DNA of 64,000 nucleotides from Acytostelium subglobosum LB1. Taxonomy: Eukaryota; Evosea; Eumycetozoa; Acytosteliales; Acytosteliaceae. The stretch is from contig NW_012236516.1 in the NCBI RefSeq assembly GCF_000787575.1, forward strand, positions 220,921 through 284,920, in the 5' to 3' direction. Both the position numbers and the translations under genes were made by a program. Shown here piece after piece: positions 1-64,000 of this stretch (the first letter of the stretch is position 1; the number at the start of each line of letters is the position of its first letter). Below the pieces are notes generated by a model. That model searched no databases and was not told where the DNA came from. It worked only from the letters and a program-made list of their open reading frames with translations.

Positions 1-480
1 ATTGAATGAATGAATGAATGGAATGGCTTACTTGATGATGCAGCCAATATCTCATTCTTTATATCTGGATAGTCTGAATACTCATCGTTTGCCAATGATA
101 TAGAGATGTCAGCAATGGCAGCAGCTGCATTAGCTACATCAGACTGTGAATAAATGAATGAATGAATGAGTTAGTCCAACCCAATGAATGATCGACAATG
201 GTCAATAGTTCGCGACAATCATACAATTTGATCGACAGGTAGTTCAGCATTCTGTTCTTGAAGGAACACTACCAAGTGTATCAACTGACTGATATTCTCT
301 GACAACTGTTCCAATAGGTGTTGTGCTGTTTGATTGATGGAGGATAGAATGTATAAGTTCGTCTGTTCCTGTTACTTTGTTTATGACTGCTCCAAAGTAT
401 AATCATACCAAATGACTGATCTGATTGGAATCCGTTATCATCAGACATCTTATTTTTATTGTGTACAGCTGGTATAAGGT
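1..480 (-). CDS. Small coiled-coil protein, 5' part only (uncertain model)
   Basis: Two minus-strand exons look coding. One (about 390 down to 227) encodes a Leu/Gln-rich amphipathic stretch (AQHLLEQLSENISQLIHLVV) and ends at a GTATGATTG donor. After an intron with a CTAAC branch-like site and a TTTATTCACAG acceptor, the next exon (about 148 down to 32) reads SDVANAAAAIADISISLAND and on, and ends at GTAAGCC; the phase is 0 across this junction. A possible first exon begins at an ATG near 454 (MSDDNGFQSDQSF), but its phase does not join cleanly to the coiled-coil exon, so the 5' model is unresolved. The 3' end lies outside the window. Helical heptad-like composition suggests a subunit of a small complex (Mediator- or BLOC-like in size), but I do not recognise the family. 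Confidence 0.35.
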
Positions 481-2135
481 TGGGATTGTTTGATTGATTG
501 AATGAGTGAGTGAGTGATTGAATAAGGCAGTGCTAAAGCAACTGTCTGTCTTTTTATATTTGAACTATTACTATTACTATTACAATATGTTTATATTTGT
601 ATTTAAAGGTTATTTGTATATATATATATTATTACAACAAGCAATACAACAATAACTTATGTTTGATGAGATACTTTTAGCAATGACACACACACTTAAC
701 ACTCTGATTTCTCTTTCTTCTCTTCAAATATGCTTATCAATCAAACACACACACTAACTCATTCAGTTCAGTTGAAGCTTCCCTCCCACCTTTACAATCA
801 ATGTTAACAAGTTATCTTTGGTCCCAATAATAGGGTGGTGATGGGCTAGGAAAGCAAGGCAAGGTCTTGCTTGTTGTTGTGCGAACTTGAACAACACCCT
901 GGTTCCTTTCCCTCCTATTGTTCACTTACGTGTGAGTGAGAGACACAAAGAATTCTTCTGATGGCAGATCATTTATAAAACTAAATATAAAATTGTTTGT
1001 TGTTTGTTGGATCTGATTCATTATTATAAATATCTTGAAATAAATCGAACGATTACGTAGATGTAATTAATTTGAAAAGTGATCGCCATCCGAGCTCGTG
1101 TCAAGAATAAGAGCCGCGGTAATGCCGGCATCTTCCATTCATCACCCCAATCATTGACTCTTATGTTGTGTTGTTTTCGTGAAGTTCACTTAACATCTTT
1201 GATTGATTGATTGTTATTTGTTTGATTGTTGGTACCAAGCAATGAGGAGTATATTTAGATATGGTTTCGAAACAAAACTTTGGAGACCATCACCAATTAA
1301 TTGTAGATAGATGTATACGTATTACGAATCACAAAATAATAAATAAATAATATCTTGCACATCAATGTTCTTGATTCGGTCACTCACTTCATGCAACAAC
1401 AACAACAACAAAAATAATATCTCGGAGTCGTTGGATGGAGAGTCGGTACCGGTATTATGGACCGTATTGTCATCATCAGAAAACATATTAATACAAATAA
1501 GTCGATTACGATTTATGAATGGTATGGTATGGTCTTTCCATGTGTCAATTGACAAGTTGTTGATGATTATGAGGTAGTATGGTTGACATCATCGCGCAGT
1601 AAAGGCGTTTGTGGGATGTTTTTTTATGGTTTTGAGGGTTGCAAAAGTGAATTGCGATGTCTTTGGAGACTTGATCAAGTACTCTTGCATGCAAACAAAC
1701 AAACAAACAAGATAATATCTTTGTGAATTTGTGTGTGTTGAATACGAATAGGTTGATGTGAGGGTGTGCAAGGTGCAAGGCACCATCGGAAGTAGATTGC
1801 CGAGGACCTGAACAATTACATGCCCCCTCTCACACAACCATGCGATATGATCAGTTGCAAATGAAGGATCGAACATTGGTGAATGAATGGATGAATTGTT
1901 GTCAGTGCCGATGACGACTACAATCCTAAACCACACCCACACTATGAGTCTGTTTCAAACAGTGACCTAGACGTGGTACTTGGTTTGAGAATCGCCCTAG
2001 GACTCCAGAGTGAGGACAGGTCCTTATAATTTAAGTAGTTAAATACTTACTACTTGATCAGTAAACTGTAACAAACAAACAAACATATACAAATACTATT
2101 ACTATCAACAAATAATAATAAGATTGATTGATTGA
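481..2135. other. Intergenic region, AT-rich with simple repeats
   Basis: About 1.65 kb with (GATT)n, CA and AAC repeats and no convincing gene. Short minus-strand frames at 1322-1942 lack splice or start context. A GC-richer island at about 1081-1150 (containing CCGCGGTAAT and GCCGGC) stands out against the AT-rich surroundings but matches no RNA gene I can name. Confidence 0.5.
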
Positions 2136-5100
2136 TTGAACATAAATATCAATATTATGTCACAAACATCATCAATTAAACTGATGCCAACCACAACATC
2201 ATTGATGATGTTGATGCTTCTGTTGGCTTGTGTGATTGTACAAATAGCCAATGGACAATCACCTTTCACTTGGTCAGTGAACAACCATGATTACTATTGG
2301 ATTCAGACAATTAAATATGCCACAGATGCTGCTGATTACTGTGCTGCCACCTATCCAAATGGGTATGTCTACACCATCACCCACTCTGGAATCATTCCAA
2401 TCACTCACTCAACTCAATCGATAAATCAAACACACGATGGAACCATTCCAAACTCAATCACTCAATCACACGATCAACTCAAACAATCAATCACACTCAC
2501 TCTGGAACCATTCCAAACATACTCAATCACTCAATCACTGACCCAAACTCAAACTCAAACTCAAACTCAATCAATCAAATATATAGATACTTGGTAACAA
2601 TCAATTCACAAGCTGAATGGTCATTCATTGAATCTACCTTTGCCACTGAATTGGCAGCAGAGTCATTATGGGTGTCGGGTAGTGATGTCGATGGTGATGG
2701 ATTGTGGACATACTCAACTGGACCAGAGACTGGCGCACCAATGTACGACCTGACATCAGATCGTCTTTTCAGTTACGTCGATTGGTGTCCAGGCGAGCCA
2801 TCTAGAGGCGAACCCTACCTGTCCTACGTGGCAGGCAATGTACAATACAAATGCTTCAACAACAGAGTGTCGAATTCGGCCAGTTACCCATTCATTTGCG
2901 AGGTGGGTCCCGCCGTCGAGCCTTTCCTGTTGCCAGTCAGCCAGTGGGGTGGCCAGTCCCAGATGAGCACAGCCGCCTTCCCAGGCTCCGTAGTGTTTGG
3001 CGACATCCAGGTCACTATCAACTTGCAGGGCGCTGCGCCAAGCTCTGCCGTCCCATGCAGCAATGTCGTACACAACGCCACAAGCGATATGATCACATGC
3101 ACCCTCCCCGCTGGTACCACTGGTGTGTACGACCTGAAGGTCACCGACGGTGTGCGCACCTACACCTCCACCTACCAATACCTGCCGCCACAGATCAACA
3201 CGGTCAACCCGAGCTTCAAGTCTGGCGACACCATCAGCATCACCGGCACTGGCTTTGGAAACGACGCCACCAAGATCCAGGCAACGCTTACAATCTCCAT
3301 GATTAGTTGTTCAAACGTTGTCATCCTCAGCCCCAACGTAGCGTTCAGCTGCGTGCTTCAGGGCGACATCACAAAGGGACTGTTCCCCATCAAGGTGTCG
3401 GTTGGCGGCATCGCATTGGGTGTCTCGCTCAAGGCCGCCATGTACGTGAAGGAGGAGAACATGTACTACAACTGTTTCAACTATCAACTGTTCTCGGACG
3501 CGGCCAACGAAATGATTTCGAAGCAGGTCGTCGAGGGCATGGATGGATACATGGGCTACGTCGCCACAGCGGCCGCAAGCCAAGTCCTCTACAACGGCTG
3601 TGCCTTTATAAACTCGAACTCGAAATACTACCGTATGGACTCCCTCATGATGAACGCCATGTACAACGGCACGGAAATGGTCTATCGCTACGGACCCAAG
3701 AGCGGCCCCATCACACTCTACAACCCCGTGACCGACATTGGCTTGTCGACCACCCAATACTATTACTACGACCTCGGCAGCGAGATGACTCTCTACAGCT
3801 CGAGCGACTCATACATGAACCTGCTTACAGCTTTCGATCCAAGCGTGCTAGTCACGCCCAGCTTCACCGCCGTCCAAACATACACAATGCCAACAAATGG
3901 CGCGTACATCAGTTTCAGGGTCACATCAATCGTGCCCGTGCTCTCCAATGTGAGCATGTCTCTCCTTGTCAATGGCGTGTTGAGCCCTGTCAACGCGTCT
4001 GCCACCAACTACCAGACTTACGCGATGGGTGTCCAGGTCCTGCCCGGCTCTGGCGGCCCCCACCATGCATACTTTGTCCTTGGCGGCATCAATGGCGCAC
4101 GATCGAGCAACTACCTCACAATCGACTTCATGCCACCAGTGCTTGACACAGCTTCCAACGTGGACAACGACAACTACATCACATTGTCTGGTAACAACTT
4201 CTCGATCAATGCCAACGATATGGTGGTCAGCGTGTTGACCAACACCAACGTCTCGCTGACTTGCACTGGTTTGGAGATCTTGACACCATTCCACAGCGTA
4301 CGATGTATGGCACCAGCCTACTTTGGCAAGCAACGTCGTATCTTTATAACGGTTGGCGGCAAGAAGTCCAATGTCAAGCTGTTCAACTACGCCGAGGCCA
4401 AGGTGACCGGTGTTAGCGCGATTGGTGGTGGCGGTGGCGTTGTCACTGTCACTGGCACAGCATTCCCAACCGACTCTGTCACATCCTCCGTCTCCATCGG
4501 ACCATACTCATGTACTTCCGTTGTAGTCGACACTCCGATCAGTCTGCACTGCACTCTTGCCGCGGGTTCTGGCACACACAACGTCACTCTCACTTTCGAT
4601 GGCTCGGTCACCGTATCCACCTACCTGTTCTCATACTCCCATCCAACCGTGTCCAGTGCCACAGCTGTCAAGTACATGGTCGGAGGAAATGTCACCATCT
4701 CTGGCGACTACTTCTCCGATGTTGGCATCGCAGTTGACATCCAGGGACAGGCCTGCGCCAACCCCGCGGTCGCCTCTACCAACTCACTCACCTGTTCATT
4801 CCCCGGTACTGTGGCCATCACCGATCTGATTAGATTGGGCTACGTCAACGTCACGGTCAACACAATCAGTGGCGGCGCCTACGTCTTTGTCTACGAAAAG
4901 GTCACACCAAGCGATGGATGCAAGAACAACTGCAGCGGCCATGGAGATTGCATCAACAATGTGTGCGTTTGCGAAGAAGATTGGAAGGTGAAGGACGACT
5001 GCTCGATCAAGGGAGGCTCAGGTGGCACGCCATCAACCGGCAACAACACCGAGGGTAACTATCCCGGCAACTTCACATCTGCCATCACACATCTGAGGGA

Positions 5101-5866
5101 GGTTAACTACATGGGCAACGTCGTCAAGACTATCGTCGTGTCAACGGCCAAGTGGAACCAGACCGAAGCAAGCGCCACTCAGCAGCTCTACCGCCGTACT
5201 TTCGACAACACCGACGCGGTGCTCGAGGTCAACATCACAACCTACCTCTCCCCTGCCACCGTGGTCTTTGGTGGCCAGACCATCAAAATGGAGGCCAACT
5301 CGCTAAAGTACGTGGCAGCCGTGTACAACTGGACGTTCGCCAGCCAGTTGAACGTGCTCCAGATCATTTTCACGACCACTGCTCCAATGACCTCAGTGTC
5401 CCAGTGCAAGCAGGTGGACACCGAGGCACAGATGGACTCCAACAAGCTACAAATCGTCGCTGGAGGCTCTGTGCTGCAGGCACAGTTTGCCAACGTGCTG
5501 CTCGTGGACAACAAGGCGCAGACATCACTTGCCGTCCGACTTCTGGATAGCGATCCACTGGTCGTCGGCATGCCCGTTGGTGCCAACGACACCAAGTACG
5601 TGATGACAGCCGTCGCATCGCCCGCGTTCACCGGCTCATGTAAGATTGACCCTTCATTCAACTCATTGATCTCGGACAACTCCCAGAATGGCGATTCCTG
5701 CAGCACGTCCGATAACAAGTGGAAGTTGATCACCATCATTGTCCTGTGTTCCGTTGGAGGTCTGGCCATTGCCTGTGCAACCATATTCATTGTTCGTCGT
5801 AAAATTCTCCTGAAGAAGATGAAGCAAGACATGCACATGAGGTCCCTGGGCACGCACAGCTCCTAA
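2136..5866 (+). CDS. C-type lectin / TIG / EGF-like single-pass membrane protein
   Basis: Two exons, 2136-2362 and 2587-5866, give 1168 aa. The GTATGT donor at 2363 and the acceptor ending at 2586 restore the lectin reading PNGYLVTINSQAEWSF. Residues 1-40 hold a hydrophobic signal peptide (LMMLMLLLACVIV) ending near ANGQ. Residues 42-160 form a C-type lectin-like domain with the WxxGSD..DG.W pattern and a late CPGEP. Several IPT/TIG folds follow (roughly 190-355 and 592-842), around a middle part (370-480) that may be a second lectin-like module. One EGF-like domain lies near 852-882 (CKNNCSGHGDC..VCVC), followed by a beta-rich extracellular domain of the kind found in dictyostelid ComC/LagC-type proteins. 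A transmembrane helix (about 1121-1145) precedes a short basic tail (RRKILLKKMK). Such proteins act in adhesion, signalling or prey binding at the cell surface; the ligand is unknown. Confidence 0.88.
2363..2586 (+). repeat. Repeat-bearing intron 1 of the lectin/TIG gene
   Basis: The 224-bp intron contains two to three near copies of a CTCTGGAA(C/T)CATTCCAA unit, CAATCACTCAAT repeats and a (CAAACT)n tract before the ATATATAG acceptor. It reads open in the upstream frame through to a stop just past the acceptor, so intron retention would produce a short secreted lectin fragment of 153 aa. Confidence 0.6.
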
Positions 5867-6180
5867 GTCAATCAATCAATCCAATCAACATAATTATTGT
5901 ACATGTAAAGTAATACTTGCTCCGAGCATCCATCAATACACGCGCTAACGATTAGCCTACGTTGTTAGTTGAATAAACAACTACATTTCATCAATGTACT
6001 ATGTGGATGATGAGGGAAGGTTGAGGGTAGGTTTAAGATGAGGGATCATCACACAAGTCAGCTGCTGATCTAAATTGAAATGAGGGCACACAATTGATCA
6101 ACATATAATGAACCGGTTCATGTTCGAGTCATCCAATTAATCATTATTATTACCACTTATCTCTAACCATCTTCTAAAGA
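5867..6180. other. Intergenic spacer, nothing recognised
   Basis: The 3' flank of the lectin gene and the 5' flank of the small CxxCxGxG gene. It contains AT-rich stretches with no coding frame. Confidence 0.5.
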
Positions 6181-6528
6181 ATGAGCCATAATCAACAACA
6201 TAATGGTGGAGGTCACCAACAACCACAAGCCCAACCAGAGTTAGTCGCCAGGAAATGTTTCCATTGTAATGGTACCGGATCAAAGGCATGTTTCCATTGT
6301 ACAGGAACAGGTCGTGCCAAGTTCACAGTATGTATTATCAATCTTATTAATGGTTATTTTAAATATTACCAACATTAAATATTAAACTAACCAAATAAAT
6401 AATAAATAAATGTTTAGAAACATCAATGTGGAATATGTCGTGGAGCTGGAAAGGATGATTGTTTCCATTGCAAAGGTACTGGTACACAGTATTATGATCC
6501 CAATGCCAAGTGTTGTACCATTCTGTAG
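6181..6528 (+). CDS. Small DnaJ-type CxxCxGxG zinc-binding protein
   Basis: Two exons, 6181-6327 and 6418-6528, join in phase 0 to give about 85 aa. After a His/Gln-rich N-terminus (about 25 residues) there are four CxxCxGxG-type units: CFHCNGTG, CFHCTGTG, CGICRGAG and CFHCKGTG. These match the zinc-binding repeats of DnaJ/Hsp40 and BSD2/PSA2-like proteins, but there is no J domain. The protein ends in CCTIL, where the last four residues (CTIL) fit a CaaX box with terminal Leu, the type preferred by geranylgeranyl transferase I. A role as a membrane-attached thiol/zinc co-chaperone is inference. Confidence 0.75.
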
Positions 6529-7026
6529 ATTAACAGTGATGTCTCTCCATCATCAAGACAAAGAGAGACGACGATTGAATATTCATTAAAGGGTATCTAT
6601 AATACCCAATGACCCTCCCAATTATATTATGTCATCTATACCCATGATAACCATATGGTCTTCATGGGCTAGCCATAGCCAGACTGTCACAGGGTTCTAT
6701 CTATAATCAGTCAGACATGTCAGTCAACAGGAGAGAGGAGAGACATCAGCGTGTCCATCAATGTGTGCCCAGAGTGGATGTGAGTTGAGTGATAGGATAC
6801 CATCTGTATATGTCTCAAATGCGTATGTCATCAATGTATGATACGAGGCAATCATATGAATGTCCATTACTTAATTATATATATAATACTGTGTCGTCGT
6901 CTTTATCGCAGTTTATTACTCCTTGAGGTTGTATGTTGTGCCTTGAAGCTTTGATAGTGTACCCTTCGCCAAGTCTGTCAATGCCTTAAAACTATATGGC
7001 TCTGTTATCGCCAGTTCAGATAGTAT
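6529..7026. other. Intergenic spacer, nothing recognised
   Basis: This region lies between two convergent genes and holds scattered AT-rich and GAGAGA tracts. There is no coding frame and no RNA gene that I can see. Confidence 0.5.
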
Positions 7027-7365
7027 CTATTGTGATTGATTGATTGACAACTTGTTGTTAGTCTTGTGCGTCTTGACGAGCATGGCTCTGCCTCTCTCAC
7101 TATCTCTTTGCCGACGTACTTTTCTATTTAGTACTATATTGGATGCGACCAATGCCCTTGCGAAGCTGTTGTAGGTGAGGTCATGCTGTCTGACACCGGC
7201 GTTTATACGCTGGATCCACATTGCTCGCATGTCTCTCTTTATCAGTCTGCGTGAGACGTAGTTGTACTCGAGTCCCTTCTCGACACGCTCGCGTGCCAAC
7301 GATTTACAGTTCTTTGAGCGTCCGTAGAAGCCCTTGGCCAGCTTGAATATCTTGTCGATGTTCAT
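7027..7365 (-). CDS. mrpl20: Mitochondrial large ribosomal subunit protein bL20m
   Basis: A single exon encodes 112 aa. The sequence follows the bL20 pattern: LAKGFYGRSKNC near the start (bacterial LAKGYRGRRS), then YVSRRLIKRDMRAMWIQRINAGVRQ (bacterial [24 protein letters not shown]), and SFARALVASNIVLNRKV. bL20 binds 23S rRNA early in large-subunit assembly. Dictyostelids have no plastid, so this is the nuclear-encoded mitochondrial form. Only a very short N-terminal extension precedes the conserved region, so the targeting signal is probably internal or made by the basic first helix. Confidence 0.9.
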   Translation of the reverse strand: MNIDKIFKLAKGFYGRSKNCKSLARERVEKGLEYNYVSRRLIKRDMRAMWIQRINAGVRQHDLTYNSFARALVASNIVLNRKVRRQRDSERGRAMLVKTHKTNNKLSINQSQ

Positions 7366-7758
7366 TGTATGTAAGTATATATATATAAGTAGTAGTATAT
7401 GTAGGCAATCAGATCAATGACAACTGCTGCGTTTTGTCGCTGTGTGCTCATCATCACAAGGTCATCATTCGGGTCGAGAAAATTCAAAAAAATTAAGTCT
7501 GGCGTGTAGACGCGCGATGGCATGTTTGTTGGTAGTCCTGTCAACCAGTTGCCAACATGATGATCTATGATTGATAGCATCGACCTGATGGTGGATGCCT
7601 ATGTGTCTGTTTGATGATGAGCCATGTCAAGCATGAATCATGTGAAGACGAATGTAATAAAGACGAAATAAGTAACATTGTGAATGAGTGATGGTTTAAC
7701 ATCGGCCCCTCCAATAAGAGGTATTGAGAAGTGTATTCTATACATCGACATTGATTCA
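7366..7758. other. Spacer between bL20m and LSm3
   Basis: It carries the bL20m promoter side (AT dinucleotide repeats just upstream of the ATG) and the LSm3 3' flank. No further coding sequence is seen. Confidence 0.5.
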
Positions 7759-8260
7759 TTATGATGTCCTGAGTGGTGGAGAGATCAGAATGACACCGTC
7801 TCCACGTACAAAAAGCATCTCTATGTTACGTTTGATATTCTATAAGTTTGAATGTTAGTCAGTGATCACAGCATTCGATTACAATCATCAATAACTCATA
7901 CCTTTACAATCTCTTCATCAGTCTCCTCATCCTTTTCGATGACCTTAATAGTCTCTTCGACATCAGAAAGTACCATGTTCAAATGTTGATCATATGCCTG
8001 ATTGATTATTTGATAGTGAATGATCGATTGATCGATTGATCGATTGAATGAATGATACATATAGTATGATATGAGTAAGTACATATATTCCTATCCTATT
8101 CCAGCATCCATGTTATGATTGAAGAATGAATGTAACATACATGTAGCTTTCCTCTCAACTCTCTATCCTGTCTCATCTTTACGAATATCCTCTCATCAAG
8201 ACTCAGTCTAATGAGATCTAATGGTTCCTCAATGGTACCTTCTTCCTTCTTCTGATCCAT
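7759..8260 (-). CDS. lsm3: U6 snRNA-associated Sm-like protein LSm3
   Basis: Three exons read on the minus strand: 8260-8141, 7997-7902 and 7839-7759. All junctions are in phase 0 with GTATG donors, and the product is 98 aa. The product is nearly collinear with human LSm3: [20 protein letters not shown] (Sm1 start), [21 protein letters not shown] (Sm1 motif) and [20 protein letters not shown] (Sm2 motif, with the RGD segment). LSm3 is part of the LSm2-8 ring on the U6 snRNA 3' end and of the cytoplasmic LSm1-7 ring in mRNA decapping. The gene is divergent from the AP-4 mu gene, with only 157 bp between the two ATGs. Confidence 0.96.
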
Positions 8261-8417
8261 TATCTATATATCTATATATGTGTTTTGAAGATTGATTGAT
8301 GAATGATTGAATGAATGACAACTTTGCAAACTATTTGTGAGAACTTCAAACAAACACAACTTCATCAATCAATCAAACATACTTTGTACAGATATACAAC
8401 ATATATAGACTACGACA
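8261..8417. promoter_or_regulatory. Short bidirectional promoter, LSm3 / AP-4 mu
   Basis: The two start codons are 157 bp apart on opposite strands. The spacer has ATATAT tracts at both ends and a central GATTGATTGATG/CAATCAATCAAA segment. The shared-promoter role is inferred from geometry alone. Confidence 0.5.
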
Positions 8418-10039
8418 ATGTTCAGCCAGTTGTTCATATTGAACTATAAAGGCGATACAATCATATTCAAGGAGTGTATGTGTTTGTCCATTCCCTGATT
8501 GTCGTGTATCCAGTAACCATTCTAATCAACCTGTCTGTCAACAGATAGACCTGATATAAGTAGGAACACTCCCGATCTATTCTTTACACATATACTAGCA
8601 TCCGATACATCAAATATACAACCATGCTTTGTAAGTCCATTCATTCATTCAATCAAACAAAGTAACTTACTAACTTGTACTACTTTGGAAGTGTCTGGAC
8701 TCAATCAACTACTTGTTTATAAAGAGACGTGAGATGTACTTTGTGTTGACTACACTTCAGTTGGTATCACCTTCATTGGCATTCGAGTTGTTGAATAGGA
8801 CTGCTATGATCATTCAAGATTACACGGCATCATTGACAGAGGAAGCAATTAGACTGAACTTTACATTGATCTACGAGTTGTTGGACGAGCTGTTGGACTT
8901 TGGTCATCCACAAGGTACATCAACAGAGACCCTCAAGTCATTCGTATTCACTCCACCTACTGTTGTACAACATTCAAAGCAAGAATCAATGATTGATACA
9001 TTCCTAGTATGTTTTTGTTTGAATGAGGCCAAGTTGGTCGATTGATTCCAGACACTAACATCTCATGGTCATCCCAAGAATACCGCAACAAAGAAGTCAG
9101 TTCCATCTGTTAACTCTGTTAGACCTGTACATCAACCTTCACAAATAGACAATGGAAATGGCAATGAGATCTATGTAGACCTATGGGAGCATCTAACTGT
9201 CCTCTTTGCGTCCAATGTATGTTATTGACTCGGACCTCAATCAACTCCATCGACTCAAACACTTACTCACTCACAATGTAACATAACAGGGAGCAGTCAT
9301 TCGTAATGATGTCAATGGAAGTGTTGTGATAAGGAGTTATCTAAAGGGCAATCCTGTTGTTTCAATTGGATTCAATCAAGACTTTACAATTGGCGCCACT
9401 AGTAATGCGGCATCGGATAAAGGCGCAGCAACGGGCGGTCTAAATATTGATGACTGTCTATTTCATGAATGCGCCTCAAATGGATTCACAGTGGAGGATG
9501 GAAGCACGATCAACTTCCATCCGCCTCAGGGCGAGTTCACATTGTTCAAGTATCGGATATCAAACAGCAGCTACTCTCCATTCCTCATCAACACACAAAT
9601 CGAACCAATCACGCAGGGCAAGAACAAGTTCCTGGAGCTCAGCGTCAGGCTGCGCGCAAACTACGCACCAAACGTCATCTCCAATGGCATTGACATCACC
9701 ATCCCCATGCCCAAGACAACAGCGAGCTGTGTACTCTCGTTCGACTTTGAGAGCGCAGGTCAACACATTGAATACATTGCCAACGATCATCTGATACACT
9801 GGAGCATCAAGAAGATGCGTGGTGGCGCCGAGGTCATCATGCGGGCGCGCATTCAAACCGATGGCAGTGTGAATGAGGATATTGTTCGTCGTCAGGTTGG
9901 GCCGATCAGCCTGGACTTTGACATACCAATGTTCAACTGCACCGGGATCCAGATCAAGTTCCTCAAAGTACTTGGCATCACGCCAGTCCGTTGGATCAGA
10001 TACATAGCAGAGTCCAAGAGTTATGTCTGTAGAGTGTAA
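8418..10039 (+). CDS. apm4: AP-4 complex subunit mu
   Basis: Five exons, 8418-8475, 8545-8630, 8692-9006, 9052-9216 and 9290-10039, give 457 aa (human mu-4 has 453). The N-terminal longin domain starts MFSQLFILNYKGDTIIFKE and continues through YELLDELLDFGHPQGTSTE, the hallmark segment of adaptor mu chains. The C-terminal mu-homology domain begins IYVDLWEHLTVLFASNGAV and ends PVRWIRYIAESKSYVCRV, closely resembling the mu-4 ending (KWVRHLSHSDAYVIRI). AP-4 is a clathrin-independent coat adaptor of the trans-Golgi network, and mu binds tyrosine-based sorting signals. It converges on the TerD gene with a 142-bp spacer. Confidence 0.93.
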
Positions 10040-10181
10040 TATAATATTGTCTAATATACATCAGCTGTGTCTTGCCTGTGTGTCTTTGTTTATTCATGGG
10101 TCAGGGAGGTATCCAAAGGGATATAAATAGTAGTGAGGGTACATCATCAGAGTCCATCTATCGATCCTTTCAATTTGATCA

Positions 10182-11186
10182 CTATCCAAGGTTGACTCCA
10201 AACATCTGACACAGATATCTTAGACCACCTGGGAAACTCCTGCCAATAGCGATAAACTTCCATTCGTTACCCTCGCGGTACACCTCTCCGGCGATCAGTG
10301 CCGTGTTCATGCCGCCCTCGTTGGACAGATCATATCGACAGATGTTGCGGCTTGTTTCCTGATTGGCAATGCGAATAAATGCGCGTGGCACCTGACTAAA
10401 GTTCTGTCTTCTATTTTCGGCATCATGGATCGTCACAGCAAACACCAGTCTTGTAACATCCGGTGACACTCCCTGCAAGTTAACTGTAACAGTCTCATCA
10501 TCTCCCTCTCCATATCTGTGTGGATTGATTGAATGATTGAATGATTGTTTGATTGAGTGAGTGAGTTGAGTTGGGTTAGGATGATGAACTACCATTATAT
10601 ACTGCTCCTGTGGGACTACGTACCCTGTAAGGTTATCACCTTGATGAGCGATTGAGCCATCTCTTGACACTTTGTTGTTGTAAAAGATAAAGTCGTGACT
10701 GGTTCTGACTGTACCATTGGGCGACAGCATAAAGACCACGGCGTCGAGATCAAAGGGGAATCCTGGTGTCTGGCTGACGTCCCAACCAAGTCCAACGAAT
10801 ATACGACGCAGGTATGGATCCTCTTTGTTCAATGAGATCGATTGATCTTTCTGTAGTGTGATGCCTGGTCCCTGAGGAGGTGCGTATTGGCCGGGTGCGC
10901 CGTACTGGCCTGGCTGGCTGGGTGGTGCGCCGTATTGGCCGGCCTGCTGAGGTGGTGGGTACTGACCAGCGCCTGGAGGAGGTGGGAACTGGCCGCCTGG
11001 AGGTGGAGGTGGGAACTGGCCAGGGGGTGGGGCCGATGGCGCTCCGCCTCTAGACATATTCATTGGAGCGCCAAAGTTTGGCACTGTTGGCTGACCTGGT
11101 GCGCCTACTCCTGGTGTTGACGATGGTTGTCTATAATAATTGTTTCCTTTGGCAAGGCCTTGTGATGGTGGTGGTGGGTTGTACAT
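10182..11186 (-). CDS. TerD-domain protein, CABP1-like
   Basis: Two exons (11186-10624 and 10515-10182) give 298 aa. The N-terminal 130 residues are rich in Gly, Pro, Gln and Tyr, with repeated GQFPPPPG and QYGAP units. The remainder is a TerD domain: [12 protein letters not shown], then VFVGLGWD-type and DLDAVVFML segments with Asp residues that bind calcium in TerD folds, then [12 protein letters not shown], and near the end [16 protein letters not shown]. The same arrangement (PG-rich head plus TerD) defines Dictyostelium CABP1, described as a cAMP-binding protein. Function here is inferred by architecture; TerD proteins in bacteria serve stress and tellurite resistance. Confidence 0.85.
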
Positions 11187-12118
11187 GTTTGTCTTATCCT
11201 ATCTAAAGTCTAAGTCTAAGTCTAAAAGTAAACTAAAGTGTCGTCTTTCTTGATTGATTGATTGATTGATTGTTTGATTGATTGTTTGATTGATTGTTTG
11301 TTTGTTTGTTTGTTTCAAAGTCAGAGTACTAATATTGTTGATGTCAACTCCAATGTACGTATTCAACAATGAATGAATATCTGTTGAGTTGTGTTTGAAT
11401 GTGTGTATGAATGTATGAATGTGAACTGTTGTTTGATTGAATGAATGTTGTTGTTGGCTTTGCTTTAATAATTTATGTGAATGATAATTTCGATTGGCTC
11501 ACTCTAGAAAAGTTGGTGAACTTGAAGACCCTCAACGATGCGTGTTGACAACAATGACTCACACCAATCCATTTATCCATTTCCTACCCTACAAGGGTTT
11601 GTTTCTCACTTGCCAAACAAGGACAAACACCACACTCCGTCATCATGTTATTGTAAACTTGTATGTGTGTTAACAACAACGAACTTCATTGATAACCAGG
11701 GAATGAATGATTGCACTGAGCAGATAATACTACAATTACAAAAATATATATATATATATATACACACATAGATAAACACACAAACTGATGTGAGTGTGTG
11801 TGTGTGTGTGTGAATGCACTCAAGTGATCGATCATTACTTTGTTGTTATCAATGCCACGAAGGCACCATACTCTCACACACACACACACACATATATATA
11901 AATAATAATATATATCTGTCCACAATGCTGTTTGTTGTTGTTGCTGTTGTGTGTGTTAGATGATGTAAAGTAGGCCACACTGCGGCTCAAGGATTGGAGA
12001 AACACTGTCACAGGCACATCCTCAAATATATACTGCGGCTTTGAAGTGGAGTAACTAGTAGTAGTCAACAGGTAGGAGTGGATTGGAGGGAGAGAGAGAG
12101 GGAGGCACGACTGCAGTC

Positions 12119-12156
<38 letters not shown>

Positions 12157-12249
12157 TATGAATCAAATAATATAGCTAACCCTTGATCTAAAGATCATTG
12201 ATTGAATAAACATAATAATAATATATTTAACTAAGATAGATACTATACA
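11187..12249. other. Divergent intergenic region with microsatellites
   Basis: This lies between the TerD gene (-) and the Rab gene (+). It holds (GATT)n near 11251-11310, (TA)n at about 11742-11762, (TG/CA)n near 11795-11812 and 11875-11891, and (TTA)n at about 12131-12160. A minus-strand open stretch at 11970-12068 (PQYIFEDVPVTVFLQSLSRS) looks protein-like but has no ATG and no clear splice partner. Confidence 0.5.
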
Positions 12250-13079
12250 ATGGATCATAAACTACAACATCATCAACAGCATGATTATGATAAGAAGGTT
12301 GTATTACTTGGAAGTAGCGGTATGTATTTTTAACAATACTATTGATGACCAGGTTAGATAACTAATACAATGAATACAACTCATTAAGATGTTGGAAAGA
12401 CAGCCATCGTCACAAGATATGCAGAGGGAATATTCCCAACAAGGCCAATTCCGACAATTGGTTCAAACTTTCTATCAAAGAGACTGTAAGTTAGAGATGA
12501 TCATTACTTATCTTCAATGTCCAATTGATGTACATTTACTAACATAGTGATGATATTGGATGTTTGTAGTAATATAGAGGGTACAAATATGAGGTTCCAA
12601 TTATGGGATACAGCTGGACAAGATAGATTTAGATCATTGATGCCAATGTATTATCGAGGTGCCCATGTTGCTGTTATTGTCTACGATGTTACATCCATCA
12701 ACTCATTCGATAAGGTCAAGGAATGGGTCCAAGAACTACGATCAAACACTCTTGAAGATATAGGTAAATTGATTGATTGATTGATCGATGGAAGACAACC
12801 CCAAACTAACATTATTATTCATCACGAATTCTAGTATTGGTATTATGTGGCAATAAGATAGACCTTGTGGATGAGAGACGTGTTGAACGAAAGGTTGCCC
12901 AATCGTTTGCCGATCAGATCAATGCAATGTATTATGAAACATCAGCTCGAAAGAATATTGGTATTGATCATATGTTTATGGATGTTGCAACAAAACTATT
13001 GCTACTGCATCACAACCTAGTCATTCCAAAAGTAATCACACCGGATAACAAACAGTCATCCAGTGGATGTTGTAAATAA
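12250..13079 (+). CDS. Rab-family small GTPase
   Basis: Four exons (12250-12319, 12389-12485, 12570-12763, 12835-13079) give 201 aa. The third exon starts at 12570, because the TGTAG acceptor there is the one that keeps frame. G motifs are clear: GSSDVGKTAI (P-loop), PTIGSNF (switch I, Thr present), WDTAGQDRF (G3; Asp replaces the usual Glu after Gln), GNKIDL (G4) and ETSARK (G5). Switch II reads RSLMPMYYRGAHVAVIVYDV, as in Rab5/21/22-type proteins. The C-terminus SSSGCCK fits an XCCX double-prenylation site. It is a vesicle-traffic switch; subfamily is uncertain, probably Rab5/21/22-like. Confidence 0.9.
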
Positions 13080-13285
13080 ATAATATAGTAGATAATTAAT
13101 TGGACTTATCAATAATTTCGAAGTTGAGAATGATAATAGATTAAATTGGTGTCTGATTTTGATTGATTGATTGATTGATTGTTTGATTGATGGATTGATT
13201 GATTGATTGAAGGACTGTGTTCTTGAAAGATGATCCGCCGGATCATCCCCAAAGACTGTTGCAACTCTATCATGTTGATTTGGAC

Positions 13286-14716
13286 TCAATAGTCCTCATC
13301 GTCCACATCCTCATTCAAATCTTCCTCCTCTTGGTCGTCTTCGTCGTCATCCTGTTCGTCTTCCACTTCTTCTTCCTCCATCTCTTCGTCCTCTTCGTCG
13401 TCTTCTTCATCGTCTTCGTCATCTTGTTCGTCGTCCTCATCGTCCTCTTCGTCGAGAAGGAATTCTAAAAGTCTTCTTTGGATTTTATATAGATCCACGG
13501 TGAAGAAGGCTGGAAAGACTTGGGGTAGAGGAGTTCCATTGAACAGTTCACCAGTCGGTATCTGGAGTTGGTAAAGTGGAATATTATAATCATTGCAAGG
13601 ATTCAACAGATTGAGAGGATTGGGAAGGTCTAAGTTGACAGGAGGTTCTGGGGGCATCACTCCTTCATAGCCATATGGGGCGGCGTATCCTGCTGGTGAT
13701 ATAGATCTGACTATTGGGATAGCGTTGGATCGATTCAAATGGTTTGTACCGCAAGAGATGATCCTGACAGGATTGGCAGCAGCACTATTCTGATAGTATA
13801 AGACTAACATTGCAAAGTTGTCATTGTATAGTGGATAGATCTTGACACCAATCACAATTCTGATAGTGCTGGGCACTGCTGCCTTGGCCTCCACCCCAGG
13901 CACTCCAGGAGCTGCAGGGACAGCCTCTACTGCAGCAACACGATCCATGAAATAGGCCATGCACTTCTGATGTAAGACTGGAAGGGACTGAGTATACGCA
14001 GTTTCGATGATCAATGAAGGATATGGAAGTCCTTTACCATTTGAGGAGCGTGTTCGAGGGACTCTTGGTCGTAGTGGTCGCAAACAATGGTCAGGTTCTG
14101 CTGAGGAATGACCATGTTGAAGAATAAGAGTAGGGCTCCCAGCCATTATAATCTCTTGATGGTGATGGACGGCTTGATCCCTAATAATAAGAGCAAGTTG
14201 AAGGGAGCAGAATTCATGTACATCGCTTAGTATTTCATAGATCCATGCTCTTCCTTCTATGAACCATATCTTAGACTTGAATTCTGATGATACTCCTTCC
14301 TTTTGTCTTCTTTCAACAAAAGATTGGAATGTTATTGATCCAAGTTCCACGCCCCCGTCTGGAACATATCCAATCTTGAGTTAAATAGGTTAGTTTCGAC
14401 TATCTTGTACTTGAAGAAAGAATATTAATATTCTTACCTCTCTCAAATAATCAATCTTGTTTGACCATCCTTTGATTCGATTGACAATATCAATAATATT
14501 ATTTGTGTGGGGTATGTTGGAGGAACTGGAAGTTGATAAATTCATTAATGAGGTTGTAGAAGATGTTGAAGATGTTGAAGATGTTGAAGATGTTGAAGAA
14601 CTTGAAGATGAAGTGGAATTGATGATATTTTGTTTCTTTGTTATGGTTATTCCTTGCGTTCTCTGGATGAAGATTGAATTAGTAGATGTATCTTCAAAAC
14701 CAATAGTATCTGCCAT
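13286..14716 (-). CDS. Acidic-tailed protein with possible PD-(D/E)XK nuclease-like core
   Basis: Two exons (14716-14438 and 14374-13286, phase 0) give 455 aa. The N-terminus (1-75) is Ser/Thr-rich. The middle contains PYPSLIIETAYTQSLPVLHQ (about 205) and, some 50 residues on, STIRIVIGVKIYP (about 264). This spacing (Ile-Glu, then a beta strand ending in Lys) recalls Uma2/PD-(D/E)XK-like domains found in mobile-element and effector proteins of fungi and protists, but I cannot confirm the fold. Residues 375-455 are almost entirely Asp/Glu. A degenerate paralogue lies at 29828-30978. No function should be assumed. Confidence 0.7.
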
Positions 14717-15156
14717 GATTACAATAAGTAGATAATAATATTATTTGAAGATGTATAAGTATTGTTATAAGTATTGCATTGAATTAATGAAAGGAAGTTT
14801 ACATTCGATTGGTGCTGGTAGGGATCAAGTATGTATGTTATATCATCATTGTTACACCTCAGTAGGGTGATTGTAGTTAAAAGAGTGATTGGTGTCTTGT
14901 GTGGCATTCAGACTACGATTGTATAGTACTTACATTGAGAAACCTGGTAACAATGTGTGAAGGATTGTTGTAAATGATGTAGTAAACAATGGGACAAGAG
15001 ACAGGAACTTGTGTGTTACGACTCTGAGTTGTGTGTTTGAAGATGTGTGACATTTTGTAGTTCTGGTACACTTAAAAGGAAAGGAACAACAAACATTAAT
15101 TAGAGGGGATCAATGTTTATTTAGTGATTGATGGTGATTTATCAAATGAACAAACC
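14717..15156. other. Spacer upstream of the acidic-tailed gene
   Basis: It holds the promoter side of the acidic-tailed gene and the 3' flank of transketolase. Parts (an ACAAGAGACAGGAAC block near 14994 and AAAAGGAAA near 15074) reappear at 31060-31120 upstream of the degenerate copy, so the duplication included 5' flanking DNA. Confidence 0.5.
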
Positions 15157-17309
15157 CTATAACTGAAGACCAGTGTTGGCAGCCTTGATCACAGAGTCTG
15201 AAGTCATTCCAAGCTCCTTCATGACGGTGTTTCCTGGTGCTGACATGCCGAATCTGTCAATACCCACTACTCTTCCATCGAGTCCAACATACTTGTACCA
15301 GAAACTAGTCACTCCAGCCTCAATTGCCACTCTGTTTCTGCAAGAGTTTGGAAGTACAGACTCGCGGTAATCCTTGGGCTGTCGATCAAAGATCGATGTG
15401 CATGGCATTGAGACTACACGCACTCCATCGCCCAACTTCTTGGCAGCCTCGACAATGTGTTGCACCTCTGAGCCAGTGGCAATGAGTATGAGCTTGAGTG
15501 CACCCTTCTCTTTGCTGAGCACGTATCCACCTTTCAACACACCGTCTCTGCGAGTCTTGGCATCAGCCTCGGCCACAAGATTGGGTAGGTTCTGACGTGT
15601 GAGTGCCAACAGAGTTGGACCGCACTTTCTCGAGAAGGCAGAGGCAAATGCACCAGCAGTCTCCTCAGGGTCAGCGGGACGGATAACATCAAGATTAGGT
15701 ATCATACGTAGTCCGCTCACTGTCTCCACTGGCTGATGGGTTGGACCATCCTCGCCGACACCGATCGAGTCATGAGTGAATATGTAGGTCACTGGAAGAT
15801 GGCTGAGTGCGGCCAAACGAATGGATGGGCGACAGTAGTCAGAGAAGACAAGGAACGTTGCTCCAGATGGTTTGAAGATACCATGGTAGGCAAAACCATT
15901 CAATAAGGCGCACATTGCATGCTCACGGATACCAAACTTGATGTTCCTGCCACCTGGGCAGCTTGGTGTGAAGTCCCTGCCCTCCTTGATGTAGTTGAGC
16001 GTGGAGCCATGAAGGTCTGCCGAGCCACTGATCAAAAGTGGGAGTGTTTGTGCGATGGGCTGAAGCACCTCACTGCCAGCCTTACGCGTGGCAATTGAGT
16101 CCTTTGGATTGAACTCTGGGATGGCAGCCAACAACTTCTGGGGATCGACCTCATGTTGCGACGATTCAAGCAATGCGGCCAGCTGAGGATTGGCCTTCTG
16201 CCACTCCTCAAACGTCTTCTTCCATTGATTGTATCGATCGACTTGTAACTTCTTGTGGGCGGCAAAGTAGTCGCGAGTCTCCTTGGACACATAGAACTTC
16301 TCGTCGGGTAGTCCCATCGCCTTCCTGGCGGCATCAACAAACTTGACTCCGGCCTCTCCATGGCCCTTGTTGGTTCCCGCCACCTCTGGAATGCCCTTGG
16401 CAATGACAGACTTGACAATGATGGCTTGGGGCTTGTTGGTCTTGGAGTCATGGGCCGCTTGGTAGGCCTTGTACAGATCTGGAAGGCTGTTGCCGTTGGT
16501 GACGAGATGCACTTCAAAGCCCTGACTCTCGAACCTCTTGACTGCGTCTTCTGACTGAGTCTCAACGGCCATTGCATCCAGTGTCACGTCATTCGAGTCA
16601 TAAAACACAATCAAGTTGTCCAACCTATGATGGCCGGCAAAGGACAATGCCTCATGAGAGATACCCTCCTGCATGCAACCATCTCCACACAACACAACAA
16701 CTCTTTGATCAAATATCTTGTGTTGCTCAGTGTTGAACCTTTGTTTTGGTGTGATGGATGAGTGTCTTTAGTATCTTGTGATGTGTCTGTGTTGTTGTTG
16801 GCATCATCGACATACCTTGCCGCAGCCATTTTACATGACGATGCATAACCAACTGCATTGGCAATACCTTGTCCGAGTGGACCAGTCGTTGCTTCGACAC
16901 CAGGGGTATCATGGAACTCTGGATGACCTGGTGTGTTTGATTTGAACTGTCTAAAGTTCTTAATATCCTCCACAGAGATTGCATAGCCAGCCAAGTGCAG
17001 CCAGCTATACAAGAACATTGATCCATGTCCAGCCGACAGAACAAAGATATCCCTGTTCCACCATTTAGTCTAACATTGAATGAGAGTGTAAGATGAGGTG
17101 CATTGCGATATAGTATTGAATGGATCATGACTTACATCATCGGGGTTGTAACGAAGAGCGTGACCGAATAGTACACCACCGACCTCTGTTGCGCCTAGAG
17201 GGAGACCAAGATGTCCCGATGCTGCTTTGGCTACAGCATCCATGGATAGACCTCTTGACTCGGTACATGCTCTCTCCAAAGCCGGTAAATTAAGTTGATT
17301 AGATGTCAT
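15157..17309 (-). CDS. tkt: Transketolase
   Basis: Three exons (17309-17136, 17069-16816, 16738-15157) give 669 aa, the usual length for the enzyme. It transfers two-carbon ketol units between sugar phosphates in the non-oxidative pentose phosphate pathway, using thiamine diphosphate and Mg2+. Visible motifs are [14 protein letters not shown] near the start, [20 protein letters not shown], the ThDP/metal motif GDGCMQEG...[17 protein letters not shown], the catalytic Glu region FGIREHAM, and [18 protein letters not shown]. The C-terminal domain is complete (ATGSEVQ, FGMSAPG). No targeting extension is seen, so it should be cytosolic. All cofactor residues appear intact. Confidence 0.97.
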
Positions 17310-18000
17310 TACTACTATTAAAGATTGATATATAACTATTTAGTTCCTATGAAGTTGAATGAGATAATTATTGAGATTGAATGAATGAATGAATGAATGA
17401 GTGAATGAATGATGGATTGATTGAAGCACTTCACACCATGATGATCATGAAGATGGTGTGTGAGTGAACGATGCTTGACAACCACACCACACCAACCCAC
17501 CATGTCAATGCATTGGTAGTTCGTCCTTGAATGATTGATTGATCGTTCAATTACATTGGTGGTGTGATGTTCAATGTGTATGTTGTTGAATTACTTGGGC
17601 TTGTCTTGTCAACCACTTAGTCAATGTGTTTTTCATAATGGTCAGGACCTTATCATCCGAACAATGGAATGAATGAATGACTGACCGAGTTCAATGGCCG
17701 TGAGTGTGTAGATAGATGATATAATCAGGAGCAGTGTTGATCTTGTCTAAGTCAGTGGAAGATGATCGAAAGCCAGTCGGTCACCAAACCAATGAAGATG
17801 AAGATAACTATAGTTGATCTTGCCATACTAGTTGATTGATTGGTCTATTCACGACTCTGTGGGTCATCGCATCAATTGATGATCATTTGGGTGGAAGGGT
17901 CATTGTCATATGCAATGCAAACTGAATATATTATAAGTACTGATGGCTGTTGTACGAATGAATGAAAGTAACATTGAGGTTGTCTTAACACATAAACAAG
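17310..18000. other. Spacer upstream of transketolase, edge of the duplicated block
   Basis: It has (GAAT)n/(GATT)n repeats near 17379-17415 and no gene. From about 17930 on, the sequence starts to resemble DNA preceding the two other array copies (near 23060 and 28770). Confidence 0.45.
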
Positions 18001-18002
18001 GT

Positions 18003-18440
18003 GAAGTTCAGTGTTGGTGGGGGTGAAATTTGAATTTGAAATTAGCGCCCATTCGAATCGAAATAACGGTTGAGTTCAAAATGGTTGTTGGTTAGATGTG
18101 GTCCACATGTCACTACTCATCTCATTGGCATTGCACTCACTCTCTCCTACTTGTACACATACACATATACTCATACATATACAAATACATCAATAATAAT
18201 AAACAACACATTGACATGTATAACTCACCACCACGTTGTTCTGCCTTGTTGTCTCACTACTGCTGATGAGTTACATGAGTTTGAGTTATGATATCAATCA
18301 ATGAGTGAGTACAAATAGATTTCTAATTGAATCACCATCTTCTGCTTACTTATACTTTCCTCTTCTTTTCTTCTCTCTTCTCTTCTGCCTTCTCCTTGAC
18401 CTTGTGCCTTGAAGCCCGCTGTGTGTGGTCCTTGCCCAAG
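18003..18440 (+). promoter_or_regulatory. Conserved leader of hairpin array 1
   Basis: A block containing TTTGAATTTGAAATTAGCGCC, TTCGAATCGAAATAACGGTTGAG and GATGTGGTCCACATGTCAC is almost identical at 23219-23310 (leader of array 2) and recognisable at 28951-29010 (array 3). It is followed in copies 1 and 2 by matching text through TTGACATGTAT..CTCACCA and by a pyrimidine-rich tract. Conservation of the same block ahead of all three arrays suggests a promoter or 5' end for plus-strand transcripts; this is inference. Confidence 0.4.
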
Positions 18441-19715
18441 TCTGAGTCACCTTACCTCTGTCTCCAACTAGATAGACGTCCGCCACGCCACCACGTTGAC
18501 CACAGCCATGAACCTCTGTCTCCATCTGTACAGACGTCCGCCATGCCACCACGTTGTCCACAGCCCTGAGCCTCTGTTTCCAACTTGACTGAGGTGGCCA
18601 TGCTTCCTTGAGTTCCCAGTACGTCTGTCTCCCTAATCAATGAGTGAGTACTACCACCGATCACAATCTGCTCACTTATACTCTGCTTACTTACACCTTT
18701 CCTTCTTCTCTCCTCTACTCTCTACCTTCTCCTTGACCTTGTGCCTTGAAGCCAGCTGTGTGGTACCTGTCCAAGTCTGAGTCCATTCCACCTTACCGAA
18801 CCCCTCCAGCTAGACAGACGGCTCCATTGTGACTCTGCCATGCCGACCACAGTCCAGAACCTCTGCTTCCAACTTGACAGACGACTGCCGGCGTGCTGCC
18901 ACGTTGACCACAGCCACGAACCTCTGTCTCCATCTGTACAGTCGTCCGCCATGCTGCCAAGTTGTCCAGAACCTCTGTCTCCAGCTAGACTGAAGTTGCA
19001 ATGCTGCGCCGAGTACATGAACCTCTGTCCCCAACTAGACGGACTCCGCTGACCACCCATGTTGACCGCCAAGTTGCCAAGTTGTCCATCTCGAGTTGAC
19101 CACAGCCCAGAATCTCTGTCTCCAACAAGACAGACGGCCGCCATTGTGACTCGACCATTCTGACCTCCATGCTACCAAGCTGTCCACAGCCCCGAACCTC
19201 TGTCTCTATCTATACAGACGGCTGCCATAGTGACTCCGCCATGCTGACCAACGCCAGGCCAAGCTGTCCACAGCCCAGAACCTCTGTCTCCCACTAGATC
19301 ACCGCCATGCTGCCAAGGTGTCCACAGCCATGAACCTCTGTCTCCAACTAGAGAGACCTGACTCGGCCACGCTGATCGCCCATGCTGACCACCGCCACGT
19401 TACCAAGTTGTCCACAACCCAGAACCTCAAGTTGGCCACAGCCCAGAACCTCTGTCTCCAACTGCCACGTTGACACGCCTCCATGCTGCCAAGATGGCCA
19501 CCGTCGACAACCTCCGACTCCAACCAGACAGACAGCAACGATGACAAGTGCGCCGCCATCCTGCCAAGTTGTCCATCTCTAGCTGACCACAGTCCAGAAC
19601 CTATGTCTCCAACTGGACAGACGCCAAGCTGACAACCGCACTGCTATGTTGCAATCATTGACCGCAGCCATCCTGCTAGGTTGACGAGTGTATCCAACTG
19701 GAATGATCATAATCA
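18441..19715 (+). repeat. GC-rich tandem array of hairpin-forming repeats, copy 1
   Basis: About 16 imperfect units of roughly 55-60 bp. Each has a core like CCTCTGTCTCCAACTAGACA followed by GACGGCCGCCATGCTGCCAA and a GTTGACCACAGCC-type segment. Within most units CTGTCT and AGACAG (or TCTGT and ACAGA in the CCATCTGTACAGAC variant) form an inverted repeat around a CCAACT-like loop. The array has an internal duplication: the GCCTTCTCCTTGACCTTGTG leader recurs near 18388 and 18727. Stops occur in all plus frames; some minus frames stay open for up to 140 codons but show no starts or splice sites that persuade me. It is most likely non-coding. Confidence 0.65.
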
Positions 19716-20310
19716 AAGCATTAATAAACGATGAAGTCAGGAGTTGTGCAAGTGTGACTTGGAAGGAGAATAAAAACAATTGGAAAAGTACAACTCAATG
19801 ATGTCGCCTGGGCACGGTTGCTGCCCAACGGCTTTAAAAAAAATAAAGGCAGCACTTGTGACAATGAGAAGAAACTCTCAAAGTCAACAAAGTTGCTGCC
19901 ATACCTGTCTCGACGCTGCCCAAAGTCTAATAGCGACAGGTGTAGTCCCCAGGCCGTGCCCACCCCTCTTACATGGTGGGCCCACCCGTCCCTCTTGCAT
20001 GACAGGCCGACCCATCCCTCTTGCATGATGGGCCACGGCCACCTCCTTGCGGAGATGGCCAAATGGTGATGGGAGGAAATGTTAGTAGTATTCGGTCCTG
20101 GAAAGGTCCACCTCAGCTTGGCCTGGCTTGGCTCGGCGGCATGGCACACGGTCTGGCACGGCACTGGCACGGCACTGGATGACTTGGAGGGAATAGACCT
20201 CGCAACGACAGGTCATCGTGTGAATGAATCACAACGTCTCCACTGTGTCATCTGGGTTCGGGTGATGGATGTAGGACCACTGATTGGTGCGTTGGTAACT
20301 CGACTTTGAT
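19716..20310 (+). repeat. Conserved 3' block of duplicated unit 1
   Basis: It begins with AATAAACGATGAA (a polyadenylation-like signal) and runs through ATGTCGCCTGGGCACGGTTG, an A-rich tract flanked by GCTGCC/GGCAGC, three 26-bp repeats of the (T/C)CTTGCATGA(T/C)(A/G)GGCC type near 19968-20035, and GTCATCGTGTGAATGAATCA. The matching block at 25188-25770 is very close to identical over most of its length. No gene is recognised. Confidence 0.55.
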
Positions 20311-20433
20311 GATGTTGTTGTTGTTGTTGTTGATGTTGGTGGTTGATTGGTTTCAATCGCCAGCCGAGAGATATTTGGGTTATACCCATCACTCATCTGC
20401 TTGATCGACGGCAAGATATATCGATGTGAATTA

Positions 20434-21170
20434 CTATTTGTTGAAAAGGAGAGGGACCGGAGGAGATAGGACAGGCTCATCCACCTCATAATCTGGTGAT
20501 GGTGGATATTGGTATCTGAGTTGTTGGTGGTGGCCAATGTCTTCTTGGGTGACTGGATGACTAGATGGTAATGTTGGATATAGTTGGTCTCCAGGTCTCG
20601 GTCCGAGGTCGGAAGGTTGTTGATTGATTTCATTGTCTTGGATGAAAAAGACATGGACGAGGATGGTTAGTACTTGGTTTGACAGCAGACAGACAGACAT
20701 CACTCAATCAATGAATGAATGAGTTCATTTGAGGTAAACATACGATTTGGTCCCATTTGATTTGGGGTGGATACTGGTTGCCTTCTGGGGTAGACAGGCA
20801 ACGATCGTAATATCCTGAGACAGATACAGTGAATGAGTTGGACATTACTATTCTCCTGGTTGAGAGGAGCGTATGGGACAGTATTCGCAATGACAAATGC
20901 GACATCAAGAGGAACCCTGCGTGAGAACCCGACTCCATCTTGATCCTTTCCAAATAAAATCTTTGGTCGCCTGTTGTCGAACAGTGGTCTGATTGGTTTG
21001 ACGTATGGGAGTATGAGAAGTGTCGCGCCAATGTCAATGAAGACCTTGAACTTCCGGATGATTGTGCCTTTTTTGGTGGCCAGAAGCAAGGTCTTGGGGA
21101 CTGTCGGGTCAAACAACAGTCTAAGGGGCTTGGCTGGTGGGTAGAGTGATTGAATATAATTAAATTGCAT
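20434..21170 (-). CDS. Unknown 209-aa protein, paralogue 1
   Basis: Two exons (21170-20744 and 20636-20434) give exactly 209 aa, the same as the paralogue at 25889-26619, with the intron at the same place and phase. The N-terminal exon has an internal repeat of the form R(L/P)LFD...PK.LL (residues about 16-32 and 62-76). The second exon is Pro-rich and ends YQYPPSPDYEVDEPVLSPPV. No signal peptide, membrane helix or known domain is visible. The two paralogues share only about a quarter to a third of residues in exon 1 but are nearly identical at the C-terminal end and in much of the flanking DNA. Function unknown. Confidence 0.7.
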
Positions 21171-21199
21171 TGTAATAATAATAATAAATCGAGTTGAAG

Positions 21200-21560
21200 A
21201 AGGCGTAGTAGTGTTGGAAAACACTGTTTAAAGTGATATTATTGTTATGTAGATAATAGTTTTGGAATAGCCGAAGTAGAGAGTCTATAAATAATAATAA
21301 TTATAAATATTAGATTGATATTATTGATTGAGGGAGAACCAATGTTAGTATTCTGAATTAGAATGATGATAGTATGATAATAACTTAGTAATAATGTTAT
21401 ATAAGTGTACATACATGTAATTGAGTGATATGGTAATGAGTGATGTCAATGCCCACTTGTCCAAGGACATTCACAGCAATGAGAGTGTCTGTGAGTGGGT
21501 GAGTAGTGACACCCTCACACACACACACACACTAACACATATAAACACACATTTTGAATT
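21200..21560 (-). promoter_or_regulatory. Conserved upstream region of 209-aa paralogue 1
   Basis: The stretch GTTGGAAAACACTGTT, then GAATAGCCGAAGTA.AGAGTCTAT and GTCAATGCCCACTTGTCCAA reappears at 26646-26940 upstream of the second paralogue, nearly unchanged apart from AT-rich indels. It ends in a (CA)n tract near 21520. Confidence 0.45.
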
Positions 21561-21576
21561 AAATATTTAAATATAT

Positions 21577-21786
21577 TTAATTAACAGATTGACCATTTAA
21601 CGGTCCATTTGAATTTGTATCACTCAATACCATCTCAGTGTCATCATCAATGAAGTTCACGTTGATGAGCCTTGATTGAGGCACGATTGTTCCAACTGGA
21701 TACTCACAGTATTCTGATGAATGAATGAATGAGCTTTGTTGTAAGAGACTGCTCTGATGTCCATTGTGATCTTGATGAGCTTGCAT
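21577..21786 (-). CDS. Possible small ORF ending in a block identical between duplicated units
   Basis: An ATG-initiated frame (21786 to 21577) encodes 69 aa: MQAHQDHNGHQS..., ending LINVNFIDDDTEMVLSDTNS and NGPLNGQSVN. Roughly the last 100 bp are identical at 27057-27160. In the second unit the same ATG exists (27300) but a changed number of GAAT repeats and a 32-bp insertion put it out of frame with the conserved end, so either copy 2 is broken or the conserved segment is the last exon of a longer spliced gene. Unknown family. Confidence 0.35.
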   Translation of the reverse strand: MQAHQDHNGHQSSLLQQSSFIHSSEYCEYPVGTIVPQSRLINVNFIDDDTEMVLSDTNSNGPLNGQSVN

Positions 21787-21819
21787 GTTATCGGTGTTCT
21801 GTCTGTTTGTCTGTCTCAA

Positions 21820-23000
21820 TGTCTCTAGCTGTCTGTCTGACTGTTTATGTATGTTTGATTAATCGATTGAATGAGGTCAGAGCATCCAATATGGGCTGAG
21901 GGTTGATCCTATGTTCTATTTTGCTGGGACAGACTACTGGTTGAATGACTGACTGACTGGGTGGGTGTTGTATGAATGGTGATACATGTCGCTTGATTGG
22001 AGTTCGCCAGGTTTTGTCTTGATGTGTTTGCCTGTAATCGATGTTGACCTAGCGTCTTGTTCATCAATCCCAACTGGCGATGGAGAACTAATGTGCTCGA
22101 CCTTGATGTGACCGATCTGACTGACTGACTGGCCATTCCAGCTCCCACACCTATTGGACGAGGTTCGATCCAATGTTGTTAACGCGCTGCGTGAAACAAT
22201 GTTGATGGACTGGTACCTGCTCGCAAGATTGTCTCTCTCACTGGCGCCATGTTGACTAAATGTGTTTGCCTTTGTGATGTGATACATGGTGCCTTTCCCG
22301 ATTGATGTCTAGCCATTGTCCTCACTGATGTTGGTGGACTTCGTCACCAATGCTGTCTAATCATACAAAATGTTGCACAATCCTAAAGCTTTGAGGATTC
22401 ATTGATGGTGATGCGACTCTCGACTAACGATCTATGAGTGACCATCATCGAGTGGCAGTCAAACGAAGTTTGGCCACCCAATACCACGTTTGGATGTTGC
22501 TGTGTTCTTTGGGGATCTCTTGCCCTTCAACTCTATTTAGAAAGTCTGCCACGCGCCAGGTTAGTCATCAATGAAACTCAATCAATTGAATGTTTAATAT
22601 ATACATACACTTCGTTTCTCTCGACAGTCCTTTGTTTGGTCTTCTGGTCGTTGGATCTTGAATTGAGGTCGATGTAGCAATTACTTGTCCACTTTCATCA
22701 ATCTCTGAGTGTTGTCTTTGGGACGTTGCTGAAGCATTCCCCATGAAGAATTATGACTCCTGGAGAGGCGTCTATACCTGAAGTCAAGTGCTTGCCATGC
22801 TGCGTGTATCTTAGTCGAGACTCGTGACCGAGAAAGATGATCAATTAATTGGTGATCCAGGCTTTTGGGAGTGATAGTTAGAGAACCAGAACCGGGCGGA
22901 CCGACTGTCCTCAGCATCACAGACAGGACTGTTAATAGCATTGGCTCCTGCATCAAGTAGCACACGTTAGATTGAAGTCAAGCAGAGTTGACTTGATTGG
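21820..23000. other. Duplicated non-coding part of unit 1
   Basis: It includes a (TGAC)n tract near 21940-21960 and 22110-22130, a GAGGATTCATTGATGGTGATG block (22392) that recurs at 28188, and CATGCTGCGTGTATC (22797), which recurs at 28443. No reading frame is preserved between the two units, so I regard it as non-coding or decayed. Confidence 0.45.
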
Positions 23001-23189
23001 ATGAGTGGTGTCCATGTCCACTTGCCAATCTTAATTGATTGGTCGAGTCATGACGAGAAGACATATAATAGGTACTGATGTATGAATGAATGAAGTGTTG
23101 TGAAGGATACAATGAACACAAATAAATATCTTGGGAATGTTCCCCAACTGTTTTGGTTGACCAGAAGTCACAACAACACCTATTGACCA

Positions 23190-23640
23190 ATAAAACAAAG
23201 TGAAGTTCAATGTGGGTGTAAATTTGAATTTGAAATTAGCGCCCTTTCGAATCGAAATAACGGTTGAGTACAAAATGGTCGTTGGTTCGATGTGGTCCAC
23301 ATGTCACTCGGACTCTGGGTCACCACTCATCTCATTGGCATTGTACTCACTCTCTCCTACTTGTACACATATACATACATATATATATACATACTTATGC
23401 TTTTACTCATACTAATATATCAATAATAAACAACACATTGACATGTATCACTCACCACGTTGTTATGCCTTGTTGTCTCACTACTGCTGATGAGTTACTA
23501 ATGAGTTTGAGTTATGATATCAATCAATGAGTGAGTACTAAATGACTTCTAATTTCATCACCATCTGCTGCTTACTTCAACTATCCTCTTCTTCTCTTCT
23601 CTCTTCTCCTCTGCCTTCTCCTTGACCTTGTGCCTTGAAG
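23190..23640 (+). promoter_or_regulatory. Conserved leader of hairpin array 2
   Basis: Same block as at 18003-18440 (AATTTGAAATTAGCGCCC, AATAACGGTTGAGTACAAAA, GATGTGGTCCACATGTCAC), with small indels. It is followed by the same TATATATACATAC stretch, TTGCCTTGTTGTCTCACTAC text and pyrimidine tract. Confidence 0.4.
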
Positions 23641-25187
23641 CCCGCTGTGTGGTCCTTGTCAAAGTCAGTGTTCACCATCTGTATCTCAATCACGTCCGCC
23701 GTGCAGCCATATTGCAATGAATCTCTGTCTCCATCTTGATAGACTGCCGTCGTACTTCCACGTTGACCATGAACCTTTGTCACCATCTTGACAGACGTCC
23801 GCCGTGCTGCCACAGCCATGTTGACCACAGCCCAGAACCTCTGTCTCCAACTAGATTGACAGACGCCATGTGTCTAGAGCCTCTGCCTCAAACTTGACTG
23901 CCGCCGTGCTGTTGACCACAGCCATGAACCACTGCCGCTGATGCCCAGAGTGTACCTCTGCCAACAAGCTGCCTGACCACCGCCGCCATGCTGTCTGACC
24001 ACTTCCCCTAACCTCTGCCGCCATGCTGTCTGATCACTGCCGCCATGTTGCCTGAGTTGACAACTGCTGCCTGAGTCCATGAACCTGTGTCTCCAACTAG
24101 ACAGACGACCGCCATGCTGCCACGTTGACCAACGCCATTATGACTCGGCCATGCTGACCACGACCTGTCCACAGCCCAGAACCTCTGTCTCCAACGAAAC
24201 AGACGGCCGGACTCCACCATGCTGCCTTGAGTGACCTTAGCCCTGAACCTCTGTCCCTCAATGAGTGAGTACTACTACACCAATGATCGCACAGCTGCTC
24301 ACCTATACTCTTCTTACTTACACCATTCTCTTCTCCCTTCTCTTCTGTCTTCCCTTGTGCCTTGAAGACCTCTGGGTAGTCCTTGTCCAAGTTAGTGTCT
24401 CCAACTAGACAGACGGCCGCCTTTGTGACTCGGCCATGCTGACCACCGCCATGCTACCAAGTTGTCCACACCCCCGAACCTCTGTCTCCATCTAGAATGA
24501 GGTCGCCATGAGCCCTGACTGACCACAGCCCAGAACCTCTGTCTACATCTAGACAGCCCCATTGTGACTCTGCCATTCTGACACCGCCATGCTGCTAGGT
24601 TGTCCAATGCCAAGCTGTCCACAGCCCAGAACCTCCGTCTCCAACTTGACTGACTGCCGACGTGCTCCCACGTTGACCACAGCCACGAACCTCTATCTCC
24701 ATCTGTACAGTCGTCCACCATGTTGCCAAGTTGTCCAGAACCTCTGTCTCTGCTAGACTGAAGATGTCCTGAATGACCACGGCCTCCCATTCTGCACCGA
24801 GTCAACCTCTGTGGTCCGTCGCCGTGTTGCCAGCCACGTTGATCACAGCCATGAACCAATGTCTCCAACTTGACTGACTGCCAGGCGTGCTCCCACGTTG
24901 ACCACAGCCCTGAACCTCTGACTCCAACTAGACTGCCACAATGCTGCCACTTTGACCCGCCTCCATGTCAACAAGATGGGCCATCGTTGACCACCTCTGA
25001 CTCCAACCAGACAGACAGCCGCGATGAGAAGTGCGCCGCCATGCTGCCAAGTTGTCCATCTCGAGTTGACCACAGTCCAGAACATCTGTCTCCAACTGGA
25101 CAGACGCCACGCTGACAAGCGCACCGCCATGTTGCCATCAGATCATTGACAGACCACAGCCATCCTGCCAAGTTGACGAGTGTTTCC
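23641..25187 (+). repeat. GC-rich tandem array of hairpin-forming repeats, copy 2
   Basis: About 17 imperfect units of the same 55-60 bp family as array 1, again in two sub-arrays: the leader CCTTGTGCCTTGAAG recurs near 23624 and 24352. Units such as CCTCTGTCTCCAACTAGACA keep the CTGTCT/AGACAG arms. Order and spacing of the variants differ from array 1, so the arrays have been reshuffled since duplication. A minus-strand frame is open for 158 codons (24868-24392), but only through lack of stops in GC-rich repeats. Confidence 0.65.
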
Positions 25188-25780
25188 AAAGTATTAATAA
25201 ACGATGAAAACAGGAGTTGTACAAGTGTGACTTGGAAGGAGAATAACAACAATTGGCAAAGTACAACTCAATGATGTCGCCTGGGCACGGTTGCTGCCCT
25301 TGGCTTGAAAAAAAAAAAAGGCAGCACTTGTGACAATGAGAAGAAACTCTCAAAGTCCAAAGTTGCTGCCATACCTGTCTCGACGTGCCTAAAGTCTAAT
25401 AGCGACAGGTGTAGACCCCAGGCCGTGCCCACCCCTCTTACATGATGGGCCCACCCGTCCCTCTTGCATGACAGGCCGACCCATCCCTCTTGCATGATGG
25501 GCCACGGCCACCTCCTTGCGGAGATGGCCAAATGGTGATGGGAGGAAAATGTTAGTAGTATTCGGTCCTGGAAAGGTCCACCTCGGCTTGGCCTGGCTTG
25601 GCTCGGCGGTATGGCACTCGGTCTGGCACGGCACTGGCACGGCACTGAATGACTTGGAGGGAATAGACCTCGCAACGACAGGTCATCGTGTGAATGAATC
25701 ACAACGTCTCCACTGTGTCATCTGGGTTCGGGTGATGGATGTAGGACCACTGATTGGTGCGTTGGTAATCGAATATGTTG
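25188..25780 (+). repeat. Conserved 3' block of duplicated unit 2
   Basis: Copy of 19716-20310: AATAAACGATGAA, ATGTCGCCTGGGCACGGTTG, an A-run, three 26-bp CTTGCATGA-type repeats, and GGTCATCGTGTGAATGAATC. Differences are few and scattered. Confidence 0.55.
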
Positions 25781-25888
25781 TTGTTGTTGGTTGTTGGTGG
25801 TTGATTGGTTTCAATCGCGAGCCGAGAGATATTTGGGTTTTACCCATCACTCATCTGCTTGATCGACGGCAAAATATATAGAGGTGAA

Positions 25889-26619
25889 TTACTGTTTGTT
25901 GAAAAGGTGAGGGACCGGAGGAGAGAATACAGGCTCATCCACCTCATAATCTGGTGATGGTGGGTATTGGTATCTGATTCCTAGGTGGTGTTGGCCTGGG
26001 TCTGCTTGGACGGCTGGATGATTGAATGGTTTAGGTGGTTGTGGCATCATCACTTGGTCTCCAGGTATTGGTCCGAGGTCATGTGGCTGTTGTTGGATGC
26101 CAATGTCTTTGAGTGACATGGATGAGAAGCATCAAAGGTGATAATTGAATGGATGGTTAGTATTATTTTTTGACAGTAGCATGCAAGTTCATTTGATATA
26201 TACTTACCATTTGGAATTGGTTCCTGTTGACCATTGGGATGATCTGGCAACTGGTTGATCTCTGGTAAGTTTGTCCTCCCAATGAATAGAGTTTGATGGA
26301 TCTCATTGTGTGGTGTATATGTTATCCTAATGGGATCATGGACTCCATCAGTGCGCACAAGAAGGGTGTAAATCACCTTTTTAGAAGATTCCTCGCCCAA
26401 TAACAATGTCCTTGGTCGACTATCGAATAAACTTAGAATTGGGTACATTTTGATGACTGCTGTTTTTTTGTCAAAGTCTATCCTTATTAGGGTGATGACC
26501 CTGTGATTTAAGTCGGCCAGCAACAAGTTCTTGGGTATGTGCCTGTTGAACAAAGGTCGAATGAGTTTGGCTGGATTGTATATATATTGATTATTATTAT
26601 TATTATTATTATTATTCAT
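25889..26619 (-). CDS. Unknown 209-aa protein, paralogue 2
   Basis: Two exons (26619-26208 and 26106-25889) give 209 aa, the same length, intron position and phase as paralogue 1. The N-terminus has a poly-Asn run made by an (ATT)n microsatellite. IRPLFNRHIPKNLLLA and ILSLFDSRPRTLLLG form the internal repeat. The C-terminus ends YQYPPSPDYEVDEPVFSPPV. Both copies keep complete open frames and intact splice sites despite strong divergence, which argues that both make protein. Function unknown. Confidence 0.7.
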
Positions 26620-26639
26620 TATTGATTGATTGATTGATT

Positions 26640-26985
26640 GGTAGCGTTGGAAAACACTGTTGAGAAAGATATTATTGTATTGCAGATAATGGTTTGGGAA
26701 TAGCCGAAGTAAAGAGTCTATGATATTAATGATATTGATATTATAGATTGAAATTGATTGATTGATTGATGAATAGTTGGTGAATCAATGTTAGTATAAT
26801 GAAATAGAATGATGATAGAATTATAATAACATAGTAATAATGTTATATAAGTGTACATACATGTAGTAGAGTGATAAGGTAATGAATGATGTCAATGCCC
26901 ACTTGTCCAAGGACATTCACCGCAATGAGAGAGTCTGTGAGTGGATAGAGACACTCCCGCACACTCACACACTCATACACACACA

Positions 26986-27020
<35 letters not shown>

Positions 27021-27060
27021 ACCTAAAGACACATTTTGAATAAAATATTTAAATATTTAA
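26640..27060 (-). promoter_or_regulatory. Conserved upstream region of 209-aa paralogue 2
   Basis: Counterpart of 21200-21560 (GTTGGAAAACACTGTT, GAATAGCCGAAGTAAAGAGT, GTCAATGCCCACTTGTCCAA). It ends in a longer (CA)n microsatellite at about 26985-27015. Confidence 0.45.
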
Positions 27061-27225
27061 TTAACAGATTGACCATTTAACGGTCCATTTGAATTTGTAT
27101 CACTCAATACCATCTCAGTGTCATCATCAATGAAGTTCACGTTGATGAGCCTTGATTGAGGCAGTGATAGTTGATGACCTTGATTGAGGCTTAGTGAGCC
27201 CAACGATCGTTCCAACTTGAATACT
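27057..27225 (-). pseudogene. Second copy of the conserved small-ORF end
   Basis: The segment matching 21577-21680 is unchanged, but a 32-bp internal duplication (a second GCCTCAATCAAGG(C/T)) and altered GAAT repeats break the frame from the shared ATG at 27300. It could instead be an alternative exon of a spliced gene. Confidence 0.35.
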
Positions 27226-27300
27226 CTGATGAATGAATGAATGAATGAGTCTTGTTGTGACTCTGCTCTGGTGTCCATTGTGATCTTGATGAGCTTGCAT

Positions 27301-28930
27301 GTGATCAGGTAGTGTAGTGGGCCGTGACGATTGAATGAGTGTATCGCTTCAACCTCAATTGGATGTGTTGCTCTATCTTGCTGTGAATGACTGGTTGTTT
27401 GACTGATTGACTGACTGCCTGGATGAGTGTTGGTTCAATGGTCACTGCTGATGCAGGTCATTATAAGATGAGTTCAAGGTAGATTGATTGTCCAGGTAAT
27501 CGATTGAGTGTGTATTGTTGTAGAAACTGCATTGAATGGCTCCTTGCTGAAGGTGTTGCATCAATCAGACACCATCATCGAGATGTGATGGCTCCAATAA
27601 CGGTGATCATTGAGTCGAGCATGGTGATCGAGTGAGTTGGAGATAATGACATCTTCTGTCCAGGTTGTTCTCAGTATCGTCGATTGGGACTCGTGCACCG
27701 GTATGATGCTGCTCCAGCGGCTCTGCGGTGTGTCTGAGATATAGCCGGACTGCCGCTGCAATTGGGTGCAATGAGGATGAATGTGCTTGATCTTGCTGTG
27801 AATGCACAACTAAGCGTTGATTCATTTCTGCCATGGGATTATCTCATTAGCGATGGCGTCCTCACCATCTTGATGTTGGTGGGCGGTCTCGTTTCCAAGA
27901 TGAGCCGAGGTGGTTCTCGATGTTCCTGACTGACTGACTGACTGAGTGAGTGTTCGTTGGGGATGCATGTCCATTCCACAAGTTGAGCTCCATGTCCACC
28001 TATTGATCAAGTCTGGTCCAATGTCGTTAAGGCTGTGTGAAATAGTGATTTCCCATTTGATGTCTCGCAATTGTTATCTACACAATTCCTGATGCTTGCA
28101 AATGACTGGACATGGAAGTTGGTGGACTCCTCCTCTCCGTCGCCACTGCTGTCAAATCGGACAATGTTGTTCAGTCCTTAAGCCCTAAGGATTCATTGAT
28201 AGTGATGGACTCTCGACCAACGAGCTGTCTGTCTGTAGATATGAATGACACAGAGCGACCATACCATCCCACTCGATCCAACTAGTTGACCACTGTGACC
28301 TGCCGTTACGACGTTTGGACGTTGCTGTTCATGGGGATGTGGCAGCCTTCTTGCCCTCAACTCTCACCTCCTGAGGTGCACTCAGACCGTCGATGAGCTA
28401 GCCCTGTATTGTGGAAGACCTCCTCGGTGATGGACCTCGGCAGGCTGCGTGTATCATGGTAGAGACTGGTAGTAACCGAGATTGTAACTGGATCCAGAGG
28501 CCAGAGAACCGTCTGGTCGGTCCGATCACAGGCAAGATGGGCTTGGGGCTATGTCGACATAATCAAGCGCCCGGGCTCCTCCTGCATCAAAGAAGAACGA
28601 GATCAGACAGCACAGACCAGAATAGCAGACTTGATTAGTTGAGCGGTAACATCTGTCATCATGACATAGATGGATGGGATGGCCTTCTGGGATACAATCC
28701 AATTCGGTCATGTCATTGTTTGGGTAACCATTGTATTACATTACACATAAATGCAATTGAATGTTTGATTATATATATTATAAAGGCTGGTGTCGTTGTA
28801 AGAATGAATGAATGAATAAATGAAAGCATGACAGTTGAGTTTGGATTCAATAAATCATCATAATATCTTGTGTTACCCATTGAATGAACTTCCTTTCATA
28901 ATTATCATTTGAACTTCATAAGCTTGTGTA
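27301..28930. other. Duplicated non-coding part of unit 2
   Basis: Counterpart of 21820-23000, more diverged, with (TGAC)n near 27930-27950. Short frames on both strands are not shared with unit 1. No gene recognised. Confidence 0.4.
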
Positions 28931-28939
28931 AGTTGGTGT

Positions 28940-29700
28940 CAGTTATTGGGATTTGAATTTGAAATTTTCGAATGGTAACGGCTGGGTTTCAAAATCCGTC
29001 AATGATGGTTGGTTGTATGGGGAGTGTAATACTCATTGTTCGACATAGACAGCTATAAATACCACTAACTTTTGTCATTGACTCCTTCATTCTTATCTCT
29101 CTTACTTCTACTTGTACTTACTTATACACTTATACACATATACAAACATGTCTTGAACCTTTGTTACCTTGAAGACCCGGACCGAACCTCTGTCTACTCT
29201 AGTCTGTCGCCGCAGTGCTGCACCGCCATGCTGTCTGACCTCTGCCGCCGTGCTGTTGGCCCTCCTTTTTGACCCTCTTTGTTGCCATTCATGCCGACAA
29301 CGCCGCTGTGCTGACTCTGCCGCAATGTTCACCTCTGCTGCCGTGCTGCTGACCTCTGCTGCCGTGCTCTGTCGCCGTGTTGATGACCTCTGCTGCCGTC
29401 CTCTCTCGCCGTGTTGACCCTGCCAGGTGCAGTCATGCTGCTTGACCTCTGTCACCTTGATGTCTATAATCTCTGCCGCAATGCTGACCACCGCCATGCT
29501 TCCAAGATGGCGGCCGCCAAGAACCTCTGACTCAGACCAGATGTCGACGCTAACCGACCACTATCACCAACTAGTCAGAAGTCCGCCATGCTGCCACGTT
29601 GTCCATCTCGAGTTGACCAGCCCAGAACCTCTGTCTCCAACAAGGCAGACAGGTGCCATTCTGCCAAGTTGACATGAGTATCCAACTGGTAATAATCGAA
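28940..29700 (+). repeat. Truncated third leader plus hairpin array 3
   Basis: The leader (GATTTGAATTTGAAATTTTCGAATGGTAACGG split by small indels) is followed by a shorter, more diverged array at about 29150-29690. That array has few complete CCTCTGTCTCCAAC units and is enriched instead in CTCTGCCGC(C/A)(G/A)TGCTG units. It ends in the same GTATCCAACTGGTAATAATC and AATAAACGATGAA text as arrays 1 and 2. There is no 209-aa gene behind it. Confidence 0.55.
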
Positions 29701-29827
29701 GCATTAATAAACGATGAATGTTGATCATTGATTGATTGATTGTTTGTTTGTTTGATGAACTGTCCTTGCAATATGATCCCTATGATTACAATCAACTTTG
29801 GAAACTGATCATGTTTTATAGAACTCA

Positions 29828-30978
29828 CTAGACATCATCGTCCTCTTCCACTTCATCTACGTAGTCCTCGTCGTATTCTTTCTAAACCTCCTCTTCCACA
29901 ATGACTTGGTTTTCCTCTACTTTTGGTTGGTGGATTTATCGTTCTGCTTTTTGTTGGATTGAATACAGATCGACGGAGAAGAATGCGGGAAACGTTGGAG
30001 GTAGAGGATCTACACCATTGAAAAATTCAGCTGTTGGGATCTGGAGTTGGTAAAGAGGAATAAGATGATGATTACAAGGACTATGCAGATTCAGAGGATT
30101 TAAATGATCTATGATGGCTGGAGGGGAACCATCTTGAGGCATTACTCCTTCATAGCCATGTGGGGCCTAACCATCTGGTGATATCTGACGGACTCTTGGG
30201 ATAGTATTGATGGGATCCAAATATGTTGTTCCACAAGAGATGATCCTTATTGGATTGGCAGCAGCACCATTCCGATAGTATAAAACAATCATTCCAAAGT
30301 AACCGTTATGTCTCGGATAGATCTTGATACCAATGACTATTCTGATGGTGCTTGGCACAGCTTCAACTGCAGGAACCCCTGCAGATACAGCAGCGACACG
30401 ATCAATGAAGTAAGCCAAGCACTTCTGATTCAACATTGGAAGTGACTGTGACTTGGCAGTTTCAATCACCAATGTAGGATATGGAGTTCCACTGCCGTCT
30501 TACGAATGTAAAAGATTGACATTCGGTCGTCCCGGGTCTAAACTTTGTTCAGGTTCTGCACAAGTATGATTTTGAAGAATCAGGGTTGGAGATCCTGCAG
30601 TGTCCAACAATTGATGATGTTGAACCGCCTCATCTCTAATAAGGTTAACAAATAGTTCGGCACAGCGCTCATGTTCCACAGAATTCACTTCATAGATCAT
30701 TGCTTTTCCTTCTTCAAACCATATTCTTGAGCCTTCCCCATCCTTCAGTCTTCTTGAAAGATAAGACTCAAATCCTATTGATCCTAGAACAACACCTCCC
30801 TCTGGAACATAACCAATCTAATTTATAATCACTTGTTAGTATCCACTTTTGATTTATGTGTATCAATTCATATCTTTACCTCTTTCAAATAATATATCTT
30901 GTTAGACCATCCTTTGATTCCATTGACATTTTCAATAGCATTCTGAGGTTTAGAGGATGTGGATAAATTCATTGATGT
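29828..30978 (-). pseudogene. Degenerate copy of the acidic-tailed PD-(D/E)XK-like protein
   Basis: Paralogue of the gene at 13286-14716, aligned over the same two exons (split at 30880/30817, donor GTAAAG). The N-terminal Ser/Thr-rich part is missing. The frame is kept without frameshift but carries four in-frame stops: TAA at 30500-30502, TAG at 30167-30169, TAA at 29936-29938 and TAG at 29882-29884. The core is well conserved (YPTLVIETAKSQSLPMLNQK and STIRIVIGIKIYP). The acidic tail is still visible past the third stop. It is most simply a recent pseudogene. Confidence 0.75.
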
Positions 30979-31213
30979 CGAAGTTGAAGATGAAGATGTA
31001 AAGTGTAATGAGATACGATATAATATCAATGTTGGTCCAATAAACAAATAAACAAGAGACAGGAACAACAAACAGAGTGCTTTGTTTACATTGGTCGTTG
31101 TGGTTAACTAAAAAGGAAAAGATGGTGAAACGACACAAACCCATCATCACTATCGAGTTTGAATAATACTCAACGAGAGTCTCGCACTGGAGAGAGATAC
31201 ATACAACCAAGAT

Positions 31214-34200
31214 TTATTGTGGCTGTTGTTGCTCTATTGATGTAACTGATGGCACTGGAAATGGAGTTGGTGATGGGGTGGTGATGGAAGAAGAGGTAGT
31301 ATCTGTTGTTGTTGCTGCTGTTGGAGGTGATGAAGAAGAAGAGGAAGTTGATTCTTGCTCCGGTTGTTGTTGTTGTTTGGACTTCTTTAGATGATTGGCA
31401 AAGATGGCAAGATACTCGTCCTTCTTGTCCTGACGTGTCTTCTCGCCATAGTTCAGCTCCAAGATCGATAATGATACATGCTTCATCTGGGTGACCTCCT
31501 TGTTGAACACGATCTCCAACTCCCAGACAAACTCAAAGTACTCCTCCGCCTTGCGAAGGTCCATATGTTGTTGCTTCTTGCAGTGCGACACGACGATGCC
31601 GCCTGTAGTGTCGTCGCGCGCCAACTTGATGTTCCAGCCGCCAGCGTCCTTGAACATGAGCGTGCGCGGACATATGCCCAGACGGAGCTCGAGCACTGAC
31701 GGCGCGATGATGGCCTGGCTGCACACCTTGAGCAGGTTCATTATCGACTCGTTGTATTCTGTCGCCAGGTAGACCGCCAGGTCGTTGGGGTTGAATGTGC
31801 CGTCCTCATTCCTTGGTATGGCTTCGTAGGTCTGTTTGAAAGCGTCGTCTGCGACGAAGCCTGGCTCCATCAGCTCACGCATGCCCTGCAGCACGTCGTA
31901 CACTGTCTTCTTTGCATTGCCCTTGTTGGCCAGGTCGACGCCAGGGTTGGTGCTCGATTCATAAATAGAAATACAGGAGGCCAGTCGCGGCAGATCAACT
32001 CCCACGGGTGTCTGTGAGAACGGCTTGGCCCAGATGCGTCTGGTGTCCTCGACAATGTCGCGCTGGATCTGTGCCAGGGGGCTCTTGGACATGACGGGTG
32101 ATGGCGCGGGCACTGTGGATGGGGCTGAGACAGACTTTGGTGAGTTCTGTGATTGTACACCATCACTGGACACTGAGAGCGGCGTCAGTGTTGGCAAAGG
32201 GATGGCAATGGAGGAGGAGTTGTTGGTCTCTGTCTTGTCCTTTGATGGTATTTGGAGTGATGGAGATGAGTGCGATGAGACCAAGACTGGAGGAACAAAG
32301 GTCTTGACTGGTGTCGTCTTTGTTGCTCCATTGCCACTGCTCTCTGTTTCTTCATTCTTTACGTCTGTGTCCTTTATCAGTCCATTGCCATTGGCATTGA
32401 TATTGCTCTCTGATGTCTTTGGGAGTATATCAATGTTGTTGCTGTGGTTGCCATTTGCGCCCTCTTTCTCTGGCTCTGGCGCAGTTGTAGTCTTGACCTC
32501 CTATTGATTGGGCGAGTGAGTAAGTGTGTGAGTATGAGCGAGACAGCGCGGTAACAACAACAACAACATACCTCTACTACCTTCTTCTCTACAGTAGTCG
32601 GTGTGATCTCCTCTGTTGGTGGATGGATAGGGGGCTTGGCACTAGTTGGTGAGATCTTTGGTGATGGTGACCTTGGCGAGATTGTAGTTGGTGATTGTAT
32701 TGATGGTGACAACTTGGTGGTGGTCCTAGTTGAGGTTGGCAGTGATGTCGACGATGATGACTTCTTTGACAATGGCAATGGTGGCTTTCTTATTGTGCTG
32801 CTACTGCTGCTGCTTGATGAGCCAGATGTTGTCGACTTGACAGGTGTTGATGACAATGTGCTTGATGATCTACTGCTACTGCTACTGGTGCCACTCATAG
32901 TTGTCCTTGGTTTGGACGGTGTGGTCGAGGTTGTGGATGTCGTGGAGAGGCTGCTCCTCTTTGCTGGCTCCTTGGAAGGGGTGGAGGGGGTCGATGTTGT
33001 TGAGGTAGTCGAGGTGGTTGGAGTGCTGGTAAGAGTTGATGGTGATGACTTCCTTCTGATAACAATCGGCGATGATGAAGGCGACGATGTTGAAGTTGAA
33101 GTGGTATTGATCGTGCTAAGACGTTTGATTGGAGTGCTCGAGGAAGACGATGACGATGATGACGATGCTGATGTTCCGTTGGTGACAGAGGCCGAGTTTA
33201 GCGATCGACCAATATTTGGCAGCGGAGATGATGGTGGCGATGATGTCAGTGCAGGTGACCTGCCAACTTTGGACGAGGGAGTCGACGTGGATGAAGATAT
33301 CGTGCTTGTGGGACTACCACCATCGCCATCTTTCTTCGTTCCTGGTGTAGAGGTCGACGACGAAGGTGTGCCTGATGTGCTCGTCGTCGTCGTTGAGGTA
33401 GGTGATCCAGTGGAGGACCTAGGGGACACTGTTGATCGGGGAAGATACGGACTCCTTGAGGAGGTCATCGATGAGCCATTCGCAGGTGACTGTGGTGTGG
33501 ATGATGTTGAAGTCGATGAAGGTCTTGGAAGCGATGAGCTTGAGAGTGATCGTGCAGTCGATGTTGGAGGTGTCCTCAATGTGCTTGGCGTCGTACTACT
33601 ACTACTGCTGCTGCTGCTGCTGGTCGTTGTTGTTGTTGGCGAGAATGACTTTGGCAATGTGGATCCACGCTGAGGTGTTGTTGATCGTGATGGTGAGATC
33701 GATGAAAGCGATGACATTGTTGAACGAGTCGGTGTTCTGTGATTGGGAGTGCTACCTGTGCTACTACTACTACTTGTCGTTGATTTGGTTGGAGTCGATG
33801 TGGATGTGAGCGTAGATGTCGTTGTAGTCGAAGTCCTTGTCCTGGACGGCGTTGATGTTGATGTGGTTGAGGATGAGCTCGATGATGTTGACGAGGTCAC
33901 GCTCCTGAGTGGCGTCAAACTACTTGGATTGGCTCCAGTGACGGACCATCGCTTCTGTGCCGAAGATGGTGTGGTCGTGGATGTGGTACGAGATGACATT
34001 GTCGATGACATAGTGGCCGACTTTGTCGTGGCGGCACTGGCAGTTGATGATCGTCTAGGTGTCAGTGATGAGGTCGTTGTAGATGTCGAGGTTGAAGGTG
34101 TCTTTGCTGATGATGCAGCAGTAGGTCGACTAAGATCACTTGTCCTCTTTACTGGTGTCACCACTGTCTGTGTTGTTGTTGTTGATGCTGCTGTCTTTGT

Positions 34201-34593
34201 CTGTTTCTTCTCAGTTGTAGCAGTTGTAGCAGTTGTAGATGTTGTTGATGTTGTAGGTGGAGCAGTTGAGTCCAATGTATCTGTTTGCAATGGTACCAAT
34301 GATGTAGGCTCAACAACAGGAGCTGGACCTTGCGATTGAGAGCTCACTGGTTCATTATCATCCTTTACAATTGGAACATTATCATTGACTTTTTCTATAA
34401 TTGATGCTGCTGCTATTGCTACTGCTGCGGCAGGTGTATCATCTTGTTGAACATCATTAACATCGTGCTTATGCTGCTGCTGCTCATTGTTCAATCCTAT
34501 ATTGTCTATACGCTCTTGCTGTTGTTGTTGTTGTTGTTGTTCTTGTTGATGTTCAACAACATCATGTAATGAACTTTCTTCGTTCAATGACAT
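31214..34593 (-). CDS. Large Ser/Thr-rich protein with conserved C-terminal domain, unknown function
   Basis: Two exons (34593-32572 and 32500-31214, phase 0) give 1102 aa. The first 40 residues include poly-Q. Residues 130-640 are almost pure Ser/Thr/Pro with scattered Lys and Arg. The second exon begins EVKTTTAPEPEKEG. From about residue 820 a folded domain of some 200 residues begins: PFSQTPVGVDLPRL, then VYDVLQGMRELMEPGF, VCSQAIIAPSVLELRLGICP, GGWNIKLARDD and VWELEIVFNKEV. The C-terminal end returns to Gln/Ser/Pro-rich text. I do not recognise the domain. The low-complexity part also keeps frames open on the opposite strand (32603-33673), which are composition artefacts. Confidence 0.8.
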
Positions 34594-34888
34594 GTTTGAT
34601 ATATATATTTATATTTAGATATACGATGTATCTCTATCTCTATCTCTTGAGTATGAATGAATGAATAGATGAGATGAATGAAGTTGCGTTTGCCAGAGAT
34701 GTGAACAAATGGGGTTGTGTGAACAAATGGGCGGGAACAAACAAACTGTGAAGTCCCTTCCCCCTCACACTGGCACTCATTCAAACAAATACTCTAAAGA
34801 GATAAAGAGATAGGAGGGATGATTCCAATCGTATGGATGGAATAGGATTGAACAACAGACGATGATGCTCATGGTTTAATGGAGATGA

Positions 34889-37800
34889 TTAATCAGTGGT
34901 GAAGAACCAGTCGTAGGAGACACACTCGGCGGGAAGTGGCTCATTGAACGCTCTGGTCGTGCTGTCCTGGTTGTAACGGACCTTGACCTCGGGGATGAGG
35001 TCGCATACGGCGCCGAGAGCATCCCAGAGTTGCTCGCTAAGGTCGGTCTTGCCCTCCCAGTTCGCCTGCTCGTGGTTGACGTGGATGATAAAGACATCGG
35101 GCTGCACGATGAACTTGAAACCCATGACGGCCATCGTGAAGACGTGCGAGTTCTTGTCAAAGCCGTAGCCCTTGAAGCGCTCGTCAAACAGCTCCACCAT
35201 CTTGCGATCAAACAACAAGTATGGCTCGTAGTTCCACCTGTACTCGGCCAGGTACACGCTCTCGGCGGCATACCATTTGGCATAGTCAGTTGGTCCATGG
35301 CACCTGGGGCACACATCCAGGTCTGTTAATGGATGGATGTATGTGTTAGTCATTCAATCAATCAATCAATCATGTTTGGATCTGCGCAGAAACACTTACT
35401 TGATGGTGTGATCAAACCCTCGTTGATGAGGTAGAGCAGGTCGTTCTTGTTGTTTGGCATGTTTTGGGGCTCGAGCCATGAGGAGAAGGAAGGAAAGACA
35501 AAGGCCACACGGTCTTGGAGGGTCTGGGCGGCATGGACGTAGGGCACAAGGTAGTCGTACGATCCGGATGGGATGATAAAGTCAGCATCCATCACCAGGA
35601 CAAAGTCTGTGCGCGAGTTAATGATGGCAAGGTTACGCAAGTTGTTGACTGGGTACCGAGTCTTGTTGGCGTGCAGCAAATGGATGTCGGCAAACTTGGT
35701 CAGCGAAGGGTGGGCAGCCATGATCTTCTTGAGCTGGGGAAGCTCGGCCTCAAAGTCCTTGACATAGATTGCTACGGAGAGGGGTGCCAACCAGCGGTCG
35801 GCCATCCAGGCAATACGCTCCAGACGGTCAATGGTGGTCTGAGTGATGATGGTGATGTTGAACTGATCGGATGTCGTGAGCTCGGTGGCCATGTGGAAGA
35901 AGGGTTGGGTGTTGAAGGTTGCGGTGAGGCCGTCGAGGAACTCTTGGTTGGGCTTAACGAGGCGCTCCCTGCGATTAACGTCCTCCTGGTAGTCGTAGTT
36001 GATGTTGATACGGCTGCTGCTGAGCTGGCGGCCAGACTGGAGCTTTCCGGGGAAGGGGCTGGGCTCGATGGTGACCTGGTGGTCAGGGTTCCATGGTTGC
36101 CATGTTGGTCTGTAGGATGGTGTCGTTGATGGTTGGACCGATGGATTGACAGAGGGATTGACAGATGGATTGATCGATGGATTGACTGAGGGATTGACTG
36201 ACGGTCTGATCGATGGATTGACTGAAGGATTGACCGATGGGTTGATCGATGGATTGACTGAGGGATTGACCGATGGATTGATCGATGGGTTAACAGATGG
36301 ATTGACCGATGGTCTGATCGATGGATTGACGGAGGGATTGATTGATGGATTGACAGATGGATTGACTGAGGGATTGACCGATGGTCTGACCGATGGACTA
36401 ACGGAGGGATTGACAGAGGGGTTGTTCGATGGATTGATTGATGGATTCACTGATGGATTGACGGAGGGATTGATCGATGGATTGACTGATGGTCTGATTG
36501 AGGGATTGACAGATGGATTGACCGATGGATTGACTGATGGTCTGATTGAGGGATTGACAGAAGGATTGACAGATGGATTCACAGATGGTCTGATCGAAGG
36601 ATTGACAGAGGGATTGACAGAGGGATTGACNGATGGTCTGATNGANGGATTNACAGATGGATTGACCGANNNNNNNNNNNNNNNNNNNNNNNNNNNNNNN
36701 NNNNNNNNNNNNNNNNNNNNNNNNNNNNNNNNNNNNNNNNNNNNNNNNNNNNNNNNNNNNNNNNNNNNNGATGATTGACNGATGGTCTAATAGATGGATT
36801 CACAGATGGGTTTACCGATGGTCTGATCGAAGGATTCACCGATGGATTGACTGATGGATTGACTGAAGGATTGACCGATGGATTGACCGATGGATTGACT
36901 GATGGTCTGATTGAGGGATTGACAGATGGATTGACCGATGGATTGACTGATGGTCTAATAGATGGATTCACCGATGGATTGACCGATGGTCTGATCGATG
37001 GATTGACAGAGGGATTGACTGATGGATTGACTGATGGTCTGATTGAGGGATTGACGGAAGGATTGACAGATGGTCTAATCGAAGGATTGACAGATGGATT
37101 GACTGATGGTCTGATAGAGGGGTTCACAGATGGATTGACCGATGGTCTGATCGATGGATTGACGGAGGGATTCACCGATGGTCTGATTGAGGGATTGACG
37201 GAGGGATTCACCGATGGTCTGACCGAGGGATTCACCGATGGATTGACCGATGGTCTGATCGAAGGATTGACAGAGGGATTGACTGATGGTCTGATCGATG
37301 GATTGACTGATGGTCTGATGGAGGGATTCACCGAAGGTCTGGTCGATGGATTGACAGAGGGATTCACCGAAGGATTGACAGATGGATTGACGGATGGTCT
37401 GATAGATGGATTCACCGATGGATTGACTGATGGTCTGACCGATGGATTGACAGATGGTCTGACCGATGGATTGACAGAGGGATTGACGGATGGTCTGGTC
37501 GAGGGATTCACCGAGGGATTAACCGATGGATTGACTGATGGATTGATCGATGGATTAACTGATGGATTGACAGAAGGTCTGGTCGATGGATTGACTGATG
37601 GATTCACTGATGGATTCACTGATGGATTCACTGATGGGTTCACTGATGGATTGACTGATGGATTGACTGATGGGGAGTAATAATATTCAACGTCCTCTTC
37701 TTGGACAGGAATAGTGGGCTCCTCGACATTGACATGATCAAACACAATTGCATCGGACTGGACTGGTTCCCAATAGAATGAAGATGGATCACTCCTCAGA

Positions 37801-37943
37801 GCTGATTGAATCTCAGCAACCACAATCTTTGTCCTGTACTCTAATGATACCTCCTTCGTCTCTGCATTACAGCCAGCCATAATAATTAAAATGGCAATGA
37901 ATGCCAAGGGGATAATCCCAACCTTGGACTTAATAATGGTCAT
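34889..37943 (-). CDS. GT49 (LARGE/B4GAT-like) glycosyltransferase with Asn-Pro-Ser repeat stalk
   Basis: Exon 1 (37943-35400, including a 100-N gap) and exon 2 (35322-34889) are joined through the GTAAGT donor at 35399. The N-terminus has a hydrophobic signal or anchor (IIPLAFIAILIIMAGC). After about 90 residues comes a run of some 500 residues of a four-residue repeat, mostly NPSV, NPSI, RPSV and TRPS. The C-terminal catalytic part has NITIITQTTIDRLERI, VLVMDADFIIPSGSYDYLV (DxD metal motif), then YEPYLLFDRKMVELFDERFKGYGFDK split over the usual GT49 order, and VFIIHVNHE. GT49 enzymes add glucuronic acid or extend matriglycan-type chains in the Golgi. The frame changes across the gap, so gap length is not real. 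Confidence 0.82.
36130..37675 (-). repeat. Tandem 12-bp repeat encoding (N/R)PS(V/I/T)
   Basis: Dozens of GATGGATTGAC-type 12-bp units (plus-strand view), with variants GAGGGATTGAC, GATGGTCTGATC and GATGGATTCACC. Higher-order blocks repeat. The flanks of the assembly gap contain ambiguous single Ns (36631, 36643, 36646, 36652, 36780), as expected where reads from different units were merged. Confidence 0.9.
36670..36769. other. Assembly gap of exactly 100 N
   Basis: A run of 100 N inside the tandem repeat. The round length and the frame mismatch between the two sides show that the true size is unknown. Confidence 0.95.
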
Positions 37944-39163
37944 TGGTAATAATAATAACTAATTAATAAATGATAATAATAATATTAAAAAAAATAATAA
38001 TGATGTGTGATTGATATTGATTAAAGTATTATTGGTTGATTGATTGATTGGTTGATTGATTGGTTGGTTAAATAAATAGTATACTATTGTCGACCTGGTC
38101 AAATGATCAACAAATAAAAGTACGACTTTGATTGTGATGTCTACGTGTTTACTGACTTAAAGTAAATATAGATATATTTGTGAAGTAGTGATGGGAAAAT
38201 CTGAATGCTCTCTCTCTCATATGCAACAAGGAGAAGTCAAATGACAAGTAGTAGTTTATCAATATTATATGATTGTTGTGTTGTTGGTTATAAAGATGAT
38301 GATGACGACGAAGGTTCTGGATCTCTCTAGCGACTGACTGTCGGTGATGATTGACAAAGATGGCTCAACCATTGATCATTCACTTCACCTTGCTAAATGA
38401 AGTATGTTTGAGAGATGAATATGTTCCAAGGCGAGGGCCTTGGAGGTTGATCTCCCTTAAAGGGTGAATGATCATTACCCCTTTTGAAACGTGGCTGGCC
38501 CCTTCTTTAACACACGTTTCCCTCATTTGAGTCAACACTGGCTACATACCTCGCAAAGATTGTCATCATTGTCATTGTTATGCGCACTCTAAAGTTAACA
38601 AACGATCACTGGGGTATGTTTGAAAACCATGTCTTCAGTATCTAGGATTGGGAACGAGTGCGATCAGGTCATCCTCCAGAGTCCATCCATGCATTCAATT
38701 TTGCAAATCAGTGACTTCCAAAGCATGTAACACACATTGGCATTCAATCAATTCTCTGTTCCGGAACAGAGAGATAATAGGTTTTGGAGCTCATGGTTAT
38801 AATAATACGATGATGTCACATAGACCAAAGGACCCTTCCCAATCTATTTTTGTTTCCAAAATATCTAAACTTCGACGAAGATTGGTGTCATTCGGAGGAA
38901 ACGACACTTATTGGGGGGTACCTGCCCTCAATAAGGGGCGGAGGTCGACTCGACCTAGGTCCACAATCAATGATGCAAGAGTTGGGCATTGACCCATGAG
39001 GTGTCTGAAAGTTGTCTGTTGAATGAACAAACGAATGAAATAAACGAATGAATGAATGAATGAATGAATGTGGAGGTGTTTAATGATTGGTTGTTTGATT
39101 GATTGAATGATTGCAAGTGAAATAATGAAGAAAGAAGAAGACTGCTGATAGAACAGTCCTTGT
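37944..39163. other. Intergenic region with palindromes and hairpins
   Basis: AT-rich to about 38300, then a denser stretch at 38400-38990 with several inverted repeats: CCAAGGC/GCCTTGG (38426-38443), an AATGATCATT palindrome (about 38467) inside AAAGGG/CCCTTT arms, a 20-bp perfect palindrome at 38753-38772, and GGTCGACTCGACC with GACCTAGGTC near 38942-38961. A 114-codon plus frame here (38648-38992) begins with TTG and is not convincing. It may be a mobile-element remnant or a structured RNA. Confidence 0.4.
38753..38772. repeat. 20-bp perfect palindrome
   Basis: TCTCTGTTCCGGAACAGAGA equals its own reverse complement with no spacer. Confidence 0.95.
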
Positions 39164-42100
39164 TTAGCTTCTGACGACCATTTTGTCCAACTCTCTGGAG
39201 ATCTCTGCCTTGTAGTCCATAAAGTCTCCGTCGTACTTGGTGACGGTGCCATTCTTCTTGACGACCCAGATCTCGTTGGCGACCAGGTTGATCAGATGCT
39301 GGTTGTGAGAGATGAGGACGACGCCACCCTCAAACTCGTTGATGCCCTCGGCCAGCGCCTCAATGGCGTCGATGTCCAAATGGTTGGTTGGCTCGTCCAG
39401 CAGCAAGATGTGTGGCGCGGCCCACGCCAGCTCGGCGAGAATGACACGCGACTTTTGGCCTCCCGACAGCGTGGTGATCTTGTGCAGGGGCAGGTTGTTA
39501 CAGATACCAAAGCGACCCAGATGGTTGCGGATGTTCTGGATGGGTGGGTTGCTGAACTTGGTCTGGAAGTACTCAATGGGCGTCTGATCAGTGTTGAGCT
39601 GGTCGACAAAGTGCTGCGAGAAACGAGCCACACGGCACTTTCTGCTGCGCTCGATGTAGCCCTCGGTCTCTGACAGCTCGCCAGCCAGCAGCTTGATGAG
39701 GGTGGACTTGCCCACACCGTTCATTCCGACCAGGGCGATCTTGTTGTCCATGTCGACACCAATCTCCAGGTTCTTGAACATGACGGGACGGCCTGGGTAG
39801 CCAAACGACACGTTGTGGAAACGCAACAGGGGAGGCGTCAGTCTGCTCTCGGGCTCGGGGAAGCTGACCACCAGCGACTTGTCATCGACGTCCACCTTGA
39901 CCAGCTCGACCTTCTCGAGCTTCTTCTTGCGCTGTGCTGCCATCTTGGCGTTTGTGTTGGTCTTGTTGGCGTTGATAAAGTCCTTCTCCTTCTTCATCTT
40001 GCGCTGCTGCTTCTCGAGCTTGTTGAGCGTGGTCTTTTGTGCCACGTCGCGCTGCTTGACAAAGTCGTCGTAGTTGCCACGGTATTGGTCGAGACGCTGA
40101 TCGTGGATGTGGATAATATTGTCGACGACCTCATTCAGGAAGGTGGCTTCGTGAGACACGACCAACAGGGTCCTGTCCCATGAGAACAGGTACTTCTCGA
40201 GCCACACGCATGCGTGCAGATCCAAATGGTTAGAAGGCTCATCGAGCAACAGCACCTCTGGCTTACAGAACAGTGCTCTAGCCAGTGCAATTCTCATTCT
40301 CCAACCTCCAGAGTAGTCCTTCGATGGTTTAGTAGAGATCTCCTCCAATGTGAATCCAAGACCAACCAAGATTGATGATGCTCTGTTTGATTGATGTGGT
40401 TAGTATGATCGCGAATGAATGGTTGTCCGTCACAACAACAACAACATACCTTGCTTGTGCCTTGTCTGAATCAATCTCCTTCAGACGCTCGTAGATGTCA
40501 CGAAGGTTGTAGTTTCTCTTCTCGCGTGGATCGTACTGCCATGATGGGTTCTCATTGTCCAGACGATTGAGCTCCTTCTCCTCAGCCATGAGCCATGTGC
40601 GCTCCTCATCGGCATTCAACACACAGGTCAGTGGTGTGTTGTCATCACCGACGACCTCCTGCTCGACGTAGAGCACACGCAGATGTGGCGCGATGGTGAT
40701 CTCGTCACGCATGGCGATCTTCTTGACAAGAGTGGACTTGCCAATACCGTTCCTGCCAACGAAACCATACTTCTGGCCGTAGGCCAGCGTCAGGTTGGCG
40801 CCTTGCAGCAGAATCCTGCCTGGAACAGACATGGTGAGGTTGTCGATCTTGATGTCGTTTCCGATCTGGCTGCGCAGGCCAGCACTGGTGCGCAAATGGA
40901 CAAAGTCGGGTGGGTTGCGGCCCTCGATGTCGTCAATATCCACGTTGTCATAGTCAATCTCGACGGCGTTCTTCTTCTTGAGCTCCTCGAACTGGTCCTC
41001 CTCCTCAGCGTCACGCTTCTTCTTTGCCTTCACCTTCTTGGCTTCCAGCTTGGCCGCCTTCTTTGCTGCCTTGGCCGCCTTGATCTCTGCCAGTGTCATT
41101 TGCTTTGGAGTCTCTTCCTCCTCGTCTTCATTCTCCTCCTCCTCCTCAGGCTCTTCCTCGGGCTCCTCTTCTTCCTCCTCCTCGACATGCTTGGACTTGC
41201 CCTTGCCCTTCTTTCCTTTAACTGAGAGGTTGGACATCTTCTTGGTGACTTCCTCTTCCTCATCCTCCTCGTCATCGTCGTGAGCGTGCTTGCTGCCCTT
41301 CTTCTTGTCCTTCTTGGAGACCTTCATGACTGGCTGCGGGATCTCCTCCTCATCTTCGACCTCATCCTCATCTTCCTCTTGGGCATGCTTGCTGCCCTTC
41401 TTCTTGTCCTTCTTGGAGGTCTTCTTGACTGGTTGTGGGATATCCTCGACCTCCTCCTCCTCTTCCTCCTCCTCGACGTGCTTGGCAGCAGCACCCTTTT
41501 TCTTGTCCTTCTTGCCACCCTTCTTGGCGGGCTGTGGAATGTCCTCGACCTCCTCCTCCTCGTCGTCCTCCTCGATGTGCTTTCCACCCTTCTTCTTGTC
41601 GCTCTTGCCGCCCTTCTTGACTGGCTGTGGGATGTCCTCGACCTCCTCTTCATCTTCGTCGTCATCCACATGCTTTCCACCCTTCTTCTTGTCCTTCTTG
41701 GCGGCGCCTCCCTTCTTGACTGGCTGTGGGATGTCCTCTACCTCCTCCTCTTCGTCATCATCATCGATCTGTTGCTTGCCACCCTTCTTCTTGTCCTTCT
41801 TGGCGGCGCCTCCCTTCTTGACTGGTTGTGGGATGTCCTCTACCTCCTCTTCCTCCTCATCTGACTCGACATGCTTGCCGCCCTTCTTCTTGTCCTTCTT
41901 GGCAGCGCCTCCCTTCTTGACTGGTTTTGGGATATCCTCGACGTCGTCCTCATCATCATCATCGACCTGTTGTTTACCTGCGCCGCCCTTCTTCTTGTCG
42001 TTCTTGGCTGCGCCGCCCTTCTTGACTGGCTGTGGGATGTCCTCGACGTCGTCCTCGTCTGACTCGATATGCTTGCCACCCTTCTTCTTGTCATTCTTGC

Positions 42101-42569
42101 CACCTTTCTTGACTGGCTGTGGGAGGTCCTCGACGTCGTCCTCATCAGACTCGGCATGCTTGGCACCGCCCTTCTTCTTGTCATTCTTGCCACCCTTCTT
42201 TGCTGGCTGTGGGATGTTGTCCTCGATATCATCATCGTCGTCATGCTGCTGCTTTCCACCCTTCTTCTTATCATTCTTGCCACCCTTCTTTGCTGGTTGT
42301 GGCAGGGCTATCTCTTCGACGGCATCATCATCATCGTCGTGTTGTTGCTGCTTGCCACCTTTCTTCTTATTATTTTGTACTGGTGCTGGTGCAGCTACAG
42401 GCTTCTTTTCCAGCTCTTCATCACTGTCATCACCTCTATTCTTCTTTCCTCCCTTCTTCTGTGGCTGTTGCTTTGCTTGCTTCTTATCTGGTTGTGGGAT
42501 GTTATCGACAATGTCATCATCGTCATCAAACTGTTGACCCTTTCCCTTTTTCTTATCTTTAGGTGCCAT
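39164..42569 (-). CDS. abcF4: ABC-F family ATPase with long repetitive charged N-terminus
   Basis: Two exons (42569-40450 and 40382-39164) give 1112 aa. Residues 1-400 are about a dozen units of the form KKGGKxDKKKGGKHxESDEDDVEDIPQPV, alternating strongly basic and strongly acidic; a Lys/Glu-rich stretch follows to about 540. Two soluble ABC domains come next. The first has GRNGIGKST (about 600), the signature DYSGGWRMR, and LLLDEPSNHLD. The second has GMNGVGKST (about 925), TLSGGQKSR, and LLLDEPTNHLD. There is no membrane segment. ABC-F proteins act on the ribosome; ABCF1-type members with charged N-termini associate with eIF2 and translation initiation. The symbol follows the long-N-terminus Dictyostelium member and is tentative. 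Confidence 0.92.
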
Positions 42570-43220
42570 TTATAGTTTGTTATAACTATATAATTATATA
42601 TGTATAAGTATATATGTTTGTTTGTGTTGTGCACTAGACAACCCTTTTATCCACTTTCAAAGTTGAAAGTTGTGTGAATGATGATTGATGAGGATCAAGT
42701 CAAACCTTCGTTTTTTCTCTCTTTTCAAACATAAAATTGAATAAAATTTAATTAAAGAGTCGTCTATCCTCCATTAATCAAGAGTGTATGAATCTGGACA
42801 ACAACATTGTTATTCAAAGATATATAAAGTGGTACCATTACCTTATTTGTAGATGAGGGATCTATATATATCTGTTAAATTTAGAGGAATTACTTATACT
42901 AACGGTCCTCCCACTCACCTTGACTTTGTCGTTTGAACCAAAGGATTGGTTATCTCATCCTCACGGGAAGTAGTACATGATCATGTCCCCATAAAATATC
43001 ACATGTGACTATTCGTCGCAACCAACTCACTCCACTCAACTCCAATCAATCAATCAAATCAATCTACCAAAGAAGGACTATAGGGTAAACCTATCATCAT
43101 TGAAGGAAGGTTTATAATTTATATTTTATATTTATATTACATTTAATGGATAATGACCATTGGTGATATTGTAACAAGAATAGATTGATCATCCAATCAA
43201 ATATTTGATTGATTGACTGA
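42570..43220. other. Spacer upstream of the ABC-F gene
   Basis: AT-rich with TATAAG/TATATA tracts near the ABC-F start. No gene or RNA seen. Confidence 0.5.
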
Positions 43221-43629
43221 TTACTTGCGAAGGTAGAGTCCCTTGTCAATCTGGTTGTAGAAGCCAGTCGATGTTTTCCTTTCGATCAGCTTGGGGTTGT
43301 CAAAGCTGGCCCAGAGCATCTGTCCCTTTCTGGTTACACTATAACAATTGTAAAGTTAAGGAGAAGTATAAGATGAAGAAGTGAAAGTGGTATTGTTAGG
43401 AATGTATTATTGAATGGATTGATGGATGGAGATAGAACATACCTAATATCATTGTCGGTGGTCATCTTCCTGTATCCAAAACCAACTGTGAATGCTCCAG
43501 CAGTTCCAAGGATGATGAACAAAGGGATCAACTAATATTATTTAGTTTGTCAAACAATGAGTTAGATATCAACTATTTTATAATTGATGATGGTATATTT
43601 ATACATACAGATGGATCAAACTTAGCCAT
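43221..43629 (-). CDS. NDUFA4/MLRQ-like small mitochondrial inner-membrane protein
   Basis: Three exons (43629-43609, 43531-43443, 43338-43221) encode 75 aa. The first exon is only 21 bp. MAKFDPSLIPLFIILGTAGAFTVGFG resembles the NDUFA4 start (HPSLIPLFVFIGTG), with one transmembrane helix followed by a charged tail (LWASFDNPKLIERKTSTGFY). NDUFA4 family proteins sit in cytochrome c oxidase (formerly assigned to complex I). The region after the helix is divergent, so the family call rests mainly on the N-terminal half and on size. Confidence 0.75.
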
Positions 43630-44386
43630 GTTGTTATATTAGAGTATGTTATTTGTATAAAGTTATAAATGTATATATGTTGGTTAGTTATTGGATTGGA
43701 ATGAGAAATGGAAAGAATACAAGGTTGTTGTTATTAAATGGATGAGGTGAGGGGAGGTGAGAGGAAAGAAGAAGAGGTGTACAGTTGAGAATCAAAGTTG
43801 GAAGGACTCATCAACAAACAACATTAAGATTAATTAAATGGGCAATATTAACTTAAGTTAATTAATATCTCTTGAACGCAACTTTCCTTTATGTAACGTA
43901 GTTATCAATTTCGATTAAATTAAATTGAGTGACTTCTCTTGAGACCATCCACTCATTCATTCTACAACCATGTTCAATTTGAAATATCCTAATTAATAGA
44001 GGCACATAGTGGCATTGCACTGGTCTATCTGTCTTTCCGCCAGCTAGGCAAATGGACTGTTGGGCCAAATGGTACTAAGTGAGTGATCACATGATCTCAC
44101 CCACACACCACACCATTCAATCAATCAATCAACAGTCACCACACACAATCAATCAAAATATCTGTTTCAATTTAGAGACCACCTCTCAATTGCAATGAAT
44201 GAATGGATGGATAAAGAGATAAAGATGTGTTATGTCGCCAAATGTTTGATTGGCGCGCAAGGTATACTGTGCCCTTGTATGTTTAATGTAACAGTAGTAG
44301 GCGCGGCAAAGTGCCTTTGTAGCGTTGCCAACAAATCGGTAACGCAACAGGAAAGAAGGAAGAGGAAGAGGAGGTATAATATATCT
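43630..44386. other. Intergenic spacer, nothing recognised
   Basis: AT-rich, with a slightly GC-richer stretch at 44250-44360 next to the 3' end of the Enhancer-of-polycomb gene. No gene seen. Confidence 0.5.
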
Positions 44387-47110
44387 TTACATGATGGTTG
44401 GAGTGGTGTGCACTTTCTTGGTGAGGTACTGGTCGATCTGGAATGTAGATGATGATGATGGCGACTTGGTATGTTTCTTGTTGTTGTTGCTACTATGCTT
44501 GTTGTTTGGTGTGCCATGCGTTGTCTTTAGTTTCTTCTGTGAGAGTGGCGAGGACAGTGTCACGCTGGAAGGTGTAGTGTGTGCCACAACACCACCGCCG
44601 TCACCGCCATTGTGTTGTTGGACAGAGCTATCGCCTCCGTGTCCAAAACTGCTGCTGCCGGCCTGGTGTCCATTGGCCTGTGGGTTCTTTGTAATGAAGT
44701 TGTTGTAGTCTGTTATCCTGGAGAAGTTGATTGATTGATTGGAGCGAGTTAGTGTCGTGTTTGGCGCACTCCTTTGGACCTCGTCCTCGACATACTTTGT
44801 CATCTTGTCAAAGCTGGTGTTGCAGTCTGCATAGGACGACTGGGTAACATCGCCGTGCTGCTCCGTCTTGCGTTTGTGCGCTTGGTTTGGTGTTCGGTCA
44901 GAGTCCAGAACGGTGTGCGTGGATGGGGTGTTGGGTGAAGGTGATTGGGAAGCGTGGATCGTCGATGATGGCATTATGTCCACATTGATCATCGGGATAT
45001 TGTTGTTGCTCGATGTGTCCTTGGCCTGTGAATGATGTGCTGGTGCTGGTGCTGATGCTTGTGGTAAGTCTGAAGATGATGTTGGTGGATTGACGATATC
45101 GATATCGATGATTGATTGTGTTTGTGTTTGTGATTGTGATTGGGATGCATTGTTGGATGTGGATGAGGTTGAGGTGGAAGGTGATGATTGTGTAATGTTA
45201 TTACTATCTTTGCTATTACTATTGATATTGCTACTGCTAATGTTGCCGCCACTGCCGCTGTTGTCGTTTCCATGTTGTCCAACTTGTTGTTGTTGTTGTT
45301 GGAGTTGCTGTCTATGTTGTTGTAAATGTTGTTGTCGTTGCTGTTCTTGTTGCTCTTGCAGTTGCTTCTGTTGCTTCAGGTACTTGATCCTGAGCTCCTT
45401 GTCCACAGGGACTATGTCGATGTATGTGGCACCGTAGAGGCCGACGCGTGCGCGTCCAAACACTGGCGGCAGGTTGGGTCCGATGAACAGACATCCGTTG
45501 TTGACGGATGGGTAGATCGGCTTGCCCTGGCCATCCATCTTGGGCTGCAGCTGCAGCGAGTAGTGTGCGCTGCTATATGGGTTGACGTTGACTGGCGGAC
45601 GCTTGCCACCGTTGAGCGATGGCTGGTAGCGAGCGGACCTCTGTACGCGGATGGTGGTGCGGCCGTTTGCATTGCTGACCACCTGCTCGTCACTACTCCC
45701 CTCGTCGTCTTCGTCGTCGGCGTAGTACTCGGACGACGTGGGCACCGCCATTGAGTTGTAGTAGCGTGCCGCCGCCTCCTCTTTCTCGCGTATCAGTTGT
45801 TGCTCCAGGCGGTCGTGCGATGACTGCTCTGATTCCATGCGGTCCAGCTCATCCATTGACTCAGTCTTGATCGAGGGCGACGAGTTCATCTCGTTAGAGT
45901 AGATCTTCTCCAGAGTGGGAGAGGGGAACTGGCCGGGCTTGCATATAAAGTGTCGGTAGCCCTCCTGGCGTGCCTTGCCGTTGCCAATGATCAGTGGCTG
46001 CTGCTCCTTATTTACAAACACTGGACCGGGATAGTTGTGCGGCAGACCGACCACGACGCTGCTGGTCTCCTCAGCTTCGGCTGCCTCGCGGTCCTCGGCG
46101 GTGGCACGATCCTTCTTCTTGCGAGGCTGCGTCGGCGGTGACGACACGAGGTTCTCCTCAGGCTCGAGCAGCTTGACCTGGGCCAGCTCTCGCAGCTTGC
46201 TGTATATCTGTTGGACGACGGCAAAGTGATCCTTCTTGAGCCTCTCACGCTTCTTTAGCATCTCCAGCAGGGTCCTGGCGCGCTCAAACTCCTGGCGCAA
46301 TGTGTTCATCTTGTTGAAAGAGGCCTGGTCGTTCTTCCTGGCCTTCTTCTGCTTCAGCTCGACCTCGCGTGGGCGGAACGCCTTGTAAGGTGATGGATCC
46401 TCACGGTCGGGAGGCCGCAGAAGCCTGCGTATCAGTGTGGAGCGGGTCTTGCGCTTCTCCATCCAATAGGTGTGCAATGCCTGCGCGACATTTGGCTTCA
46501 TTCCCTTGCATATCTGTTCGGCTTTGGCAACGTCGCATTGACCATGGTTGTACAACTCCTTCTCGAACTTATCAATGATGGTCTCGAAGCGGTCAAGTGT
46601 GAGCGCGGAGTTGGCCGCATGGCCGCGCTTGTTGGCGGCGGCATTTGTTTCCGAGGCGCCCGCGCCCTGATTCAGTGTGCTGACAAAGTGCTCGTCGTCG
46701 CTGTCCAAGTCGTATTCGGTGGTGAGGTTGAGCTCGTCGTCGTTGAGCATCTTGTACAGCACATAGGTCGATCCCATGTGGTAGGGGTGGGGGTTCTCCG
46801 CCGTGTCGTAGCCGTCGACCACCTTGACGACGGGAATGGGGATCTCGGGCAGGTCCTCGTGGCGCATCTTCATCGACGCCTGGATGATCTCCTGGATGTG
46901 CAGCTCGCTCTCCTCATTGCTCTCCATGCCCGTGGGCATGATGGGCACGGATCGCTGTGTCTCGTCATCCTCTATCTCTGTCCAGACGATTGGCAGTGGC
47001 TTGGCGACATCGATCGGACGTGGTCTGAATGAGATTCGAGAGACCTGTCTAGACTGCAGCGAGTCCTGTGTCGTCGCGTTGGATGCGGACGAATGTCTTC
47101 GTAAACTCAT
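44387..47110 (-). CDS. epl1: Enhancer of polycomb-like protein (NuA4/TIP60 subunit EPL1)
   Basis: A single exon encodes 907 aa. The N-terminal EPcA region is clear: SRISFRPRPIDVAKPLPIVW, IPIPVVKVVDGYDT (yeast and animal EPL1 have IPxPxxxxV..YD), DLDSDDEHFVSTLN, and then LTLDRFETIIDKFEKELY. Next come YWMEKRKTRSTLIRRLLRPP and FRPREVELKQKKARKNDQAS, as in the part that binds the Esa1/TIP60-ING-Eaf6 acetyltransferase module. A helical MLKKRERLKKDHFAVV stretch follows. The C-terminal half is Gln/Ser/Asn-rich and poorly conserved, with poly-Q near 600. It is a nuclear scaffold of the histone H4/H2A acetyltransferase complex, divergent from RIC1. Confidence 0.93.
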   Translation of the reverse strand: MSLRRHSSASNATTQDSLQSRQVSRISFRPRPIDVAKPLPIVWTEIEDDETQRSVPIMPTGMESNEESELHIQEIIQASMKMRHEDLPEIPIPVVKVVDGYDTAENPHPYHMGSTYVLYKMLNDDELNLTTEYDLDSDDEHFVSTLNQGAGASETNAAANKRGHAANSALTLDRFETIIDKFEKELYNHGQCDVAKAEQICKGMKPNVAQALHTYWMEKRKTRSTLIRRLLRPPDREDPSPYKAFRPREVELKQKKARKNDQASFNKMNTLRQEFERARTLLEMLKKRERLKKDHFAVVQQIYSKLRELAQVKLLEPEENLVSSPPTQPRKKKDRATAEDREAAEAEETSSVVVGLPHNYPGPVFVNKEQQPLIIGNGKARQEGYRHFICKPGQFPSPTLEKIYSNEMNSSPSIKTESMDELDRMESEQSSHDRLEQQLIREKEEAAARYYNSMAVPTSSEYYADDEDDEGSSDEQVVSNANGRTTIRVQRSARYQPSLNGGKRPPVNVNPYSSAHYSLQLQPKMDGQGKPIYPSVNNGCLFIGPNLPPVFGRARVGLYGATYIDIVPVDKELRIKYLKQQKQLQEQQEQQRQQHLQQHRQQLQQQQQQVGQHGNDNSGSGGNISSSNINSNSKDSNNITQSSPSTSTSSTSNNASQSQSQTQTQSIIDIDIVNPPTSSSDLPQASAPAPAHHSQAKDTSSNNNIPMINVDIMPSSTIHASQSPSPNTPSTHTVLDSDRTPNQAHKRKTEQHGDVTQSSYADCNTSFDKMTKYVEDEVQRSAPNTTLTRSNQSINFSRITDYNNFITKNPQANGHQAGSSSFGHGGDSSVQQHNGGDGGGVVAHTTPSSVTLSSPLSQKKLKTTHGTPNNKHSSNNNKKHTKSPSSSSTFQIDQYLTKKVHTTPTIM

Positions 47111-48244
47111 TCTTCAAGGTCGGGTCGCCTGATGGATGGATGGCGTCGCGTCGCGATCCAAGGTCTTGTAGTCGTCGTCGTCCTACGTCTTGTTTGGATT
47201 GCCAAGTTTGGAAGTGATTGTGTTTTTGTCTGAGTTTGCAAAGTGTGTGGTGTGTGTGAGTGATCAAACTCCATCATCATGTGTAACGTTACAGTCATTT
47301 TGAAAATTTCCAATTTTTTCCCAACCAACAACATTGCACACACTCCTCAACAACTTTCTCTCGCGTCGCACAAGATTGGATGTTGTTGGCGCTGTTGCGC
47401 CAATGAGTCGCGACTACCTACATGAATGGCTGTAGCTGCCAAGCAGCAATGTGAATGTCCTTTACTCTCTATATTTATATCTATATAAATTTAAAAATAA
47501 ATACAAGACTCTTTCTCTCTAAAATATATATATAAATTTAAACTATCCTATATTAATAATGTGTTGCGCACCAATGTGTAGCGCAGAGAGTGAAGAAGGT
47601 GAATGTTGCTCTTATTTGATGTTCAGAGTACAATAATATTTACAAAGGTATTTAATGAGTATGTTCAAAATTACGCCAAGTCGCAATTCAATGCGAGATG
47701 CTGCTGTGTTGTGTGGAGAGAGTTGGAGTTGCGTTGAGTTGTGCGTGAGGTTGGTTTGTTGTGTGAGAGAGGAGTGAGAAGTCGTAACAACAAGCTCGTT
47801 CTCTCCAAATTTGTTTTTTTTTTATGTGAGTGTTTGGCGATTTGTTTGTTGGATGTTGGCTGGAAGGATGTTGTTTGTTTGTTAGTTTGAAACTACCACT
47901 CACACCATAACAATTGAAATTAAAAATAAAAAAAAGAATTCAATTAAAGTGGGTTGGTGAGTGGTTGTTTGTGACGGTTAACCACACCTTGACTATATTT
48001 GAACTTCAAGATCTGGAAGTTCAGGTCCCACTACACTTCATTCAACCCTCAACCCTTGCTCATCTCTCGAAAAGACACAACCTTTTGAAGTATCTCTCTC
48101 TACATTCGATTGTTGATCAATTACATATATATATATATATACATACATATATACATACTATATATACAATCATCCGATTGATTGATTGATCGAGTCAGGG
48201 AGCGTAGTCTAGTCAAGTCAAAGTCAAAGCAAAGAAGGAAGAAG
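47111..48244. other. Divergent intergenic region EPL1 / RIC1
   Basis: About 1.1 kb between two start codons. It contains AT-rich tracts (47470-47560), a (TA)n stretch near 48124-48150 close to the RIC1 start, and no coding frame. Confidence 0.5.
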
Positions 48245-51200
48245 ATGTACTTTGCATTTGGATGGCCAAAGACTTATGCCAGTGGCATTGGCGATACGTT
48301 TGTGGATGTTGCTCATAATGTTGATGGTACACTCTTGGCATTGTTGTCTGCCACTGCACTCAGTGTTTGGAGCGGTGACCAACATCGCGTTCATCTTGGT
48401 TACATCATTCGCTCTGAAGACTCTATCAACAAGTTTGGAAGGAATGAGCGACTAACATGGTGTCCCGATTCATCTGCCATTGCAATTGTCGTAAGTAACA
48501 AGTACTACATACTCAGATTGAATGATTGAATGAATGAATGATTGACATCATCAAACAATCAAACAAACAAACAGACTTCATTGGGATACATATTGGTATA
48601 TATTATAGAAAGGGACTATGTTGATGTGATGCAACTTAGATTCCGCGATCATCATCACAATACATCATTGGACAAACGTCGTGTGGCTATCAAGTTCTCT
48701 TCATCGTTCAAGCCTAGCACACTGGGCGCAATCTGCATCACTGGCAATGCGGAGTACATATTTATATTCACTCGCGAGGGATACCTCGTGCGATCATCAT
48801 GGACGGGCGAGCTCATCAGTCAGTTCTCCCTGGACATCGTACCTTTCGACGACGACCCAACCAACCCAGCCACAGGCGGCAACACTCTGCCCAAGGCACA
48901 TTTGATCGTGGCGTCGGTGCACTACACCTCGGCCTTCCCGACGTTTGGCCTGGTTTTTGAGGGGGGCGCGTCGGCCATTCTCAAGAAGCGCAGCAAAGAC
49001 AGGCTCAGGGGATACTGGCTGTCCAAGCGCAACAGTGTGGCAGTCGCGCTCAATGCCAAGCATCGACTGGTCGCTGTCGGACTGTCCAACGGACAGGTGG
49101 AGATATATAGAATGCCCGCCCCGGCTGTGGTCGATCCCGCATCGGGCGATGGCACAACCAATGGCGCAAAGCAACACGAACCACAGGACTGCCAGCTACT
49201 GCGAACATTCTCGCTGTTCCAGTTCCGCGAGGTCACGCCCGATGAGATCGGACCGATCTCAAAGATGAGTTGGACGTCCGACGGCAACTGTCTCGCCGTC
49301 GGATGGCGCAACAGAGGTCTGTGCATCTGGTCCGTCTATGGGTGCAAGCTGACATGCACAATCCCGCAGATGCATGATGGTGCCAGTCGCTTCGCCGAGC
49401 CATGTCGCGAGGGCGTGCTGTCATTCAGCTGGGGGCCCGAGGGCTACCATCTGATATTGCTGTCGAGTGGCAACGAGCCGGGTGAGTTCCTGCAGCTCAC
49501 ATTCCTCAAGGCCAGCCTGTCGGCCAATCCCAACCTCAACTACTCGGAGCGAATCATACTGCAGACGGAGGACCGTCTCATGCTGTTGAACTACAAGGGC
49601 AAGGAGCTGGGTGACATCAGATGGAAGCATCTTCAGATCCCCTCGATCTACCTCAATGACAACTGGCCAATCAAACATATTGCCCTGTCTCGCGACCGTT
49701 CACAACTGGCTGTCGCGGGCAGGAAGGGCGTCATTTTGTACAACTCACTGTCGAAGCGATGGAAGATGTTTGGCGATCGCACTCAGGAGCAGGAGATCGA
49801 GAGTTTGGGCCTGACATGGTACAAGCACACAATCATCATTGCGAACCAGGTACACATAGACAATGGCAAGCGACACGAGTTCCTTGTATACCCAAAGCAA
49901 CATCTTGACCAGACGAGCCTTCACTACAAGGGCGGCATCCCTGGCAATCAGACACCATTGCTCATCGATTGCAATGACGCACATCTCGCCCTGCTCACAA
50001 GCGAGTCGTTCTTTTACCTGTACCGTATCTCTGAGCAGCACAGCCCATCGTCACTCGACATGACCATCATCCACGTGCTGTCCATGGCTATCCCCTCACC
50101 ACCCCTCTCAATCTCACTGCTGCCGCCCATTCAGGTGCCAACAAAAAACCCTGCCACTCAATCAACAACGACACCAACATCACCGCGCAGTGCATCGCTG
50201 CGGTCGGCCAGCAGCCACGTCTACTGCCTCATCCTTCACACCAGTGGACGGCTGGTGCTGTCCAACGCAGAGAACGCCGCACAGATTGAGCTGTCACAGA
50301 ACGTCGAGCAATACTGGTTCACAAACATTTATCGCGAGCGCGACATCATTGGCAACACACTATGGGGCTACGGCCTCAATGGCATCCAAGTATGGTTTCC
50401 ATTCTCCAGCGAAGAGATCCACGCATCTCGTGTCCTGCATCACAATCGCTCGCTGTCATTTGACAACGAGGTCTATCCCATTGGCTTCTTGAGCGAGCTG
50501 GGCGTCATCGTGGGCCTATCACAGGGCATCTCCTACAACTCCTGCTCGCAATACCCCTGCTACGACATACACATCAAGACTCATCCCTTCCTGCATTCGA
50601 TCCTCAAGCATCTGTTGGAGCGTGGCGGTGCCGAGAAGGCCTGGAGTCTGAGCTCCAAGTTCTACACCATCCCACACTTTACTCACTCACTCGAGCTGTT
50701 GCTGCACGAGACCATCTCAGAGAACGACATCAAGCGATCGACCAAGCTAGAGTATGTCGTCAACTTCCTTCAACGATTCCCTCAGTTCCCCGAGGTGTCC
50801 ATGCGATGCGCCCGAAAGATCGACGCGTCCCTCTGGAAGCACCTCTTCAACTACATCGGCGACCCAGTCGCTCTCTACCAGGTATGTTATTTGATGCACG
50901 AATAGAGAGTGGTCATTCCATCCTAACAAACACTCACATGGGCATGAACACAGAAATGCTTGGCTGGCGGTAAGATTGAGATCGCGGCGTCATACTTGAA
51001 GATCTTGCAGGTGTTGGAGAGCAATGAGTTCAGCAGGAAGTGCGCCATTGAGATGTTGGAGATTGTGTTGGACTTTGACAATATGGATTTGGCTGGTGAC
51101 TTGGTTCGCTTCATGGAGCCAGAGGAGGACGAGGAAGAGGAGCAACAACACGATGTCAACGATGACAACAACAAAGTCCCCAAGACTACGGCATTGACAC

Positions 51201-52516
51201 CACAACAGAGACTGCAGCAGACGCAACAGCGAGAGAAACAACGTGCGATTGAACGACAGCAAGTGGACTTTATCATCAGCTCATATGCATCCAAACTGCT
51301 AAAGAACAAACTACTGCGAAACTTCTTGCTGTTCTCACGCAAGGTTGGCACGCCAATCACTCAGTTGCTGGCGACCGAAAAGAAGTCCACTATTCTCAGA
51401 ACCGCGGAGGAGCTGGACATGGCCCTGAACGCGATACATGTACAGTTTTATATCAGCGCGCCAGTGGACGACATCCCGCCATTCTCGCCTGCTGCCATCC
51501 TGACGGGCATCTCGACGACGCTGCCCTCGCCCACATCATCGACGTCCTCTCAGGACAATGTGCTGGCGAGCAGCTCAACCGTGGTCGCGCCCATGGGCAT
51601 TTCCAACAGCAACAGCAACAGCATGAGGAGTAGCAATGGCATGGACCAGATGATTGGCGAGCTCAACCTGGAGGGAGAGGAATCAATATCTCGCTACGAG
51701 ATGATTGAATCGCTCAAGTCTCGTATTCATATGACGTCAAGTGACCATCCGCTCGTCAGCAGCAGCAGCTCCGAGTCCATCAGCAACCTGGCCAACATGG
51801 TCAGTGGTGGCAACTCTGCATTGAGTGCGGCCATATACTCGTTCAAGTCACATCAGTTCATGATTGCCCCGTCCGCCACCAACTTTGATGTCAACGATCC
51901 TTCGTTCCTCCAAGACAGCATAGACTCATCCATGGACGATTTGTAGTAAGTGATGATGTCTTGTCGCGGCGAGGCGCACGCGAGCCTTTGACCCAAGTCA
52001 AGTCAAGCACATATATATATGATCACTGACCACCCGCCAATCACAACCATTCACTCACTCACCTTCACTAATTCATTTACCAGTTTCCTATTACAAGAAC
52101 TTACCAACGCCGCATGCCATGAGTGGGTGCTGGTCATTGGCACAGTGCTGCTCAATCCGGCGTTAATAACAAAGATATTGAGGAAGATCCCAAACATCTA
52201 CGAGAACTACTGCAAGATGCTATCTCACCAGAAACCGTATGTCTGATCGATTTGGATGACATTTCCCATCTTATCTTATATGTGCACATCATAACTAACC
52301 GCCCACCGCCACTCACGCACCATGGTCCCGGCTCGCCCCTCCCCTATCCACACACCCCGTCTGTCCACTTTGAACGTGTTCCACTTCCAAACACACTAAT
52401 ATAGTCAAGGCTACTCGCAATTGTTGAAGTTTATCGAAGACACTGTCCACCCGCTGCTTCAAGGTGGAGGTGCCAACCCACCCCGAGGTGGAGGTACGAA
52501 CGTTCGACAGCAATAA
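48245..52516 (+). CDS. ric1: RIC1 homologue, Rab6 guanine nucleotide exchange factor subunit
   Basis: Five exons (48245-48490, 48575-50881, 50954-51945, 52084-52236, 52405-52516) give 1269 aa. Exon 3 does not end at the TAG at 51944; a GTAAGT donor at 51946 leads to two short exons that restore the RIC1 C-terminus (CHEWVLVIGTVLLNPALITK, then GYSQLLKFIEDT). The N-terminal half is a WD40/beta-propeller region (MYFAFGWPKTYA, LTWCPDSSAIAI, KMSWTSDGNCLAVGWRNRGL, ISFSWGPEG-like). The C-terminal alpha-helical RIC1 domain starts near 690 (HSILKHLLERGGAEKAWSLS). RIC1 with RGP1 activates Rab6/Ypt6 at the Golgi. A 110-residue Ser/Asn-rich insert interrupts the helical domain in exon 3. Confidence 0.92.
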
Positions 52517-53414
52517 CACTCCAATATACTTCAGCCTACAACTTCCCTGAATTGCACCGGTCGTGTGTGTGGTTGTGTAGCCTGGCATGGCTGGGCCTGG
52601 CAGACTGGCCGGCCGGTCGTGTGGCACATGTGGCATTACACATTTGCAAATGGAATTCTACAGTTTATGTTAGTTCCATGGCCGTATGAGGAAGGATCTC
52701 TTCATGGACGCGCCCAAAGGACGCTTTAGTGTTGTTTGAGGCTGCCAACCTCACATCTGTGGGCCTCATCCAAGACTCATTGCTGTTTCAAGATTGCCCG
52801 ACCCCCACAAACACATTGTCAAAGATTGTCAAACTGCTTGGACATGTCCATTGTAGTCTGTGTGTGGGGTGTGTGGGGTGTTTGTGTTTGCCGAACGAGT
52901 CCGAGGCTTAGGCTGGCCTCACCCCAACACCCCAACACCACACCACAACCCCCACAACTCAACCACATCATCATTGAATTCCTCGTTTACATCTTGCAAA
53001 GATATTCATTAATATTAATATGGAGAGTGACCGTTGCTTATTTTCATAAATACTAATTGGGATGATGGAACATTCTCATGTGATCTAAAGATTTAGACTT
53101 AAAAGGAATATGTTGGGATCAACTAATCGCGCCAATGATTCCAAACGATGAGTTCAATCATTCCAACTATATATACGCTGTCGACAACAACCTGTTGTTT
53201 GTTTATTCTTGGATTACATTAATGAATCGTCAACTCCAAATAATAATAGATAACAATCAATATCAATATATATCAATAAGATATATATCATATCTTATCC
53301 AACAATATATTAATTAATTAATTAATTATTATTCTTATTATATTATAGTTTTTTTTTAATTCACAAGTGTAACTTAAATTGATACACCAACCAACCTACT
53401 TCTTCCGTTACAAA
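52517..53414. other. Intergenic region upstream of the GATA gene
   Basis: It has a GC-richer part at 52560-52950 with repeats of CCCCAACACC and TGTGTGGGGTG, then a long AT-rich stretch (53160-53400) including (TTAA)n near 53310 and a T8 run. No gene recognised. Confidence 0.5.
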
Positions 53415-53990
53415 ATGACTTTCACTCCTGTGTCTTCAGTTAAGGACTACTCCAACATGTCGAACACGCAATCCGCGGGTGTGTCACACATGTCCCAGGT
53501 CGTGTCCATTCCCATTCCAGCGGCCGCCACAACACTCCACCTCCACCACCACTCCATAATAAATGACAACACAATCATTGAGCTGTACCCAATCAAGAAG
53601 GTGCCCAAGAACCCTATCGGACGTCCAAAGTCCAAGCGTGTGGGATACTGTTTCCTGTGCAAGACGACCAACACGCCAGAGTGGCGAAAGGGTGAGAACG
53701 GTCAAGACGTCTGCAATGCTTGTGGACTTCGTCAGCGCAAGGAGAGAAGGAACCGTCTGATGCCCCATAACACTGTCGGCAACATTATCAACCCCAACCT
53801 CCCAACACTCAGCACCAACGTGGCTGGACAGCACAGCTCCAACACTCATACCATTCCAATCCAATTCCAAACTTTTACACTATACTACGGAGACTCGCCC
53901 AAGCTTGCCTCCACTCCCTACTCCAATCTCAACACAACAACATACTTCCTTGACAATGGACACACTTCCAATCTCAACCCAATCATCTAA
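53415..53990 (+). CDS. Short GATA-type zinc finger transcription factor
   Basis: A single exon encodes 191 aa. The GATA finger is at about residues 78-105: CFLC, 17 residues including TPEWRKGENG, then CNACGLRQRKERR. This is the CX2C-X17-CX2C form with the conserved TPxWR and NACGL elements, followed by a basic tail that contacts DNA. The N-terminal 50 residues are Ser/Ala/His-rich; the C-terminal part is Asn/Thr/Ser-rich. Dictyostelids have a large GATA family used in development. The start at 53415 is chosen because upstream in-frame codons have no ATG. Confidence 0.9.
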   Translation: MTFTPVSSVKDYSNMSNTQSAGVSHMSQVVSIPIPAAATTLHLHHHSIINDNTIIELYPIKKVPKNPIGRPKSKRVGYCFLCKTTNTPEWRKGENGQDVCNACGLRQRKERRNRLMPHNTVGNIINPNLPTLSTNVAGQHSSNTHTIPIQFQTFTLYYGDSPKLASTPYSNLNTTTYFLDNGHTSNLNPII

Positions 53991-54208
53991 CATTTACCTG
54001 TCTAATATATAGTATAAATATAGAATATATATAATAATATATTAATAAAGAAATTTATCATTCCAAATGTAAATATTCTGTTTCATTCATTGGCCGCATT
54101 AAATTTAATGCGGCCACACTCTGTGGTAACTCAGTTTCCGTGTCAAAAGCTCAACGGTGAGGGGGATTTTTGAAGGCGTTTGTTTTGTTTATTCTATTCT
54201 ATTCTACT

Positions 54209-56267
54209 CTACTCCTCGTCCGATGATGAATCCTCCTCGACAGGCTCGAACTCGTCAACCTCGATGTTGATGTCACTGAAGAACTGCAGTCTGTAGGATC
54301 TGTTGACGCCCTTGTCAAAGGTGGATGGGATCAGGGTGAACTCGTGTGGATGGTCGGGCTTGACGACGATGCGGCAAGCATTGTCGTTCCTGCGCTCCCA
54401 GTTTGGTGTCTTGGCAAACAGGTCCTCGTTCTGGAAAGTGAGCGCCTCGCAACGCTTCTCATGATCGTCACGTGTGATCACGATGAAGCCAATGCTCTCG
54501 TCGGCCAGTGTTGAATCCTGGATGAGCTGTACAACGAATGCAACGTCCTGGCTGCGATCCTTGGGCAGCTTGATCTTGTACTGTGGGTTGTCAAAGAAGG
54601 AGGCGCCGCAGTTGGGACTGCCTCCGGCGGTCTTGCCGACCCAGGTGCCCTTGACGAGCTTGTTCTCCTTCCATTGGCCAGCGATTGGCGAGAATGTGGC
54701 CTCCTGGTCGTCAGTGAACAGTGTGATGTGGAAGGCACCCTCCAGTGCCTGGTCGAAAGTGGATGGGATCACGACATAGTGACCGGCGTCCAGCGTCATG
54801 GTGGTGCCGTTCTGGCACGATGGCTTGAAGTTGTCGGTCTTGCCCACCTGGCCTCTGAACTCAACAAGACGCTTGCCGACATCGTGTTGCTGGCGCATCA
54901 CGTAGAAACCGATACTCTTCTCGTGGTCGTCCTGTGACAGGAGCACACAAGCACGTGCGCGCTTGGTCAGAGTGATGGCGTACTGTGGACTCTTGGTCCA
55001 ATGGAGGAGGGTGATGTCTGAGCCTCCGTTTGTGGTGCTGGTCCACAGATCGTTGATGACGATCTCCTTCCACTGGCAGCTTGGGTCCTTTGGCAAGGGG
55101 TAGAGCTCGAGGTTCGATAGCTTGGCAGAGTCAACGTTGAGCTTGTACTTGCCAGTGAAGCCAAAGCTCTCGGCATAGGGGATGATGATGTACTGGCCGG
55201 CCTCAAGCTCGATCTTGCAGTCGACGGCTGTGGCGGCGATAGGGCAGATAAAGTTGTCGACCTTCTTGAAGTCGTTGGACGTGTCGAGGATGACTTTTCT
55301 GCTGCCATTGTAGAAGGCGCTGTCGTAGTTGATGACAAAGAAGCTGACGCGCTGGTCGGCACCCTCAGGCTGACGCAGCTTGATCATCAGCGACGTGTCT
55401 TCGTTCTTGACCGTGAGTAGGTACTGTGTGCACTTGATCCAGTGCGGGTTGTTGGTGAGACTGCCAACGCTGTTCTCGGTGGTCCATACACCGTCCAGGA
55501 TCAAGCCCTTGAGCACCTCCTTGGGTGGCTCGTTCTTTGTGAACTTGATCTCCAAGCAGATCTCGGGTGGCACCTTGACCTTCTTTCCCTTGCGTGGCTT
55601 TGGTGCGTCGGCCTCGGCCTCACCCTCACCCTTCTCGTTCTCGCTCTCGGACGACGACTCCTTCTCGTCGGCGTTCTCATCGGGTCTGGTTGTCTCCTCA
55701 GCAGGTGTGCCAACGACTGGACCTTGGTTTCTTGGAGCGCGACGCTTCTTTCCAGAGACGAATGGATACCATTTGGCCTCGCCCTGTGCTGTCAACAAGT
55801 CATTTATAGTCAATTTGACGGCGCCAGTGATCTTATCCTTGAAGAACAAGTTCTTTCTCCATCCTTCAATCTCAAGTTCACTGTTTGCAGATGATACACG
55901 GCTAAAAGTATGTTTGATGAATGAGTGAGTGTGTGGCCCGCCGTGGCAACAGCCTGTTGCCGTGTTTTGTCAACAAACTTACAAGTCAAAGACATCGACA
56001 AAGGTATGATTGGAGAGTGGCTTGGTCTTGACCTCTGACTTCTTTTGAGCCAGCTCACACTTGGCCAATATGAAGTGAGTGGAGCATCCTCTTACTTCTT
56101 TGACTAAAGTGATGATGTTCCAAGTGTGTTAGTTTGGAAACATTTCCAGAATACATGGATTGAGACTTACTCTTAACCTCGACTGTTCCAAAGATGTTCT
56201 TGTCCTTGATATTGACAACCTCTGTTGTGGTTGTTGTTGTAGTATTGGCAGCAACCTCTGTGGACAT
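54209..56267 (-). CDS. C2 / calpain domain-III repeat protein (dictyostelid Cpl-like)
   Basis: Three exons (56267-56171, 56103-55983, 55901-54209) give 636 aa. Residues 40-125 look like a C2-type domain (GCSTHFILAKCELAQKK, TKPLSNHTFVDVFDF, LEIEGWRKNLFFKDK, GAVKLTINDLL, KWYPF). An acidic linker (about 145-175) follows. Three copies of a calpain domain-III-like beta-sandwich then run to the end, each with a W...GS...W..(N/S)PQY.I.L start, a (S)IGFYV/IGFIVI strand and a final Y(V/T)(V/L)IPSTFDQ/K strand. The C-terminus is DEFEPVEEDSSSDEE. No protease domain is present. Calcium or phospholipid binding is likely from the domains; the exact role is unknown. Confidence 0.82.
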
Positions 56268-57884
56268 TATTATTTATTATTAATATTTATTATTATTGGT
56301 TTGTGATTGGAACGTTATGGATTGTTTGAATAATAAATGATTGAATGATTGATTGAGTGAGTGAGTGATTGAGTATATGTACAACAAATAATATTATATT
56401 ATATTTACAACGATGTGATGATGATGTTTGATTGATAGAATGATTTGTAAAGTTGGAATAACTAACTGATTGATCAGAAGGCAAGTATGTTGAATGAGAG
56501 GGAGTGCAGCTAGCTCAAGGCATTAAGAGGTCTATGTTGTGTTCATTGAATAAGCAACAAACAATCAAACAAACAATTATTATTATCATTGTGTTATTGT
56601 TAACACCGTTGTAATCACAGAGTGTGGTAGTGGGGCAATGATGGACCCGGCCCCACCAGATCACCCCCTATCCTTGCCCTGTTGTTGACCTCTCCCGACT
56701 GTTCAAATAATTAAAGTTCTGTCAATGACCACCACTCCTTTTAAAATTTTGAATTCAAATAACCTCAGGATGGCCTTTGTTGTTGTTGGATGATTGATTA
56801 ATTGATTAAGTTAGTGTTGTGTGTGTGTGTGAGTGTGTATGTGTGTGTGAATAAGTGTGTGACTTGAATGATTGTTTGATTGATTGATTGACAACCATCT
56901 CATTCAAGATGACATTCATATACACACAACACACATTAAATGGGCAATGAGGTCACATGACCCTAGCTATCTATGGAAAGCATGGTCAAAGTTACAAACA
57001 AACAAGAAAACATACATACATATAATACCAACCAATGGCATTACCCAATCAATACACAATCGAATATGTACATTGGTATCACATGACGTGACCATCCAGT
57101 GTAGCCAGGTCCAACCGATCGAGTTTGCATGCGTGTTCATGAAGTACTTACAAATATATATTATGTTTGATTAATACAAGGTATTACTGTGTTGTTCCAC
57201 TTTCAATCTCACTTTGATGTCGATCAAGTCATGTGACACGACACACAACAACTCAGTTCTGCAGGGTCTCGATCTTGAATCATCGACCCCAGGCTCGTTA
57301 CTTTGCCAAGTCACAAGTTCATGTTTTTTTATTACGAGTGTGCTGAATGAAATGAATGAAGTTGGGCGTTATTGAGGTTGAATGCACACATTGGGCAACA
57401 CCTGACAGACTGAATGAATGACAGAGACAACTCACATTCACGTTTCATTCATTCATTTCATTCAATTACTCAACACTTATACATACATACACACACATAA
57501 ACCAAGACACCACATCCCTCACACATACATCAATATATTTATATATATATATACACAGACATCAATCAATCAATCAGATCAATCAACAACCCCATTGCAT
57601 TGCATTGTATTAAGTTTCAATTGTTGTGTTGTGTTGAATTAGTTGTACTGACTGAACACTTATATTTGTGATACATATATACATAATAATAACAACAAAG
57701 TTGTGAGAAGAGTTAAGAAGAGAGATATAGATTTATTATATATAATATAAAGTTGAGAGATACATACATTTAAAAAGTATCTTTATTTGATCAACTTATT
57801 AGAATTATATTATATATTTAAATACACATACATACATACACATACACATATACACATATACACATACAATCCAATCAATCAAGA
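56268..57884. other. Divergent intergenic region, about 1.6 kb
   Basis: It holds (GATT)n/(GAGT)n near 56340-56370, a GC-richer patch at 56620-56700, (GT)n near 56820-56850, and long CATA/TATA tracts at 57480-57560 and 57820-57870 just upstream of the Def1-like gene. No tRNA or coding frame is evident. Confidence 0.5.
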
Positions 57885-59611
57885 ATGGTTCAAGGAAAGG
57901 ATAATAAAGAAGTGGCAATTGACACAAAGAAGATCAATGGAGGCGCAAAGATCACAAGTGGTGGCGGCCCATCGATGACCAAACAGAAGACACAGAGCGC
58001 CTCGTCGCCAGCCGGTGGCTCACCACTGATCGGCACCAAGCAAGACAATGGCAGCGGCAGCAGCGGCAGTGGCAGTGGCGCACGCAGACCCGTAGTCACG
58101 TTCGAGCAGATAAGGATGATCAGAGAGGTCACTGGCTGGACCTCCGAGGAGGACATCAGTCGCGCCATCGAAGAGTGCGGCTTTGATGTCGACAAGACCA
58201 TCACTTACATTGTCGAGGGTGTCATCTCGGCGACCTCTGGCCGTTGGGAGGAGGTCGGAAAGAAGGAGAAGCCCAAGGAGTCTGGCGTACGTGGCGCATC
58301 AAAGAAGGATAAAGATGGATTGAGGGCTGATAAAGGTATGTTGAGCAATCGGGTCACGTCAGCTGATCATGATTATGTCATGTCACGTGATGACTCTAAC
58401 ACACACCCACCTTTGCACTCTTTAGATGGCGATCATAGAAAGAACAAGTCCGGTGACTTTAGGTCGAACGGCAAGTCCAATGGTGACTCCTCCCCACAGA
58501 CCAAGCCACAAAAGAGACTGCTGCAGCCACATCAGCAGCCACAGCTGGGCGGAAAGAAGGGACCAAACTCCCCATCGACTCTGACGCCGGCTGCACCAGA
58601 CTCTGCGCTCGGTGCATCGGCAGCGGCAGCAGCAGCAACTCCATCTTCCACCTCTACAGCAACCTCCTCTTCCTCATCCTCCACCTCATCCACAAAGCCG
58701 ACGACGACGACCGGCCACAACTCCTCCTCTGCTTCTTCACAATCATCATCTACTTCCGCCTCGAGCGCNNNNNNNNNNNNNNNNNNNNNNNNNNNNNNNN
58801 NNNNNNNNNNNNNNNNNNNNNNNNNNNNNNNNNNNNNNNNNNNNNNNNNNNNNNNNNNNNNNNNNNNNCAGAAGAGCAAGAGCGCGCTGCCGTGCAGCAG
58901 AAGCAGCTTCACCAGCAACAGAAGGCTGCTGCGGCCTTGGCCGCAGCCGAGGCTCAGCTGCATCCCCAAGAGCCAACACCTACACCAACACCCACCACTA
59001 CAACCACCACCTCTTCCAATGCTGCGGCAGCTGTGACCGAACAGAGCGTCGCTCAACCAACGAGCGAGCAGCAGCAATCCTCTACACCCACCTATCTATC
59101 GGCCATCACCGCCGCCCAGAAGCAACAATCTACACCAAAGCCATCCACTACACAAACAACTCCAACGCCAACCGCTTCATCAACATCTTCACAACCAACA
59201 TCTACTACTACTCCAGTTGTCCCAACTACAACAACTGAGCCTGCTGTGAGCACTTCAGCGCAGTCGGCACCAGCACAAGTCGCCACCGAGCCAGTGTCCG
59301 TGCCCGAAGCCGTCGTCGCCGCCACCCCAGCACCAGTACCAACACCAACTTCACTGCCAACACAATCTGTATTATCTTCATCCACAACCGATTCCGCACA
59401 ACCATCCGCCACAGTATCGAGCACACCAGTCGCCGCCACCCAACCAGTCGCCGCTGCTGCCATGTCCTCATCCGCAAACATCACCCCACAGTCACAGCCG
59501 CAACAACAGAGCGCCGCTGCCACCACCCCACAACGCGTCAACTTTGGTCAAAAGCCAGGCAACACCCAAGCTTGGAAGCCCAAAGAATCATCTAACCACC
59601 CATCAAGACAA

Positions 59612-59643
<32 letters not shown>

Positions 59644-60886
59644 GCCGCAGTACGTGGCCAAGAAGTCATTCGATGCCCCAGTTGCCCTGCCCGACGCCCT
59701 GTCTTCACTCGACACCAACTTTGATGTGCACTTTGGCAAGGACCCATCCGAGCCCACCATCCAGAAGCAGCAGCCAGTTGCCGTCAATGTGCCAACAGTC
59801 GCCCCATCTGCTCCAGTCGTTAACGCGACCGTCCCACAACAGGTCCAGCAGCACCAGCAGAAGCCCGCTCAGCTGCCATCGTCGCAGACCACCACTCCTC
59901 AGTTCCAGCAGCACAACATGAGCAACTTCCAGCAGCAGCACTATCAGACCTTCCAGGCAATGGCCTCTGTTGACCAGCAGCTGCCCCAGCAGTTGCAGCA
60001 ACAGCAGCAGCATCTGATGCCGGACACCGAGCACCAGCACATGTCGGCCTTCCAGTACCACCAGTACATGATGCCAATGATGCCCTACTACGACACCGAC
60101 ACATTCAACGCTGCTCGTCAACAGCAACAGTTCTACGAAACATTCAACACCAACACAATGATCAGCGGCGGTGACAGTGGAAGCACTGTTGCTCCAGCGT
60201 CGACAAACAAGTCATTCCCACGCAACCAGAGCGCCAACCAGTCGTTCCGCGGCTCAGGTGACAACACCAACAAGTTCCAGCAGCAACAGCAGCAGCAGCA
60301 GCATCACCAGGATGCACAGACTCAGGCTGGCCACCCCTCGTCGCAGTCCCCACCCCTGCCACACACTTACCCCTACCAGCACCAGTACGGCTACCCTGGC
60401 TTCTACGGTCAGTACCAGTACCCAACTCAGAACTCCCAGTACCAGGCCTACCCATACCCCGGCATGTACGGTCCAAAGCCCTACATGAACAGATTCCCAC
60501 AGGGCCAGGGCTACGATCAGGAGGACTTCAAGAACATGTACGCCGCCACACCCAACTATTACATGCCATCTGACCCATCGTCATTCCAGACCGCCAACAA
60601 GCTGCCAACTCAGCAGCCCGGCCAGCCAACACAGCTGTCCAGCTCGCCCACCGGAACCGCCAAGTTCCAGAACACCCACTACACACCACAGCAGGGACAG
60701 CAGACCACCAGCCAGCAGGGCGATATGTCGCACCAGTACGGCAAGGCTCAGTTCAACCGCAGTGCCGACGCTCAGCAGCCCAACTACGGATACACTCAGC
60801 CACAACAGTACATGACACACTACCAACAGTTCCAAGGCAACTCCAATACCACCTCACAGCAACAGCAACAACAGCAGTATCGCTAA
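57885..60886 (+). CDS. UBA/CUE-like domain plus Q-rich protein (Def1 / UBAP2-Lingerer type)
   Basis: Exon 1 (57885-58335) and exon 2 (58426-60886, interrupted by a 100-N gap at 58769-58868) give more than 960 aa. Residues 74-116 (FEQIRMIREVTGWTSEEDIS and RAIEECGFDVDKTITYIVEG) match the UBA-like fold of GBF-interacting protein 1, UBAP2/Lingerer and the CUE of yeast Def1. The rest is low complexity: Ser/Thr/Ala-rich, then long Gln-rich segments, then Tyr/Pro/Gln-rich text (YPYQHQYGYPGFYGQYQYP). This order (ubiquitin-binding head, Q-rich tail) is that of Def1, which promotes RNA polymerase II ubiquitylation, and of stress-granule UBAP2 proteins. I cannot choose between them. Confidence 0.78.
58769..58868. 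other. Assembly gap of exactly 100 N
   Basis: A gap in a Ser-codon repeat region. True length unknown; the reading frame resumes in a different phase. Confidence 0.95.
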
Positions 60887-61206
60887 GCGAGGCATTGGCT
60901 TGGGATTGATTGATGGGATGACTGCGAGTCCTGTTAAATATTTATAGATATAATATAAACTTCAATGTACAGATATTGAACTCATACATATATAATGTCC
61001 AGAGTATTTTATTTATTACTTCCTAATTCTCTCTTTTTGTCGTTTCATCACTTTTGCACACTCACTTCTTGATCAAATCAAAGAATCTTCCCATCTTCAA
61101 GATTGTGTTTGTTCGACGGTCCATCCAAACAACATTTGCAACACATGAATTGAATCTTATTCACAAATTGACACTTTATCTTTAATCACAAATACACACA
61201 TACATA
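60887..61206. other. Spacer between two same-strand genes
   Basis: AT-rich, with possible poly(A)/terminator context near 60940-61010 and no gene. Confidence 0.5.
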
Positions 61207-63940
61207 ATGGATAAACAGGATAATCTACCTCTGCCTGTTACACAACAGCAACAACAACAACAACAGCAACAGCAGATTGCTACTAGTAGTAGTGCTACCA
61301 ATGTACCAATAACTCAATCAACTACCTCAACCTCGGCCTCATCTACACCAGCACCAGCCTCAACAACGACATCGACGTCGTCGCCAACTATAGTAACAGA
61401 AACTTTGATCATTGGACCATCCGCCACAAAGAATGTTGGCGATGGAAGTGATGACGCCAAGAAGGAGGAATCCAAGGAAGGCAAAACAAATACTTCGACC
61501 ACTACAACAACGACATCAACAACGACAACATCTACACCATCCACTTCTACAACAGGATCACCACAACTGTCATCAATCAAATATCTACCATTGACAATAC
61601 ATCTTACAAAGCTGGATCAACTAAAGATTATCTCTGAGATTGATCCAACAAAGAATGATCCCAAGCTGAACTCAATACTGGAGAAGGATAACATTGCTTC
61701 ACCCGACCCCCTAGCGNTACAGGACGGAACTGGATCCAATCCATTGTCACCATCTTCAATGCAACCTCAGAGTGCTGCGGTGCCTCCTGATCCCGGGGTA
61801 CTCAAACGAAAGGAGGAAGAGGAGATGGCAGCAGCAGCCGCAACCGCAGCTGCAGTCGCAGCTGCAGAGCAGCTGGAGAAGCAAGCAGCAGCCAATGCGG
61901 TGCCCGACACACAAGCGCCAATGCCTCCGCCACTCCCTCATCCTCAATCACCCTCAAAGCAAACAAAGCCAGCTGATGATAACAACAACAATAACAACAA
62001 CACTGGGTCTTCATCGACACAATCTCAATCCAAGTTCTCATTCTTCAAGGCACTGGGCCTAAAGGGCAACACATTGGATGAGAATGGCTTGTCGAAACTG
62101 CCACCACCATCCATCGAGGATGGCCATGTATTCTTGCTCTACGGTGATCTGACCAAGTTGGTATGTGACGTCAAGATGGTGCCATGCGCACAGCACGTTC
62201 GCTACAGGTTCGGCCACTGCTCATGGCTGAGCGAAGAGTGGAGCACATTCCCCTTGGACGTCCGTAACACGGTCACACCAACCATCCCACCCGACCTGTA
62301 CCGCGCGATGAAGTCTCGCGTCTACAAGGTCAAGGACTGGCCCACGCAATACCCAAACATCGCGCAGCCCTGGCTCACAACCGTGTCGCCACACTTCCGC
62401 AACAGCGAGATTGACAGCGCCAAGTGGTTCGCGAGTGGCGCGCGCGACTTCTTCAACGAGGTAGGCAAGGACCTAAAGGAGTTCAAGCCGCCCATCAAGA
62501 ACGGCCGCTCCAAGTACCTGGTGGCGCTGCCCATCTTGGGCACAGGTGGAGGTGGCGGCTCTAACATTGCCGGTATCATCCTATCGATGCTTATCCACGA
62601 GCTGTACGTGGCGTCGCGAGTGTGGAAGTACGATGTGGTGCTGGTCACCAACGAGCTGTCAATGTACACGGCGGCACGCAATAAGCGTCGTGAACTGATG
62701 AGTCAGGACAACAGCTACTCCTTCCTCTACAACAACCTATTGGGCAAACAGATGCTGGACAAGGCCAATCACCTGTCAAAGATGCTGGAGAGTGGCAAGT
62801 TGGCCATCTTCTTGGGCGCAGGCTGCAGTCGCTCGGCTGGCCTGCCCACATGGACCGGTCTGCTCAAGATGCTAGGCGAGAAGCTGGGCATGACACAGGA
62901 GGAGATGAACTCGATGGACCAACTACATTACTTGGATCGTGCAACAGTATTGGAGAACAGATGGAAGAAGATACTCAAAAAGTACAGCCCCAGCGCCAAA
63001 GAGGACAAGCCTGGCGTGGAGGCTGGTGCCATCGTGGGCGACATTGAGCTCAAGTCCACCCGGATCTTTGAGCTGCACCAGAACATCTACAAGGAGATCA
63101 ATGTGCCCATGCAGGAGGAGATCGCCAACTTGATGAAGCTGTCGCACAGCGGCCTGCCGCACTTCTTGCTGGCATCGACGCCAGCCACCGAGATCATCAC
63201 CACCAACTATGACAAGTGCTTTGAGATCGCATCAGAGTCGGTCAACATACCATGTGCCGTGCTGCCCTACGACCCCCTGCACGACAATAAGAAGCGATGG
63301 ATATTGAAGCTGCATGGATGTGTGTCCAAGCCCGACGACATTGTCATCACGCGAGAGGACTACATCAGATATGGAGACAAACGTGAAGCATTGTCTGGCA
63401 TCCTACAATCATCATTGATCACCAAGCACATATTATTCGTTGGCTTCAGTCTGGTCGATGACAACTTCTTCCAAGTGATGTCCGCCGTCAAGGCAGCCAC
63501 CAACAACAGTCACAAGAAATATGGAACTGCGCTCTTTATTCAAAAGAATGACCGTAAGTCAATCACACGATGCCATTAACACCGTCCAAGATACTAACAT
63601 GGAATTATCCCAATCAATCACAGTGATGAATGAGTTGTGGGGACAACAAATAGAGTTCTTATGCTTTGATCCTAATAATACTGGAGACATTGGAAAGTGT
63701 GCAAGGGTACAGGAGATATTCTTGGAGTATTTGTCATCGATAGCAATCAACAACACTGGACATTTGATGGAGAAGAGATTCGACTGTCTACTCAAGGAGG
63801 GTGAGAGGATGTTCCGTGACAGTTTGATAACATTCGTTGATGGTCTACCCGATGAAGCCAGAGACACCCAAGTGTTCAAGAAGTTCCAACATTTCCTAGA
63901 CGAAATAGGATATTACTACAGTTCGCGTTACTACGCATGA
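61207..63940 (+). CDS. Macro-like plus SIR2-like domain protein (predicted NAD-binding effector or deacylase)
   Basis: Two exons (61207-63553 and 63624-63940) give 887 aa. Residues 1-290 are Gln/Ser/Thr-rich. From 307 a macro-domain-like fold starts: HVFLLYGDLTKLVCDVKMVP (canonical macro domains have V.GDIT.L..DAIVN), and near 450 LVALPILGTGGGGGSNIAGI resembles the glycine-rich phosphate loop. The SIR2-like domain begins near 527: IFLGAGCSRSAGLPTW (NAD loop), EIITTNYD (TxNYD, putative catalytic Asn), LKLHGC (putative catalytic His), ITREDYIRY and FVGFSLVDDNFF. This is the SIR2_2/ThsA-like subtype, not the zinc-binding deacetylase type; no CxxC zinc ribbon is seen. The last 110 residues are helical. 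One undetermined base lies at 61717. NAD hydrolysis or ADP-ribose recognition is inference. Confidence 0.82.
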
Positions 63941-64000
63941 TGACGACGTCGTCATCCATGTTCAAATAAATATTTATTTAATTTTAATTTCCAAATCTTG

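Follow-up and report, generated by a model that had tools for sequence, protein, structure and literature searches.

Gene conversion can produce concerted evolution in dispersed or tandem gene families. The mating-type idiomorph cassettes of yeast place two unlike coding cassettes within shared flanks at several loci. Among RNAs, the CsrB/RsmZ type comprises multi-hairpin, protein-binding molecules with repeated loops. The DUSE motif has the consensus [A/T]CCCA[C/T]AA. The dictyostelid Class I RNAs are characterized, in the accessible part of one report, as multicopy, structured RNAs of social amoebae with the DUSE located about 60 nt upstream (PMC7919456). The published genome of Acytostelium subglobosum is described, in the portion of the article available to us, as static and not transposon-rich (PMC4334915).

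Here, we analyzed a locus within a 64,000-nucleotide stretch of A. subglobosum LB1 DNA (hereafter called the “window”), in which two genes, A and B, reside in tandem units. As in concerted evolution, the flanks are alike across loci and paralogs, with sharp edges at an unconvertible cassette and small swapped patches; in contrast to that model, two fixed cassettes occupy many loci, and a part of the homogenized flank is a selected RNA. The unlike A and B coding cassettes in common flanks at several loci also resemble the yeast mating-type cassettes, but here several loci carry the A and B types next to each other. We propose that the locus probably represents a dispersed, small orphan gene family, whose promoter, leader, and 3′ RNA control element are common to its members.

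Two types of exon 1 on repeated units

Gene A (20434-21170) and gene B (25889-26619) lie on the minus strand, and each encodes 209 amino acids with one phase-1 intron. In gene A, exon 1 (the type A cassette, 142 codons and 1 base) lies at 20744..21170, the intron at 20637..20743, with a GTATGT donor, TACTAAC and a CAAG acceptor, and exon 2 at 20434..20636, with the stop at 20434. In gene B, exon 1 (the type B cassette) lies at 26208..26619, the intron at 26107..26207 (GTAAGT donor, TACTAAC), and exon 2 at 25889..26106, with the stop at 25889. The promoter and 5′ leader of gene A (21171..21480, minus strand) are common to gene B, where the corresponding region spans 26620..26935 on the same strand. 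The A leader may harbor a putative 5′ intron, as judged from its GTATGT ... TACTAAC ... TATAG motifs. Past the promoter, alignment of the two window units reveals a conserved block without strand assignment (21560..21690, 118/131). A further protein-coding gene might lie upstream of the promoter, where an ORF ends near 21580; this seems unlikely, since the shared stretches appear to be read in different frames in unit A and unit B. Single-base indels speak against coding in the downstream block.

How similar are the two genes of the window? Identity is 562/581 (96.7%) in the downstream block, 67/72 (93.1%) in the last codons, and 284/348 (81.6%) on the promoter side, as compared to 199/400 (49.7%) in the exon 1 DNA and 51/101 (50.5%) in the intron. 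In exon 2, the divergence between A and B weakens toward the stop. The exon-1 proteins are identical at 41/121 positions (34%), or 28% by a second alignment. A preliminary description of this locus had assigned the two genes equal length, intron position and phase, which the gene models confirm, and had estimated that the exon-1 proteins share a quarter to a third of their residues, in agreement with the measured 28-34%. It had also considered the flanks to be non-coding and 85-98% alike. They are indeed alike, and this range covers the downstream block and the last codons, but the promoter side falls slightly below it, and a part of the downstream flank is a constrained structured RNA that had been missed.

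Both genes are carried on units of ~5 kb. Unit 1 (17983..23190, with approximate outer edges) consists of a degenerate GC-rich repeat tract, the RNA block, gene A, and a spacer, and unit 2 (23190..29405, with a ragged right edge) consists of the tract, the RNA block, gene B, and a spacer. Units recur on ten other contigs of A. subglobosum, a repetition that the preliminary description had not noticed, and the near-complete copies genome-wide number 17 (9 A and 8 B, including those of the window). Among the nine near-full copies of type A exon 1, seven others are 96-99% identical to window A and the copy on contig C50 is 84% identical, while the seven other copies of type B, one of which is interrupted by a stop codon, are 96-100% identical to window B. 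Altogether, of the 15 near-complete copies outside the window, 14 match the window copy of their own type at 96-100% identity, and the A/B difference at the other sites is that between the same two types. The ten clusters lie on ten different contigs with a chance of 0.21 under random placement by length (the 11-kb contig C1 omitted), and therefore a centromere-like arrangement of one array per chromosome is not supported.

Within exon 1, type A has 14 synonymous and 17 nonsynonymous changes (8 copies, omitting A_C50; dN/dS 0.38, p=0.007), and type B has 8 and 10 (7 copies, omitting B_C43b, with its internal stop; dN/dS 0.34, p=0.024). The pairwise means give 0.34 (A) and 0.21 (B), and the addition of A_C50 (9 A copies) raises the type A value to 0.50, with a p of 0.003. 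Between the types, the mean dS is 1.47 and the mean dN is 0.63. Both exon-1 types are under purifying selection, and the A/B split is old, with dS near saturation.

These values bear directly on the proposal of the preliminary description: diversifying selection on a hypervariable exon 1, as in an allorecognition- or effector-like locus. A diverged coding exon does lie between similar flanks, and the C50 copy and a decayed unit on C43 (50%) exceed the others in divergence. However, the 17 copies fall into only two conserved exon-1 types instead of presenting a variable cassette, and a dN/dS below 1 within types together with a high A/B dS is the very outcome that the preliminary description had named as contradicting its proposal. 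Diversifying selection is therefore refuted for the copies within one genome, no result points to an allorecognition or effector locus, and we consider this explanation extremely unlikely. The further argument of the preliminary description, that drift after one simple duplication is insufficient for the pattern, is supported. As a caution, a coding sequence more diverged than its flanks need not imply diversifying selection.

Similarity of the flanks among units

Why are the flanks alike? Flank identity is about equal within and between types, as expected for concerted evolution. The flank, dN/dS, and per-site comparisons omit three partial A copies (the C56 first copy, C54, and the C43 second copy); in addition, one flank comparison omits A_C50, and the per-site divergence omits B_C1 and B_C55, leaving 6 B rows. 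The scanned stretches contain 70 type-diagnostic positions, with 0 in 19716-20303, in a scan that kept B_C1 and B_C55, whose gaps make the 75% rule harder to meet for B. In the flank trees, a single B clade is not rejected, with p 0.75 for the left flank (17 rows, omitting B_C1 and B_C55 due to a contig end or a deletion in the block) and p 0.26 for the right flank (19 rows), both omitting the C43 second copy; the trees alone do not settle between exchange and a recent common origin of the flanks.

Functional constraint alone, acting without exchange between units, could maintain the RNA and the leader, which are constrained and persist in a third gene, type C. However, the stretch 20070-20303 lies outside the RNA and has no type-diagnostic site, though it varies at about 0.027 per site (over 20070-20310). 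Moreover, A-type patches occur in B_C21 and in B_C1/B_C55, and B-type patches occur in A_C50. We therefore regard constraint alone as highly improbable. Exchange homogenizing the flanks around the cassettes, which the preliminary description had offered as its second possibility, fits both the lack of diagnostic positions in 19716-20303 and the swapped patches. The flanks are probably alike because the units exchanged sequence, and because the downstream flank holds the structured RNA.

The structured RNA downstream of the genes

The RNA, ~259 nt in length, lies downstream of gene A at 19808..20066 on the minus strand, which is the genes' own strand, and alignment and the loop pattern locate the same RNA downstream of gene B at 25278..25535, also on the minus strand. 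In A, B, and C, it is positioned 350-580 nt past the stop codon on the same strand. The element consists of the GNRA-capped hairpin H0, the tandem hairpins H1-H3 with the loop AUGYAAGAGG, H4, H5, a closing stem, and a T8 run. Its differences per site are 0.008 among A, 0.015 among B, and 0.010 between types, as compared to 0.08-0.10 in the adjoining tract and to synonymous differences of 0.044 (8 A) and 0.035 (7 B) in exon 1. No other part is as conserved as the RNA, either among the A copies or between the types; among the B copies, exon 1 taken as a whole shows similarly low variation (0.0143) to the RNA (0.0147).

Next, we examined the fold in an alignment of 16 rows, comprising C and 15 complete unit copies out of 17 (the alignment omits those of type A on C21 and C41, each of which is split between two retrieved stretches). 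Because the three hairpins were drawn by eye with the sequences in view, the pair counts lean toward this structure: 46 of the 47 pairs are standard in all 16 rows, with G-U in 51 of the 752 cells on the minus strand. Three pairs are altered on both sides, all from the single diverged C copy. None of 500 shuffles reached the observed both-side changes or the covariation score, while 38 of 500 were as high for further pair types. The pairs are kept through both-side changes above the shuffled and slid controls, as in a conserved structured RNA, and at the level of the aligned sequences these changes show support for the fold on the minus strand. The fold z-scores are -5.3 (A) and -3.8 (C). The minimum-energy folds of A and C prefer a nested rod to three separate hairpins. 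Despite its lower energy, the rod-like fold of H1-H3 was rejected, as its pair 39-104 is unpaired in 1 of the 16 rows and 52-91 in 6 of the 16; 4 of its 7 outer pairs, as written, are out of register and hence uninformative.

The triple hairpin yields 54 exact matches, 3 each at 18 places, all within the A/B/C family. A pattern of two neighboring loops with their spacing recovers both window copies (4 matches) and type C, and has no exact match either in IMG/VR or in the prokaryote genomes. A search of Rfam with the RNA block gave no convincing match (best E 1.1); two SCARNA7 matches of 31.9 and 30.4 bits (E 0.0002 and 0.0005), below the gathering threshold of 65, fall outside the block, in CA/TG-rich DNA. 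The element is a candidate for a novel family of structured RNAs, from a social amoeba whose genome was characterized as static (PMC4334915).

The tandem hairpins with the same loop liken the element to the CsrB/RsmZ type, and would suggest repeated protein docking; in contrast to that type, the A/B element is eukaryotic and lies past a coding gene. We infer that the three identical loops may serve as repeated docking sites, through which an RNA-binding protein would co-regulate the family. As far as the available account of the Class I RNAs extends, the element resembles them as a multicopy structured RNA of a social amoeba, but it is longer, has multiple hairpins, lies beside ORFs, and has neither a convincing Rfam match nor a DUSE-like motif: neither the A nor the B unit contains [A/T]CCCA[C/T]AA on the strand of its gene.

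The type C gene and the nature of the unit

Type C is a single-copy third gene with the same layout as the A and B units. Pieces of the A promoter and leader match it at 72-76%, and 26729-26921 of the B region matches it at 71%. Its RNA copy is 84% identical over 257 aligned columns. The C protein has no significant match to A or B (E 0.10 and 0.16), and its kinship therefore rests on the leader, position, and RNA that it has in common with them. Here, non-coding sequence has clearly outlived its protein, since the fold is legible in C, whose protein no longer aligns. Searches for protein identity gave only sub-threshold Pfam matches for C (best E 0.054), only matches far below the cut-off in NCBIfam, no PDB match, and no IMG/VR relative, and an AlphaFold2 model for exon 1 of B aligned with A had a mean pLDDT of 36, with no usable fold.

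These features suggest the following history for the orphan gene family. A and B would be anciently diverged paralogs, both maintained by purifying selection, whose tandem units spread to ten further contigs, with C as a lone member of the same layout. A, B, and C have the promoter, the 5′ leader, and the same-strand structured RNA in common. The coding cassettes would be old and too unlike to recombine, while exchange among units would keep the flanks similar, aided within the RNA by selection on the fold. The RNA would belong to the A/B/C transcripts as a 3′ UTR control or 3′-end element. For about 2.5 kb beyond the stop of either A or B there is no AATAAA, which is awkward for an ordinary mRNA end. 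The functions of the proteins and the RNA are proposed here rather than shown. It is distinctly unlikely that A and B bind the triple-hairpin RNA encoded downstream of them, as a selfish or domesticated ribonucleoprotein module of ~17 copies that spread as a unit with mutual control of expression.

Alternatively, the RNA could be the main product, from a multicopy non-coding RNA gene in its own right or as a microRNA precursor, and the ORFs would then be neighbors. Its leading conservation among the A copies and between types would fit, as would H5, a 53-nt hairpin followed by a conserved T-run, as after a Pol III gene. A further lead is asu-mir-1204, which a published survey reports from A. 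subglobosum as eight paralogs sharing one duplex (PMC11014262). However, in the C copy the RNA is still accompanied by the promoter, the leader, and the ORF, and the DUSE-like motif is absent as described above; we consider this explanation unlikely.

Finally, could the unit be a mobile element or an integrated nuclear plasmid carrying A, B, and the RNA? The tandem units are dispersed, share essentially no sequence outside the arrays in the stretches fetched, and vary in order, with B before A on C55. On the other hand, no Pfam match was obtained for either exon of A or B or for three more ORFs of the unit, and thus no transposase, polymerase, or integrase was recognized, nor was a reverse transcriptase found in these ORFs. 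The inverted repeats are short, internal, and mostly A+T-rich, with no convincing terminal pair, and the unit edges are ragged. Moreover, the introns are kept in the copies, indicating that the units are not retrocopies, and the single-copy C locus lies next to what looks like an ordinary host gene, an ORF whose product has a leishmanolysin (Peptidase_M8) domain. A mobile or plasmid origin is therefore doubtful.

Two gene types in a dispersed unit

Genes A (20434-21170) and B (25889-26619) are both encoded on the minus strand and, as the preliminary description stated, each encodes 209 aa and contains one phase-1 intron. A neighbouring gene carries a GlfB_C domain, which is typical of dictyostelids. 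The assembly comprises 30.73 Mb in 56 contigs; the published values for Acytostelium subglobosum are 30.9 Mb, 55% A+T, and 18 chromosomes (PMC4334915). Exon 1 of gene A has nine near-full genome matches, including the window copy, and three partial ones, while exon 1 of gene B has eight, again including the window copy, one of which has an internal stop. Among the other A copies, seven are 96-99% identical to the window exon and the eighth, on contig C50, is 84% identical; all seven other B copies are 96-100% identical to theirs. The family occupies ten contigs beyond the window's own (C21, C55, C53, C56, C41, C43, C23, C50, C54, and the small C1). Tandem A and B units, spaced 5-7 kb apart, occur on C40, C21, C53, C41, and C50, and the unit order is reversed on C55. 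The array ends are ragged, and the stretches compared outside the arrays have essentially no common sequence. A further, decayed unit lies at C43:748.5-749.8 kb; its exon 1 is only 50% identical to A over 110 aa, and it may represent a fourth type or else be a pseudogene.

We aligned 17 units (nine A and eight B), leaving out the three partial A copies. Across the intron and exon 1, DNA identity is 94-99% within a type and falls to 36-55% between types. The exon 1 sequences of A and B differ by a mean dS of 1.47 and a dN of 0.63 (63 pairs). Each type shows a deficit of nonsynonymous changes relative to expectation: eight A copies have 17, compared with 14 synonymous changes (p 0.007), or 47 compared with 29 when the C50 copy is included (p 0.003), and seven B copies have 10 compared with 8 (p 0.024). 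These results contradict the diversifying selection proposed earlier, and the supposed variable exon-1 cassette is instead two fixed types. A and B are two old paralogs, each under purifying selection.

Exchange between the flanks

How did the flanks of two such types come to be so similar? In a pair profile of eight A and eight B copies, same-type pairs are 90-99% alike within a core that spans roughly 19470-21690 (window positions of the A unit). Beyond it, the alignable share is at most 0.73, and below 0.5 in most bins, with the aligned parts 79-95% alike. We scanned 19716-20640 and 21171-21480 for type-distinguishing positions and found 70, none of which lies within 19716-20303; they start at 20304, are dense from 20520, and become sparser past 21300. 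Some copies carry states of the other type: the A copy on C50 has two B states close to the stop, the B copy on C21 has a run of three A states in exon 2, the B copies on C1 and C55 have A states at 20304 and 20309, and a few further rows have single swapped states. This pattern fits exchange between units and, to that extent, the flank homogenisation suggested before; continuing exchange, however, is not proved. Because one clade for B is not rejected in the flank trees, a single exchange shortly before the units spread would also suffice.

A conserved folded RNA

The slowest part of the core is a block at 19808-20066 in the A unit and 25278-25535 in the B unit, with 0.008 differences per site among eight A copies and 0.010 between types; among six B copies it ties with exon 1 (0.015 and 0.014). 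For comparison, the exon 1 synonymous sites have 0.044 (eight A) and 0.035 (seven B), and the tract adjoining the block has 0.08-0.10. Beyond each block lies a GC-rich tract of degenerate repeats (18400-19700, with called repeat units of 58 and 84 bp, and 23700-25150), which evolves rapidly between copies. The block contains single-base indels and is therefore not coding.

A genome search revealed one distant relative, type C, at C55:965.3-966.9 kb, next to an ORF with a leishmanolysin domain. Its RNA block is 84% identical over 257 aligned columns, and its promoter and leader pieces are 71-76% identical; an alignment of the leaders of all three genes shows conserved stretches, with a putative 5′ intron among them. 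Between the leader and the RNA block is an ORF that runs for 125 codons from the ATG; its product is single-copy in the assembly and has no significant match to the A and B proteins.

The minus-strand RNA of the block folds much more stably than dinucleotide-shuffled sequences (z -5.3). We examined 47 pairs of a structure drawn by eye across type C and 15 of the 17 complete unit copies, 16 sequences in all. In all 16 rows 46 pairs are standard, and the remaining one is broken in C. Three of the 46 have changes on both sides, all from the single C sequence. Shuffled controls never scored as high in both-side changes or covariation (0/500), and 38/500 did so in further pair types. Slid versions of the structure left 39-47% of cells paired, versus 99.8% as drawn. 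The minimum-energy fold favours a nested rod for H1-H3, the three tandem hairpins with the same loop, and two pairs of this rod fail in some rows. Two features place the RNA on the same strand as the genes: the GCAA (GNRA) loop of hairpin H0, and 51 minus-strand G-U cells that would turn into A-C mismatches if the plus strand were read. Selection thus acts on the RNA fold, on that strand, as judged from the hand-drawn pairs and from both-side changes in one sequence. The three-loop signature has 54 exact genome matches, grouped in threes at 18 places, every one within the A/B/C family; with one mismatch, 11 further scattered matches appear, versus 10 for a reversed control pattern.

The promoter, leader, and 3′ RNA are common to A, B, and C, and divergence has left their proteins barely or no longer recognisable as relatives. 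On the simplest interpretation, the three genes would be under one regulatory programme, in which an RNA-binding protein may dock at the three identical loops and act on the 3′ part of the transcripts. A search extending about 2.5 kb beyond the A and B stops found no AATAAA, and therefore the RNA could also act in 3′-end formation. Alternatively, the block may be an independent non-coding RNA or the precursor of a miRNA; an amoebozoan miRNA survey reports eight asu-mir-1204 paralogs in A. subglobosum (PMC11014262).

Known relatives and other repeats

Gene families whose flanks have been exchanged and that carry a conserved UTR-like RNA are known as a kind; the A/B/C family and its RNA appear new. 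The proteins have no significant match in Pfam, NCBIfam, or the PDB, Rfam gave no match worth keeping, and searches of open-licence papers listed no description of the unit. Weak minus-strand SCARNA7 matches at 21467-21652 and 26925-27106 (31.9 and 30.4 bits; gathering 65) cover CA/TG-rich repeats and are probably chance.

A duplicated segment (13478-14575 and 29954-30999; 68.5% identity over 1116 columns) flanks a transketolase gene and the A/B units, and its left copy overlaps a 286-aa ORF with no Pfam match. Coding tandem repeats lie at 36106-37673 and 41142-42374: a PSVNPS-type repeat protein, and the repeated, K/E/D-rich N-terminus of an ORF resembling an ABCF ATPase by eye.
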